NCBI RefSeq assembly: GCF_016808095.1
Contig: NC_068978.1
Coordinates: forward strand, 27,353,306 to 27,417,305
Source: Vigna angularis
Lineage: Eukaryota > Streptophyta > Magnoliopsida > Fabales > Fabaceae
DNA length: 64,000 nucleotides
Direction of reading: 5' to 3'
Both the position numbers and the translations under genes were made by a program. Numbering within the stretch: position 1 is the first letter of the stretch; every line of letters starts with the position of its first letter. Positions 1 through 64,000 of the stretch are shown in pieces. The notes under the pieces are model-generated. The model searched no databases. It was not told where the DNA came from and saw only the letters and a program-made list of their open reading frames with translations.

Positions 1-116
1 GCCTATTTTGGTAATAAAGAAGGCATATTTGCCTACTTTGGTGCAAAAGCCACGTATCTAACTGCAAATCACATTCAATCAAATACTGAATTTAATAACT
101 CGTTTATTTTATGCAG

Positions 117-697
117 GAAACAAAGAAAACTTGTGAAGATGGAACTGCATCACCATATGAGAAGACGATAGCGTTGTCAACTGATTCAGAATCAGTTAGT
201 TCATTGTTTCACTTATCAGTTACTTTTGAATGTAGTGAAATATTATATATATAACTTCCCATATTAATTGTTCTAAGAGAGATGACATATGAATTTGATC
301 ACTTGAATGTGTTTTTATTGTTTTTCTTTTGAATGAGATTTCCTTTTCAGAGAAACTTGCTGAGATCACTCAAGATTCAAGTTCTGGTTATAGTGTAAGA
401 AGGGAGCTTGAGCAACTTGTCTCTAAGAAGCATTTGGGGTCAGAGAACTTGGCTCTGTTAAGCAATTTCCTTGTGAAGCATCCTTCTCTTCGTTTAGCAG
501 ACGATGCCATGAGTGAGAGATACAAGGGCTTTGCCTACACTTGTCTGGCTGAGCTTTTGAAGTTTCTCCAAAGCCATAGTGTGTTTGATATGTTGGGGTC
601 AAGCCACCCTGAATTTGTTGAATTGTTAAAAGATCTGCGTAACTGTGGTTTCAATAAGGATTGGTTGGATGATGTTGAAAGACTCAAGCTACTTTGA
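117..697 (+). pseudogene. 3' end of an NLR paralogue (exons equivalent to 7 and 9)
   Basis: Positions 117-218 match exon 7 of the NLR gene at 31333-37898 almost base for base, with the same acceptor (atgcag) and the same 102-bp length. Positions 351-697 match its last exon, again after a ttttcag acceptor, and stay open for about 115 codons to TGA (695-697). The translated end is helical and leucine-rich (LAEITQ, LLSNFLVKHPSLRL, ELLKDLRNCGF) and looks like a C-terminal extension typical of this legume NLR class. The exon 8 equivalent is missing: sequence after cccat (about 260) jumps to the intron just before the last exon, so exon 7 cannot join exon 9 in phase. The gene continues off the left edge. 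I infer a tandem duplicate of the NLR locus; whether it is expressed or only a relic cannot be seen. Confidence 0.75.
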
Positions 698-1347
698 TTC
701 TGCATTCGGAGGATCTTAAGCATCAACTTCAGGAACATGATCAGGCTCAAAGTTTCCAAGTCAGAACTACTTTCAGCACAAACTTGGCTATCTCATATTA
801 TTCTTCCGTTTCTTATTAATTTATGTTAGTTGCGTTGAAACTTTGTTCTTAGCTTATACTTTCCCGAACCTATCATCTTTTCTCAAATAAAACCATCATC
901 ATTTGTTTTGTTTTATTTTTGTTAATACATTTGGTCTTCGGATACATGTTATGCAGTATAAATTTCTTCTATTTGTTTTATTATGATTTTGTTGTTTATT
1001 TTAACTTTTAGGTCATGGAAAATGCATATCATTACCATTGATAAAATTCAAGATTACTTACATTCTATATCTTTAAAGAAAATATAATTACAATATCAAT
1101 AAAACATAAAATAGCCAAACTTATATATTACACTATAAGAATGTTGGTATGATTTTTCTGTTAACTTCAAAAATTTATATAAACACAAACATCCAATTAA
1201 TTATTGAGCAGCTGTCAAAGAACAAAACTTTAGAGTACCTTAGAAAAGAGTGTTTATAAAAACGTCTTTTTAACTGTAAATATGGTTAAACACAATCATA
1301 CCAAGTAATGTAGTGAATTTTTTTTATCAATAAAGAATAATATATAC

Positions 1348-1359
<12 letters not shown>

Positions 1360-1406
<47 letters not shown>
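1360..1406. repeat. (TA)n microsatellite
   Basis: Uninterrupted TA dinucleotides follow a short (catа-like) cata repeat in the NLR paralogue flank. Confidence 0.95.
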
Positions 1407-1407
<1 letters not shown>

Positions 1408-1834
1408 CTTATTTAAATGTTTCTATTTCTTTTGTGGTGTAACTATACATAATGATAAAATTAATATATTCTGTTATAGAATTAGGTTTATTTGATATCA
1501 TTATCTTATTTGAGTTCTTTATCAAATTGATTTCAAACTTAAATCAGTCTTAATCAAATTTTTTATCTTACATGGATACATCAATATGGGAATTGTCCTC
1601 TCACGCAGGAAGCAATAAGAGAAGTTGGATTTTTTTAAAATAATTTCTTACTGAACAACATGCTGCTAATGCCTCTAAAAGAAACATCAAAGATTATGTG
1701 TTACGTGTTCATTTACTCTTGCTTCCAACCATGGACTTAAAGTTGCATAAACAAAGTGTAAGACAAACACCAATAATATGATCACACACTCTTCTCGGTC
1801 GATTCTACAACTCCAAAACACACTTCCTCCTGCA

Positions 1835-1837
<3 letters not shown>

Positions 1838-1897
<60 letters not shown>
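1838..1897. repeat. (TA)n microsatellite
   Basis: About 60 bp of pure TA. It creates a false minus-strand reading frame of alternating Tyr and Ile. Confidence 0.95.
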
Positions 1898-1899
<2 letters not shown>

Positions 1900-2204
1900 T
1901 TGAGTCCGAGTCAAAAATTACTTGGAGAAGATATTTCGATCTTAAAATTATTTCAAGCTTACACAGTTAAAATATTAAATGCAAATTCAATGCAATTACC
2001 TACTATTATTCATCAAATTTGTATTTATAAATTTTGAGATAAACTTATAATTATTACCAGCCTAATTATAACTCACTGACTATTAAACATACTTTATCTT
2101 TAATTAGTCCGTGCTATTGGTAATGTTGGTTTCTATTGACTTAGGTCATTCTTATGACCAATCGGTCATCCTATGTTGACCAACCAGCGAGTTTATATAG
2201 TACA

Positions 2205-2700
2205 TATAGGTATTTAAAATTAAGTGACATTTTGATAGTGAAAAAATAAAAAAGATAAAATTAGCATCAATGTTAATAATATGACAATTAAAAGTATAAT
2301 GAGATATTTCTTCATTGTTAGGAATTCAAATTATATTTTATATTAATAAATAAAAAGAAAAAGTTTTGTGGTATTATTTGAATCAAGATGCGTTATATCA
2401 TATTAACTACTATGATGACACTTCAAAGTTCAAATTTGAATTCAGATCCATTAGATTTTGGTCAATGGGTTTGTCAAAGACCTAGAATAAACTTTATTAG
2501 AAGATGAGATTCCAAAGAAAAATGTGGGCCAACAATAGAAAAATTATACTGAAGAAAGTATTCAAAAGTTGTAAAGAAAAGAAAGAGATGTTTTTCTTAG
2601 TTGGGAGCAATGCGTGTTGAAATAGATTAGTATGAGATTCTAGAGTGTTCAAAGGTTTAATCTAAAAAACAAAGAGATTGAAGTTAAGTGTTGAATTGTT
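2205..2700. repeat. Dispersed low-copy repeat, copy A
   Basis: This stretch aligns with 19265-19730 in the same orientation. Shared blocks include gataaaatta, aatgttaataatatg, gagatgtttttctt-like sequence, and gattagtatgagattctaga followed by gtgttcaaaggttt. Similarity is strongest in the last 150 bp. I see no terminal repeats, so it may be a segmental duplication or an old transposon of unknown type. Confidence 0.6.
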
Positions 2701-3059
2701 AAGGACTTTTTATGTTAAGGAAACTATTGATGATAGACTTTTCGTAGTGTATTTGTAAACTATGAAGATTTTCGAAATATAATATCTCACTCTAGATAGA
2801 GAAAAACAGATACGGAAACATACTATGCCTATGAGAATTTTAATAGTCATGCTCATTTTAGTATAAATCTTCCTCAACTAGAAAATTAATCTAATAATTA
2901 ATAAGTGGTATTTTAGTTTTGTTTGATAAAAAGGTTTTAATACGAAGAAACAAAAATATTGGTGGAACTAGTTGAGAAAAGTTGTACTCACAATAATTAA
3001 AAATTAATTGTGATTTAATAAAGAAAAAGTAATTCCAACTTTGTCAATAAAAATAATCC

Positions 3060-3220
3060 TTTAATACCTGTTACTGAACCGGTATAAGATTTTTAAATTT
3101 TATATCAGTTTTGGATCTGATATAAAAATTGAATTTCTTCTATATCTCTTGTTTTCATATCTCTGCTTACAGATATAAGAAGTCATTTTTAATCGATGTA
3201 AAAATATTTTTATAGTGTAA
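3060..3220 (-). mobile_element. Possible CACTA-type terminus, truncated
   Basis: Read on the minus strand from 3220 the sequence begins cactataaaaatattttta followed by short motifs (atataaga, atctgatata) that resemble subterminal repeats of CACTA elements. The partner end is not visible, so the assignment is tentative. Confidence 0.3.
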
Positions 3221-3813
3221 TGAAGAAACAATACCAAAGTTCGTTTGACAATGTCTATACAAAGTGGGGGAAAATTAAAAACAAGGTACACATTTAAATT
3301 ATTATCCATCTTTTACATAACATTAAGAAAACACCATCAGATAGGCAGGAAAGGTTGACACATGATAGTTACAGGAGAGATTTATTATTAATTACTATAA
3401 ACAAATTGGTACAGATAAAGCAAACAGTAAGAATAGTTAGATATGCATCAAATTTAATTGCCCTACGTAAGAATACGATGCTATTGTGCTAACTACCGAA
3501 TCTATCAGCTTTAAAGCTTGACTTTGGTTAGTTACTTGACCTCTAAGAGAGAAGCTCTCAGTTTTTGTGAGCATTTGAAGAAAATACATTTTCTTCCATG
3601 TATTATGAATGGTAGATTCTTTAATTCATCTAGCAATCCTAGATGAAATCAGCAATCCAGCAAAACAAAGGCAAATTTCTTTTTGTTCTATTTTTGGTTC
3701 TTTTCTAGATTTTTGTTAGAGACATGTAAAGGCCAGTTACCTCATCCCATTTATAGAAAGAAAAGTAACCTATCAGGTTTTACATCGGATTGCAGCATTT
3801 AGTAAAAGAAAAA

Positions 3814-3932
3814 TGTTCTTTTAACAATTTTTTTTATAACAACTTATGTGATAGTTTATGATTGGTTCGTTTCAAATATACGGACCAATAAAAAATTGAT
3901 ACGTAATTTATTGTCAAAAAGTTGTTAAAATA
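3814..3932. mobile_element. Possible small MITE with imperfect inverted ends
   Basis: The left end reads ttcttttaacaatttttt and the right end, reverse-complemented, reads atattttaacaactttttga, giving imperfect inverted repeats around about 80 bp. No clear target duplication was found. Confidence 0.35.
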
Positions 3933-3944
3933 TCGGGATCCGAT

Positions 3945-4552
3945 CACATTAGGAATATCTTTACCTTGTTCTAGTGCTGCTAGTTAAGAACAAGCTGCTA
4001 AAACACTGGTACAAATAATAGCATTTAGCTCAACATAAGATTTTCTCATTTCTCTAAACAGGGAAAGGGCTTCCAAAAGTTTCCCTTTAGCAACATATCC
4101 AGAAATCATGACATTCCCATAAACTACCTTAGACTTTGGTATCGATTTAAAGATGTTTTTAGCTGACCTACCATTCCACATTTGAAGTATAGATCCATCG
4201 GTGAACTACTAATGAAAACAACAGGTTGTATTCTGTTTTGTATTATATATCCATGTACAAACTTTCCTTCCAGTAGTCGAGCAAATCGTTAACAAACCAT
4301 TATTAAACTACATAAAGTAGTCAAAGTTGGCTTGACTCCTTCGTTGTACATCCTTTTTAAATGGTGATTGCATGATATGTTGTCACCTCTCAAACCATAT
4401 CCACTAATCAAGGAATTCCAAACAACAACAGTTGTTCTAGGCATCTCCTCGAAAACCTCCAGAGCCTTTTCTTGGTGACCGCTTCTTCCATACATCTCAG
4501 AGCTAATGAAACTTTTCTGGAAAGACCCGTTATTAATTGATGAACTCCTCAT
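3945..4552 (-). pseudogene. Pentatricopeptide repeat (PPR) protein fragment, broken
   Basis: On the minus strand the frames carry typical plant PPR repeat signatures: MYGRSGHQEKALEVFEEMP, VVVWNSLISGYG, EGKFVHGYIIQN, DLYFKCG, VMISGYVAKGKLLEALSLF and TSVLAACS. They follow one another in the order expected within one PLS-type PPR protein. PPR proteins bind organellar RNA and act in editing, splicing or stability in mitochondria or plastids. Here the frame shifts after YFKCG (about 4190) and a TAA follows AACS (3984), with the similarity continuing past it (LAALEQGK). Only about 200 residues of a protein usually over 500 residues long remain, with no N-terminus and no DYW end. It is a degenerate fragment, not a functional gene. 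Confidence 0.8.
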
Positions 4553-4559
4553 TTCATAT

Positions 4560-6011
4560 TTGGGACGCTAAGGCTTGTTCGTAGCAAATTGTTTGAACTA
4601 GTAGCGAAATTGAAAATAACTGAAAAAGATGAAGAATGTCAAATTGATGGAAATGCAGAAATGGAAGATATTTAGAGGAGTCTCCTCCAAGATAAGTGAT
4701 AAAGATTCGCCCTTTTGAGTGGTGGAATTTGTTAATTTTCTCGCAAGTATACCAAATCGTTTTAAGTAATAAACCGGTAAGACCGGATATCGTTTCCCAA
4801 AAGACTCGTGTAACACTTTAAAAACGTATAATAAGTTAACTAACTTAGACTAAGAATAACATCATTTTAATATGATTCAAGTGTAATAAAATTTAAATTC
4901 ATAAATATGGAGGCTAAAAGATTGAAAGTGGTTAATGGATAATGAGACAATATGGATTAGAGATGTTGGAGAATGATTGTAATTACTACGCTATCATGCA
5001 ATTGCAAATTACTACTTCTTCAATTAATTGCTTTTGTCAACCTTCCTACAATACTCAGACCCAATCCCTTGGTAGAAAGAGCCTAGATTCACTTTTGCAG
5101 TCCCAATCCCTTGGTAACCTAGAAAGTTCATCTGCATTACAATTAGAGATTATAGACAACTATAGAATCAAGCTCTATCCCTAGACACAATCTCCTATAG
5201 GTGTTAATTCCAGTTCAAGATCCACAAAATATTTCCCAATATCAAGCAAATCTAAGATTCATGTTATGGTTGATCAAGTCACAACAAGCTTTAAGAAAAG
5301 GAAATTAAACACTCACAATCAAATGAAAAAAGCTTAAATTCATTAAAACTCAAGTGCATTTACATGAAAGTTTCGTAACTACATCATTCCCCAACAAATT
5401 GAAATTAGTTCTCCATAGTCATGGAGAACTTGAGCTTACAATGGAGAAAAATGGAAGAATGGGGATCCAAGGAGGAAGAATGGAGAGTTCCCACTGCCCA
5501 AAACCAGCTCCCTTAGGTCCGAAAATGGTGTTCCAAGCTTCAGCCGCCAAGAAGATCCCCACCTTCAGGTTCAGAATGCTTTAAAAAGAACTAGGGTTCC
5601 AGGTCAGCAGAGGTCGCGCCCAGCGCCCCTCTGTCGCGCCCGGGCGCGAGACTCTCTGGAAAGTCACGCCCGGGCGCCCCATTTCTCACGCCCGGGCGTG
5701 AAACTCTCTGGACTTGGACGAAGCGTCCCATGCGCGTCCTCTTCGGGACGAGCGTCCACTTCTCCTGGGCGAGCGTCCAGTCGCTGGCCGAGCGTCTTCT
5801 TTTCTTCCTCTGGACGAGCGTCTTCTTAACTCTCTCTGGACGAGCATCCTCTTATTAGCTCGCTGGACGAGCGTCCTCTCGTATGTCCACAGGACGAGCG
5901 TCCTCTCTACTAGCTGGACGAACATCCACTTCTGCTAGCTGGACGAACGTCCACTTCTGCTAGCTGGACGAACGTCCACTTCTGCTAGCTGGACGAACGT
6001 CCAATTCTATC
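4560..6011 (-). mobile_element. Diverged LTR related to the TGATAATGC-end family (reverse orientation)
   Basis: Landmarks shared in order with the intact copy at 6710-8562 are the caaatcgttttaagtaataa block, aataaaccggtaagaccgg, the caatcccttggtagaaagag block, the ctccatagtcatggagaac block, GC-rich cacgcccgggcg palindromes (5593-5705) and a GGACGARCGTCC array (5716-6002). The sequence is clearly older and more diverged. The right side stops abruptly in the array where copia gag begins. No terminal TG or target duplication remains at the left. Confidence 0.7.
5716..6002. repeat. GGACGARCGTCC word array A
   Basis: Roughly a dozen copies of the near-palindrome GGACGAGCGTCC or GGACGAACGTCC, spaced about 20-25 bp. 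The last four units (5939-6002) form a clean tandem repeat with spacer acttctgctagct. Each word can fold into a 5-bp stem with a 2-nt loop. Confidence 0.9.
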
Positions 6012-6345
6012 TTCGCTATGATATGTTTGATCCTTTATTATGTATGTCGTGGTCACATTCTGAATGATATGTTTGATCCTTTATTTGACATATATCAATA
6101 TGTTGATTCTGTAAATACATTTCTGAAGTTGCATGAAGCGAGAAATTCCTGGTTAGTAATTTTAATAATTACAAAATGATTGATGCTAGACCAATACTGG
6201 AACAATTTTATGAAATCCAAAGAATCATAGGAAGTTTCAAGAAAAATAATATTGCAATGGATACATTCCATGTTTCTTCTATAATTGACAAATTAGCACC
6301 AAATTGGAAAGATGTTAGAAATTCAACAATTATGCATGCTCTCTT
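6012..6345 (+). pseudogene. Copia gag fragment (UBN2-like)
   Basis: The frame contains FLVSNFNNYKMIDARPILEQ, then EIQRIIGSFKKNNIAMD and SSIIDKLAPNWKDVR, the usual central part of copia Gag (the UBN2/retrotran_gag_2 type), which packages element RNA. The N-terminal part and zinc knuckle are absent. A local duplication of atgatatgtttgatccttta is visible at 6019 and 6064. The frame then runs into an unrelated pol segment at about 6345. Confidence 0.75.
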
Positions 6346-7703
6346 GTTTCAACCCTTATGGACCCTAGTTGCAAGATATTACCTAATGATGGTAAAGTAG
6401 TTTCAGAACTGGAATATGCAAGGGTAATATGATGTTTAATGTATTCAATGACAAGTACAAGGCCATATATTACTTTTGCGGTAAGCAAATTGAGTAGATA
6501 TACTAGTAACCCTAGTCTATCACATTGGCAAGCAATACATCGAGTACTTAAGTATTTAAAGAAAACTATTAATTATGGATTAACATATAGTGGTTATCCT
6601 TCAGTTTTTGAAGGATATTTTGATGCAAGTTGGATTATAAATGCCGAAGCTCACTCTTCAACTAATGGTTGGATTTTCCTCCTTGGGGAGGTGCAATTTC
6701 TTGGTCGTCTGATGAGGCCCAATTTAACTTGTTAGTCGTTGCTAGGACTCGGGTTCAATCCCCCAATCCTTGGCAACGGCACTAAAAACTTGTTAGCTCA
6801 AAAAATACTTGTTGGGCTCGATTTCGGCAAGTGCACCGAATCGTTCAAGTAATAAACCGGTAAGACCAGGTATCGTTTTCCCAAGAGACTCGTAATACTA
6901 GAGAATTGTGCGATTAACAACTCATATAGACTCAATAACATAACATCAATATACAGAACAAGTGCAGGAATGTAAATTGATACATAATTACAAGGTTGGA
7001 CTTTGGTATTGAAGGCACTTGGAAATGGAAAAGACTAGAAAAGGTATGAAATGACATTGCTAAGGCTAGTTTTCACCAATGCACTCTTGTGTATAACCAA
7101 TTTTCTCTCCTCTCTATCAATTTACTAAAGTCAATCCACTAAAACACTCTAGCCCTAATTCCTTAGGTGAAAGAGCCTAGGTTTTCCTTATCAAACCCCA
7201 ATTCCTTGGCAATCTAACAAGCAAAACCCGCATTAAAGAGCTGGGATCTAAGACAACATGTGAATCATCTTCCATTCCTAGAATCAATGACCCACAAGGA
7301 CTCCTATTTCAGTTCCGGGTTTCATCTTACGTTCCCATAATCCATAAAACCCCAAAATCAAGTCATGAACGTTCCCATTACATGAAAGCTTTAAGATTGG
7401 AAACAAGAATACTAGCAATTGATAGAAAAGGCATATATATAATCAAATCATTCAACAATTACACAAGAATTCCAAGGCTACAACTAATCCCAACAAAGAT
7501 GGGTTTGGTTCTCCATTTCCATGGAGAACCCTAAGCTTACAAACATGGAAGATGGAAGAAGAAGGAGACCCAAAGGAAGAGGAGGAGATGTTCCCACAAG
7601 CTCCTCACGCCCTCCATGAGCTCCAGCCGTGAAATCGCGCCTCCAAATGACCAAAGACCCTTTCCCCTTCGCGTTTTAGGGTTAAATAGACACATCAGCA
7701 AAA

Positions 7704-7873
7704 GTCGCGCTCGGGCGCCCTCTGTTAGTCGCGCCCGGGCGCGAGACTCTCTGGAAAGTCACGCCCGGGCGCCCCATTTTCGCGCCCGGGCGCGAGACTC
7801 TCTGGAAAATTGAAAATTGGCGAAAAGTCGCGCCCGGGCGCCCCTCTGTTTTCGCGCCCGAGCGCGAGCCTCT
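7704..7873. repeat. Cluster of GC-rich perfect palindromes
   Basis: TCGCGCCCGGGCGCGA, a perfect 16-bp palindrome, occurs at 7729-7744 and 7780-7795. Close variants (acgcccgggcgcc, tcgcgcccgggcgccc, tcgcgcccgagcgcgag) fill the interval, several followed by gactctctgg. The block is strikingly GC-rich in an AT-rich region. Confidence 0.9.
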
Positions 7874-7880
7874 CGCATTT

Positions 7881-8316
7881 GGACGAACGTCCTTCAATCT
7901 GCATGGACGAGCGTCCTCTTCTGCATGGACGAGCGTCCCTCGTGTCTGGACGAACGAGCGTCCTTTCTGCAACTTGGACGAGCGTCCTCTGCCTGGCTGG
8001 ACGAGCGTCCACTTCTGCCTGACTAGACGAGCGCCTGCTTCTTGGATGAGCGCCCGCTGCCTCTGGACGAACGTCCTCCTCTCTTGGACGAGCGCCCGCT
8101 TATGGGACGAGCGTCCTCCTACCTGGACGAACGTCCAATGTCCTGGGACGAGCGTCCTCCTTCCTTGGACGAGCGTCCGCTTGACTGGACGAGTGTCCTC
8201 AATCTGGGACGAACGTCCTCCAGCTCCTGGACGAGCGTCCGCTCGTGCTTCCACTCTGGACGAGCGTCCGCTCTTCTACCTTCTGGGCGAGCGTCCGCTC
8301 TCCTGGGACGAGCGTT
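7881..8316. repeat. GGACGARCGTCC word array B
   Basis: I count 20 copies of the 12-bp word, most exact GGACGAGCGTCC or GGACGAACGTCC, spaced about 20-25 bp with variable spacers. The word is a stem GGACG/CGTCC around two bases. All six frames are fairly open and give spurious proteins rich in DERP, WTSV or RASS. Confidence 0.92.
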
Positions 8317-9369
8317 CTTGCACTGATGATGGCATTTCTTCGTGCTAATTTCTTGGTCCAGTTCTATAGTTTGTTGGAGAGTCTTCCAAGCTAATTTTTA
8401 GCTACAAAACAAGGGATTATTGATGAAAATACATCAAGGTAGCCAAAAACACAAATTTAGAAAACAAGACAAAACAAGAGGATTAAGCAAGTTATAAGTT
8501 ACAAAGGGGTTGATTTTGATACTAAAATGATGCTTAAAATATGGTAAAATTTAGCATTATCATCGTCCAAGAAACAAACTTGTATTACAGATTCCACTAT
8601 GGCTTCAAAGTTTATAGCTCTAGCCTCGGCAGGAAAGGAAGCCGAATGGTTGAGGAATCACATGTTTGAAATACTATTGTTACCAAAACCAATATCATCA
8701 ACAACAATACATTGTGACAATGCTGCAACATTGGCAAATGCTTATAGTCAAGTATACAATGACAAATCAAGACATATTGGTGTGAGACATAGTTATGTCC
8801 AAGGACTCATCAAAGATGGTATTATTACAGTAGATTTCGTACGAACAAAGTTTAATTTGGCTAATGATTTACTAAGCCATTGGCTAAAGATTCAATTTCC
8901 AGAATGACAATTGAAATAGGAATGGAGCCCACATTAATCATAAGTAAGGGAATCTTAACTTAACGCCTAATATGACATTGAGTCTTAAGTTCAATAAGAT
9001 TAAATATCTTATTTGATGATTGAAAGCATAAATAATTATTTCAAGAGTGCTTTAGATCTGTGATGCTTAGGAGGTTGACTAATTCTTAATTGATTTCTTG
9101 AATTTATGTTTTGTCACAAAAACATGTTTACCTAAGTAATCAACCTATGTAAGTGCGAAGTTTGGCCGCTTTAAGAGGTCAAGGGGGCATGACTTTGTTG
9201 CAGTTATGAATAGATATGGACGCATGACACTACAAGAAAAGTTGTTATTACCGACGGTACATTACCGAAGGCTTAAAGGCCTTCGGTAAGTGGTTAATTA
9301 CCGAAGGCCTATGCCCCTCGGTAAGTGGTTCATGTATATGAAATAACATTTGGGTTTTCCCTCCTGTAA

Positions 9370-9741
9370 TTGCATTTCGCGAAAACACTTCTTCCCCAAA
9401 ACAGCAGAGCTCTCATTGCTAATCTCACTCTGTACTACCCCTACCCTAACCCCAATCGTGACCGGCGTTGTTCCCTAATCCACCATTGCATACCGCCGTT
9501 CCCCAATCTTCAGTGTACGGTTTCTTTTCAAACCCTTATTCTCCAATCCTCCATTATCGTTGCTCTTCAGTCGCGGTCCTCCATGGTAGTCGCATTGCGG
9601 GCTCGTGAGCAATCTGGTGGTTCAGGTGAGCTATTGTGGCGAGAGTATTGGAGGTGGTTGCCTGACGACGGGGCTATCGCCATTATCGCGAGACCAAGCG
9701 GCTGTCGGTGTGTGACGAGGGCATCCATTATCGTTGCGTGA
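9370..9741 (+). other. GC-richer reading frame inside the CACTA element, unrecognised
   Basis: A 123-codon frame of low complexity (SLIHHCIPPFPNL, SSIIVAL, SSMVVALRAREQ) with several ccattatcgttgc-like repeats. Composition and position just inside the terminus suggest a captured 5' leader or first exon of a host gene, but I do not recognise a family. It may be non-coding. Confidence 0.3.
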
Positions 9742-11867
9742 CTCCGCGCCTGCTGCTACGTGAGGAGGTGTTCCATTATCTCTAGGGAGGCTATTGGAGG
9801 GGGCTGCCGTGGAGGTAAGTTGTAAATTGTGATTGTTGCAACGATGTTAAATGATAATTTTATCATCTTTCTGGTTTTATTAGTTGGTTATTATGTGTTT
9901 TCATACCGTCTCTGTAATCCAATGTGTGTTTGATTGTGTTGAGTTGAAGTTGATGATATAGTTATAGACAAGTTAAATACTATGGTAGATTTCCAGTAGC
10001 TTTGCTTTGGAACCCTCCATCAGATCCCTTTGATTTGGTTATTGGAAAATGTATGTTTAAGGGAAACTTTATTGCTAGCTTTTCCAATCCTGTGATGTAC
10101 AATTTAGGAATCACCAAAATTGAAACCATGATTTCCAACTCTCTGGCTCATAATTTGAGTACTGCAAACTCAAATGACTTTTTTTGTTGTTGATGCTGGG
10201 AACTTGAATAGCTTCAGATGGAGTGCAAGAATAACACTTGTGCTCACAACTTGGTGGAATTGAAATAAACACATTAGTACTAGGAAGTTTGAAATAAACA
10301 CATTAGTCCTCACTAGGTGCTCTAAGAGTAGCCTGTTTTCCACTCCCTTTCACCCTTAAGCCAAGCCAAGCTCAATAAAATCAGTGTCCTGTCTGTTGTT
10401 TAATGAATTCAGATTAGGCAAAATGGAATTTTCAGCACTTGAAATATAATGCAGAATTGTCTTTAGGCCAAAGCTATTTTGACTTCATGTGCATCCACTC
10501 AAATCCATTTGTCTTAACTATTTCTGCAGATAGATCTAGATTTAGGACATTCATAATCACTTGTTTGATCAATCCAGCTTTGCTTCCAGTATTTTCCAAA
10601 CTGCTGCAGTTTTCATTAATTTTCAACATAATTTGGCAACTTTTAAGAGTGATATTGAGACTCTGTGTGCTTCTGTGGTGTTTGAATGTTTGTGCACATA
10701 CAATTGACCATTTCAAACTTGTTCTTACTGTTCAATTGGTCAATTTTCAGTCCATATGCAAAATCATCATTCCAAGCATCACATTTTGTTGAAATTGGAA
10801 GTGAACTACTCAATTTCTGCTGCTGCATATATCCTTGTTGTTTGACAGTTTAAACACCTTCAAATAATGCATACAAAGTTGCTCCAATCATCAAATTAGG
10901 TGTCTAACCATAGCTGTGAAAAATTGCCTCTCAAGTCATCCATAGCAGTAGGTTTATCTGTAGTTAGATGTAGTGTTTTTAGGCATTGTTTGAGTCTTTA
11001 ATTGAGCTATCCAGCTTTGAATGCACTGCTTTCTCAAATCTGCAATAGTTTTAGTTCATTTTTTTGCACTTTTACCAACTGCAACCGTGTTTTGGTGACT
11101 CTGCCTATTTCAGACCAGTTTAAACATTTGTGCAAGTGTTTTAGACCATTTGAAACTTGTTTCAACTGTTTCCTTGGTCCATTTTCATTAAATCTGCCAA
11201 ATCATAGTTTGACTTCCCATTTTTGCTTGAAATTTGGAACTCAACAAGTGATAGTGTGATTCAGTAGATTTTGGCACAATTTGGTTGTTTCTATACATAT
11301 ATTTGGTGCATCAAAGTTCATCTTAACTGTTCCTTTGGTCAATTTTGCACCATTTCACCAAATTACATCTTACTACTTAGGGTTCAATATAGTAAGTGGT
11401 CTTATCCTATTTTACTGTGGCAGTTTTCATTACTGTTTCACAGTTTGAATCCCTTCAATTTAAGCATATAAAGTTGCTTGAAGTGGTTTCAAACAATTTT
11501 GAATGATTCTACAAGTGAAAACAAATCATAAACTCAACCAAATACACCCCTGCAATCCAGTTTTGAAAAGTCCAAAACCAGAAAAACCCAAAAAAACCAG
11601 AAAAACCCAATTTTATGTGCAGGTTTATGTTTCCAAATGTAAGGATATGACTAAAACATTGTAAAAAATCCATAAAAAGCAAAACAATAACCTAAAACTC
11701 AAAGTTTGAGTATTTAGTACCTAAAAAGTGTACTTATAAGGTGACAAATTGTCATTTCACCTAATGTAGACTCATTCTAAGGTATGTGAACATCCTAACA
11801 TGTCTAAACTAGTGGAATGAACCTAGGAAACTTGTCAAAAGCAAAGAATTACCTAGCCAGCAAAGGT

Positions 11868-12740
11868 CAAAGTTGACAACATGTTATCTCACCCAAGTTG
11901 CTCATCTCATAAACATTGTTTCTTTCCTCCATCATGGGGTGCCAAAACATCACTTTCCTCCACTAAAACACCAGGACCAGCCTAAGACAAGATCAAAAGT
12001 GCTTAAAACTCACTTCTTTTAACAATGGTGACCCCTGTTCACCTGACTGAGTACCTGTGTTGGACTTTCTGTACAAAATCCAATTTTCTCTCGGGTAATC
12101 GTTTACAGTGTCCTTGTAATCGATTACAGTGTCAAAGAAGGTGTAAATTTGATTTCTAAGGCATAATTTGAAAGGTCTTTGAGTATAGATTCCAACAAAA
12201 CAAGAATCAACTCATTTGGAGTTCGGTGGAGAAAGTTATGAGCAAAAGAACAAGCAAAGGTCAGAGTTGGCAAAAATATATGAAACGCTAACTTGAAACA
12301 ATAAACTGTACCAACTCAAATGTCCAAAAATTACAAATTAGTAGTCATTGGAAAGATTTTTGAGTCTAGTTTCTAATAAAAAAAGAATCACATCATTTGG
12401 AGGTCGGTGGGAAAAGTTATCAGTAAAATAGCCAGGAAAGGTCAAAGTTGACAGCATGTTATCTCACTCAAGTTGCTCATCTCATAAACATTGTTTCTTT
12501 CCTCCATCATGGGGTGCCAAAACATCACTTTCCTCCATCATTGGGACATAATCACATCACTAACCTCCCTCTCCCACCACTGAAACACAAGGAACAGCCT
12601 AAGACAAGTGCAAAAGTGCCTAAAAGTCACTTTTTTTTCAATGGTGACCCCTGTTCACCTGACTGAGTACCTGTGTTAGACTTTCTGCACAAATTCCAAT
12701 TTTCTCTCGGGTAATCGTTTACAGGGTTGGTGTAAACGAT
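11868..12740 (+). repeat. Internal direct repeat of the CACTA element
   Basis: About 220 bp at 11868-12085 recurs at 12430-12740 (ggtcaaagttgac, catgttatctcac, caagttgctcatctcataaa, then gactgagtacctgtgtt and ctctcgggtaatcgtttaca). The copies are separated by about 350 bp. Confidence 0.85.
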
Positions 12741-13255
12741 TACCAGACCCTTGACTGAGTACCCTCCATTATACTTTTTTTTTCAGCTATTCGGTAATTA
12801 CCGAAGGCTTTTGGCCCTCGGTAATTACCGAAGGCTTTTGGCCCTCAGTAATTACCGAAGGTCAAAAGCCCTCGGTAAATGTTAGCGACAAGCGATTTAC
12901 CGAGGGCTCTTTGGCCGTCGATAAGCCTTCGGTAATTACCTTTTACCGACGGTTTTCGGCTGTTTCCGAGGGCTTCTGGCCTTCGGTAATGCCCTTCTTT
13001 TTTGTAGTGTGACCCTATTGTGTGAAGTATAACAAGAATATGTAATTTATCTTATATGTAGAGTATCTTCAAGACTTCATTATGTATTATGTTGGTTCAA
13101 TTGTTTTGACACCAATAAAATACGAATTCCTAATATGTGTACTTTACTAAGTGAAAGTTCAAGTCTATGTACACTTTCATTTATGTGTAAGGTTGCAATT
13201 ATTAAATTGATATTTGTGTTAAGTAATTATACAATACTCTCATATGGTGAAGGAT

Positions 13256-13724
13256 TGTTGGAATTTAAGAGTATTAGAGAAAATTTTCAGATTCATGAAG
13301 AGTTACAACCAATGAAGAGTTAAAATTATTCATGTATAGTTACCATTCATGAAAAGTTACAATAATTTATGAAGAAATGTAACTAACCAGAATCTGATAT
13401 CTCTTGGATTTGAAAGATGCCTGATCAAGATCTATATATAAAGGGATCATGTGATTTGTTAATGATTAGAGACTTTTTGTTTACATTCTGTCATTTACTT
13501 AACACACAAATCAATTCGTGAGGATTTTATTCTTGTTTGACGTTAATACTAAGAGTGAGTATTGTCGTTATATTTCTTCTTTGTATCTCAAAAGCAGATT
13601 TCGTGATCCGGTTCACTCTTATAAGGGACAAAATATTGCTTTTAAGAAAGTGTTTATTCACGCCTAGAAGATTTATATCAACTTTGCATTGTTGTTCATC
13701 TTGTTTTCCTAAGTTCTTCCAACA
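13256..13724 (+). mobile_element. Copia 3' LTR
   Basis: The 469-bp segment begins TGTTGGAATT and ends TTCCAACA, so its ends are an 8-bp inverted repeat with TG...CA. The purine-rich atggtgaaggat just upstream (13244-13255) fits a polypurine tract. It carries its own TATA box. Confidence 0.85.
13433..13442 (+). promoter_or_regulatory. TATA box of the copia LTR
   Basis: tatatataaa followed by gggatcatgtg lies 178 bp inside the LTR, where a retrotransposon promoter is expected. Confidence 0.6.
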
Positions 13725-15246
13725 ATTCAAATACAAGGGTCGAAGTTTAAAAGAAGAACCTAGAGACTCGAGAAAAAACCTTACTTTTTTATGAACTAAA
13801 ATTTGTCTTTACAAATAAGATAACCCCTTATTTATAGCTTGAGGTAAAGTACCTTAAAATTAGGTCAAATTAAAGATGAATTAACTTCTAATTATAATCA
13901 TTAATCAAAGACACACAAAATAACATGTCGTGCTTTTTAGGTGTGTTGCTCTCGCTACACGCCATTCCTAGCACTAGGTGCCACTTCTAGTGGCAACAAC
14001 TAGATAGCCTCTAACTCAAGGTGACCTTGGACCTTCTTCAATAGCTTTAGGTTGTTAAGAAAAAAACGGTCTATAAAAATAATATGTCTAAACGTTCTCA
14101 TGTTTTGAAGCTTAATCAAATAACATTAAACGAGATAAAAATCTAAAAATACTATAGCGAGAAGAATAGGGTAAGAAACATAAGTGTTAGGCTCAAAATC
14201 TCCAATCATCTAGCAACATAGGAAAACCTTAAAAAAACACTTAGAGATATATGAAACATAAAACAACTAAGTTAAAACATTAAGAAACAACGCTAAACGT
14301 CTTTCAAGTCAAAGGGTCTATGAGAGTTATGCCAAATGCGTCAGTTATACCGTACCCAATGGTAATCAGTTGAGCTCTCAAGAAGTGAAAAGGTGTCGAG
14401 ACAATGTCTTTGGCTAAACCCTTTAAAAGCCCTAAATAAAGATCCGAAAACATGTAGAAGTCGAAACTTGCTAAATGATCTTCCTTGAAAAAGACAATAT
14501 CCCAAAAAACGTTTATAACAAATTAGACGATATCATGAGCTAAACCCCTCACTTCGATCAAGGATGAAGTTTTTATTCAATGGTTGATATCTTAGAGAAA
14601 AACTTTAATCATAAACGCTACCACCTCAATGGTAGATAATGTAAAAAGCACTTATTTTTGAGTGGCTACTAAATTGTTCTCTAAATAAGTTTTACTGTTA
14701 TAATCACATATTTTAGATTATAACTTACTGTTTTAGAAATTTAATTTCTAAACGAGATTAATTGCAAAAGTAAACTCAACTGCATACTATGTTAACATCA
14801 CATATTGTTTATAATGTAACGTAAAACAAACTTAACTATTGATGAAAAATGAAGAGAAAAACTACACGAGAAACTGAATAATATTTATTTACTGTCATGA
14901 CATGCAGTCTTCAGACACAGTGAGTGAGAAACCTCGACCACCAAACCAGCATCTATGTACAAAGTGATGAGGTTTCCTACTATGTTTTATTTCAAAACCT
15001 AACAATGAAATACAAAACCATGCACATGCTAAATCGTATACATATATACGTATCTCCGAAATAAATGGAAAAGCTTGAAACAATCAAACAAACAAAAACA
15101 ACGACTTTAAAATGAACGTATCAGACAATCGCGTGCTGTCACTTTATCACAGTTTCGACTAATATTCACGACACATGTTTAAGGTTGTACGAGACACATA
15201 TTATGTGTCAAAAAAATTAGGTGAAACCACGGTAATTCTGAACTAA
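13725..15246. other. No gene recognised; 3' flank of the proline-rich gene at the right
   Basis: AT-rich, no long frame and no clear terminal repeats. The portion around 13740-14200 (cccttatttatagcttgagg) could be part of an old LTR in reverse, which I cannot prove. Positions after about 14880 probably include the 3' UTR of the minus-strand gene at 15251. Confidence 0.4.
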
Positions 15247-15567
15247 TTAGTTATTCGCCATAGTTGTGATGGCCATGATCATGAGAGACTGAGACTGATT
15301 CAGGTTCAGAAGGTGGGTCACCGCTAGCATCAGCAGCACCGTATCCAGGTTCATCGATCTGAATGGATTGATAGGAAGTGATGGCGGGTGGTGGTGGTGA
15401 TTGGTTATTTTCTGGGGCATATTGATGTGGAGGTGAAGTTGTTGTAGGTGGTGGTGGTTGGTTATATTCTGGGGCATATTGATGTGGAGGTGAAATTGTT
15501 GGTGGCTTCTTTATTAGTCTTGAAAGTAAGACAACACCACCAAGGAGAAGAAAAGCCACCAAGATGC

Positions 15568-15954
15568 TGTTGGGTATCAGTCATACGACACAAGCACACA
15601 CAACAAAGTATAAAGATGAGAAAATTTAGACTAGGCAAATAACTGGAAATTTAATACTAAGAGGAGAAATTACAACACTCTTTTGAATTCCTTGGGTATC
15701 AGTCATACGACACAAGCACACACAACAAAGTATAAAGATGAGAAAATTTAGACTAGGCAAATAACTGGAAATTTTATACTAAGAGGAGAAATTACAACAC
15801 TCTTTTGAATTTCTCAATTGCTTAAAAGCAAGAGAACTAAAGAAGGAAGAGAAGAGAATGGGATGAGGAAAGGGGAACCTTAACCTCTCTTTTATAACCA
15901 AAGGAGGAAGTCCCTTACAATGTTTTACTAGATGTGGGACTTCTCTCCTTCACA
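15568..15954 (-). mobile_element. Copia 3' LTR with an internal 122-bp tandem duplication
   Basis: 387 bp compared with 265 bp for the 5' LTR. The extra 122 bp is a second copy of the LTR end segment (ttgggtatcagtcatacgac to ctcttttgaatt), seen at 15569-15690 and 15691-15812. Confidence 0.9.
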
Positions 15955-15993
15955 ATCTCCCACTTGAAGATTTTGATTAAACTAATCAAATCT

Positions 15994-17913
15994 TCACACC
16001 ATATTTGCCATCCACATCTCCATTGGAGTTTTCAGCTCAATTGTAGTTGATGGTGACCTGTTTATCAAGTAACAAGCATTTTTAACTGCTTCTGCCCAAA
16101 AGGATTTAGCTACACCCGCAGTTTGCAACATAGCTCGTGTTCTTTCTAGAAGAGTTCTGTTCATCCGCTTTGCTTCACCATTTTGTTGCGGTGTGTGTGG
16201 TACTGAAAATTGTCTGACAATACCTTCTTTCTTGCAGAAATCTTGAAAATCTCCATCTACATATTCTCCTCCGTTATTTGTTCTCAAGCACTTAATTCTT
16301 TTTCCAGTTTCAAGTTCTACTTGTGCTTTGAACTCCTTGAACTGAGCAAACACATCGGACTTCTTCTTGATAGGATACACCCATAATCTCCTAGAGTAAT
16401 CATCAATAAATGATACAAAGTATTTTGCTCCTCCGAGGGATAGTTCTGGTGATTCCCACACATCAGAATGAATCAAGTCCAGTATATGTTTACTTTTGGT
16501 AGTCGTTCTAGCAAACTTCAGCCTATGTTGCTTGCTTGTTACACAATGCTCGCAAAAAGGTGAATCAACCTTCTTGAGCCCGGGTATGAGATTACGTTCC
16601 GCAAGAATTTGCAGTCCTCACTCTAACATATGCCCAAGTCTACGATGCCACAATAGTATTGCTTCTTCTTCGCTTGTCGATGCAACAGTTGCATTAGCTT
16701 CTTGCACAGTATCTCCCATAAGCACATATAAGTTTGCTGTGATCTTCTCAGCTTTCATGACCACCAAATTTCCCCTCACTGCTTTCAAGATCCTTTCTTC
16801 AATATGGATCTTACATCCGAGGTCATCTAGTTGTCCTATAGACAATAGATTCTTCTTCAAGTCTTTCACATGTCTTACTCCTTGAATTGTGCGAACAGTA
16901 CCATCATACATCTTTATTTTGATTGTACCAATTGCAGCAATCTCCAATGCATGGTCATTTCCCATGAAAACATATCCACCTGAGATAGGCTCATAAGTGT
17001 GAAACCAGTCTCGATGTGGAGTCATGTGCCACGTTGCTCCTGAATCCATTATCCATCTATCATGAAATTTCTTTTCACCATTAGAACTGATTGCTGCTTC
17101 GCTCACCAGGATTTCTCCATCTTCTTCGGCATTTGCAACACAACCTTGTGAGGTTGAAGCTTCATTTTTCCTCTTCCAGCACTCTTTCTTTGTGTGCCCT
17201 TTCTTGCCACAATAGTAGCATTTGTATTTGAAACTCTTCTTACTTTGTGAGCTTGACCTTTCATTACTTTTACTCCCACTGGAGCCACGTTCCATTGATT
17301 TTCCTCTTGTCATCATCAATGCTTCTGCTTGTTTAGAGGTTTCCGCTCTATCTACTTTGTTTTTCTGCCTGGATTCTTCTTCAAGAATAGTTCCGGCAAC
17401 ATCCTCAAAGTATAGGTGCCCTTCAATATTATTGTTAGTAACGTTGATGATGAGTTGGTCATACGAGTCTGGTAAGCTTTGAAGTAGAAGTTCTGCATGC
17501 TCATTTTCAACTATGTTGAAATCTACGGCTGATAGTTGGGCGAACAAGGTGTTGAGGTGGTTGATATGATCCGTCACCGAAGTAGACTCACTCATTTGAA
17601 GTGTGTAAAGTTTTCTTTTCAAAAATATCCTTGTGTGAAGAGACTTGACCTCATATAATTTTATGAGGACATCCCAAATCTCCTTTGCTGTATTTTTCTC
17701 CGCCACGTTAGATAATACTGAGTCTGCCATTGCCAGGTGCAAATTTGCGATAGCGTTGTTTTCAATTTCTTTCCACTTCTGATCCGTCATTTCTGCGGGT
17801 TTTTCTTCAATTGCATCTATGCAATTGTCTTTTCTCAGAATTGCCTTCATCTTTAATTTCCATAACGAGAAATTATTCCCGTTAACGTTCTCTATCTCAT
17901 ATTTTGTCGTCAT
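15994..17913 (-). pseudogene. Copia gag-protease-integrase reading frame with a stop and lost catalytic residues
   Basis: From 17913 the frame runs 431 codons: a UBN2-type Gag (residues 1-190), a CCHC zinc knuckle CYYCGKKGHTKKEC (232-245), an aspartic protease active site DSGATWH (290-296) and the gag-pre-integrase motif LLWHRRLGHM. A TGA at 16615-16617 interrupts it, but the same frame reopens and carries the integrase core (HSDVW, FIDDYSRRLWVY, TPQQNG) down to 15994. Two catalytic acids appear changed: TNNGGEY where the family has TDNGGE, and NGEAKRMN where it has NGVAERMN. Reverse transcriptase and RNase H are absent. It cannot be self-sufficient and would need enzymes from a related element. 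Confidence 0.88.
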
Positions 17914-18238
17914 TTCTTTTTTCTCAGAACCGGCTTATGCACTTCTCACTATGAATAGTATTGTCTACTGGAACTACACAGGTAGACCGTAAAGTAAAGC
18001 CTAAGAAGTTCCCAGGAAAGAGAGGTGGGTCACAACGGACACTCTTAAGTACCAAGTCTTTCCTTAGCCAAAACTTTCCCAGACAGCACTTTCACACTAC
18101 CAGACGTTTCCAGTAATAACTCTTTTCTGATGCGGAAGATCGGATTAAACCGCAACCACAGAGCATACTCAGAATTTTTTACCAACACTATTCTAATGAC
18201 AATAGCAGCGGAATACAAACCTATAGCTCTGATACCAC

Positions 18239-18503
18239 TGTTGGGTATCAGTCACACGACACAAGCACACACAACAAAGTATAAAGATGAGAAAATTTAG
18301 ACTAGGCAAATAACTGGAAATTTTATACTAAGAGGAGAAATTACAACACTCTTTTGAATTCCTCAATTGCTTAAAATCAAGAGAACTAAAGAAGGAAGAG
18401 AAGAGAATGGGATGAGGAAAGGGGAACCTTAACCTCTCTTTTATAACCAAAGGAGGAAGTCCCTTACAATGTTTTACTAGATGTGGGACTTCTCTCCTTC
18501 ACA
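18239..18503 (-). mobile_element. Copia 5' LTR and adjacent primer-binding site
   Basis: 265-bp LTR. The adjacent gctctgataccac (18226-18238) is the reverse complement of the usual Met-tRNA primer-binding site, which fixes the element's orientation. Confidence 0.92.
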
Positions 18504-18982
18504 GATGCCACCTAGAGAAGCTGAAACTGCTAATACAGCTTTGTAGTCGTGTTTCACTACAATATAAGGAGGAGGAGGAGACATAGAGTAGGGTGTGATT
18601 GGAGGAGGAGGAGGAACGATAGGAGTATTGGGAAGGCATGAACAGTTATGGGAAATGGGAGGTGGAAGTTTGGTCGTGTTACAGTTTGAAGGTGGAGATG
18701 ACGGTGGTGGTGGAGGTGGTGGAAAGGGTTTTGTGTAGTTTGTCTTGTTGCAATGTGGCGGCGGCGGTGGTGGTGGTGGTTGTGGTGGTGGAGGAGGAGG
18801 AGGAGGAAAATAGTATGGATAATAGGGTGAACATGGTGGTGGAGAATATGGAGGACTCATTGTTGTTGTATCAGAATGATGATGATACTCTTTCTTTTTC
18901 TACAATGGATGTTGGAATATTTTAGTTGTTGAGATGAGTGTGATGAAGTGTCTATACCATTCTCTTTCACTCTTTTTCAACG

Positions 18983-18990
18983 ATATATAA
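18983..18990 (-). promoter_or_regulatory. Likely TATA box of the proline-rich gene
   Basis: On the minus strand cttatatatcg lies about 120 bp upstream of the ATG at 18860, a normal distance for a plant TATA box plus a short 5' UTR. Confidence 0.5.
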
Positions 18991-19264
18991 GTCATTTTTT
19001 GGATTAAAAAGAATTTATGTGATTATAGATCAATCTAAAATATGGAAATTTTAGATTAATTCTATAGTCATTTTGTAGTGAGACGTCATAATGTTAGAAC
19101 ACTTAAAATAAAAACTGAAAAACAAAATTACAGATGCATGAAAAGTATTATATAATATTCTATTATAGATCAATCTAAAATATGGCAAACAGACAAGTAA
19201 TGTCACAAATTAAATCAGAAAGTATGTTTACATGGCAACCAAAATAAATTATAACAAATTAGCG

Positions 19265-19730
19265 AAGGTGTAGGTATTTAAAAATAAAGTGAAATTCTAA
19301 AGGTAAAAAAATAAAAGATAAAATTATAATGAATGTTAATAATATGGCAATCAGAAACTCTCATTTTTAATAAAAAAAAGTATAATAATAATAGTAGTAG
19401 TAATAATAATTAGAACGATATTATTAGAATCAGGATGCATCGTATTCATCTTTGTACTAAATTTAGGGAAAACTAAAAGAATAATAGTTAATGCAAAAGT
19501 TGAGAAGAGAATGCAGATATGCTTTTTCTTTAAATGGAGCAATGCGGGCTGAGATGTGAGCCAACAACATGAAAATAAAATTGAAGAAATGATTCAAAAA
19601 TTGTAAACAAAAGGAAGATATGTTTTTCTTTGATGGGAGGAATGCGTGTTGAAATGGATTAGTATGAGATTCTAGAGTGTTCAAAGGTTTTACACTCAAA
19701 AGAGCAAAGAAGAGATTAAAGTTAAGTGTG
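19265..19730. repeat. Dispersed low-copy repeat, copy B
   Basis: Same-orientation partner of 2205-2700. It lies just upstream of the possible exons at 19731-20932, so both copies could be old upstream regions of duplicated genes. Confidence 0.6.
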
Positions 19731-21642
19731 AGAGGTATACTCATTTCAGCCCTAATTGCAGAGAGCATTACCTGAGTCTTCGAAGGTTTGTGGAAATTGC
19801 AGAGCACACATATCTTCAGGTAAATACAAAACATATTCATCCCTCTCTTCATCTTTTCTTTCCTATTTTCAACTTTTCCTTCCTTGTCTTCTTTTGCGAT
19901 ATTACAAATGTTAATTTCAAAATGTTAGACATGTTAATTTGTTATAATTTTCCTATTTATTATTTAAAATTAAAGTTAAGCAGATAGTTTCAAAATTTTC
20001 ACTGAACATTATACTAGTTGATCCATATGTATTCAATTCAACTCATTCAATCCTTTTAATTGTTGCACTAATACATCATCTTTTTCTTTTGCCTCATTTA
20101 GTCTTACCAACGACTACTAAAATAATTACTTCAATAGAAATAGTAATAAAAAAATCATTGAGCCTTGAAGTAATCTATTGATTTTCCCAAAAATAATCCA
20201 AAATCACTTTTATACGTAAATATTCCCAAGGTTTGATTGCACTTCGATTTCTAAATGTCATAATTGTATTATTTTAGTCCTAAAGTTTCCGTTTTTCTCT
20301 TTTAGTAGACGTAGAATTTAATTCCGTCATAATTGTATTATTTTACAAGGAAGATCACTATAATAATATGGTGCCTTTTACAAACAACTATATATAGGAT
20401 TGGTTAAGTCTTCTTCTATTCAAAATGAAAGAAATTTTAACAACCATGACATTCTTGCTGTATTTTGAAAAAAATAGCATTGATGTATATTGTGGCCTTC
20501 AAAGGTTCCTATACTTGTAGTTGAAGGGGAAGCACAATCTTTTCTCAAGTGCAATTATTAACTCCATTGCTTTAATGCTTCAAATTGGTTTAGAAGAGCG
20601 CCTACATTTTGAATTCCTTCTATGCTAGACAAATGCACACTTAAAAAATTAGTTAAGTCATAAGTAAAAATACTAATTCCAATTAGGATAAAGTTGATTA
20701 CAAGGTTTCTGCTTATTTGGTATGTCTTTGTTAAAAGAAGACGAATTGTATTATTGATGTAAATGTTTTGGACTGCTTTTCTTCTCATGTGCAATTCATT
20801 TGTTTATTTTTAGGTCCAAAGAAAAACATAAACAAAGCTTTTGTTTGTCCAAAATTGGAGAGGATTAAGGGTTCACAGTTAAAGCCAAGACGTAAGAAAA
20901 AAAATAACATAAACTTCACAAAGGATCAAGGTAAATACTTGTTTGCTTTGTTTTTCCAAATTGTTCTATCACATTTGTTTTACTATAATTGTGTACTAAC
21001 CAGAATATGCGTGTTTCAAATATTTGTTTTAAAGATAATAAGTTTATCATCTACTACAAGAAATTTATCAAATATCTACCAAATGTAAAAAAAAATAAAA
21101 ATTATTCGTTATAATGACTAAATTATACAATATTCTATAAACTAAAAATTTTTAGTACCTAAAATATAATATTTACAATTAATAAAGAATTATAATAAAT
21201 TTTAAATTGATCTTTAATTTTAGTTATCAAGATTTTACTTATAATTATTGTTGATTCTAAATTAGAGACTAATTATTAGACTTTCATCCATAAACGAATT
21301 ATAATTTTTATTAATAGTAATAACTAGTTTAAATATTAATAATTTTTAATTTATAAAATGATGAATAATTTAGTCACTGTAATGTCTAATTTTTTGTCTC
21401 TAAATTTTGTTGCTATTTAATAATTTTTTTGTAATGATGGTACTTAAACATGGGATAATGGTTACCAAATAAGCTTATATTATGTTATATTATGTTAAAT
21501 GCGTCTCACTTATGAATATAATCATATTTTAAATTAGCTAGTTATATAAATTATACAATGGCCCTAGGATTGGTTGTAAATCATTTGGACTAAATATACA
21601 AAGGATATATATATATAATTCATGAAGTTCCTCTTATAACTT
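19731..21642. other. Mostly non-coding; two possible exons
   Basis: A candidate short exon ends at 19818 (catatcttcag|gtaaat). A better one lies at 20813-20932 and is listed separately. From 21052 to about 21440 the sequence ctactacaagaaatttatc ... aatttttttgtaatgatgg has weak inverted ends and may be an old DNA transposon. Confidence 0.35.
20813..20932 (+). other. Possible internal exon of an unrecognised gene
   Basis: A 120-bp segment sits between a good acceptor (tttatttttag) and a good donor (gatcaag|gtaaat). One frame reads GPKKNINKAFVCPKLERIKG followed by a Lys/Arg-rich stretch (KPRRKKKNN), suggestive of a basic nuclear segment. No family recognised and the rest of the gene is not found. 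Confidence 0.3.
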
Positions 21643-22870
21643 CACTAGTAAAAAAATGGGATTAGGAAGCGCAATATACGCTTCGGTTTAAGCGAACCCG
21701 AAGCATATAATAGTGCGGTGGCAGAATCGTAATAATAACTTAAATATATGCCTCGGTTGTTCCATAACCGGTGCCTAAAGCACGCTACTAACTCGGTTCT
21801 ATGTAGAACCGAGGCATAAAACTCTGCTCCACTGACAGCTGTTGGGTCTAATAAGAGCAACTAACTCGGTTGCCTAGCAACCGATGCCTAAAAGACACTA
21901 CTAACTCGGTTTTAGGCGAAACCGAGGCATAACTCCTTCCACCTAACACGGTTCTGAGATTAACTCTTCATTTTCACTTCTCTCTGCCCGTGACTCCCAT
22001 TCTTCTTCTCTTCTTCGTGCTCACTCCCCCTCGTGCTCTCACTCTCCTCTGTCCGTGCTTCCGCCGCTGCCTCCGCCGCTGCCTCCGCTGCCTTCGCCGA
22101 TGTTGCTGCCACCGCCGCTCTAGATCCACCGCTCCAGATCGCCATCGCCAAGCCGCTGCAGATCGACGAGCCTCCATCGTTGCTGCCTGCCTCCGCCGCT
22201 CTCGATCCACCTCTCCAGATCGCCGCTGCCTCCGCCTCTCCAGATCGGTGAGCCTCCGTCGTTGCTGCCTGCCTCCGCCGCTCTCCATCCACTGCTCCAG
22301 ATCGTCGCTGCCTCCGCCTCTCCAGATCGGCGAGCCCTCCGTCGTTGCTGCCTGCCTCCGCCGTTCTCGATCCACCGCTCCAGATCGCCACTGCCTCCGC
22401 CTCTCCAGATCGACGAGCCTCCGTCTACTCTTGTTCTTCTGCTTTTGAGGCCAGGCCAGTGAAGACTCACAGTCACAAGCACTTTGGGTTTCTGAAATTG
22501 TAAAATGTTAGGTCTATTTTTGATCTGGGATCGGGATTGGAGTTGGGATTGGGATTTTTCGTTTGTGTGAAAAACATTGACTTGCTGAAACAGTTTCTTG
22601 TTGCTGAAAAATTTTTTGCTGAAACAATTTCTGGTTTCTGAAACCATTTCTGGTTGCCTACTGTAAACAGGTTGAATCTGAAAAAAAAAAAAAATAGGAT
22701 ACTGCCTCGGTTATGTAAGAACCGAGGCATATTTCTGTATGCTTTTTATCTCAGTCCATGACCCGAGACATAAAATCGGTCCTTTCTACCTCGCTCGCAT
22801 ATGCTTCGGTTGCAAAACCGATGTCAATAATAAAAAATAACCGGTGCCTTTTCTGGTTAATGTACTAGTG
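21643..22870 (+). mobile_element. Small CACTA element, family 2 (CACTAGTA ends)
   Basis: Ends CACTAGTAAAAAAAT and ...aatgtactagtg, with a perfect 3-bp duplication CTT (21640-21642, 22871-22873). Subterminal repeats are ctcggtt / aaccgaggc motifs. The interior is GC-rich and holds a tandem repeat (22100-22430) built from ctccagatcg and cctccgccgctc. Frames through it (Ala-rich, RRSGEAE or SRSTAPD types) are products of the repeat rather than a gene. No transposase. Confidence 0.93.
22100..22430. repeat. GC-rich tandem repeat inside the small CACTA element
   Basis: Repeated modules of gcctccgccgctctc-gatccac-ctccagatcg-gagcctccgtcgttgctgcct, several near-identical copies. It may derive from amplification of a captured host leader. 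Confidence 0.85.
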
Positions 22871-23939
22871 CTTCCACCGATGTACTTGGTCTCCCTCTAT
22901 TTTAATGATTTTTAAAGACTTTTAATAAACTTCAAGAAGAAATAAAATATTTTTCCATTTCAACCATCTATGAATATGAATAGTTAATAATATAACTTCT
23001 ACCCATAACTAAGTTAATGTTTTTCTCTCTAGTTAGGCTCTAAAATAATATAGAAAAAGTTCACAAAGAAAAGTGCAAAAACTTGGTATGCTTTATAATA
23101 TAGAGGAGTATTAGAACTTCATCTTTGTAGTTGAATCTACACAGGTACAATGGAGTCCCAATAAATGAATTTCAATGTAAATAATAAATCAATCTGAATG
23201 AAATACTACTTATTTAAATTCTTAAGATTTAAATCCTTAAGGTAAACCTCCAATTACGTATAATTTAATTTACACTTCAAAATAAAGTCAAACATAAAGG
23301 GTAGCCAAAAGGACACTTTACTCAAATTCAACCATACCAATCAGAATAATAATGTGGTTAAGGACATTTCTCTTGAAAAGATATAGATGGGATAAAATGC
23401 TAAATAATGAAGTGTACGCAATAGTAACCTATACTATATCTTAGCAAACAAATTAATGAGCTTATAAGGACACCTTCGTTGACATAAGAAACACACATAT
23501 ATACAAAATAATAGTTTTCTCATTTCTCTTACTAGAATATTTTCGAAGATTGGTATGTTGATTCATTGATGTTCTGTATCAGTTTTTTTTTTCAATAATG
23601 TGTTGAAATTTTAATTGTCATATTTATGGTAATGGTGTGTTTTTATAATTATCTCTCAATTTTAATTGTATTTTTGAATTTTTGTTTCAATTGAATTAGA
23701 ATTTCAATGTTTAGTCTGTGAGAGATAATCCCATAGCTAATTGGTAAAAACATAATTCAGTAAATTATAATTACAAGGTTTTTAATAGAATAGAAGAAGT
23801 ATTCTTGTTTCTTGTGTAAATTCATCATGTGTTGAAAAGTAATTAAGAATCGCTTATTTTTATCTTGATAAGAAATGTCTTATAATCTTGTCATTACCTG
23901 TGATCATTCTATTTTAGTCTTTTTCTTTGTTTCTTCAAA
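22871..23939. other. AT-rich sequence, no gene recognised
   Basis: No long frame or clear transposon ends. It may include part of the gypsy LTR, whose lower boundary I could not fix. Confidence 0.4.
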
Positions 23940-24694
23940 AAAACCGTGAGGATGAGTAATTCCGTGGAAGAATGAGGTTGTAAAAGTTTGGAAGAGATGA
24001 AGATTTGGTGGGTTTTGGTTAAGGTAGAATGAGTTTAATAGGGAGAGGTGAGGTGAAATCCTAAGGAAGGAAGTCTAAAATAGTCTAGAAAAGAGAACTA
24101 ATATAAGGAGAGCTCAAGCAAGTTAATGACCCTCAATTTAGACAACATTTCTTTATTAAACTCAAAGCTGTTTTTACTAGATCTAGAGTCCTTTCTTTAT
24201 GGGCCAAGAAAACCTAAAAATGGTCTCCAAAAGGTAGAGTCAAAAACAATTTCAAACTAGTCTTGAAATTTGAATTTTATAGTCAAAAGAGAGCATGCAT
24301 CTGGTATGACTTCCACCTAAACAAGTAGCATTTTCCTTGTCATGGCACGTCAAGGAGAGTCTTGCATTCCAAGTTTGTACCTTATAGATTTAAGAAACCC
24401 TAGTTTCATGCGTCTCACATTAACCCCAAAAACTAAGCTTATCTCCCTTTAAGTCCAAATTAGATTATTACGCTTAAACCCAAACTATGGTCCAAATAAT
24501 AAATACTATATTACTCGACCAATTAAGGTTCAAAATATCTTATTCTAATATTTATCAAAGAATCCTAGACTCGGTTTTTACATCTTTCTTAGCATATATA
24601 AAGATTAACTTTAGGTGTGCTTAGCTCAAATGAAGCCTAATTCTCTTGGATCATTCTTGCCATAACTCTTGTGATTGATCTCTTGACTAGGGGT

Positions 24695-26286
24695 CACTAG
24701 TAAAAAATGTGTTTTTTATAACTCGTCCAATAGGCTTCGGTTTTTCATAAACCGAAGCCTATCAAAATATGGTGACATTGTCATAATTAAGCCGAACTTA
24801 TAGGCATCAGTTTCCTCTCACCCGAAGCAAAAAAAAATATGACCTCGGTTAACAAGGCACCCGAGGCAGAAAAACCTGTACCAGCCAGACCTAAGGCATT
24901 GGTTGGCGTAGGAACCGAGGTTGTTTGGTCCGAAGGCATCGGTTGACCTAGGAGCCGATGTTGTTTGGTATTTGATATTTTCTCGTGGCATTCCTCCTTC
25001 ATCTCCCATTTCCCTTTTCTTTTTTTTTTCTTTTTCTTTCTTCTCTGTGCTCCAACCTTAATGCGCTTTCCGTGTCGCCCGACCACCACACGGCTCGTAG
25101 TGCTCACCGCCGCCGTCCTGTTCAACAGTGTAGAAGCTGGTGGAAAACAAGAAGAAGAATACCAGGCGGGAGAAGCGGAAGCCAAGGACGAGACTGATGA
25201 GGCAGCAGAGACTGTTGGTGCTGGTGGAGGGAGACTAAAGCTTGTTTTGCAACTCGGTCTTTGTCGTTCGGAGAAGCGAGACCAAAGGAGCAGGTTTTGG
25301 CGGAGAAAGGTGATGCCTTTGTGAAAGTAGAATAAAAACCCTAGCGGCCCCATTCCTTTCTTTCTCTGTTCCGCCTTCTATTTTCACCTTCCATCTCACC
25401 ACCATGTACTACCTTGACCCCGAATCGGTCTCTGCCAGATCCTCTCGCACCTCCGCCAATTCCAACTGCTCCGATTGCGACGACGACTTCGTGACCGAAG
25501 ATGACGATATTCGTGCCGCTGGTGACTCCATCACCGAAGTCGAACAGGTTTCCTCAAGCGCCATGGCGGATATGAAATTAATTGTCGACTGCATGGTCTC
25601 TTCCGGCTACGCAAAGGAGTGCGTTAGCATTTACATTGTGATCCGAAAATCCATAATCGATGAAGGATTTTATCGCCTCGGCGTTGAGAAACTGAGCTCG
25701 TTGCACGCAAACATGATGGATTGGGAAGTGCTTGATTTAAAAATCAAGAGTTGGTTGGAGGCGGTGAGGATTGCCGTTAGAATTCTGTTTAGCGGAGAGA
25801 GAATCCTCTACGACAACGTCTTTAGTTACTCAGATTCCGTAAGAGAATCCTGCTGCGTCGAGATTTCCAAAGACGACGCCTCTCTTCTTTATGAATTGCC
25901 CGAACTCTTTGCCAAAACAAAGAAATCGTCGCTAGAGAAGCTGTTCCGCGTGCTCGATATGCACGCTGTGGCTTCAAAACTGTTGTCGGAGATCGAGTCC
26001 ATATTTTCCTCCGATTACAATTCCGCCGTGCGTTCTCAGGTCCTCACTTCACTTCAACGACTCATCGAGTCTCCGCAATTCTTGCTCACTAAGTTCGAGT
26101 CCACGATGCAAAAAGACTCTTCCAATAAAAAGAAACACCTACTACCTCGGTTGCATTTGAACCGAGGCAAAAACATACATCTTTTTGTCTCCTTTTAGAA
26201 TCGAGGCAAAAAACCTACCACTTTTTGCCTCGCCTGTATATACCTCAGTTGCAAAACCGTTGTCATTTCTCTTTAGTGTACTAGTG
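24695..26286 (+). mobile_element. CACTA element of family 2 carrying an EXO70 gene fragment
   Basis: Ends CACTAGTAAAAAATG and ...agtgtactagtg with a perfect 3-bp duplication GGT (24692-24694, 26287-26289). Subterminal motifs (gcttcggtt, aaccgaagcc, aaccgaggc) match the element at 21643. The interior holds a leader-like segment (24965-25400) and the EXO70-like frame. No transposase is present, so it was moved in trans. This is a gene-capturing CACTA. Confidence 0.94.
25404..26198 (+). CDS. Captured 5' part of an EXO70 exocyst subunit gene (264 codons)
   Basis: The frame starts with an acidic region (NCSDCDDDFVTEDDD) and then matches the N-terminal half of plant EXO70 proteins: ADMKLIVDCMVSSGYAKECV, SIYIVIRKSIIDEGFYRLGV, WEVLDLKIKSWLEAVRIAVR, LFSGERILYDNVF, LFRVLDMHAVASKLL. 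It is closest, from memory, to the intronless EXO70G/H group. EXO70 tethers secretory vesicles at the plasma membrane as part of the exocyst; several plant members act in immunity. Full proteins are about 600-700 residues, so the C-terminal helical domain is missing. After DSSNKKK (about 26130) the frame runs into transposon subterminal sequence (LPRLHLNRGKN) and stops at 26196-26198. The absence of stops over about 240 codons suggests recent capture or some constraint. Expression is unknown. Confidence 0.85.
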   Translation: MYYLDPESVSARSSRTSANSNCSDCDDDFVTEDDDIRAAGDSITEVEQVSSSAMADMKLIVDCMVSSGYAKECVSIYIVIRKSIIDEGFYRLGVEKLSSLHANMMDWEVLDLKIKSWLEAVRIAVRILFSGERILYDNVFSYSDSVRESCCVEISKDDASLLYELPELFAKTKKSSLEKLFRVLDMHAVASKLLSEIESIFSSDYNSAVRSQVLTSLQRLIESPQFLLTKFESTMQKDSSNKKKHLLPRLHLNRGKNIHLFVSF

Positions 26287-26298
26287 GGTTTGTCATCA

Positions 26299-26646
26299 TC
26301 CTCTCCCTCTTGATAATGATTTGACCTCATATCTAGAGAGTCTGCCTTATCATTCATGCTACCTAATGGAATAAGATCACTAAATTAAAAGCAACATTTA
26401 CTTTATAATCATTGGTCAAATCTAGCCTATATGCGTTATTAACTCTTTTAATCTCTTGAAAGGGACTATCCCTATGGGAGCTGAGTTTGGACTTCCTTTG
26501 TTTTGGAAATCTTTCTTTGCACAAATGGAGGCAAACCCAATCCCCTTCCTAAAAAATAACTTCCCTCTTCCATTGTTATTTTGTTTCATATATCTATGTG
26601 TTTGTTGTTGTATTTGGTGTTTCACTCTCTCATGCATTTTTTTCAT
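26299..26646 (-). pseudogene. Gypsy pol C-terminus fragment
   Basis: The minus-strand frames read MHERVKHQIQQQTHRYMKQN, NNGRGKLFFRKG and, after frame changes, DMRSNHYQEGEDDDKP. These match the end of legume gypsy polyproteins (LHERVRxQIExxxxxYxxxxNKGRKxxxFxPGD and the terminal NPFQEGEDD). The frame runs into the LTR start. Highly degenerate. Confidence 0.7.
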
Positions 26647-26649
26647 AAA

Positions 26650-28119
26650 ATCAAACTTACATACCCCATACTTATGAATAAAATCATCAGAAGTAGGCGG
26701 AGGTGATGCGATCCTATCTTGGAAAGAGTAAGATTGTTTCTAAATTTAAATCCTCAAGAGACACAAGAAAAATAAATAAAAGAAGAATGCAAAATAAGAT
26801 AGGGATGAAGATACCATAATCTAACATATTGATATGTTAAGTGAATATTCATCACAAAGATGTTAATTTCTCCTTTGTAAAGCTTCTTCTTGTTTCCTTA
26901 GAATTGTAAGATCCTCTTCTAAGATGGCAAGTTAATTGCCTCTTTCAATTCTTTGTTTTTCTTTTAAAAGGGCCTTTTTCTTCCTCCTATGTTTTAGTGA
27001 CTTTAATTCTCTAGCAATTTGTGTTAAAAAAATTCTCCTTCACTAGAGTCACTATCAACTTCGTATGAGTGTTCTCTATCTTAGGTTTCTTTTGAATTTC
27101 TAAGATTTAAAACTTTAGTTTTAAGAGAAATTCCAAAGAAGAAGTAGATAGCAAGCTTTTTGAGTTAAGAAAGATAGATGAATCACTTAGATTGCTTAAT
27201 TAGAAATCTTTCCTAGCCAAGGGAACTATATATTCTTACACAAAACTTCTTAAATATGGAATTAAGTCAAAGACAAAGATGCCACACATTAAGCTATAAA
27301 ATAAAACAAAGCAAGCAAAGCAAGGAATAAAGTTCTACACTAAGCAGCCCTAAGGTGAGGCTTGTTGGTGTAGGACAAACTCAACCTGTAAAAACATTTT
27401 AATATATGATTAAAGTTCTAGTTAAGAGTTGAAAGAACACCTGAGGCTCCCTCAATAGACTTAATTAGGCCAAGTTACACAATTAAGAATTTAAAACAAA
27501 TACAACTCAGAAATATATAGAAAGGAATTTCAAAACTTACAAGTCTTTAAGTGTTTCACTCTACTCCTTCGCTCTTGCGTCTTTTGTTTTGTTTTTGCAC
27601 TCGATTGTGTATTTCTCTTGTAGCTCCACTTGTTTTTACTTCCAAAGATGAGTTCCCATACCTCTAAGTAGGAAACAACACCAACTGATATCCAAAAATA
27701 AGAGGTTGAGGAAAGTAAAAGCAAGAAAAACACAAAATAAATGGAAGCTAAACACAAAGTACAATAACAAAATAACAAAATACTCAATAAAATGTACCTA
27801 ATAAAATAACATAAGAATTTTAAAATCAAAATGACAAAATAAAATAAAGCAAATGCACCTAACGAAATACTCAAGAAAATGTAAAAGCAGTTATGTATAA
27901 ATTCAAAGAACACTTAGAAGCCAAATGAAAGTTCAAGAAGAAGTAGAATATTTGAAACAAACAAAAGACATATGAACATAAACAAATTGGTACAAACAAC
28001 TCTAGACATCACATATAAAAGATGTCAGAATTAGAAAAAAATTGGAGAAGAAAAACTTATCTCTTTTAGGCCGTGAGCAAACAAGACTCAAGATACCAAA
28101 TGATAGTTGTGTTATTTGC
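26650..28119. other. Gypsy internal region without recognisable genes
   Basis: Sequence between the pol remnant and the 5' LTR. It is AT-rich with no frame I recognise; gag and most of pol have been lost. Confidence 0.5.
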
Positions 28120-28560
28120 TTCTTCAACGCAACTGTGAGTATGGTGACTCCATAGAAGAATGAGGTTGCAAAAGCATGAAAGAGATGAAGATTTGGTGGC
28201 ATCTGGTTCAGCTAGAGTGAGCTTTCTAGGGAAAGGTGAGGCCAACTCTTAAGGAAGGAAGCCTAAAGTAGTATGAAAAATAAAACTAATCTAAGGAGAG
28301 CTCAAGCATCTAAATCGAACTCAATTTGGACAACATTTCTTTAATAAAACCAAGCTTATTTACATGAGGTAGAGACCTTTATTTACAGGCCAAGAAACAG
28401 TAAAAATGATCTTCATAAAGTAAAACCAAAAACAATTCTAGAAATTTGAATTTTGGATGCAAAAGATAGCATGCATATAGTGTGACTTGCCACCTAATCA
28501 AGTCACATTTTCCTTGTCATGGTGTGCTCAAGGAGTAGTGCACTCCAAGTTTGCGCCTAG

Positions 28561-28988
28561 TAGGGGTGGGCAAATAGAACTGAAACTGCACTGTACTACT
28601 AAAATCTGTACTGAACTAAAAACTAATTTGTCTAAACTGAACTGTAAAACAGTTCAGACAAACTGAACTAAACTGAACTGTTTTTTGTTTTATCAAACTG
28701 AACTGAACTATACTAAATTGTACTAAACTACAATATAAACTAAACTGAACTATTAACTATACTAATTTTAAACTGAACTGCTAACTATACTAATTTTAAA
28801 CTTAATTGTACTAGTTTTTAAACTGAATAGTATAACAATACACGTTCTTTTTAATTGAAATTTATTTTAATATTTATTTTATTTTATTCATAAGTGTCTT
28901 ACAAATTAATTTTTTAATTATTTGATATTATTATTTTCTATTTTATTTATATTTCTTTTATTATTATATGTGTATGGAAATTATTTTA

Positions 28989-29022
<34 letters not shown>

Positions 29023-30012
29023 ATTTATATTTATTTTGTCATGAATATTATTTTACTTTTATATTTATTTTTTTAATTTTTTATTTATATTTTTTTGTTT
29101 TATATGTGTATATAATTTATTTTATCTTTTTATCTACTTATTTTATTTTAAATTAATTTTTTATTTATATTTATTTTGTTTTCTCGTAAAATTGTTTTAT
29201 TAATCAATTATTTATTATTTATATTTTATTATGTAAAAATTAAACTAATATTTATTAATTATTATAATATAATATTTATATAATATTAATTATTTTTGCT
29301 ATTACTATTTTTTTTATGATATTTCATTATATATTCATTTAATTAAATTTAACGTTAAAAAAATATATTTTATTTTTAGTATGTAAAATACTATCATTTA
29401 AAAATAACAATATTGATATTTATTTTAAAGTAAATTGATTTTTAAAATAAATAGTTATTTTAGTGTACGCTTACACACATTTTAATATCATTAAAAGTTT
29501 TTTTAACATATTTTTACATATTTAATAATATGTTAAAGAATATAATATATTTAAAGTATTATTTTTTAATATAGTCTTTTTTTTATGATTTATATTACTT
29601 AATCATTTAATAAAATTAAATTTAAAAAAATATATTTTACTTTTATTACTTAAAATAATATTATTTAAAAAGTAATATATGTTTATTCATAAAAAAATAT
29701 AAAAATTTGTGATAAAAAAATTTTGTCTTAAAAAATTCATCATTAATTTTTTATTTGAACGTTTTCTTTTATTAATATTAACGTTTTGTTAGGAAGACGG
29801 AGCAATTGAACTGGAACTAGAGAAGAGAAGAGAAGAGAGTAGATACAGTTCTCACAGTTAACTGAACCGAAACTGTTATAAGTTCAGTTTTTAAAAACTA
29901 AATCATAAAATAGTATACTGAACTTTTAGTAAAAGTGGATCAGTTTTTTTAAGTATAATATTGTATAGTTAACTATAGTACAGTACAGATCAGTTATTTT
30001 TGCCCAGCCCTA
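28561..30012. mobile_element. hAT-type DNA transposon (non-autonomous)
   Basis: Terminal inverted repeats TAGGGGTGGGCAAA and tttgcccagcccta, and a perfect 8-bp target duplication GCGCCTAG (28553-28560, 30013-30020), the hallmark length of hAT. The subterminal regions are packed with short words aactgaac / gttcag and aactatac. The centre is extremely AT-rich with no transposase. It lies inside a gypsy LTR. Confidence 0.95.
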
Positions 30013-30329
30013 GCGCCTAGGTTTAAGAAACCCTAGTTTCATGCATCTCATATCAAGCCCAAAAATTAAGTCTATCTCTCCCTTTAGATCTAAACTAGAC
30101 TTTTAGGTCAAGCCCTATGGTTCAAATAATAAATCCTATATTACTTGGTTCATTATACAAAGAACCAAAATATCCTATTCTAATCTTTACAAAAGAATCT
30201 TAGACTAAGTCTTTATATCTTCCTTAACTAGATGAACATTGAGTCTACTTAGGCCAGATAAAGCCCAAGCCTCTTAGATCTTTTCTTTTTGCTTTTGTAA
30301 TTGGTCCCTTGACTAGGAATTTGCCATCA

Positions 30330-31332
30330 TTTTACTATTCACCTATGATATTATATCCTTATCAAATTATTACTTATGACTAGTCTTATACCATGTTTTA
30401 ATACTTAGTCGAAACAACGTCCTTGGTTAAGATGATTATTCCTTTTAATGCAAGTTTGTGAATTATTTAGTCCTCGTCATAATTGTGTTACACACTTCTA
30501 ATGTCTCTTCAAAATGTGTTAGACGAGATCATAAGGTTTGTCTACTTATGCAGTATTTCATGAAATAAGAGATTAGACAAAGTGTTATCTATTCTCCAAC
30601 TTCACTAGACAAAAGTACAATATTTGGTTTTGTCATACATCTAGTTTGGACGAAACCTTTAATTATTAATCTTTGAATTAGATGCAATATTTCATATGAA
30701 TCGATCTTTCATTGCAATTCATGAAACAAATTTTTTTCAAATCATTCAATCATAATAAAAATAAAAACAGTATATATGTATTTGGAATGTTACAATTTGT
30801 TTGATTCAAATGGGTACTTAAAGAATCAATGAAAAACGTATGCTACATTGATATCAAAACACTCACTTATTTATGAATTTGTTGTGATTTTATGACTTTA
30901 ATATTTGTGAATTGATATTGTTTGTATATTGTAAAAGATTTTTAATGAGGATAGTGAACATCTCACTCTCTAAATTACATATTAAACTTAGTCTAATTAC
31001 AGTAGTAGATAAATACCATTCCATGCAATGTTTTTAAATTTCTATTGTATTTGGATGTATACAATGTCATTTTATCTGTGTTATTAATTCTTTGTAAGTG
31101 TGTATATTATCGCATAGTAATTGGTGTGACATCTTAAAAAGTAATTCTAATATGCATTAACTAACTACATTACACATATCCATTCAGTCGAGATATATGT
31201 TACATTCTTTGTCTTGGGACTATAAGTATTCCATGTTCATGGATTACACAAACGATTTACTCTTTCTTCAATGCATTAAAAAAATCTAACAATTTATTAT
31301 AAATTAAAATTCATGTATTCAATTTGATTTAG
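30330..31332 (+). promoter_or_regulatory. Upstream region of the NLR gene
   Basis: About 1 kb of AT-rich sequence between the gypsy LTR and the NLR start. A TATA-like ggactataagtattc lies at 31215-31230. The ATG directly follows ttgatttag, a possible 3' splice site, so a 5' UTR intron ending at the start codon is plausible. Confidence 0.4.
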
Positions 31333-34300
31333 ATGGTGAGCATTGTATCTGATTTGGCAAAGTCAACTCTGGAGAAATTGATTAATGAAACAATAGAACA
31401 ATCACGTTATATTTGTTGCTTCACATGCATTACTGATGACTTTGAAAAGGAAAGGGAAAATTTGATAGCAAAAAAGGAAACATGGGAAGAGTATGCTAGA
31501 GTGGCAACTAGAAGAGGTGATAACATACGAAAAGATGTCACACATTGGCAAAAGCAAGCTATAGAACTTATTGAAGAAGACACCAAAAAGAAAGTGACAT
31601 GTTTCTTTGGATGGTGTCCTAACTGCAAATGGCAATATAGTAGGGGGAAGGAATTGGAAAGTAAGACAAAGGAGATTAGAAGACTTGTTGAACGCAACTT
31701 TGAAAATGTTGGAATCAGTCGTGATGTTCCTGACATTGAATATCACTCTTCTGAAAATTACATTTCTTTCAAAAGTAGAAAGTTGAAATTTGAAGAACTT
31801 TTTAATGCCTTGAAAGATGACAACAACTATATGATTGGATTGCAAGGGATGGGGGGAACAGGAAAAACAACATTAGCAAAAGAGGTGGGTAAGGAGCTTA
31901 AGAAGTCAAAATGTTATAATGAAGTGATTGATACTACAATATCTAATACCCCTGATATAAAAGAGATTCAAGATGATATTGCAGGACCATTAGGACTGTT
32001 ATTGAAGGATTGTACCGAATCAGAGAGGCCTAAAAAGTTGAAGGATAGATTAACTAATGGTGAAAAAATTCTTCTGATTCTAGATGATGTGTGGGGAGAT
32101 ATCAATTTTGAAGAAATAGGTATTCCATTTAAGGGCAACCATAACAATTGTAGAATTCTTGTGACCACTCGCGATATACGAATATGCAATAAAATGGAAT
32201 GTGAGAAGATAATTCAACTTGATATCTTACCAGAGGAAGAGGGATGGATATTGTTCCAAAAGCATGCTGCTTTAAGTAATAAATCCTCTAAAAGCATTCT
32301 TGATATAGGTCGCAAAATTTCCAAAGAATGTAAAGGATTGCCAATTGCAATTGTTGTTATTGCTCGTAGTTTAAAGGGTCAGACACGTCAAAAAGAATGG
32401 GATTTAGCCTTAAAATCCTTACAAAAGTCCATGCACCAACCTGGTGATGAAAATTGGAGTGAAGTTTATACATGTCTAAAGTATAGCTATGATAATATGA
32501 AGAATAAAACAGCTAAGAATTTGTTCCTTCTATGTTCCTTGTTTCGAGATGATGAAGAAATACCTGAAGAACTTTTAGTCAGGTTTGCCATAGGAGCAGG
32601 TCTCGTCGAGCAAATTGATGTTGATTACAATTACGATGCATATCGTAATGAAGTTATTGTAGCTAAATACAAACTCATAGATTCATGTTTATTATTGAAT
32701 GAAGAATTTGAAAGTGTAAAAATGCATGATTTGGTTCGTGAAATGGCTTTATCGATAGCTAACAAGGAGATTGTGGCAGTGAATACATCTAACAAGAATG
32801 CAATGACAATGGTTGAAAAGGGGAAGAATATTAAATATTTGTTGTGCGAAGGTAAGAGCAAGGATCTGTTTTCCTTGAAGTTTGATGGATCTAAACTTGA
32901 TATTCTAATTATCTATCTGAATGAAATGGAAGATTATTATCTCAAAGTCCCAGATCCATTCTTTGAAAATGTATCAAGAATTCGAGTTTTGTATTTATCA
33001 AACGATACTTATGAAGAATCAATGATGTCATTACCACAATCAATTCAATTGCTAACCAATCTTCGATCTTTACTCCTTGAAAATTTCATCTTAGGTGACA
33101 TCTCTATTCTTGGAAAACTACAAGGCCTTGAGACTCTCGAGTTAGTGAAATGTTGGTTCCTTGAATTGCCGAGAGAGATTGCAAAATTGGGAAAACTTCA
33201 ATTGTTGAAATTGAATGATTGTATGTTCAAACGGAACAATTCATTTGAAGTGATTGAAAGTTGCAGTTCATTAGAAGAGTTGTATTTCATTCATAATGGC
33301 ATTTCAAAAACTTCTCATAAAGTACAACTTCCTAACTATCAAAGGTTTTGTATATTAGACTTTTCTTGCTTCTTGATGTCGGAGGAATTTTTTGCAAGAA
33401 ATTCCTTGAATATGTTCATGGCTGATGAAGTTTTTTCTAAAGAGACATTCAAGAATCTAGTGCAAAAAGCAGAAGTTCTATGTTTAAATGGACTTGAAGG
33501 AGTATGGAAAAGCCTCATACCTGACATTATTTTTCCGGATGATGAAGAAGGTATGAATAATCTAGTTGAGATTGCTTTGAAAGATATTTCACAACTCGCA
33601 TGCCTAATTGACAATAATGACTCTCGTGTGCAAAATGCCTTATCCAAGTTGGTTGTACTTAAACTTAAAAGTATGGAAAATTTGAAAGAAATATGCAGTG
33701 GACCCCTTCCCTTTGAATTTCTGAAAAATTTAGAAAAAATCATCCTATCTGATTGCATACATTTTGAAGGCACATTGTTTAAGAGCAACGTATCCCTCTG
33801 CAATCTTAATCACTTGTCTATATCGGAATGTCCCATGTTGACATCTTTGTTTGAGTTGTCGACCGCACAAACCCTAGTGTTGTTGGAGAACTTATCGATA
33901 ACCAGATGTCGACAACTGAAAAGTATAGTGAAAGATGAAAGCAAAAGGAAAGATTCAAGAGAAGACATAATTGATGCTCATAATGATAACAAGAGTATTG
34001 TTTCAGTATTTCCAAATTTAACCACTCTTCATGTCGCCCATTGTCCCCTGTTACATTCTATACTTCCTGTGGTTGTTCCTCGAAATGTTCCAAAACTTAA
34101 ATCTATTTATGTAGTGTATTGTGAAGGACTAAAATACATATTTTGCCCATTCCAAGATAAGCATGAAGAGGAAGAATCACATCAAGAATTAAAGGATCTC
34201 CTATTCACTACTTTGAAACGACTTGTTCTTGAATACTTGCCTAATTTTTTAGACATTTTCATGTGTCCATCGGTAAAGAAGTCATCTTCCAAAGATGAGT

Positions 34301-37300
34301 CGAAAGAACAAAAAGAATCAAACCCCATGAAATGTGAGATTTTACATTGGATCCACAAATATAGAAACAAACGGAAAACTACCAAAATTTCTTTGGATTC
34401 CACAGATCAATTGCAAGACTCTTCTAACTCAATGGTAATAACTTCTTACCCTTTTTAGCATACATATTTTCTTCATTTTTATGCATATAATTTATCTTAA
34501 GGTACAGGTTTATCATTTTATATAGTAATTATAACCATATAACAATTTTATTATTGGTAGAATGTATTTAGAGAAAACATAGATTGGTTTCTATTTATAT
34601 ACTGTATATATAGTGAATATGGTGAATGACTTGCAGGTAAATGACTCCAATGCAAATGATGTGATTGCGCAAGAAATGTCTGTCATTTTGACAAAAGTTG
34701 CATTCAATAATACACCTCAGATGCCTGTGGGCTCCAACATTTTTGTCACTCTACAAAACGTTACAGAGTTATTAATTGATAAATGTGAAAAAGTTGAAGT
34801 ACTATTTTGTGCTTCTATGTTGGAATGTTTACCATATCTGCATGCAATTACCATATTTGGATGCAATGAATTAAAGCAGATAATTGGAGAGGATACAAAG
34901 AATCACAGAAAGCCATTTTTTCCTAGGCTGAAAGCACTTGTCATAGAAGAATGCAACAAATTGAAAAGTGTCTTTCCCATTTCAATTTCCAAAACGCTAC
35001 CAAAGTTAGAAGTTCTGGTAATCGTAAAAGCAAGTATGCTAGAGGAAGTATTCGAAGGGAACAGTGATGAAAAGGTTGAGATTCCAAATCTGAAAACTGC
35101 AGTATTTGCTGAACTTCCAAGCCTTCGCCAGAAGATTGAATTTCTCACTGTAAAGCATAGTTGGGTGAAGAATGGTCCAAAATTTTCCTTCTCTTCATCC
35201 CTTCCAAGTATTGGAGATATTCTTGCTTCTGCCAAAGGTACTAAATACTATATTTTTTACACATTACGCGTTCGTTTTGCATAATAATATCACAAGCTTG
35301 GAATATTAAAAAAAAATCAATTCAACACTTTTAAAACTAGATTGGTCTATTGAACTGAGAATGTGAAAAACGAAACGTACATACACAGATGCTCCATTTA
35401 GAATATTTAAAAACTATGTTATTAAGAGTGTAAACGTTGTTAGTCTATTCATTATAACAAACTATATACTCTAGAAATATAACATTGAAGAATTTTAATC
35501 ATTATTTTTTAAAAAACATATATGTTTAAAGTTTTAACTGTAAATTATGATTCATTAGAATACACACTTTTGTATTCTTGTTTGTTACTTGTTTGAAGAG
35601 GGTGTTAACCTTTCCTGTAGGATATTTTAAAGAAGATCGGGATATATCAAAAAGATTAATTGATATTCTTTGTGGTCTTTATCTTGGTGGAGAGATTGGC
35701 AGTCGAGAGTCAGTAGGCTATGAAGTTGCAACTCAAGTTGAAGTAACATCGATAAGCAGTAAATGGAGTCATGCTAAGATTAGAGACAGCCCAATACTTA
35801 AACAGGTAAAGTCCTTGTTTTAAACCTTAAAATAATAAGACCTCAAAAAACCCTTTTTATTAATTGCTTTAAGCTTCCAGAAAACAACGTATAACGTGTT
35901 TTTTATTATTAATTAATTTAGACCTTAACAAAATAAAAATAAAGGTCTTAAGAAACTCAATAATTAAATTTTAAATAAAATTATGATATATTTTAACATT
36001 ATTATTTTATTAGTAAATAAATAAATATAAAAAAAAAAACTTATTCTTAAGGTTGTTTTTATCTCTCAAAATCTTGAATTTTATTCCTGACTAAGATTGA
36101 CGAAGACAACCAACGTCAAAATGACGTTGGATCAAATGAGTTGGAGGAAGTAGAGAACCAAAGCAAAGAAACAACAGAAGATGAAGACAAAACACATTCA
36201 CCAGTAAGTTTTTCTTTTTTGTATTTGATGACTTCAATTTTTTGTTTTATTATAGTAACATGGCCAATAAAACACATAGTAGTAATGGGATATTGCTAAT
36301 TTGACTTTATGAGCATTAACGACCTACAAGATGATAGTTTCACTGAATCTATGCAGGAAAATGAAGAAGAACAAATGGCGATATCATCTTCAGATCTTAA
36401 CATGGAGCTTCCTACAACCAAAGATGTTAATGATGGAGACTTTGAGAGAACATCTAACTCAGTGGTTTCTCAAAATACTAACTCAGTGGTTTCTCAAAAT
36501 ACTAATACTACAGGTTATGTGACTCTCGTTTTTCTATTTATTTTCTTTACCTACCATACCATTTGAGCAAATTGTAATATAAAAAATTGTAAAATATCAA
36601 AATTTAATATTAATGAGTAATTTATAGTCTAATTGATTATAAATTATAATTTTTGATTCATAAGAATGATTATTTTAGAAATTAATAATTTTTAATTGAT
36701 AAATTAATATCTATATTTGTCACTGCTGTGACCAATTATTTCTTGTTTTTAAAATTAATTGATATTTAAAAAATTTCTTTTAGTGATAGTTAAAAAGAAT
36801 TGATGAAGAAAATATATACTACCCTCATATTTTTTCATTTTTCTCTGTTTTCTTTATTTTGATTTCATTCTAATTTCTTTATTTTATGCAAATCTTTATT
36901 ACAGGGTCAGAACTGACATATCACCATGTAAAGAAGATATTACTGGAGATGCCGGATAATCTTGACGATGATTCTAAAACTGAAGTAGCATCAGGGAGTG
37001 AGTTGACTGCATCAAAGGTCAACAGAAATCAATCTATATCTCCATTAACATATCTAAATGAAAATAACATCGAATCAAATATTCAATTTAAATTGAAGTT
37101 TCAGACCAAATAACCATTATGTTAGTGTAGGTTTTCTTAGTTTGCCCTTAATTAATGTTGGAGTTAATAATTATTTTTCTTTGTTGAACGGTCAACAACC
37201 ACAAAGATAAAACAAAAGCCCTTAATCAACCCTCCTTAAAATAATTAATCTCACATTATCACACTGTGGATGTAATAAAAAAAAAATACTATACAAAAAT

Positions 37301-37898
37301 CAAATACTAATTTAAATGATCAAGAGGATTCCATGTTAAATAAATGCTTAACAGAAACTCTTTTCCACTTACAAAGAAAACATCATGTGAACAAGTATTT
37401 TAATATCTTGTTTATTTTATGTAGAGAATAAAGAGAACATGTGAAGATGGAACTACATCACCATATGAGAAGACGATAGCGTTGTCAACTGAGTCAGAAT
37501 CAGTTAGTTCATTACTTTACTTATCAGTTACTTTTGAATGTAGTGAAATATTATATATATAACTTCCCATGCTAAAAACTAGTATTGCTTGTTTTCTATT
37601 CATAAAATATAAAGAGATTGAAGCTGATGTTATGACGGATTGATTGAATCTATGTAGGAACATGGTGAAGCTCAAATATATGTACCATTTTCAGTTGTGA
37701 ATATAGAACTTGAAGATGTTGGTGTTGAAGACATTCAAAAAGCTTCTCCAGGTTATTAGAAGATCTCTTGTACGTTTTGTTAATTATCTTCATATTGTTC
37801 TAAGAGAGATGACATGAATTTTATCACTTGAATGTGTTTTTATTGTTTATCTTTTGAATGACATTTCCTTTTCAGAGAAACTTGCTGAGATCACTTAA
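31333..37898 (+). CDS. Coiled-coil NB-ARC LRR resistance protein gene, nine exons, C-terminally truncated
   Basis: An intracellular immune receptor. My exon model is 31333-34434, 34637-35237, 35621-35805, 36096-36203, 36357-36513, 36905-37017, 37425-37526, 37658-37751 and 37876-37898; all introns are GT-AG and phases agree, giving 1,494 codons. Exon 1 encodes an N-terminal coiled-coil-like region (1-165, no EDVID seen), then P-loop GMGGTGKTT (172-180), kinase-2 LLILDDVW (247-254), RNBS-B RILVTTRD (274-281), GLPIA (335-339) and MHD (464-466), followed by irregular LRRs. Exon 2 adds more LRRs (LKALVIEECNKLKSVFP). Small exons encode acidic, low-complexity linkers. The set resembles the legume At4g27190/RPS2-like CNL group. 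The last exon ends at a TAA (37896-37898) after seven codons, whereas the paralogue at 351-697 continues about 110 codons more. Confidence 0.88.
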
Positions 37899-39339
37899 GC
37901 CACTCTGAATTTGTTGAATTGTTAAAAGATCTGTGTAATTGTGGTTTCAATTAAGGATTGGTTGGATGATGTTGAAAAACTCAAAAAAGTGCTTTGTTTC
38001 CGCGTTGGGAGGATCTTAAACATTAAGGGGCGGAAAATCTTGAGCATTCGAGATATTGATAAATGTTGCTTGTGTTGAAACTTTGGTCTTTCCATATTTT
38101 CCTGAGCTATTATGTTCTTTCAAATAAAACCAAATAAACCATCATTATTGTTTATTTTATATTTTTAATGCATTTGATATCAAAATTAATAGATTAATTT
38201 TCATTTCTCCTATTGTTGTCTATGATTAATTATTATCATTTTGTTGTTTTTTATAATTTTTAAGATATGGAAAGGCATATCATTACCATTGAATATAAAG
38301 AAATCAAAATTTCAATATCAACTAAAAATAAAATAGACCAAAATTGTATGTAGTTAGGGTTATTCTTGTTATTTTTAAGATAGAGGTTTCATTGGTCAAA
38401 CTATCCGATAAGAATACGGAGATTATTCTCACTCAAATTGTAAATTGGTTACGATATTATTTTTAATAGATTATGACATGTTTTAATTGATTTTAAATAT
38501 TATTTTTATTTATTATAAAAAAATTTAATAGATTATACAAAATTTTAGTTAGATATTATCTAAGAATGTTGAAAATATTTAAATATAATTTTAATTTAAT
38601 CGATTAACTAAGTTGATAATCGATTTGGTAAAATTTCTGTAAATAATTTAATCCATTACATATAATTACCAAAGTCATAAAACGTTTTTTTTTAATCTTT
38701 TTAATCTTATAAAACAATTTTCTTTTAGTTAATTTTAGTATATGTTTTTATGCAGAATAATATTAGAAACCTTGTGAATACATTACGTGAAATACTCACC
38801 AACATACACTGAAAGTTACAAAGTTTCAAAACATCTTCAAACATCATCATCTAAATCATTACTAGACTTGAGTTTTCACTTAATAAAGTCCAATAATATA
38901 GTCATAACTATGAACAAAGTTACCATGTTGCATAATTGTACATTCTATATGTCCAAATCATTGGAAGCAAAAAAGGTCATTACAAGATTATCCAATATTA
39001 TATTAGATGTTATAAAGTAATTGATCGAATAGAATGAAGCTTAAAGAACCGAACAAAAATATCGATACCCATATAAATGAGATTACTATGTATGTATAAA
39101 TATCATCTTAATACATTTGAGTTTGAGTAAATTACATTTAATCCAAGAAGAAATTTAGTCACGCATGAGAGTCGTACAAAAAATTGGAAAATAAAATAAA
39201 GATATTTTTCTATTCTCATCCTTTGCTTTGTTTTATGTACGTTGAAAGTTTCACACTCATCAGAGTTGATAGCAAACTCCTTAGTTAGGTTGGACCAAAA
39301 CTAGGAAATGTGAATGAAGAATTGTTTCTTTGGATGAAT
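37899..39339. other. 3' flank of the NLR gene
   Basis: Positions 37899-37990 are the remains of the deleted last exon (gaatttgttgaattgttaaa, gattggttggatgatgttga). Similarity to the paralogue's flank continues to about 38345. After that I see AT-rich sequence; a 77-codon frame at 38787 is not convincing. Confidence 0.6.
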
Positions 39340-40164
39340 CACTACTGCAAAAAAGGCTTTTAACGTCTATTATTTTCGACATTCAACGTTCAATCCAAAT
39401 TCGACATCTTATTGAAAGACGTCAATTTTAACGTCGAATTCCCTTTTCCGGACGTTAATTTTGACGTCATACCCCTCCTAAACCGACGTCAATTTTGTTT
39501 TTAAAAAATAAATAATTTGTTTTTACAATATTGTCACACTTAAAATACAGAAAATGATTACAGCACATCACAAAATTGTATTTACTATGAGTTTCAAGAA
39601 ATGGGGATTGGGCACTCAATGTCGCCGTCGAGATCCATCAACTCGTGCACAAAACTGCATCATAAGTCAAAATTGGTGCAAACTTTAATTGGTGCAAATG
39701 AAATTTAATCGGTGCAAACCAAAGTTGTAAAATAAATTAATTGGAAGGAAATCAATCAAACATACCTTGCCGGAGCAATGACGAACACGAACAAAACGAA
39801 AACCCAAACGAAAATGTGAAAGAAAGTGAGGCTCGCGTTCTAATTTTTTTGGGGTTTAAAAGGGCATTTGCATCGGCCCCCTCCCACCACCAACGTCTAA
39901 TTGCTAAAAATTCCATTTTGGCACTACTTTTGAGGTATTTTCGCAACTTATTGACGTTCGGAGAAGGGGATCTGACGTCTAATGTGCATTAGACGTCGGC
40001 TCCTCCTATGTCCGTGGAAGGGGGAGTCCACGTCTAATTTGAGTTAGACGTCAAGGGCCTATAGTCGACGTTTAAAGGAAATAAAACAATAACTTTTCAG
40101 TTCTGTATGCAGGTCATTTGGCGTTTGATCCTAAGGGAGTCGACGTTTATACCTTATTTGATGT
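39340..40164 (+). mobile_element. Truncated CACTA-like element with ACGTC subterminal words
   Basis: It begins cactactgcaaaaaaggctt and is rich in cgacgtc / aacgtc / gacgtct motifs at both sides (39360-39490, 39945-40150), as in other CACTA subterminal regions. No matching gtagtg end is visible; the element appears to stop near 40164 where LTR sequence begins. The middle holds a short frame (39741-39992) I do not recognise. Confidence 0.55.
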
Positions 40165-41155
40165 TGGGGACCCTCTAAATGACTTCTAAAATGGCATTTT
40201 ATTTTCAAGGAGGAAGGTGACTAGAGGCCTCTAGGCTTGCTCTAGTCTTGATCTAGGAAGTGTATGGCCATAGTTTGGCAACATAACATTACATTAATCC
40301 AAGATAATATAAAAGGGTGGAGACACCTTTATTTATAGGTCAAGGGTGTCTGCTTCTAACCCTAAAAGCATGATCCCCTACCTTTACTCTAATTGGCCAA
40401 AAAAAGGCCTTCTAAGGAGTGGACAAGTGTCCACAAATCCTCTCCAATGATGGGAGGACATGTGGACTCACAAAAAAAATCATCTTCATTCCTAGAGTAT
40501 CATGTGGCCACTACTAAAAGAAAATTATCTCCAATGGTGGAGGTACTTGTGGCCATTACCAAAAAGAAATCCTCTCCACCCCTAGGTGTCATGTGGCCAC
40601 TTCTAAAAATCAAATTCTCTCCAATAGAAGCATGACACATGGCACCCACTTTCCACTTGGTTTGGATGTCTAACTTAAGGAAAATTCTATGCTACTTAAG
40701 TCTTAATACAGGCCTTAACCAAACCTAAACTACATTACCGAATACAATGGCCTAGATATCCTACACTACTTTCCACTACAAGAAACGTGGGTTTTTCCGG
40801 CGGCATTTTACCGGCGGCCTATGAGCCCTCGGTAATGCAGTGGTGAAATAAAATACCGAAGGATTATGGGCCCTCGGTAATGTCTTCGAAGTATTTTGGC
40901 CAAAATCAGCTATTCCCTCTTTGCAATTCATTTTACAGTAGCCCAAGTTTGGTCGTCCAAAACCCTTGCTCAGAAACCCTTCCTCTTTGCTCCTCCAAAA
41001 CGTCATCTTCCTCTCCTCTCCTATCATTTGGGTAATTTTTTTTTGCTATATAATAACTTGATTAGGGTTAGGGTTCGAATTTGATCATCAACAAATTTGG
41101 TCAAAACAATCCGGGGCAAGGTTTTCATGCTTTGGCGATTCATACTTGGTTCGCA

Positions 41156-41515
41156 ATGGCGGCCAATTCCGGCACCAAATACGTCTCAGTGAATCTGAAC
41201 AAGTCCTATGGCAAGCATTCCACCGCCCTTGGATCCGTCAGATCGCAGCGCCCAGGAGCCGCGGTGGTTCCGTCACGGCCACGCAGTTCACACAAGGATG
41301 GACCCAAGCTTTCCGTTCCGCCCCCCTTGAACCTTCCTTCTCTGCGGAAGGAGCATGAGTGCTTCGATTCGCTAGGATCAGGAGGTGGGCCTGCTGGTCC
41401 CGGTGATTCTGGAAGTGGTTCGAGGCCCAGTTCTGCTGGTTTGGGCTGGACCAAGCCCGTCAGAGAGGATGTGTCTCGGCCTGTCATCCAAGGCAAACCT
41501 TCCGTGTGGTACTGA
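41156..41515 (+). CDS. Captured first-exon fragment of a MODIFIER OF SNC1 (MOS1)-like gene
   Basis: The 119-codon frame reads MAANSGTKYVSVNLNKSYGK, then RPRSSHKDGPKLSVPPPLNL, PSLRKEHECFDSLG, a Gly/Ser-rich stretch and SAGLGWTKPV. This is the N-terminal BAT2-type signature that I recognise from plant MODIFIER OF SNC1 1 proteins, which in Arabidopsis control expression of the NLR gene SNC1 at the chromatin level. Family proteins exceed 1,000 residues; only the N-terminus is here. After TKPVREDVSRPV the frame leaves the family and stops at 41513-41515. The sequence downstream (ctgcagctcaaagcttagta, gtaagtg) looks like intron or flanking gene DNA carried along. It has no stop in the family-like part, so capture is not ancient. 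Confidence 0.8.
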   Translation: MAANSGTKYVSVNLNKSYGKHSTALGSVRSQRPGAAVVPSRPRSSHKDGPKLSVPPPLNLPSLRKEHECFDSLGSGGGPAGPGDSGSGSRPSSAGLGWTKPVREDVSRPVIQGKPSVWY

Positions 41516-42829
41516 GTTCATTCTTGCTGCAGCTCAAAGCTTAGTATGTTTTTTGTAAGTGAAATTCAATGTTCTTGGGTGCACAAACATTCTTGTTGCT
41601 GTTCTGTTGAGGAAATGTTTGTGCCATGACTAATGCCATTGCCCTCTATTCTGCAACTGTACTTGATTTTGCCACAACCTTTTATTTCTTACTTTCTCGC
41701 AATTTTAATTACCTATGCAAGAGAAAATTACCCTGAAGTGGAATGCCTATTGCTTGGTGACTTTGCTTAGTCCCATTAGAGTACCCAACATTGAGTATTT
41801 CCCTTATCTTCATAAATGTGGTCTTTTCCTAGAGCCTTATTAGAATACTTTAGGGTCTGTGTGCCTGCATTCCAATGGCCTTGACAATGAGAGTTTAAAA
41901 ATTGACTTATTAGAGTAATTGCGAAGGTGATGTCAGTAGATGCTTGGGCAATATTGTGTGAATGAGGGGGTGTTTCCATGCACTTCCATCACCTATTAAT
42001 TGTATGTCTAATGCAGTGATAATGTTCACATTTTGTACACTTTTAGAATTATTTGTGTGAGAGCATCCAAAATTATTACTAACACAAAGTCGGTGTTTTC
42101 CCCAGCAGACACAGTATGTGTGTCTGTATTTATTTTCTGAGGAACCTGGAGGAGTGTTAATGATGTGGAAGTCATGTTAGGGTTTATTGATAATCCTAAA
42201 ATTTGATGAAGGCATGGGTTTGAAAATTAGTCTGAGTGAGCTGTGCATAGTGGATTTAATAGCACTACAGAGTTGAACATCTGTCTTTATCCATTGTTCT
42301 CAATTTTCTGTAGGAATGAACTCACTAGTGGTAGTGAAATTGATTTATACACAACTCACTTAACCATAACCTGATATTGGAAGCCCATGTAGATTAGTTA
42401 GACGTCCTTCTCAATACTAACTATATGGTTAGGAAAGATCAGAGAATCTGTTCTGGAGGTTGATACGGTGTTGGAAGAAATTTTTTTTCCTAGAGAGTTG
42501 GAGAAAAGGCAATAATAACCTAAGGATAGGGAAAACTAGCTGGTAGAGAGAATGCGAACCTGGGAGAAAACAAGATCTTTTGGAGATAGTGGCTCTATAT
42601 ACCATGTTAAAGAGAGAAACATTAAGCTGAAATTGTGTTTCCGAGATAGCACAAGTACTTTATTTATATTAAGAAAAATGAGTCAATATTATAAGTAGAG
42701 GGGCTCTGATATGCTCTGATAACAAAAATATGATAAAGGAATAAATATGAATTTTCATAATAATATATATATAATTTAGATATTTTTTATTACATATGAT
42801 TAGCTATTTATTTCTATAATTTTAGCAAT

Positions 42830-42966
<137 letters not shown>

Positions 42967-43654
42967 TAATTTTGCATTGTAGCCTTTTAAAGATAGTTTA
43001 GTGAAAGTTGAGGTTTCTAGTTGTTAGCTTGTGTGTATTGCCCCTCGAGGATTGTTTTAGTGATTAATGATTAATTTGTTGTAACCTTCAGATGCATTAT
43101 TTTTGTTTGTTTGCATGTTTTTATAAACTTGGTTTAACATTTTCCATTAATATTACCAATAAAATGGGTGATTGTGCGTGAGACTCCCACCAGGTGGGGT
43201 ATGAGGAAGAAGATAATTGGTTACTGGACATCAGAAAATTCGTCATTCGGAAATTACCGAAGGCTTTTGCCCTTCGGTAATTACCGAGGGCTTTTGGCCC
43301 TCGGTAATTACCGAAGGCTTTTGGCCCTCGGTAATTACCGAAGGGCAAAAGCCCTCGGTAATTACCGAAGGGCAAAAGCCCTCGGTAAATGTTAGCGACA
43401 AGGGATTTACCGAGGGCTCTTTGGCCGTCGATAAGCCTTCGGTAATTACCTTTTACCGACGGTTTTGGGCTTTTTCCGAGGGCTTCTGGCCTTCGGTAAT
43501 GACCTTCTTTTTTGTAGTGTTTCAATCCATGCTCCATGATGGCTCCAAGGGTGGCCCACAAGGTAGAGTTGATGTTATCTTCATGGATGGATTCCACTAT
43601 CTTGAAAGTTCCATGACTAGGGTATTTGCCATCAAGAGTTAAGGATAATTTAGA

Positions 43655-43657
<3 letters not shown>

Positions 43658-43723
<66 letters not shown>

Positions 43724-43733
43724 GGGGGGGGGG
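43658..43733. repeat. Compound microsatellite (TA)n-(TG)n-G27
   Basis: TA repeats pass into TG repeats (43682-43707) and then an uninterrupted run of 27 G (43707-43733). Confidence 0.95.
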
Positions 43734-44267
43734 TTTAAACCTTACCTTACAGGTCGATTTTGTAGAGTTGAGATAGGTTTAAAATTTACTTTTTAATATG
43801 GTATTAGAGTCATTCACAAGATGTGTATACCTCAGTGTTAAAGGCACTACTAAAAAAATGTTTGCTTATGAATGTGTTTATTTTAGCTGAAACGAAAGGC
43901 AAAGTCTTTTGTAGTAGAGTGAACGAAACACATCCTTACACAGTAAAGTCTTGAGTGAAACACTTCTTTAGTGAGGAATGGTTCCATGTATTTCATGAAA
44001 GCATTTTGCCATTTTTGTTGATCCCTTATTAAACCTTTTTCATCTATCGTGTGATCTATAATGCATAAGCACCATAATTGAAGCTTGATTTGTGAAAGCC
44101 ACATTATCTCTTGAGTGGGTTTTGCTAATGAGTAAACATGATCGATTTAATAGTCTTTAGTGAAGTTGTTTTCTTGAGTTGTTAAACCATTATAGTTGAG
44201 CTATCTTGTCTAGATCAAGTTACCTTTTGCTTGAGAACAAGGAAAGTTATAAGTTTGGGAGAGTTCG
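43734..44267. other. No gene recognised
   Basis: Contains a CACTA-like start cactactaaaaaaatgtttg at 43849 and, about 60 bp later, cttttgtagtagagtg, possibly a tiny or rearranged element. Otherwise unremarkable. Confidence 0.35.
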
Positions 44268-45391
44268 ATGATACTAATTCTTACCATTATTTAAGTACAT
44301 TTTTAGTGGAAAATTCAGCTCTCCCTTAGCTTAGTTCTTACTTAAAATCCTCTCTTTATATTGTTCTTGTTATTATTCATATTGTTGGTTACACTTGTGA
44401 AAAATATGATAAAATTTCCCTCTTTTGATATTTATATGGATGCTCTAAAGATCGTCAGCAATATTGAAGAACCTTGGATTCAAAGATACAAACAAATCTG
44501 CATAACTTAGGGAATTTGATGAAGACTAGAGAGGCTAGTGCTAACCGGTGCATTCTGGAGAAGCTAGCGTTAAGCGCTAGAACTCCAACATTGAGTGCCA
44601 CCCCCTAATGCTGAATCTAGAGAGGCTAGTACTGAGCGGTGCATTCCAAGGAGTAGGGCACTGAGTGCCAGAACCCCACTGTTGAGTGCCACCTTTGTTG
44701 ATGTGGTAAATTTGGTTTATTTAACCCAAAAATGCGAAGAGATCTGAATCTTTGGGTAGCTGAACGCGAGATCTCTCTTCTAAAGCACTTGAAGGCTGGT
44801 TAGGAGTTGTGGGAACACTTTTCCTTGTTCCTTGGGTCTTCCTCTTCTTCCATTTCCACCATTTGTAAGCTTGGGCTCTCCATGATAATGGAGTGCTAGT
44901 TTCATTCTTGTTGGGGGATTGATGTAACCATTGAACTTTTTTGTAATTTGCAATTGTTCTGAATATATTGATGCTTCTTTCTTTGATCGCTATTATTTTT
45001 TTCATTCTCTTAATGCTTGTTATGAATTAGCTACTCATAGCTTGATTATTGGTTTTCTTGATATTGGGAAATATGTGTAAATCTAGATCTGGAACAAATT
45101 GTCTAAAGGAAATTGTATCTAGGGTAAAACTTAGACATTTGGTTGTCTTAGATCTCAATTCTTAAAGCAGAAATACTTGTTAGGGTTATCAAGGGATTGA
45201 AATCCAATAAGGAAGTATAGGCTCTCTCTACCAAGGGATTGAGTTTGAGTAAATTAGAAGATTGACATTAGCATATAATGAATAAGATGTAGTTTTACAT
45301 GCATAAGAGTGAAGTAGGTGATATTTTACCCCAATAATACCAATTCACATAATTTCTAGTCTTTTCACTTCCAATTGTCTCTAGCTTCTAA
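44268..45391 (+). mobile_element. Diverged LTR of the TGATAATGC-end family, truncated at the right
   Basis: It begins tgatactaattcttaccatt, comparable with tgataatgctaaattttacc at 46049, and follows the same order of landmarks: gatgtggtaaatttggttta, tatttaacccaaaaatgcga, ttcctcttcttccatttcc, ggctctccatgataatggag and ccaagggattga. It is cut by the chromovirus LTR at 45392. At the place where its relatives hold GGACG arrays it has a different word array. Confidence 0.7.
44520..44695 (+). repeat. Word array of a different type (gctagtgct / gagtgcca)
   Basis: Imperfect repeats of agaggctagtgctaaccggt, ggtgcattc, gagtgccaccc and gagtgccagaacccc occupy the array position of this LTR. Confidence 0.7.
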
Positions 45392-46048
45392 TGTAACATC
45401 CCAATTATATAATAATCAATATTATATAATAAGGACGTTAACATTCAAATATAGAGAACAGTCGGAATTTTGACGTGTAATTAAATGTGATAAATTACAG
45501 TCATCCAAATAAAAGGAGTAATAATTTAAACGTAAACAGTTGAAAGGATTAAACACTACAAGTGTTCAATCAGGAAATTCTAAGAAGACTATTCTGCAAA
45601 ATCAGCAACCTCCCGCTCTTGCTCCAAGGGAAACTCCGCGACAACATCTGCTCCCATCCAAGTGGATGATCATCGCCAAAGAAACATACCCAAACAGCAC
45701 ATAACAAAAACAATGCAAGGGTGAGCTAGATATAAAAAGCATGTTATACAGATAGAACAGTTAAATTCAATGTTATCATACTTAGATTCGTATAAAAGAG
45801 CAATTATAGCATGTTCATTAACCATAATTCCACCCACTCATACAACATGCAAAAGTCATCCAAACATGGTAAATTGACATCTAAAGACTTGTTACTTTAT
45901 ACTCTGACTCGTTACTTTATAGACCGACTCGTTACTTCATAGACAGACTTGTCCGGACTAGAATGTATGTAGAGCTGGGGCGGGTTGTGCACTTGTGATG
46001 GACCCTACTGCTTTGCAAAGCCATTGCCGAGGGGTTTCACCCGACCAT

Positions 46049-47960
46049 TGATAATGCTAAATTTTACCATATTTTAAGCATCATTTTAGTGGCAAAATCA
46101 ACCCCTTTCTAACTTATAACTTGTTAAATCCTCTTCTTTTGTCTTGTTTTCTATATATTTGTGTTTTTGGCTACTTTGATGTACTTTCATCAATAATCCC
46201 TTATTTTGTAGCTAAAAATGAGCTTGGAAGACTCTCCAACAAACGATAGAACTGGACCAAGAAATTAGCACGCAGAAATGCCATCAGCAGCTAAGAGCAC
46301 ACTCGGCCAGGAGCTCATGGAGGACGTTCGTCCAGACAAGACTAGGACGCTCGTCCAAAAGCCAGGCAGAGAGGACGCTCGTCCAAGTAGCTGAGAGGGA
46401 CGCTCGTTCCAGCCAGGCAAAAGAGGACGCTCGTCCAGGAGCTGATGAGGACGTTCGTCCAGAGAGTTAAGAGGACGCTCGTCCAGAGTGGAAGAGCGGA
46501 CGCTCGTCCAAGGCGAAGAAAAGGACGCTCGTCCAAAGTGGAAGAACGAGCGGACGCTCGTCCAGAAGGAAGAAATGGGCGCTCGTTCAAGCTAGCAGAG
46601 AGGACGTTCGTCCCAGGCAGAAGTGGACGCTCGTCCAGCCAGACAGGCAGAGGACGCTCGTCCAGCCAGGCAGGACGCTCGTCCAGGGAAGAGAGCAGTG
46701 GACGTTCGTCCAGCTACCAGAAGTGGACGTTCGTCCAGCTAGAGAGGACGCTCGTCCTGTGGACGTACGATTGGACGCTCGTCCAGCGAGCTAACAAGAG
46801 GACGCTCGTCCAAGTTAAGAAGACGCTCGTCCAGGACGTTCGTCCACTTTCAGCTTCCAGAGAGTTTCACGCCCGGGCGTGAGAAATGGGGCGCCCGGGC
46901 GTGACTTTCCAGTGAGTCTCGCGCCCGGGCGCGACTGACAGAGGGCGCCGGGCGCGATTTTTCTGATGTGGCAGACCAGTCTATTTAACCCCAAAACACG
47001 AAGGGGAATGGGTCTTTGGTCATTTGGAGGCGCGATTTCACTGAGAGGAGAGCTTGGAGGGCTGCTAGGGTTCGTAGGAACACTCCCTTCTTCCTCTTGG
47101 GTTCTCCTTCTTCTTCCATCTTCCATGTTGTAAGCTTTAGGGTTCTCCATGGAAATGGAGAACCAAACCCATCTTGTTGGGATTATTTGTAGCCTTTGAA
47201 TTCTTGTGTAATTGTTGAATGATTTGATTATATATATGCCTTTTCTATCAATTGCTAGTATTCTTGTTTCCAATCTTAAAGCTTGCATGTAATGGGAACG
47301 TTCATGGCTTGATTTTGGGGTTTTATGGATTATGGGAACGTAAGATGAAACCCGGAACTGAAATAGGAGTCCTTGTGGGTCATTGATTCTAGGAATGGAA
47401 GATGATTCACATGTTGTCTTAGATCCCAGCTCTTTAATGCGGGTTTTGCTTGTTAGATTGCCAAGGAATTGGGGTTTGATAAGGAAAACCTAGGCTCTTT
47501 CATCTAAGGAATTAGGGCTAGAGTGCTTTAGTGGATTGACTTTAGTAAATTGATAGAGAGGAGACGAAATTGGTCATACACAAGAGTGCATTGGTGAAAA
47601 CTAACCTTAGCAATGTCATTTCATACCATTTCTAGTCTTTTCCATTTTCAAGTGCCTTCAATACCAAAGTCCAACCTTGTAATTATGTATGAATTTACAT
47701 TTCTGCACGTGTTCTGTATATTGATGTTATGTTATTGAGTCTATATGAGTTGTTAATCGCACAATTCTCTAGTATTACGAGTCTCTTGGGAAAACGATAC
47801 CCGGTCTTACTGGTTTATTACTTGAACGATTCGGTGCACTTGCCGAAATCGAGCCCAACAAGTATTTTTTGAGCTAACAAGTTTTTAGCGTCGTTGCTAA
47901 GGATTTGGGGATTGAACCCGAGTCCTAGCAACGGCTAACAAGTTAAATTGGGCATCATCA
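46049..47960 (+). mobile_element. LTR-type element, second copy of the 6710-8562 family
   Basis: Ends TGATAATGC and GCATCATCA, 1,912 bp, sense orientation. It shares throughout the layout of the copy at 6710-8562: GGACG array, cacgcccgggcgtg palindromes (46869-46960), tctatttaaccccaaaacac, and the 3' hairpin region. The empty site is known from the 5' LTR at 59327-59340 (cccgaccatacaca): only CAT is duplicated here, not five bases. Confidence 0.9.
46322..46845. repeat. GGACGYTCGTCC word array C
   Basis: Over 20 copies of GGACGCTCGTCC or GGACGTTCGTCC, the reverse complement of array B, as expected from the opposite element orientation. Spacers vary in length and sequence. Confidence 0.92.
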
Positions 47961-48490
47961 CATACACAAGGTTAGTCCGTTACCGCGAAATAGACCTCCA
48001 GTGATAGCGCCTATCCTGGGACCTCCCTCTACTCCCACCACACGCGTCGATCCTCTCTAAGTGAGAATGAAAGACCGTTGGAGTGTAGGGATAACCCCCC
48101 ATATGGAAGCCTCTTACATACATTCCATACACTAACCGATCCCACCGAGAGATCTTAATTTCCGATTCAATCCCACCATTTTAAATCTCATTATATTTCT
48201 TTTGGAACCATGTACATCATAACCCACTTATAATCATACCCTTTCAACCAATCTCGATTACATGAACATGTATTCATATATTGCAACCGAAATATTTAAA
48301 TACCATAACTTACTCTTACTTTTAACCTCAATTATGATTAATCAGATACCACCATATTATCCCAACAATTCCAACATATTTCATACATTCACATAATTCA
48401 TGTCATAGATAATATTCCAAACATTGGTACACATAATTCAATCCAAAAGCAAAGGAACTTAAAATTCAACATATTTGTAAAATACTATTT

Positions 48491-49129
48491 GGACGAGTAC
48501 TATTCAATGGACACTATTGGACGAACGTTCACTCAATGTTTTAAGGACGAACGCTCACTTCTATATCCAGGACGAACGCTCAAATCAATGTGTTAAGGAC
48601 GAACGCTCCACTATTTGGACGAACGCTCAACATGTAACCGAACGCTCAACAATTTGGACGAACGCTCCACTATTTGGACGAACGCTCAACATGTAACCGA
48701 ACGCTCAACAATTTGGACGAACGCTTAGCTAGTTGGACGAACGCTCCACTATTTGGACGAACGCTCAACATGTAACTTAAGGACGAATGCTCACTAGGAC
48801 GAACGCTCACTGGGAAGGATGAACGCTCACTTGCGAACGCTCACTAGGACGAGCCCTCACTGGGAAGGACGAACGCTCACTGGCGAACGCTCACTGGGGC
48901 GAGCGCTTACTGGGAAGGACGAACGCTCACTGCCGAACGCTCACTGTTTGGACGAGCGTCCTATACTAAGACGAACGAACGCGGACGTTCGTTCAGAAAC
49001 GAACGCTCGATAGTTGGGACGAACGTTAGGCCGACCGAGCACTGTTGGGACGAACTTTAGCTATTTTGGACGATCGTTCAGAAAATACCGAACGCTCAGA
49101 AATTTGTCGAGCCATTTGGACGAGCGTCC
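48491..49129. repeat. GGACGAACGCTC word array D in the chromovirus LTR
   Basis: Dozens of copies of (ggac)gaacgctcac, with occasional exact GGACGAGCGTCC words (48951-48962 region and 49118-49129). It belongs to the chromovirus LTR itself, not to the nested element. Confidence 0.9.
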
Positions 49130-49664
49130 AATTTAGCTCATCAAATTGGGCAAACGCGCGATTCTGCAGAATTCTGCAGAATCGCAGAGAAACCCAGAAA
49201 CCAGAAAAAAACTTCATTTTTCAACCCAAAAATGCCCAGATTTGCTTCAAAGACAGTCAAATTCAATAATCAAACGAACAAAATCTAACTCCCCTTACCT
49301 CTTGAAGACTTCCTTTGCTAAATCTTTAAATCTATCCCCCTCAAAGCTTGCAGCACCAAGCAACTCCAGCAACTCTCAACTTCATCTCCTTTACCAATTT
49401 TTGCAGCAAGGCAGCAAGGATTCTTTCCTATTTCAGAACCCAGTACCTCCTTTTATCTTCTAAGTTTGCATCTTGTTGAATGTGCCAACCTGAGAGGGGA
49501 ATCACAGACGTCTTTGCTCCCCACTTCCAAATAAAACCAAGTCCCGTGACTTCCCAATTTCTTCCCCCAATTTCCAAATAAAACCAAAACCTATCCCTCC
49601 CTAAGGCAGCTAACGTTTCCCCCACTCCTTTAAAAAATAATAAAATAAATACTAGGTCCTTACA

Positions 49665-49770
49665 TTCTCCCCAACACAAAAATTTTCGTCCTCGAAAATT
49701 ACGTTTACCAACACAAGTTGAGATACGTCTCTCTCATCTTGTCCTCTAACTCTTAGGTAGAGTTGCCATC
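49665..49770 (-). pseudogene. Chromovirus pol C-terminal remnant
   Basis: On the minus strand, directly before the 3' LTR, the frame reads ELEDKMRETYLNLC, the usual last residues of chromovirus integrase, then degenerate coding for the tail with cgaggacgaaaatttttgtg and ggggagaatg. A stop replaces the Trp that normally precedes ELED. Nothing further upstream of pol is recognisable. Confidence 0.7.
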
Positions 49771-50060
49771 CCACAACTCATATAACAGACTTATCCGGAC
49801 AGTTCCCACCGCTCAAAGAGCTTATCAGGACAACTCCCACCACATACCAAGAGACAATTCTATGCCAACATACATATCACATCTCACACCAAAATCAGGT
49901 CACACTTACTCACATAGCAAGGGATCCTCTCTAATTGAATGTTTCATACTCCCAAAATTTGGCAAAAAAACGCATACTACAAATTTATTTTTTTTAACCG
50001 ATACTATTGAAGGTTCCGGTACGCATGATCGGAACTGTGGGCACAGTGAGGTTCCTTGGC

Positions 50061-50067
50061 TATAAAA
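50061..50067 (+). promoter_or_regulatory. TATA box of the WOX-like gene
   Basis: TATAAAA in ccttggctataaaacgaggt, followed after about 30 bp by the leader with repeated gagatctga words (50107-50215). Confidence 0.6.
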
Positions 50068-50826
50068 CGAGGTGCTAGCCGCGTTGGGCGACACTTCGAA
50101 ACGTTGAGATCTGAGAGCATCTGAGAGAGAGATCTGAGCACTGAGAGTTCTGAGTGTGGGAGCTTGTGAGATCTGAACCCCTGAGTGTTGGAGATCGGAG
50201 ATCTTGAACGCGAGATCGGGAGCCCTTTCTAGCCAAACTTCAATCTTCCCGTTCCAAGGTTTTGCTCCGCCTCGAGTAAGTACTTTTGTTCTCTTATTTC
50301 TTTCCTTCTTTTACTCAGCTTCTCCTTCTTCTTTACTTCTTCCTTCTTCTCTTTCCTTTCTCTTCCTTGCTTCCTTTCACACACTATTTCTTTTCTGAGC
50401 TTTTATTACTCGCACTTACATTCTGCTTTCTTCTTTACTTTCCGCTTGTTATTTTCACTTCTGCTCCTGCATTTACTTTCTTCTTCTTTTATTTCCTTTT
50501 TATTAACTAAAATCTAAGAACACACTGCCTTAACAAAGATAAGGGGTACCCCATAAAAACAGAAAACTTAAAAAGAGGAATTTTATTTGTATGAACCGAA
50601 CATGGACAATAATGGACCAAGACAAAAGGACATAGATCCGTTTAGTAACCTTTGCGAGGACCGTGAAACAGACCAGAGACTAGACACCAAACAACAAAGA
50701 CTGCCCGGACAAAAAGAACCTAAGAAGAGAACGAAAACAAAATAAAAAAAACACAGAATATTTTTGTTTTGTTCTTTTTATTTTATTTCACTATTTTTAT
50801 GCTTTAGAAATACTCTGAGAAGGAGG

Positions 50827-51072
50827 ATGAGTGAGATGGAGATGGAGAGGTACACCAGTCAGCGGTGGAAACCTACTGATGATCAGGTCAAAATGATGAC
50901 CAATATCTTCAACTACGGGGTCACACATCCCAGCAGAGCCCAAGTCGTCGAGATTGCATCTCGACTCAGGGCTTTCGGAGAAGTCAGTGAATATAATGTA
51001 CACTGCTGGTTCAACAATCATGGTAACCGGGTCAGGCGCTGGCAAGCGGAATTAGACCCTACTAGCACCTAA
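50827..51072 (+). CDS. WUSCHEL-type homeodomain exon (81 codons)
   Basis: From ATG at 50827 the product is MSEMEMERYTSQRW... with the WOX-specific homeodomain spacing: RWKPTDDQVKMM (helix 1), THPSRAQVVEIASRLRAFG (helix 2 region) and NVHCWFNNHGNRVRRW (helix 3). It keeps the core Trp-Phe and the DNA-contacting Asn of WF-N-N-H, and the ARLRxFG motif typical of this class as SRLRAFG. It differs from canonical NVFYWFQNHKARxRQ at the Gln (now Asn) and at Lys-Ala (now Gly-Asn), so DNA specificity may be altered. Canonical WOX proteins are 150-350 residues. Here the frame stops after DPTST; see the gene-level entry for exon 3. Confidence 0.8.
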   Translation: MSEMEMERYTSQRWKPTDDQVKMMTNIFNYGVTHPSRAQVVEIASRLRAFGEVSEYNVHCWFNNHGNRVRRWQAELDPTST

Positions 51073-53089
51073 TTTTCTCAGCTGCCGCTGTCACTACAAA
51101 AAAGAAGGGCATTACCGAAGGCCAGAAGCCCTCGGAAACAGCCCAAAACCGTCGGTAAAAGGTAATTACCGAAGGCTTATCGACGGCCAAAGAGCCCTCG
51201 GTAAATCCCTTGTCGCTAACATTTACCGAGGGCTTTCACCCTTCGGTAATTACCGAGGGCCAAAAGCCTTCGGTAATTACCGAGGGCCAAAAGCCTTCGG
51301 TAATTACCGAGGGTCAAAAGCCTTCGGTAATTACCGAGGGCCAAAAGCCTTCGGTAATTTCCGAAGGGCCAAAAAAAAAACAGGGCGCTGGCTGCTGCAG
51401 AATGTGATGCTCTTCCCACATGGTCAAATAGCCAAGGATTTTTATGCAGAATATACCATCAAAACAACCAGATTTTTATGCAGGTTATACAGCAAAATAG
51501 TAAGCTATTTTTTTAGAATTTTACACCAAAACAGCAAAGAATTTATGCAGAATTTACAGCAATGCAGAATTTTACAGCAATACAACAATACAGCAATACA
51601 GCAATGCAGCAATGCAGCAATGTAGCAATGCAGAATTTTATCATCATTTTAAAGATATTTAAACACTCAAACAGTTTGAAAACAGATTGTAATGTGAATT
51701 CACTGGTTCACTTCCATTTTAAAGCCAATTTTGATGGTTTAAGACATGATTCTACATATAGGAATAAAAATGATCATTTCAACAGTGCACACAACTTTAA
51801 AATGGAAAAATAAACTTGCTCAAACATTGTATATGCACAAACACAGCAAGATTCAACAAATCATAGTTACTATAGACAAATATGTATGAAAATGTCACCA
51901 AAACTGCATCAGAATTTTGTTGTGTCTTAGGCCATTTAAAATCTCCTAGCTAAGATTTTGTACCTAGATCTGGTGAATTAGGACTTCCTTTAGCTTTGTT
52001 TATGCTGTACAATTTGATTCTAGTGTGTGTTTTCAATTCTAGTGCTAATTTTGGGTTTAAAATGATGCATAATTGGCTATAGCAAGTGTGATTTGAAGCA
52101 TCTGGTTGTTTCTGTCCATTGTGAATGTTTGAACAAGTTTATTTTACCATTTCAAACCTGTGTGCACTGTTAATTTCGTCAAATTTGAGCCTACATGCAA
52201 AATCACTTCCTAAACCATCAATTTTGCTTAAATTTAGAAGTGAATTAGTGATTTTTGAGTGTAGTGTGATTCCTTGTTGTTTCAATGTTTAAACACCTTT
52301 AAATTGATGATATAAAGTTGCTTGAATCATCACTTGAGCTTTAGAAACACTGCCACTCATTTTTGGATTTGAAAGCACACTTTTAAAACCATTTTTCTGG
52401 TGCAGTTTTCATTTTTAGTGTGTTTAATTTTTTACATTCTTTAAATTTCAATTATGGGTTGGAAAGAGCTGGTTACATGTTTGAAAATGGAATTATATGA
52501 TCAAAAAAGTATAATCCAATCATAAAAATCATTTGAAAACCAAGCAATCCAGTTTTGAACCCCAAAAACCGAAAATCACAAAATCTGCACTTCTTTGGAG
52601 ACTTTCATCAAACAGTTGCATTTTTATCAAACACCTTACTGCACTACTTTTGGCTCTTCGTGTTTTACTTTTCTTGCGTGCTTAATCTGATCTAGTGCCT
52701 CTCCTAGGTTCCTTTTGTGTCCCTCTATTGATTCAAGGCTTAAAATCATTTGAAATCCACTTGTTTGGCCTTCAAATTGTGCTACAAAGTCTGTTACTTG
52801 AAATTAAAATCTAGTGCAGTGCAGATTTTTGCTGTGACTGGTTTAGTGTGTGGTGGGGTGTTGTGACGTTTTGGTGAGGCGTCCAAGGTCCAGAATTCTT
52901 GGTCCAAGGGGGTAGCATACTAGGTAATGGAAGGGTTGCTGAATTGGACAAAGAAGTAGCTCTAAAAGTAGCAATTTGGCTTGATTTTCAACAGCATTTC
53001 ACCAACTTGGAACCACTTTTTTAGGTTCTAACAACTCAAACTTTGAGTTTTACCTAATCCTTTGCTTTTGACTAGTTTCTTAGGTTCAT

Positions 53090-54780
53090 TTCACTACTTT
53101 ATACTTGTTAGGATGTTGACTATATTAGGTGAATTGACAATTTCTCACCTTATAAGTACACTTTTTATAATCTAAATACTCAAACTTTGAGTTTTAGGTT
53201 ATTCTTTGCTTTTCACCAATTCAACAACTTTGTTTGGTGAATTGAAACTTGTTAGAACTTAAATTTAACTCAAAACCAAACTGCTACTCAAAATCACCTT
53301 TCTACTTCCCAAAATTGACTCAAAATTGGTGGTTTTGAAAGTGATTTTGTGCCTAAGCCATTCTAACACTTTGCTAATCATTTTAACAGTTTTAAGTCAT
53401 CAAAATACACTTATTTGAACTCTAATTATGCATAAAATAGAAATGCAACTCAGATTCACTTTGCAAGTTCCAAAAATGGCTCAAATATGATGGTTTGACA
53501 TACTAAATTGCATATAGGTCATTCTAACTTCATATCAATGGTTCTAACAGCTTTAATACATCAATTTGGACTTGTTTAAACTTCCAAATATCACAAAATC
53601 ACAGCAGAACGAAAATTGACCTGTAATGACTAAATTAGGTACTTTTTACTACATTTTTTAAGGTTTTAAGTAGTGTCATTTTGAGTTTTAGGGAATTTTT
53701 TGCTTATGACCACTTTCCTACCATCATTTCACTACTTTAGACTTGTTAGGATGTTAACATTACTTAAAATTACTCTACTTTTGGTGAATTGGCAATTTGT
53801 CACCTTTTAAGTGAACTTTTTAGGTTGAAACTACTCAAACTTTGAGTTTTAGGTACTTGTTTGCTTTTGAGTAGTTTCCTATCTTCACTTGACTAATTTA
53901 GACTTATTAGGATATTAACATTAGTTAAAATTAGTCTACTTTAGGTGAATTGCAAATTTCTCACCTTTTTAGTAGACTTTTTTAGGTTCTAACTACCCAA
54001 AATTTCAGTTTTAGGTACTTGTTTGCTTTTGAGTAGTTTCCTAGTGTCATTTCATTACTTTAGACTTGTTAGAATATTAACATTAGTTATTCTTAGTCTA
54101 CTCTAGGTGAATTGCCATTTTCTCACCCTTTTAGTACACTTTTTTGGGTTCTAACTACTCAAACTTTGAGTTTTAGGTAGTTTATTGCTTTTGAGTATTT
54201 TCCTAGCTTCATTTCACAACTTTATACTTGTTAGGATGTGTAGAATACACATTCTTAGGTTACCATAGGTGAATTCCTAATTTCTCACCTTTTTAGTACA
54301 CTTTTTTAGGTTTTAAGTACCCAAATTTTGATATTTAGCTACTTCATACAATTTGACATCTTTCTTAGCTTCATTTAAGTTCTTTAAACTTGTTAGACTG
54401 AGAACATTACACATTGTTAGGTTAGTTTAGGTCAATTTCGAAATTGTCACCTATTTACAATACTTTTTAGGTTTTAAGTACTTTAATTTTGAGATTTGTG
54501 TACTACTTTGAAATTGACATGTTTCTTAGTTTCATTTAAGTACTTTAAAGTTGTTAGGATATGAAGATTGTACATTCTTAGGTTACTTTAGGTGAATTCC
54601 CATTTTTTCACCTATTTAGTACACTTTTTAGGTTTTAAGTAGCCAAATTTTGATATTTAGCTACTTGATACAATTTGACATCTTTCTTAGCTTCATTTGA
54701 CTACTTTACTCTTGTAAGGATAAGAACATTGCACATTCTTAGGTTACTTTAGTGCAATTTGCAACTTTTGACCTTTCTAG
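53090..54780 (-). repeat. Degenerate tandem repeat, period about 160 bp
   Basis: Each unit contains acttgttaggat, an aacatta / cacattctt segment, taggtgaatt, ttctcacctttttagtacac, ttttttaggttctaa and actcaaactttgagttttag. The acttgttagga word starts at about 53106, 53734, 53912, 54064, 54225, 54386, 54549 and 54711. The same unit occurs once, reverse-complemented, near 11700-11830. Confidence 0.85.
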
Positions 54781-55827
54781 TGCATCTTTCCGATTTTCAT
54801 AAGCAGATTTTGATTTCTTTCCTATTTTCATTAGTTACCATAGTTTTCAATAGTCTTGTACCATTTAAAACATGTTTAGATAGTTACATTACAACTTCAT
54901 TTGTTAGTTTAGAGAATTTTTCATGATTTGAGATTTCTAGCATAGTTTTAGGTTCTCAATAGTCAATTTTTGAGTTTTTGTAGAGAGGTAGGTTTTAGGT
55001 TATTTCTTAACTTGCTTTTATCATTTAAAACTTGTTTACAAAGCTGCAGTGCACTGCAATTAGTGTAGTCCTCATTTCTATACTAGTTTGAGTGTACTTT
55101 TAGGCTTTCTTTAGTGAGTTTTAGAATCTCTTAGAATTAATGACTTTTGAAGTGCTCTTAGTTTTCTTTAGACATTTAAGACTTTATTAGGAAGTTTCTT
55201 TACAAGTTTGTTTCTGTTTTAGTTTAGTTCTTACTTTTACCTTGTTTAGCCTAGTTTTATAGTGCTTTGGTAGGTTTTGAGTATTGAATTCTTGAAGATT
55301 ATAATTTTTAAGTTGATTTATAGCTTTCTTTAGTCATTCAAAATTTTTTTAAATGGATTTTACCTCTGTTTTCTTACACTTTATATGTATGCATCAAACT
55401 AATTTTGGCCAATTCAAACCTGTTTGGGTGTTAAATTATTCGTGAATTATACATACATAGAAGTGGAGTTGGATAACTACATTAATAGTTATTTTAACTT
55501 GGGCTTGAATTCAAAACAGAGGGTCAGAAACTATTTAAGGTTCCACGTTTGTATGACTAAGTAATTTTCTGAACACAATTCTAGTCTACAAGCTCCCATA
55601 ACCTAATTAAACCTTTAAGTTCACTTTAGACCCAACCAATCATTATAACCCAACAGAGCATACTCTAATTTTCCAGTATGTTAAAGAGTATGAAAGTGTT
55701 ACAAGGCATAAGCTATGGTGTGTAGTACCTATGTCCTTGGCAGCATAAACCATCCACATCCTAACCAATTAATAGAATTAGTGTGAGGATTGGAATGAAT
55801 GAAAAGGGCATTCATTTTGGTAATTAG

Positions 55828-56316
55828 ATGTGCATATGGAACAGAGCAATTGGAGAAGTGGTTGTTGAAAGATGGGTTTCAAGAGATGGTGAAAGGGAGA
55901 GGGATTCTAATAAAGAGTTGAGGGCCACAAGTGTTGATATATGCACAAGTTTAGGAGCTCAAATCTATTGTGCACTTAGGATAACAACATCACACTCAAC
56001 CAAATACAGTGGCAAGAGTTCATACAATAAAGACATGTCCTTAAACATAAATGATATACCTGGAAATGATGAAATCTTGGACACTTCACTTCAACTGCAG
56101 CCCTTCAACAACTGTGCCTCAACCCCTAATCGAAACCACAAAACCAGAATATACATTACCACTGAACAACAACTTCAATGCAATGCAATGATATTCAAAA
56201 CGAAAATGTGTCAACACAGTTTGAACTTACCTCCTCACGTAGCGACAACGATCTCGTCACGCACCCCTTCGATTGGCGGCGTCGCGATAGTGCAAACCCT
56301 ACTCAGGCCGCCATAG
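55828..56316 (+). other. Unrecognised 162-codon frame inside the CACTA element
   Basis: The frame (WVSRDGERERDSNKELRAT, IYCALRITTSHSTKYSGKSS, NINDIPGNDEILDTSLQLQP) has mixed composition, no motif I know, and no clear promoter. It overlaps the start of the subterminal region. It may be captured host DNA (an intron or UTR) rather than a gene. Confidence 0.25.
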
Positions 56317-57045
56317 CACCCTCCTCAAGCTGCCACACCACCGTCACGAAACCCCTTCCAGCGACAATGTAAACCCTCACCTCACCAACCAACTTCCTTA
56401 GGGTCAATTTCCTTCAACGATTGAGGAGTGGATGAAATCACAAAAGGGAGAATGTCGTAAAGGCTAGGGGGAAGTGCGAAAAAATGGCCACCGTTGACCG
56501 AGAGAGGGAGATTAGGGTCGAGAGAGGTTTTTGGGGGAGATGGTTTCACAAAGATTGCGAGAATGGAAAAGCGAAATCCAAATTCTAATTTCACTAAATT
56601 GCGGGAATGGGAGAATGGCATATTCCTTCGGACTGTCACTACCCCCATTACCGAAGGGTAAAAGCCTTCGCTAATCCTTCGGTAAACGAAATTTATCGAA
56701 GGACATAAGACCGTCGGTATTATTCCTTCGCTAATAAACATCTTTCTTGTAGTGTGTACATGTATGGTAAGAACCCTAATTACCACTATTTTTATTTTTA
56801 TTTATTTCATTTTATTCTTCCCCTTCTATTATTGACACAAATTTTTTTTTTTTTTTGAAGAAAATGGCTGGGTAATTATGAGGGCGCCGAGGCTGCTGGA
56901 TTTGTTCCCCGTTCCGATCATCATCGACGATGACAGGGACGAACGACAAATCCCTCCACCCATGCTTCTCACATTCCGAACCAGAGCTCCCTCGACGGAG
57001 CTCTCCCTTAGACCACCACAACCCGCTCGAGAATTTTTTCGTTAA

Positions 57046-57996
57046 ACTTTTATTTTTATCTGTAACTTAATGATCACGAGTGATCGAATCCCGAACATCC
57101 TTTATTTGCTTTTGTTTATTTGCCTTATTTGCATATTTTATGGACTGTAATATTTAACGATCACTTATGATCGACTCTAGAACATCTTTATTTTAATTAT
57201 GCATTGTAATATTTATCTGCCCTGCTAGTTTGATGATTATTATTTTTATTATCTGCCCTGCCAGTTATATATATATATCTAACGATTTATTTACAGGTTA
57301 ACGTCTTACCAAACTCAAGAGTATCAGAAGAGAAAAACCTCACAGAAACACAACCACCTGTTTGTAATTTTTATTGTATTTATTTAAAATATATATATAT
57401 GTACTTGTTCATAAATTCATATTAATTTATTACACAATTTTGAAATTTGACTCAGAGTTATTCTCCACTATTTTTATTTTTATCTGGCCCAAACGAAAAA
57501 CATAATAATTTATCAAGATTTTAACGATACTTCAATACTCGATGAGGTAAACAAAACACTAATTTGCCCCAAACTTAAAACAACCTTTGTGTTCGCAGAC
57601 TCTAAATTAATCAATAGAATTTCACATTAAGGTAAAAATAACAAAGTATTAATGAACTTTGAAAACACAGAACACATACGTTTAACACAACCTGAACTTG
57701 GTGAAACTGAAAAATTATATTGGCTCACAATGACATTGAAAACAAAAGACATATGAACGGGAGCCGAAATCTGGTTTAGACACATAGAGGTTGATAACCC
57801 AAAAATGATACATGTTAATGAAATGAATGAATGTTTAAGGTTGAACGCGATAGGATTAAAACATTATCTTAATGACAAAAACGGTTTAAACAGTGTTTAG
57901 GCTTAAACACGAGTGATGGACCAAACACAGCACATATAGGTTAAGACAGGGAGAATTAAGCTCATAGTGGATAACAATTTTTTTTTATAACCATAG
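57046..57996. other. 3' flank of the WOX-like gene within the retroelement
   Basis: Contains three copies of a gatcact(ta/cg)agtgatcga-like motif and ctgccctgc(c/t)agtt repeats, a possible splice acceptor at 57293-57298 (tttacag), and no frame. It ends at the gag remnant. Confidence 0.4.
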
Positions 57997-58314
57997 TCAT
58001 GGTGTACAATCGGAGCAAGTGCTCGAACCTGTATGCATACTCAGTCCCGACCTATTTCCCGGTATTAACTGAAGGAATTCAATCTCCAGGTCATACCTTA
58101 CACTGTAAGGAAAGTACTCAGTATATGCTAGCTCTTTCTCATCTGGACATCTCTTAGCACTACAAATTCTCTCAATGTCCCTTAACCACTGATCAGCTTC
58201 GTTCGGACTGCACTTCCCATCAAACCGGGCTGAATGGTGTTGTAGAAAGTTTTTCCAAGTTCCACTCTTGGACCGGAATAACAGAAGAGAAAACACCCTA
58301 AACGGTCCTGCCAC
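57997..58314 (-). pseudogene. Chromovirus gag fragment
   Basis: The frame reads FLQHHSARFDGKCSPNEADQ, WLRDIERICSAKRCPDEKEL and AYTEYFPYSVRYDLEIEF, the N-terminal part of chromovirus Gag (retrotrans_gag: hydrophobic F(x)GxxxPxxAxxWLRDIEKIF pattern). Upstream, 58320-58480 on the same strand continues it as NAVFQALQQHNAALVEYHNP after a stop. Similarity ends near 58000, where the antisense gene segment begins. No zinc knuckle remains. Confidence 0.75.
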
Positions 58315-58661
58315 TAGTCAATCACTTTAATGGATTGTCTTTAAGTGTTCTCAGATGTTACCCTCGCGTTCTCGGCAAATACCCTTGCGGCTTCTAGATT
58401 ATGCAGGGTTATGGTATTTTACTCCACCAATGCAGCATTATGTTGTTGTAACGCTTGGAACACCGCATTCATCATCTGATTAGAGTCAGACGGATCAACT
58501 CTCCCTGGGACGAAGGAGGAGAAGAAGTAGGTACCATCTTCTGTTCATCAGAAAGAAAGACCATTAGTCTGACTCAAACCAACACAATTTCCAACCCGAG
58601 ACTAAAGTACACAATCACAAACGAAGCGCAACCACAACCTACAGGTTTCTAAGGAAGAACT

Positions 58662-58673
58662 GCTCTGATACCA
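58662..58673 (-). other. Primer-binding site of the chromovirus
   Basis: gctctgatacca is the reverse complement of tggtatcagagc, complementary to the 3' end of initiator Met-tRNA, four bases from the LTR end. Confidence 0.8.
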
Positions 58674-58677
58674 TTAA

Positions 58678-59586
58678 TGTAACATCCCAATTATATAATA
58701 ATCAATATTATATAATAAGGACGTTAACATTCAAATATAGAGAACAGTCGGAATTTTGACGTGTAATTAAATGTGATAAATTACAGTCATCCAAATAAAA
58801 GGAGTAATAATTTAAACGTAAACAGTTGAAAGGATTAAACACTACAAGTGTTCAATCAGGAAATTCTAAGAAGACTATTCTGCAAAATCAGCAACCTCCC
58901 GCTCTTGCTCCAAGGGAAACTCCGCGACAACATCTGCTCCCATCCAAGTGGATGATCATCGCCAAAGAAACATACCCAAACAGCACATAACAAAAACAAT
59001 GCAAGGGTGAGCTAGATATAAAAAGCATGTTATACAGATAGAACAGTTAAATTCAATGTTATCATACTTAGATTCGTATAAAAGAGCAATTATAGCATGT
59101 TCATTAACCATAATTCCACCCACTCATACAACATGCAAAAGTCATCCAAACATGGTAAATTGACATCTAAAGACTTGTTACTTTATACTCTGACTCGTTA
59201 CTTTATAGACCGACTCGTTACTTCATAGACAGACTTGTCCGGACTAGAATGTATGTAGAGCTGGGGCGGGTTGTGCACTTGTGATGGACCCTACTGCTTT
59301 GCAAAGCCATTGCCGAGGGGTTTCACCCGACCATACACAAGGTTAGTCCGTTACCGCGAAATAGACCTCCAGTGATAGCGCCTATCCTGGGACCTCCCTC
59401 TACTCCCACCACACGCGTCGATCCTCTCTAAGTGAGAATGAAAGACCGTTGGAGTGTAGGGATAACCCCCCCATATGGAAGCCTCTTACATACATTCCAT
59501 ACACTAACCGATCCCACCGAGAGATCTTAATTTCCGATTCAATCCCACCATTTTAAATCTCATGATATTTCTTTTGGAACCATGTA
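58678..59586 (-). mobile_element. Chromovirus 5' LTR, truncated
   Basis: Matches 45392-46048 without a difference, then 47961-48216 with one indel (cccccc/ccccccc) and one substitution (ctcatt/ctcatg). It stops at catgta, where the next element's LTR begins. Confidence 0.9.
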
Positions 59587-61134
59587 AAAAGAGCTTGGTC
59601 ACGGCCCACATGCTACGTCCAAATTGATGGAAGAAAGTGGAATATTTAATATATTTTTCTTGGACAAACACATAGCCACGTTGGAAAGGTCTTCTTCAAT
59701 TATAAAAGATGCTCATGGCCTACACAAATTCAGCAAAAGAGGTGCGAAGCGTCCAGAGACAACAACGTGGTGTGTGCTTGGAGAAGGAGGAAGAGCTCTT
59801 GGTTCTCCATTCCAGTAGCACGTCTATGGAGTGTCCCGTAGCTGATCAACGTCCAAGCAGTGCAGTAGAGGAGATGCTTCACAGTTGTCTTGGGAGTAAG
59901 TTGGACGGTATACTCTTTCATTCCAAAAGAGACAAGCAGGGCTTATAAGGAGCTCACGGTTTTGAAGAATAGTAGAAAGCTTACGTTCCCAAGCATGGAA
60001 AAAGAGAGACAAACACAGCCTTGCTGGAACAGAAGAAAGAGATGTCTTGGAATGGAGAAGGATGCTTCACGGTCCAGCTGGGAGAAGAGGTGAAGATCAC
60101 GGCCTGCACCACAAAGCAAGTAAATCCAGCAAACAAAGAAGTGAAGCTCCACGATCTTGGTCTATGCAAAGAAGAGGAGTCCAACTATCTCCATGTCCAG
60201 CAACAAAAAGGGAACCAGCCATGATGAAGGAGCTAGAATGGTGTGCAACGTGATTGAAGAAGAAGACAAGGATTAGGGGCCCACTTTATTTTTGGTAGAG
60301 ACAAAATGAAAGAATGTTTTATTAATATGGGTGGAAAAATTGGCTGAAATGGAGAAGTCACGGGAGTTTGTCCAAAGGAGAAGTGGCTATAAATGGCATC
60401 AGAACCAGATGAGGTAGTAGGTAGGAGGTAGGGAATTTTAGAAGGAGTTTTAAGAGTAGCCCACGGCTTGGAGGAGGCTCTTGCCTCCTTCCTTTTCCAG
60501 TAGCCAGTTCTTAGTTTTTCATTTCCAAACAGTGCACTATTGTTGTTTTTATTTCTGAAGTGTGTAGTTCAGTAGAAGTTTTCACAATTGTTCATTTTCA
60601 TTTTCATATGTACCAGACCTTTTATTTGATCTTCGGTGAATTCTATTTTCATTTAAGTGTTTTATTTTTGTTATCTGTTCATTTTACCGTTTATGATTTT
60701 CTACATCGTTAAATTCTTTCATTACGTTTTACCGTTCAGTTTATTTTCAACGTCGTTTTTACTATTCATTTTCACTGTTGCTGTAGATAAATTTTATTTA
60801 CACTGCTGTTATGTTTTCTACATGTTTATTGTTCCAGCATTTTAATTTCAAACACTGTTGAATTTTCCATTTTTCACTTTTACCGTCCTTTACCGTTTGG
60901 TTTTACCATCTTTTAAATTTATTTCAGTATTTTCAATTTTGTTGTCTTATTTAATTTCTAGTTTTAATTTTATTTTCTGCACAATCACAAAAACACAGAA
61001 ACCCCCCCCTTCCTGTAAATCTAAAACTAAACCCACAATATTGGTCCTTGAGAGACGACCTAGGAGTCACTTCCTAGTTATACTGCATAAATTTTCGTGC
61101 ACATAAAATTTGTATGACCGCGACAGTCGTACCA
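59583..61134 (+). mobile_element. 5' LTR of the right-hand gypsy element
   Basis: 1,552 bp, starts where the chromovirus LTR stops. A TATA box (ctataaat, 60387-60394) and a C/T-rich region follow in normal LTR order. Short frames inside (59624-60253) overlap in all directions and do not resemble a protein family. Confidence 0.75.
60387..60394 (+). promoter_or_regulatory. TATA box of the gypsy LTR
   Basis: ctataaat in gaagtggctataaatggcat, about 800 bp into the LTR. Confidence 0.5.
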
Positions 61135-61139
61135 AATTT

Positions 61140-61157
61140 TGGCGCCGCTGCCGGGGA
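61140..61157 (+). other. Primer-binding site region
   Basis: tggcgccgctgccgggga, the sequence commonly found just after plant Athila/Ogre-type 5' LTRs, five bases after the LTR end. Confidence 0.75.
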
Positions 61158-61499
61158 CCAATAACGGTTTGGTTTTAGATTTTTGTTGTGTAAATTTTTG
61201 TTTTGTTAATATGTGTGTTTTGTCTTTTGTATTTTTGTAGGCGACAACGACACCTTCAGCAAATTTTGGCGGCGTTGTCACTTCAGTTCCAGGTTTTTTG
61301 TTTTAGATTTTTACTGTGTTAAAATATATTGTGTATATATGTGTACTGTGTTCTCTATTTAGCTGTTATTTAAAAAAAAATTACTGTTGACTTTCTATCG
61401 TGTTTTCTGTGTTCCTGTAGCATGTATAAATGTGTTGTAAATTATCTGTTTCGTAATTTTTAGTATTTATTTTTTATTTGTTAGTATTTTTATTTTTAC

Positions 61500-63044
61500 A
61501 TGTCTACCTATTTTAATGTTGTGAATAGTGCTTATTCTGCCAGTGCCTATAATTATGATTCTCCCTCTGCGTGGTACTCTGATTATACTTCTGCTGATTT
61601 TTATGTTGAGAAAAATATGGCCCGTCCTCCAATTTCTGAGAGCTCTCCTTGGGAGCCAGTTCCACCGAATAAGGATGGTGATCATAACTTTCTCAATATT
61701 GGAATGATAAAAATGCTGCCCCAGTTTCATGGTTTTGCAGGCGAATGCTCACATGAACATTTGGAGAAGTTCTATTTAATTTGTTCTGCAATGAAACCTC
61801 CAAATGTCGCGGATAATCAAGTTTTCTTAAGGGCATTTTCCTACTCGTTAAAAGGAGCAGCAAAGGATTGGAAAACTCGTCTTCCTCGAGAATGCGTTAT
61901 CAAATAGGAGAATCTGATGCATTTGTTCTTGAAGAAATTTCCCCCTGTACAACAGAGTTACAACAATAATTCTCGATGGAATGACCCTAGTTTGGGATGG
62001 TATGAAGCTCCACAGAAATATCCAGAACCACCATTCCAGAATACTTTTATGCCTCCGCTAGTCCAGCAATACGAGAATCAGCATTTTGATGCTCCTGTCC
62101 AATTAGCTCCTCAGCATTCTACTTCTGAACCCACATTGAAGGAGTTAATGGAGCAGATGACCATGCAGAGAATTCAGTTCAAGCAAGAGAGCATGAAGAT
62201 CCAACAGGAAACTCAAGCTGCCATGCAGATTTTGAGTGATCAAATAGGACAGATGGCCATCAACATAAGAGATGAGAACCAGAGTCACGTGCTCACTACA
62301 CCACCTACTTTCACATCATCTTATGTTCCCACTCTTGCACCTGAAGAGGCTGATGAACATTTTGAGGCCCAGGCAAGAATAAGCAGTAATGTTGAGACAT
62401 GTAGACTACCCTCATCTTCCACCACTTTACAAGTCTTCAAGGAAGAGGAGGTAAGCATACCTCAGTATGATTATGTGACTGATGATTATGTTCATGATTA
62501 TGTTGTTCATGATTATGCTGATGATATGTATGATGATTATAATATTGATGAGCATGCTTTTAATTTTCCTTCTGTGCATGATGAGAACCACTTTGTGCTA
62601 TCACATTCGAATGTTTATTCTCCATGCATTGAACAAGAATTTGAATCTGTGGTTAATATTCTTTCTGAATTTAAAATTGATTCATGTTCTGAGGATCTAT
62701 CTGAGGTTCAGCCTCTTACATTGGGATTGGGTGTTATACCTCTGCATGACATTTCTGTGGAACCACAATATTGCACTAACCATGCTGCAGGAGGTACGAA
62801 TGAATTTGATCAACAAACACCCACGTTGGAAGATAAAGGTGCCAACAATGACAAAAGCTTCCAGATTAATAGGCACCTGCTGAACCTGCTCGTCAACAAT
62901 CACTGCTTGGATCCAGTTGTGGAAGACATTTCACTGCTCGATCAGATCTGGAGGATGAAACAGTTCGTCCTCAAAACTTCCTGGCTGGATACTGAAAAGG
63001 AAGACATCTCCCTGATGATCCAAAATTGGCAGCTTCCACCTTAA
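61500..63044 (+). pseudogene. Gypsy gag with one nonsense codon and an internal deletion
   Basis: The frame 61500-61904 contains LPQFHGFAGECSHEHLEKFY, LICSAMKPPNVADNQVFLRA and FSYSLKGAAKDWKTRLPREC, the capsid-like part of Athila-type Gag. A TAG at 61905-61907 sits where the family has Trp, and the same frame continues from 61908 (ENLMHLFLKKFPP). Directly after this motif it jumps to SRWNDPSLGWYEAP and a Gln-rich coiled stretch (KELMEQMTMQRIQFKQES, IQQETQAAMQILSDQIGQM), implying an internal deletion of the C-terminal capsid and zinc-knuckle part. The tail to 63044 is acidic (YDYVTDDYVHDY). No protease or polymerase follows. Confidence 0.75.
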
Positions 63045-64000
63045 CCTACGGGAGTTTGCACTTTCTTTCTCTCCCTTTTTCCTTACTTTATTGCACTTGT
63101 CAATAATATGTTTACTGTTTTGATTGCTGATGTATGCTTAGAACACATTGAGGACAATGTGTAGTTTAAGTGTGGTCTATTGGGAGAGATTCTGAATATT
63201 TCTTTATATTGTGTGTTAAATTTTTTGTTTTTGAGTTTTAAATTTTTTTTGTTTTAAGTTGTTTTTAGTTGTTTTGTGTGCAATAAATTTTACATTTTTC
63301 TCTTGATTTCTGGAGTCTATCTAAGTTGTAGATTTTTCCTCCACTTACTTAATACTTATGGTTTGAAATCCTTGCTTTTCTCTGCCTGGAAAGATGATTA
63401 TGTGTTTAAGAGGTTGATTTGATTGTGACGAATACCCTATGTGAGATTTGAGCCACTTAATTTTCTTTCTTGTGTGTGGTATGTATCTTGATTGCTTGCA
63501 CATATGCCTTGGCTTGACTCTTATTGATATACTTGATTGATATGCATGATCGGAAATGACAAAGGCATTTTTGTTCTTGAACCTCTCTAGCCAAATAAGC
63601 CTACCTTGTTATTATCCATTGATAACCCCTTTTGAGCCTATACTTTCCCCATTTATTTGATTTGAAGCTCATACACTAGCCCTAAGTGAAAAACCATGAT
63701 TACCTTAACCTTAGGAAATTTTGGAGCTTTAGAAGTATTTTGAGAATAAGTGTGGTCTCCTTGGGGATTCTAGTAAATTGGCGAGTTGGTTCCTCTTCGT
63801 GTTTCATTTTTGTAAATATGTTGTGTATTTTGTCTCTTACAATTGAGTGCCAAAAAAAAAACTGAAAAAAAAACTGAAAAAATAAAAAAATAAAAAATGA
63901 AAAACAATTTTGTGAATAATGGAGTCAAGAAGAGGATTGAATTAGAGGTTTGGGCGTAATTTCACTATATTTCCACTTATTCCCCATTGCTCCTCTATTT
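63045..64000 (+). other. 3' untranslated region of the gypsy element
   Basis: No coding frame. It contains the gaggacaatgtgtagttta motif and long T-rich and A-rich stretches (63845-63905), and runs off the window. Confidence 0.5.

Follow-up and report, generated by a model that had tools for sequence, protein, structure and literature searches.

The window, that is, the whole stretch of 64,000 nucleotides of Vigna angularis DNA that was analysed, carries at positions 50000-57046 of the forward strand a three-exon homeobox gene of the WUSCHEL type (WOX), which lies in antisense within a minus-strand, pol-less LTR retrotransposon (Table 1). The TATA box, leader exon, GT-AG intron, homeodomain exon, and third exon that the first-pass annotation had read on the plus strand are all found between 50061 and 57046, although its homeodomain exon holds only in part: the homeodomain frame is present, but the exon is split by a transposon and an in-frame stop directly follows the homeodomain. 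The insert in exon 2 has both the ends of a CACTA transposon and a 3-bp duplication, and none of the 32 other copies read contains it, nor is the stop seen at that place in any of them. Because of this stop, the CACTA transposon in exon 2, and the truncated 5' LTR, the copy in the window is dead. Pol is deleted apart from a short remnant, which is presumably the pol tail, and no chromodomain is left in the element; the label of chromovirus (Tekay/Del type) is therefore putative and based on the primer site and the pol-tail remnant. None of the other loci compared contains a long match to the 1.9-kb insertion of the left LTR, and the gag remnant of the window has no match in Pfam.

Table 1. Features of the antisense WOX gene and its host element in the window
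Feature	Positions	Strand	Evidence and remarks
Left LTR (3' LTR of the minus-strand element)	45392..49664	-	repeat and self-comparison
Insertion of 1.9 kb within the left LTR	46048-47960		right LTR without the insertion
Polypurine tract and pol-tail remnant (..IFEDENFCVGENV)	49665..49710	-	sequence and translation
Putative antisense promoter	49995..50067	+	TATA box 50061-50067; alignment, promoter function presumed
Leader exon 1	50090..50275	+	sequence; start placed from the TATA box; donor GTAAGT
Intron 1	50276..50807	+	conserved block 1, of which this copy has only GGGGTACCCC; block 2 spans 50633-50674
Exon 2, first part	50808..51091	+	start codon 50827; WOX-type homeodomain, frame 50827-51069
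CACTA transposon inside exon 2	51092..56754	.	3-bp TGT duplication
Exon 2, last part	56758..56766	+	sequence
Intron 2	56767..56860	+	GT-AG, also in 32/32 other copies
Exon 3	56861..57046	+	WUS-box-like LLDLFPVP and EAR-like TELSLRPP
Degenerate gag remnant	57997..58560	-	gag label taken from better-kept copies
Primer binding site TGGTATCAGAGC	58662..58673	-	initiator tRNA-Met type; exact 12-mer in 14/15 main-type loci (L033-L047)
Right LTR (5' LTR)	58678..59586	-	truncated at about 59586

Regulatory elements and the encoded protein

The promoter block of the window is common to the aligned loci L057, L041, L047, and L038, and the leader donor reads AGTAAGT in all five aligned main-type sequences; in L057, a member of a deep clade, promoter, leader, and layout are the same as in the window copy. 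Intron 1 of the family contains a nearly invariant block of 91 nt, which folds weakly better than its shuffles and has no match in Rfam. The lone Rfam match in the loci searched, to the Plasmodium RNase P, was rejected (E 0.06, 33.8 bits against a gathering score of 100), as was, by eye from the changes in the block, a coding reading of it, and the block has no match among phage records, a collection in which a plant match is not expected. Enrichment of canonical WUS sites relative to shuffled sequence is not consistent across eight LTRs: TTAATGG and TTAATSS do not exceed the expected number in almost all of them, TGAATGA exceeds twice the shuffled mean in three (L037, L042, L043), and CACGTG does so in two (L035, L047) and is absent from the other six.

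The homeodomain of the window matches Pfam PF00046 (E 3.1e-8, 33.8 bits against a cut-off of 22.9), the only solved structures related to it at E<=1 are those of WUSCHEL (5e-12) and STENOFOLIA (1.5e-11), and its predicted model agrees on superposition with STENOFOLIA and WUS to about 1 A, so that the WOX identity proposed in the first-pass annotation is borne out. Exon 3 on its own has no Pfam match. A WUS box is defined as TL-x-LFPxx and an EAR motif as LxLxL; at the former position the main family has LL[DN]LFP[VI]P, in which T is replaced, the deep clade P0126-P0129 has TLDLFPIP, and the LFP columns of the family align with those of WUS and WOX2, while at the latter position the main family has LSLRP, which departs from LxLxL, and only the deep clades have LSLRL, which agrees with it. 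In a midpoint-rooted tree of 65 columns, which samples WUS, WOX2, STF, and two unnamed rows and leaves out other WOX subclades, 23 Vigna element rows split from all of these at 93/84. By its sequence, the gene is a WOX gene resembling those of the WUS clade. The likeness of its product to WUSCHEL and STENOFOLIA lies in the sequence and fold of the homeodomain and in C-terminal motifs that resemble a WUS box and an EAR motif, whereas the differences lie in its size of about 150 aa, in the recognition helix (WFNNHGNR in place of WFQNHKAR), and in the LSLRP of the main family. Both the altered helix and, in the main family, the loss of the EAR core hint at an activity that differs from that of WUS or competes with it rather than being identical to it.

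Amplification, and occurrence in two LTR element types

Hundreds of element copies in V. angularis bear a reverse-strand WUSCHEL-related gene, with about 266 distinct gene loci among the matches listed in the genome searches with the homeodomain exon and exon 3. The former search gave 620 first-look candidates, and all 150 that were scored span at least 80 of 81 residues, with 88-100% identity and no internal stop; the latter gave 577 candidates, again without internal stop in 150/150 scored, and hence a homeodomain confined to the window, for which the first-pass annotation had left room, is contradicted. Moreover, a DNA query made of gag and the primer binding site (PBS), which is blind to the WOX gene, found 40 distinct places in the genome, and among the matches listed the homeodomain lies on the same strand at no fewer than 29 of them (27 of these at a distance of 1235-1374 bp), and 11 are without the WOX exon. 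No autonomous partner element was found. LTR-flanked copies do exist: 11 of the 18 loci read have a pair of long LTRs, 1.9-3.0 kb in length and 99.01-99.96% identical to each other, and exact 5-bp target duplications are present in four of six elements checked. The main family has a TG..CA LTR pair, a primer site, a polypurine tract, and the 5-bp duplication, as LTR retrotransposons do, and its WOX gene is antisense, close to the 3' LTR, and present in most copies, as conserved antisense additional ORFs are. Given the copy number, the same-strand link with gag and the primer site, the LTR pairs, and the duplications, the gene is no chance neighbour but has multiplied together with the LTRs as part of the element, including recent insertions. 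Intron 2 (79-106 nt) is retained with its GT-AG borders in every other copy read, as expected if the RNA of the element is the opposite strand, and this upholds the earlier argument that the antisense orientation spares introns. The full protein is encoded in 30 of the 32 other copies, a sample that was chosen by exon 2 protein similarity and favours intact copies, and gag is mostly broken.

A second element type, present as a tandem array (the T copies), also carries the WOX gene, again in antisense, and has a primer site of the tRNA-Asp type (TGGCGCCGTTGCCGGGGA) and gag-like frames in sense; the identity is about 75% over about 1.1 kb. A tRNA-Asp primer site together with a gag of its own kind is taken here as the signature of the Athila lineage, hence the term Athila-like, and the gag-like frames themselves match nothing in Pfam above the cut-off. 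The promoter of L057 matches the T LTR; that of the window does not, the sole match being one of 23 bp elsewhere (E 0.002). Judged from sequence, therefore, the gene is present in two LTR element types, and the earlier claim of a host WOX gene taken up in place of pol stands as regards the antisense orientation, the promoter, the introns, the loss of pol, and the multiplication, but it was too narrow in that the Athila-like type carries the gene too.

Selection on the protein and competing explanations

With rising pS, from the youngest to the oldest pairs, pN/pS in exon 2 falls from 1.00 (26 pairs) through 0.42, 0.23, and 0.18 to 0.11, and in exon 3, which played no part in choosing the copies, it takes the values 0.51, 0.33, 0.23, and 0.22, with the youngest bin undefined for lack of any silent change in 11 pairs. 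Within the main family alone, the ratio is 0.25 (0.14-0.41) and 0.24 (0.13-0.42). The antisense frame -2, which has its third positions in common with the WOX frame, is also low (0.26-0.28), so the ratio alone cannot name the selected frame, and the 400 nt before the start codon, which between the most distant pairs are less diverged than silent sites (0.20 against 0.56), are for this reason no neutral yardstick. The fall of the ratio with age points to selection between insertions, and purifying selection appears to have kept the protein while the elements multiplied.

An accidental capture, in which the gene is a mere passenger and intact through the youth of its copies, would agree with the very similar LTR pairs and with the ratio of the youngest pairs, but it is quite unlikely, considering the low ratios between older copies (0.11-0.25), which recur when the main family or exon 3 is taken by itself, the full WOX frames beside mostly broken gag, and the retention of the gene in clades whose proteins are about 50% identical. 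Unlikely as well, if somewhat less so, is that a host-selected WOX gene was taken up several times and that the low ratio between families is that of the host gene; two element types have the gene and pS between T and all other copies is 0.57, which would agree with such repeated uptake, but the ratio remains low within the main family, with its common tail, promoter, gag, and primer site, and the deep-clade locus L057 has the identical arrangement of promoter, leader, and layout. It is also quite unlikely that the antisense transcript rather than the protein matters, through dsRNA formed with the genomic RNA that tunes silencing or through the intron block as an RNA element: the block is nearly invariant, and dsRNA roles for antisense frames are proposed in the available text of a review (PMC7264820), but selection on the protein sequence is left unexplained, and the block lacks both a strong fold and an Rfam match. 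Lastly, a host gene that merely adjoins an inserted LTR retrotransposon, with nothing in its favour beyond the single window, is rejected as next to impossible by the copy number, the fixed gag/PBS spacing, and the target duplications that lie outside the whole unit.

The account favoured, with moderate confidence, is an antisense WOX capture by non-autonomous Ty3/gypsy-type elements, with a protein that is under selection and aids transmission. Specifically, in the Vigna lineage such elements would have captured a WUS-clade-like gene in antisense with its promoter, leader, and introns, and the gene would have taken the place of pol, with the enzymes supplied in trans and the WOX gene carried along; the same gene may have reached the Athila-like type from another element, through exchange, or else have been captured a second time. 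The gene would be transcribed from its own promoter, and the small homeodomain protein may work where WOX proteins work, in the meristem, the early embryo, and germ-line precursors, and may raise the transmission of the element by promoting LTR transcription in such cells or by extending the stem-cell state. A trans-acting protein would benefit copies without the WOX gene too, which counts against this explanation.

Relation to known systems

In the retroviral transduction of oncogenes, a host growth regulator is captured at the expense of replication genes. The WOX element likewise holds a captured host growth regulator and has lost replication genes, whereas retroviral oncogenes are in sense and intronless and the WOX gene is antisense, contains introns, is inherited with the genome, and has apparently been selected for long. 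Tentatively, the captured stem-cell regulator could be a long-lived, selected retrotransposon gene that passed, along with an intronic RNA block, from one LTR lineage to another, unrelated one, in one of the two with its promoter inside the LTR, and could thus be a plant counterpart of viral oncogenes for multiplying in meristem or germ-line precursor cells.

Antisense additional ORFs are described in the available text of PMC7264820 for the plant Ty3/gypsy elements Grande (gene23), RIRE2, Retand, and PvRetro13; they too are in antisense, with the pol region on one side and the 3' LTR on the other, and are conserved in most copies, and that of Grande has its own promoter, resembling the promoter-like block of the WOX gene. 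In that text, where "homeobox" and "homeodomain" have no occurrence, the ORF proteins have no clear similarity to others, whereas the WOX cargo can be recognised as a transcription factor, has introns, and sits in a pol-less element. Selection on an antisense frame thereby becomes measurable, and the old puzzle of why plant retrotransposons retain antisense reading frames becomes testable.

Vigna protein records named WOX1/PFS2-like, WOX2, WOX4, WOX4-like, WOX5-like, WOX6-like, WOX7-like, and WOX8-like belong by sequence to the element family, so that mobile elements may have swollen the number of WOX genes counted in Vigna genomes; the expansion of WOX genes in V. reflexo-pilosa, as described in the available text of PMC10357499, may need to be checked for such copies. 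A meeting report of 2023 (PMC10714607) describes, in its available text, work of K. Naito in which WOX genes flanked by LTRs were reported to have been amplified in V. marina and in V. riukiuensis, with more than 1000 copies in the latter, so the idea is not wholly new and the first-pass annotation, which knew of no WOX gene as such cargo, needs correction on this point; the literature search found no fuller account of such elements. These bursts concern the genus and the gene family seen in V. angularis, and they likewise have an LTR on either side, target duplications, and a high copy number; the available account is without orientation, introns, promoter, element lineage, selection, and a second type, all of which are described here for V. 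angularis, and the family that it reports is probably the same as, or a sister to, that of V. angularis.

The window copy of the WOX gene

The first-pass annotation described a three-exon WUSCHEL-type homeobox (WOX) gene on the plus strand, with a TATA box, a leader and two introns legible in the sequence, and this layout is borne out: the gene is flanked by what remains of gag and by the pol tail of an LTR retrotransposon on the minus strand. The window's copy is dead, since a CACTA transposon splits exon 2, its frame carries a stop after the homeodomain that is absent from 32 other copies, most of the conserved block of intron 1 is missing, and the 5' LTR is truncated at ~59586, where it continues into other repeat sequence. 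The LTR pair is 100% identical across 660 bp and 99.2% across 255 bp.

Coordinates of the features read in the window and at L049, a locus of the second, Athila-like element type (T)
Feature	Position	Strand	Basis or remark
TATA box	50061	+	sequence
Leader exon	ends 50275	+	sequence
Exon 2, with homeodomain	from 50808; start codon 50827	+	sequence
CACTA transposon splitting exon 2	51092-56754		TGT on both flanks
Intron 2	56767-56860	+	sequence
Exon 3	ends 57046	+	sequence
Athila-like element, Asp-type primer site	61140
Athila-like element, gag-like frames	61485-63044
Athila-like element, polypurine tract	near 63190
T, tRNA-Asp type primer site	L049:5806
T, sense gag-like frames	L049:6251-7627
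T, polypurine tracts	L049:1157, 9410

Around this copy, the subterminal repeats of the CACTA transposon (51092-51372) recur inverted and 94% identical at 43239-43519, so that a second CACTA end lies left of the WOX element. The left LTR holds a 1.9-kb insertion (46048-47960) rich in minisatellite units resembling GGACGCTCGTCC; a similar translated motif is found again at 7686-8348. The Athila-like element that adjoins the WOX element (61140-63200) has no WOX gene between its gag and polypurine tract. Translation also reads an NBS-LRR resistance-gene-like frame of 1041 codons at 31333-34458 and Copia-like gag-pol frames at 15994-17934.

A mobile family and a second element type

The WOX gene is part of a mobile family. 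In the 448-Mb genome, the exon 2 search gave 620 first-look candidates, and all 150 that were scored align without a stop across 80 or more of the 81 residues, with 88-100% identity; the exon 3 search gave 577, and the 150 scored are likewise free of stops. Merging both sets yields at least ~266 distinct WOX-gene loci, any copy interrupted by more than 1 kb of inserted DNA counting as two. A gag/PBS DNA query, which is blind to the WOX gene, returned 41 matches at 40 distinct places; at least 29 of these have a same-strand WOX homeodomain among the matches listed, at a distance of 1235-1374 bp in 27 of the 29 and 6763 bp in one (6928 bp in the window itself), and the remaining 11 may either lack the gene or hold a copy outside the matches listed. 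In one WOX element, at C9:27698961-27706643, an additional ~5.5 kb separates the homeodomain from gag, perhaps a further nested insertion.

The count of LTR-flanked copies, proposed at first pass as a check, was made in 10 kb at each of 18 further loci: 11 have LTR pairs 1.9-3.0 kb long and 99.01-99.96% identical, which at a substitution rate of 7e-9 per site and year corresponds to insertion ~0.03-0.7 million years ago, and the other seven comprise a 414-bp pair, an 892-bp pair, two loci with no pair and three loci of one tandem array. Exact 5-bp duplications were present at four of six right ends, one of the others being tandem and one right end not being found where expected. Moreover, at least 12 neighbouring pairs among 156 listed places are spaced 6.8-8.8 kb, as in tandem elements.

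The WOX exons also occur in T, in a tandem array at C6:1947116-1971878 (L048-L050, four homeodomain copies), where they again lie antisense, between gag and polypurine tract. The T gene is ~75% identical to that of the main family (elements with an initiator tRNA-Met type primer site) across 0.9-1.1 kb, from intron 1 to past exon 3; an exon 3 of this kind is also seen in the database protein P0022. The T polypurine tract falls inside the region equal to intron 1 in other copies, and the promoter of L057, a locus of a divergent clade, matches a stretch within the T LTR (81% across 57 bp, E 1e-7), with a TATA-like site near L049:1531; the window's promoter gave no match there. Transcription of T may thus start in the LTR. 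The locus L057, whose clade is ~50% identical in protein, shares the layout of the main family, with an LTR end, the pol tail, a promoter and leader, the introns and exons, the start of gag and the first part of the primer site.

Selection, introns and a conserved intron block

The full ~150-aa protein is encoded by 30 of 32 other copies, the exceptions being L005 (frame-shifted) and L028 (early stop in exon 3). By Nei-Gojobori counts, exon 2 (32 copies, 496 pairs) has a pN/pS of 1.00 where pS is below 0.02 (26 pairs), falling with rising pS to 0.42, 0.23, 0.18 and, above 0.3, 0.11; in exon 3 (30 copies, 435 pairs, L005 and L028 left out) the youngest bin is undefined (11 pairs, zero silent changes) and later bins give 0.51, 0.33, 0.23 and 0.22. 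In the main family alone the ratios are 0.25 (0.14-0.41) for exon 2, by whose similarity the copies were chosen, with a bias to intact ones, and 0.24 (0.13-0.42) for exon 3, which played no part in the choice (95% intervals, codon bootstrap). Variable columns by codon position number 11, 15 and 33 of 91 each in exon 2, and 8, 15 and 30 of 61 each in exon 3. Control frames gave 0.6-2.2 except antisense frame -2 (0.26-0.28), whose third positions are common to it and the WOX frame; the latter is identified as the true one by its WOX homology and by the frame of the splice sites. Divergence in the 400 nt before the start codon is lower than at silent sites, which makes this stretch unfit as a neutral reference. 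The pattern fits a gene under selection during element replication, with decay allowed after insertion. The gag region is mostly degenerate: in the window, in L057 and in 15 loci of the main type, the longest M-initiated frames in the first kb past the primer site span 32-283 codons.

Intron 2 keeps GT-AG in 32 of 32 other copies, at 79-106 nt. Introns spliced on the packaged strand would be lost, so the element RNA should be the opposite strand; the argument made at first pass, that antisense is the orientation in which introns survive, therefore holds.

Intron 1 contains a near-invariant 91-nt block, with three differing sites between L002 and T and two between L057 and T, in contrast to the ~57% silent-site difference of T from the rest; this block and a second of ~42 nt (window 50633-50674) recur across the clades and in each of the two element types read (L041, L057, L049). 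The ends of the 91-nt block pair (GGGGTA/TACCCC), one of 26 predicted pairs has a compensatory double change (three of nine sequences), two pairs are broken, in two sequences and one, the covariation term is small (-0.21), and the predicted fold is slightly more stable than those of shuffled sequences (z of -0.9 to -1.3 for the WOX strand and ~-2.2 for the opposite one). An Rfam search with the block returned no family. Alternatively, local gene conversion between families, rather than constraint, may account for the near-invariance.

Relatives, a possible role and known systems

The similarity to WOX proteins claimed at first pass is confirmed by the Pfam homeodomain, above cut-off at E 3.1e-8, and by WUSCHEL and STENOFOLIA being the only solved structures related to it at E<=1. 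The AlphaFold model of P0023, a database copy, has a mean pLDDT of 64.5, near 90 in the homeodomain and low in the C-terminal half, and its homeodomain superposes on STENOFOLIA and WUS at ~1 A. Close protein-database relatives are from Vigna (20 of 20 from V. angularis in one search; in another, all of 79 except P0122 from V. radiata, P0125 and P0128 from V. umbellata, and two others). Among the best 120 of 2738 matches, all element-like ones are from V. angularis, and other plants rank after them, with WUS and WOX2 matching in the homeodomain only. In a tree of 65 alignment columns that leaves many forks unresolved, 23 element rows stand apart from WUS, WOX2, STF and two further rows (support 93/84); deep clades have more WUS-like features (recognition helix WFQN, TLDLFPIP, LSLRL). 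Database names in the family run through WOX1/PFS2-like, WOX2, WOX4, WOX4-like, WOX5-like, WOX6-like, WOX7-like and WOX8-like, and its records from V. angularis, V. radiata and V. umbellata may inflate WOX family counts.

Architecture and selection alone are established for the WOX elements. As a best guess, a non-autonomous element would borrow enzymes while its own antisense promoter would drive a WOX-like nuclear factor, which might benefit the element in cells of the meristem or in germ-line precursors; canonical WUS sites showed no consistent enrichment in the LTRs.

A literature search, with preprints outside its scope, found no account of the antisense layout, the selection or the second element type. 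Antisense frames have been reviewed, with their origin given as unknown (PMC7264820). In V. marina and V. riukiuensis, WOX genes are reported to lie between identical LTRs with target duplications, V. riukiuensis having more than 1000 copies (PMC10714607).
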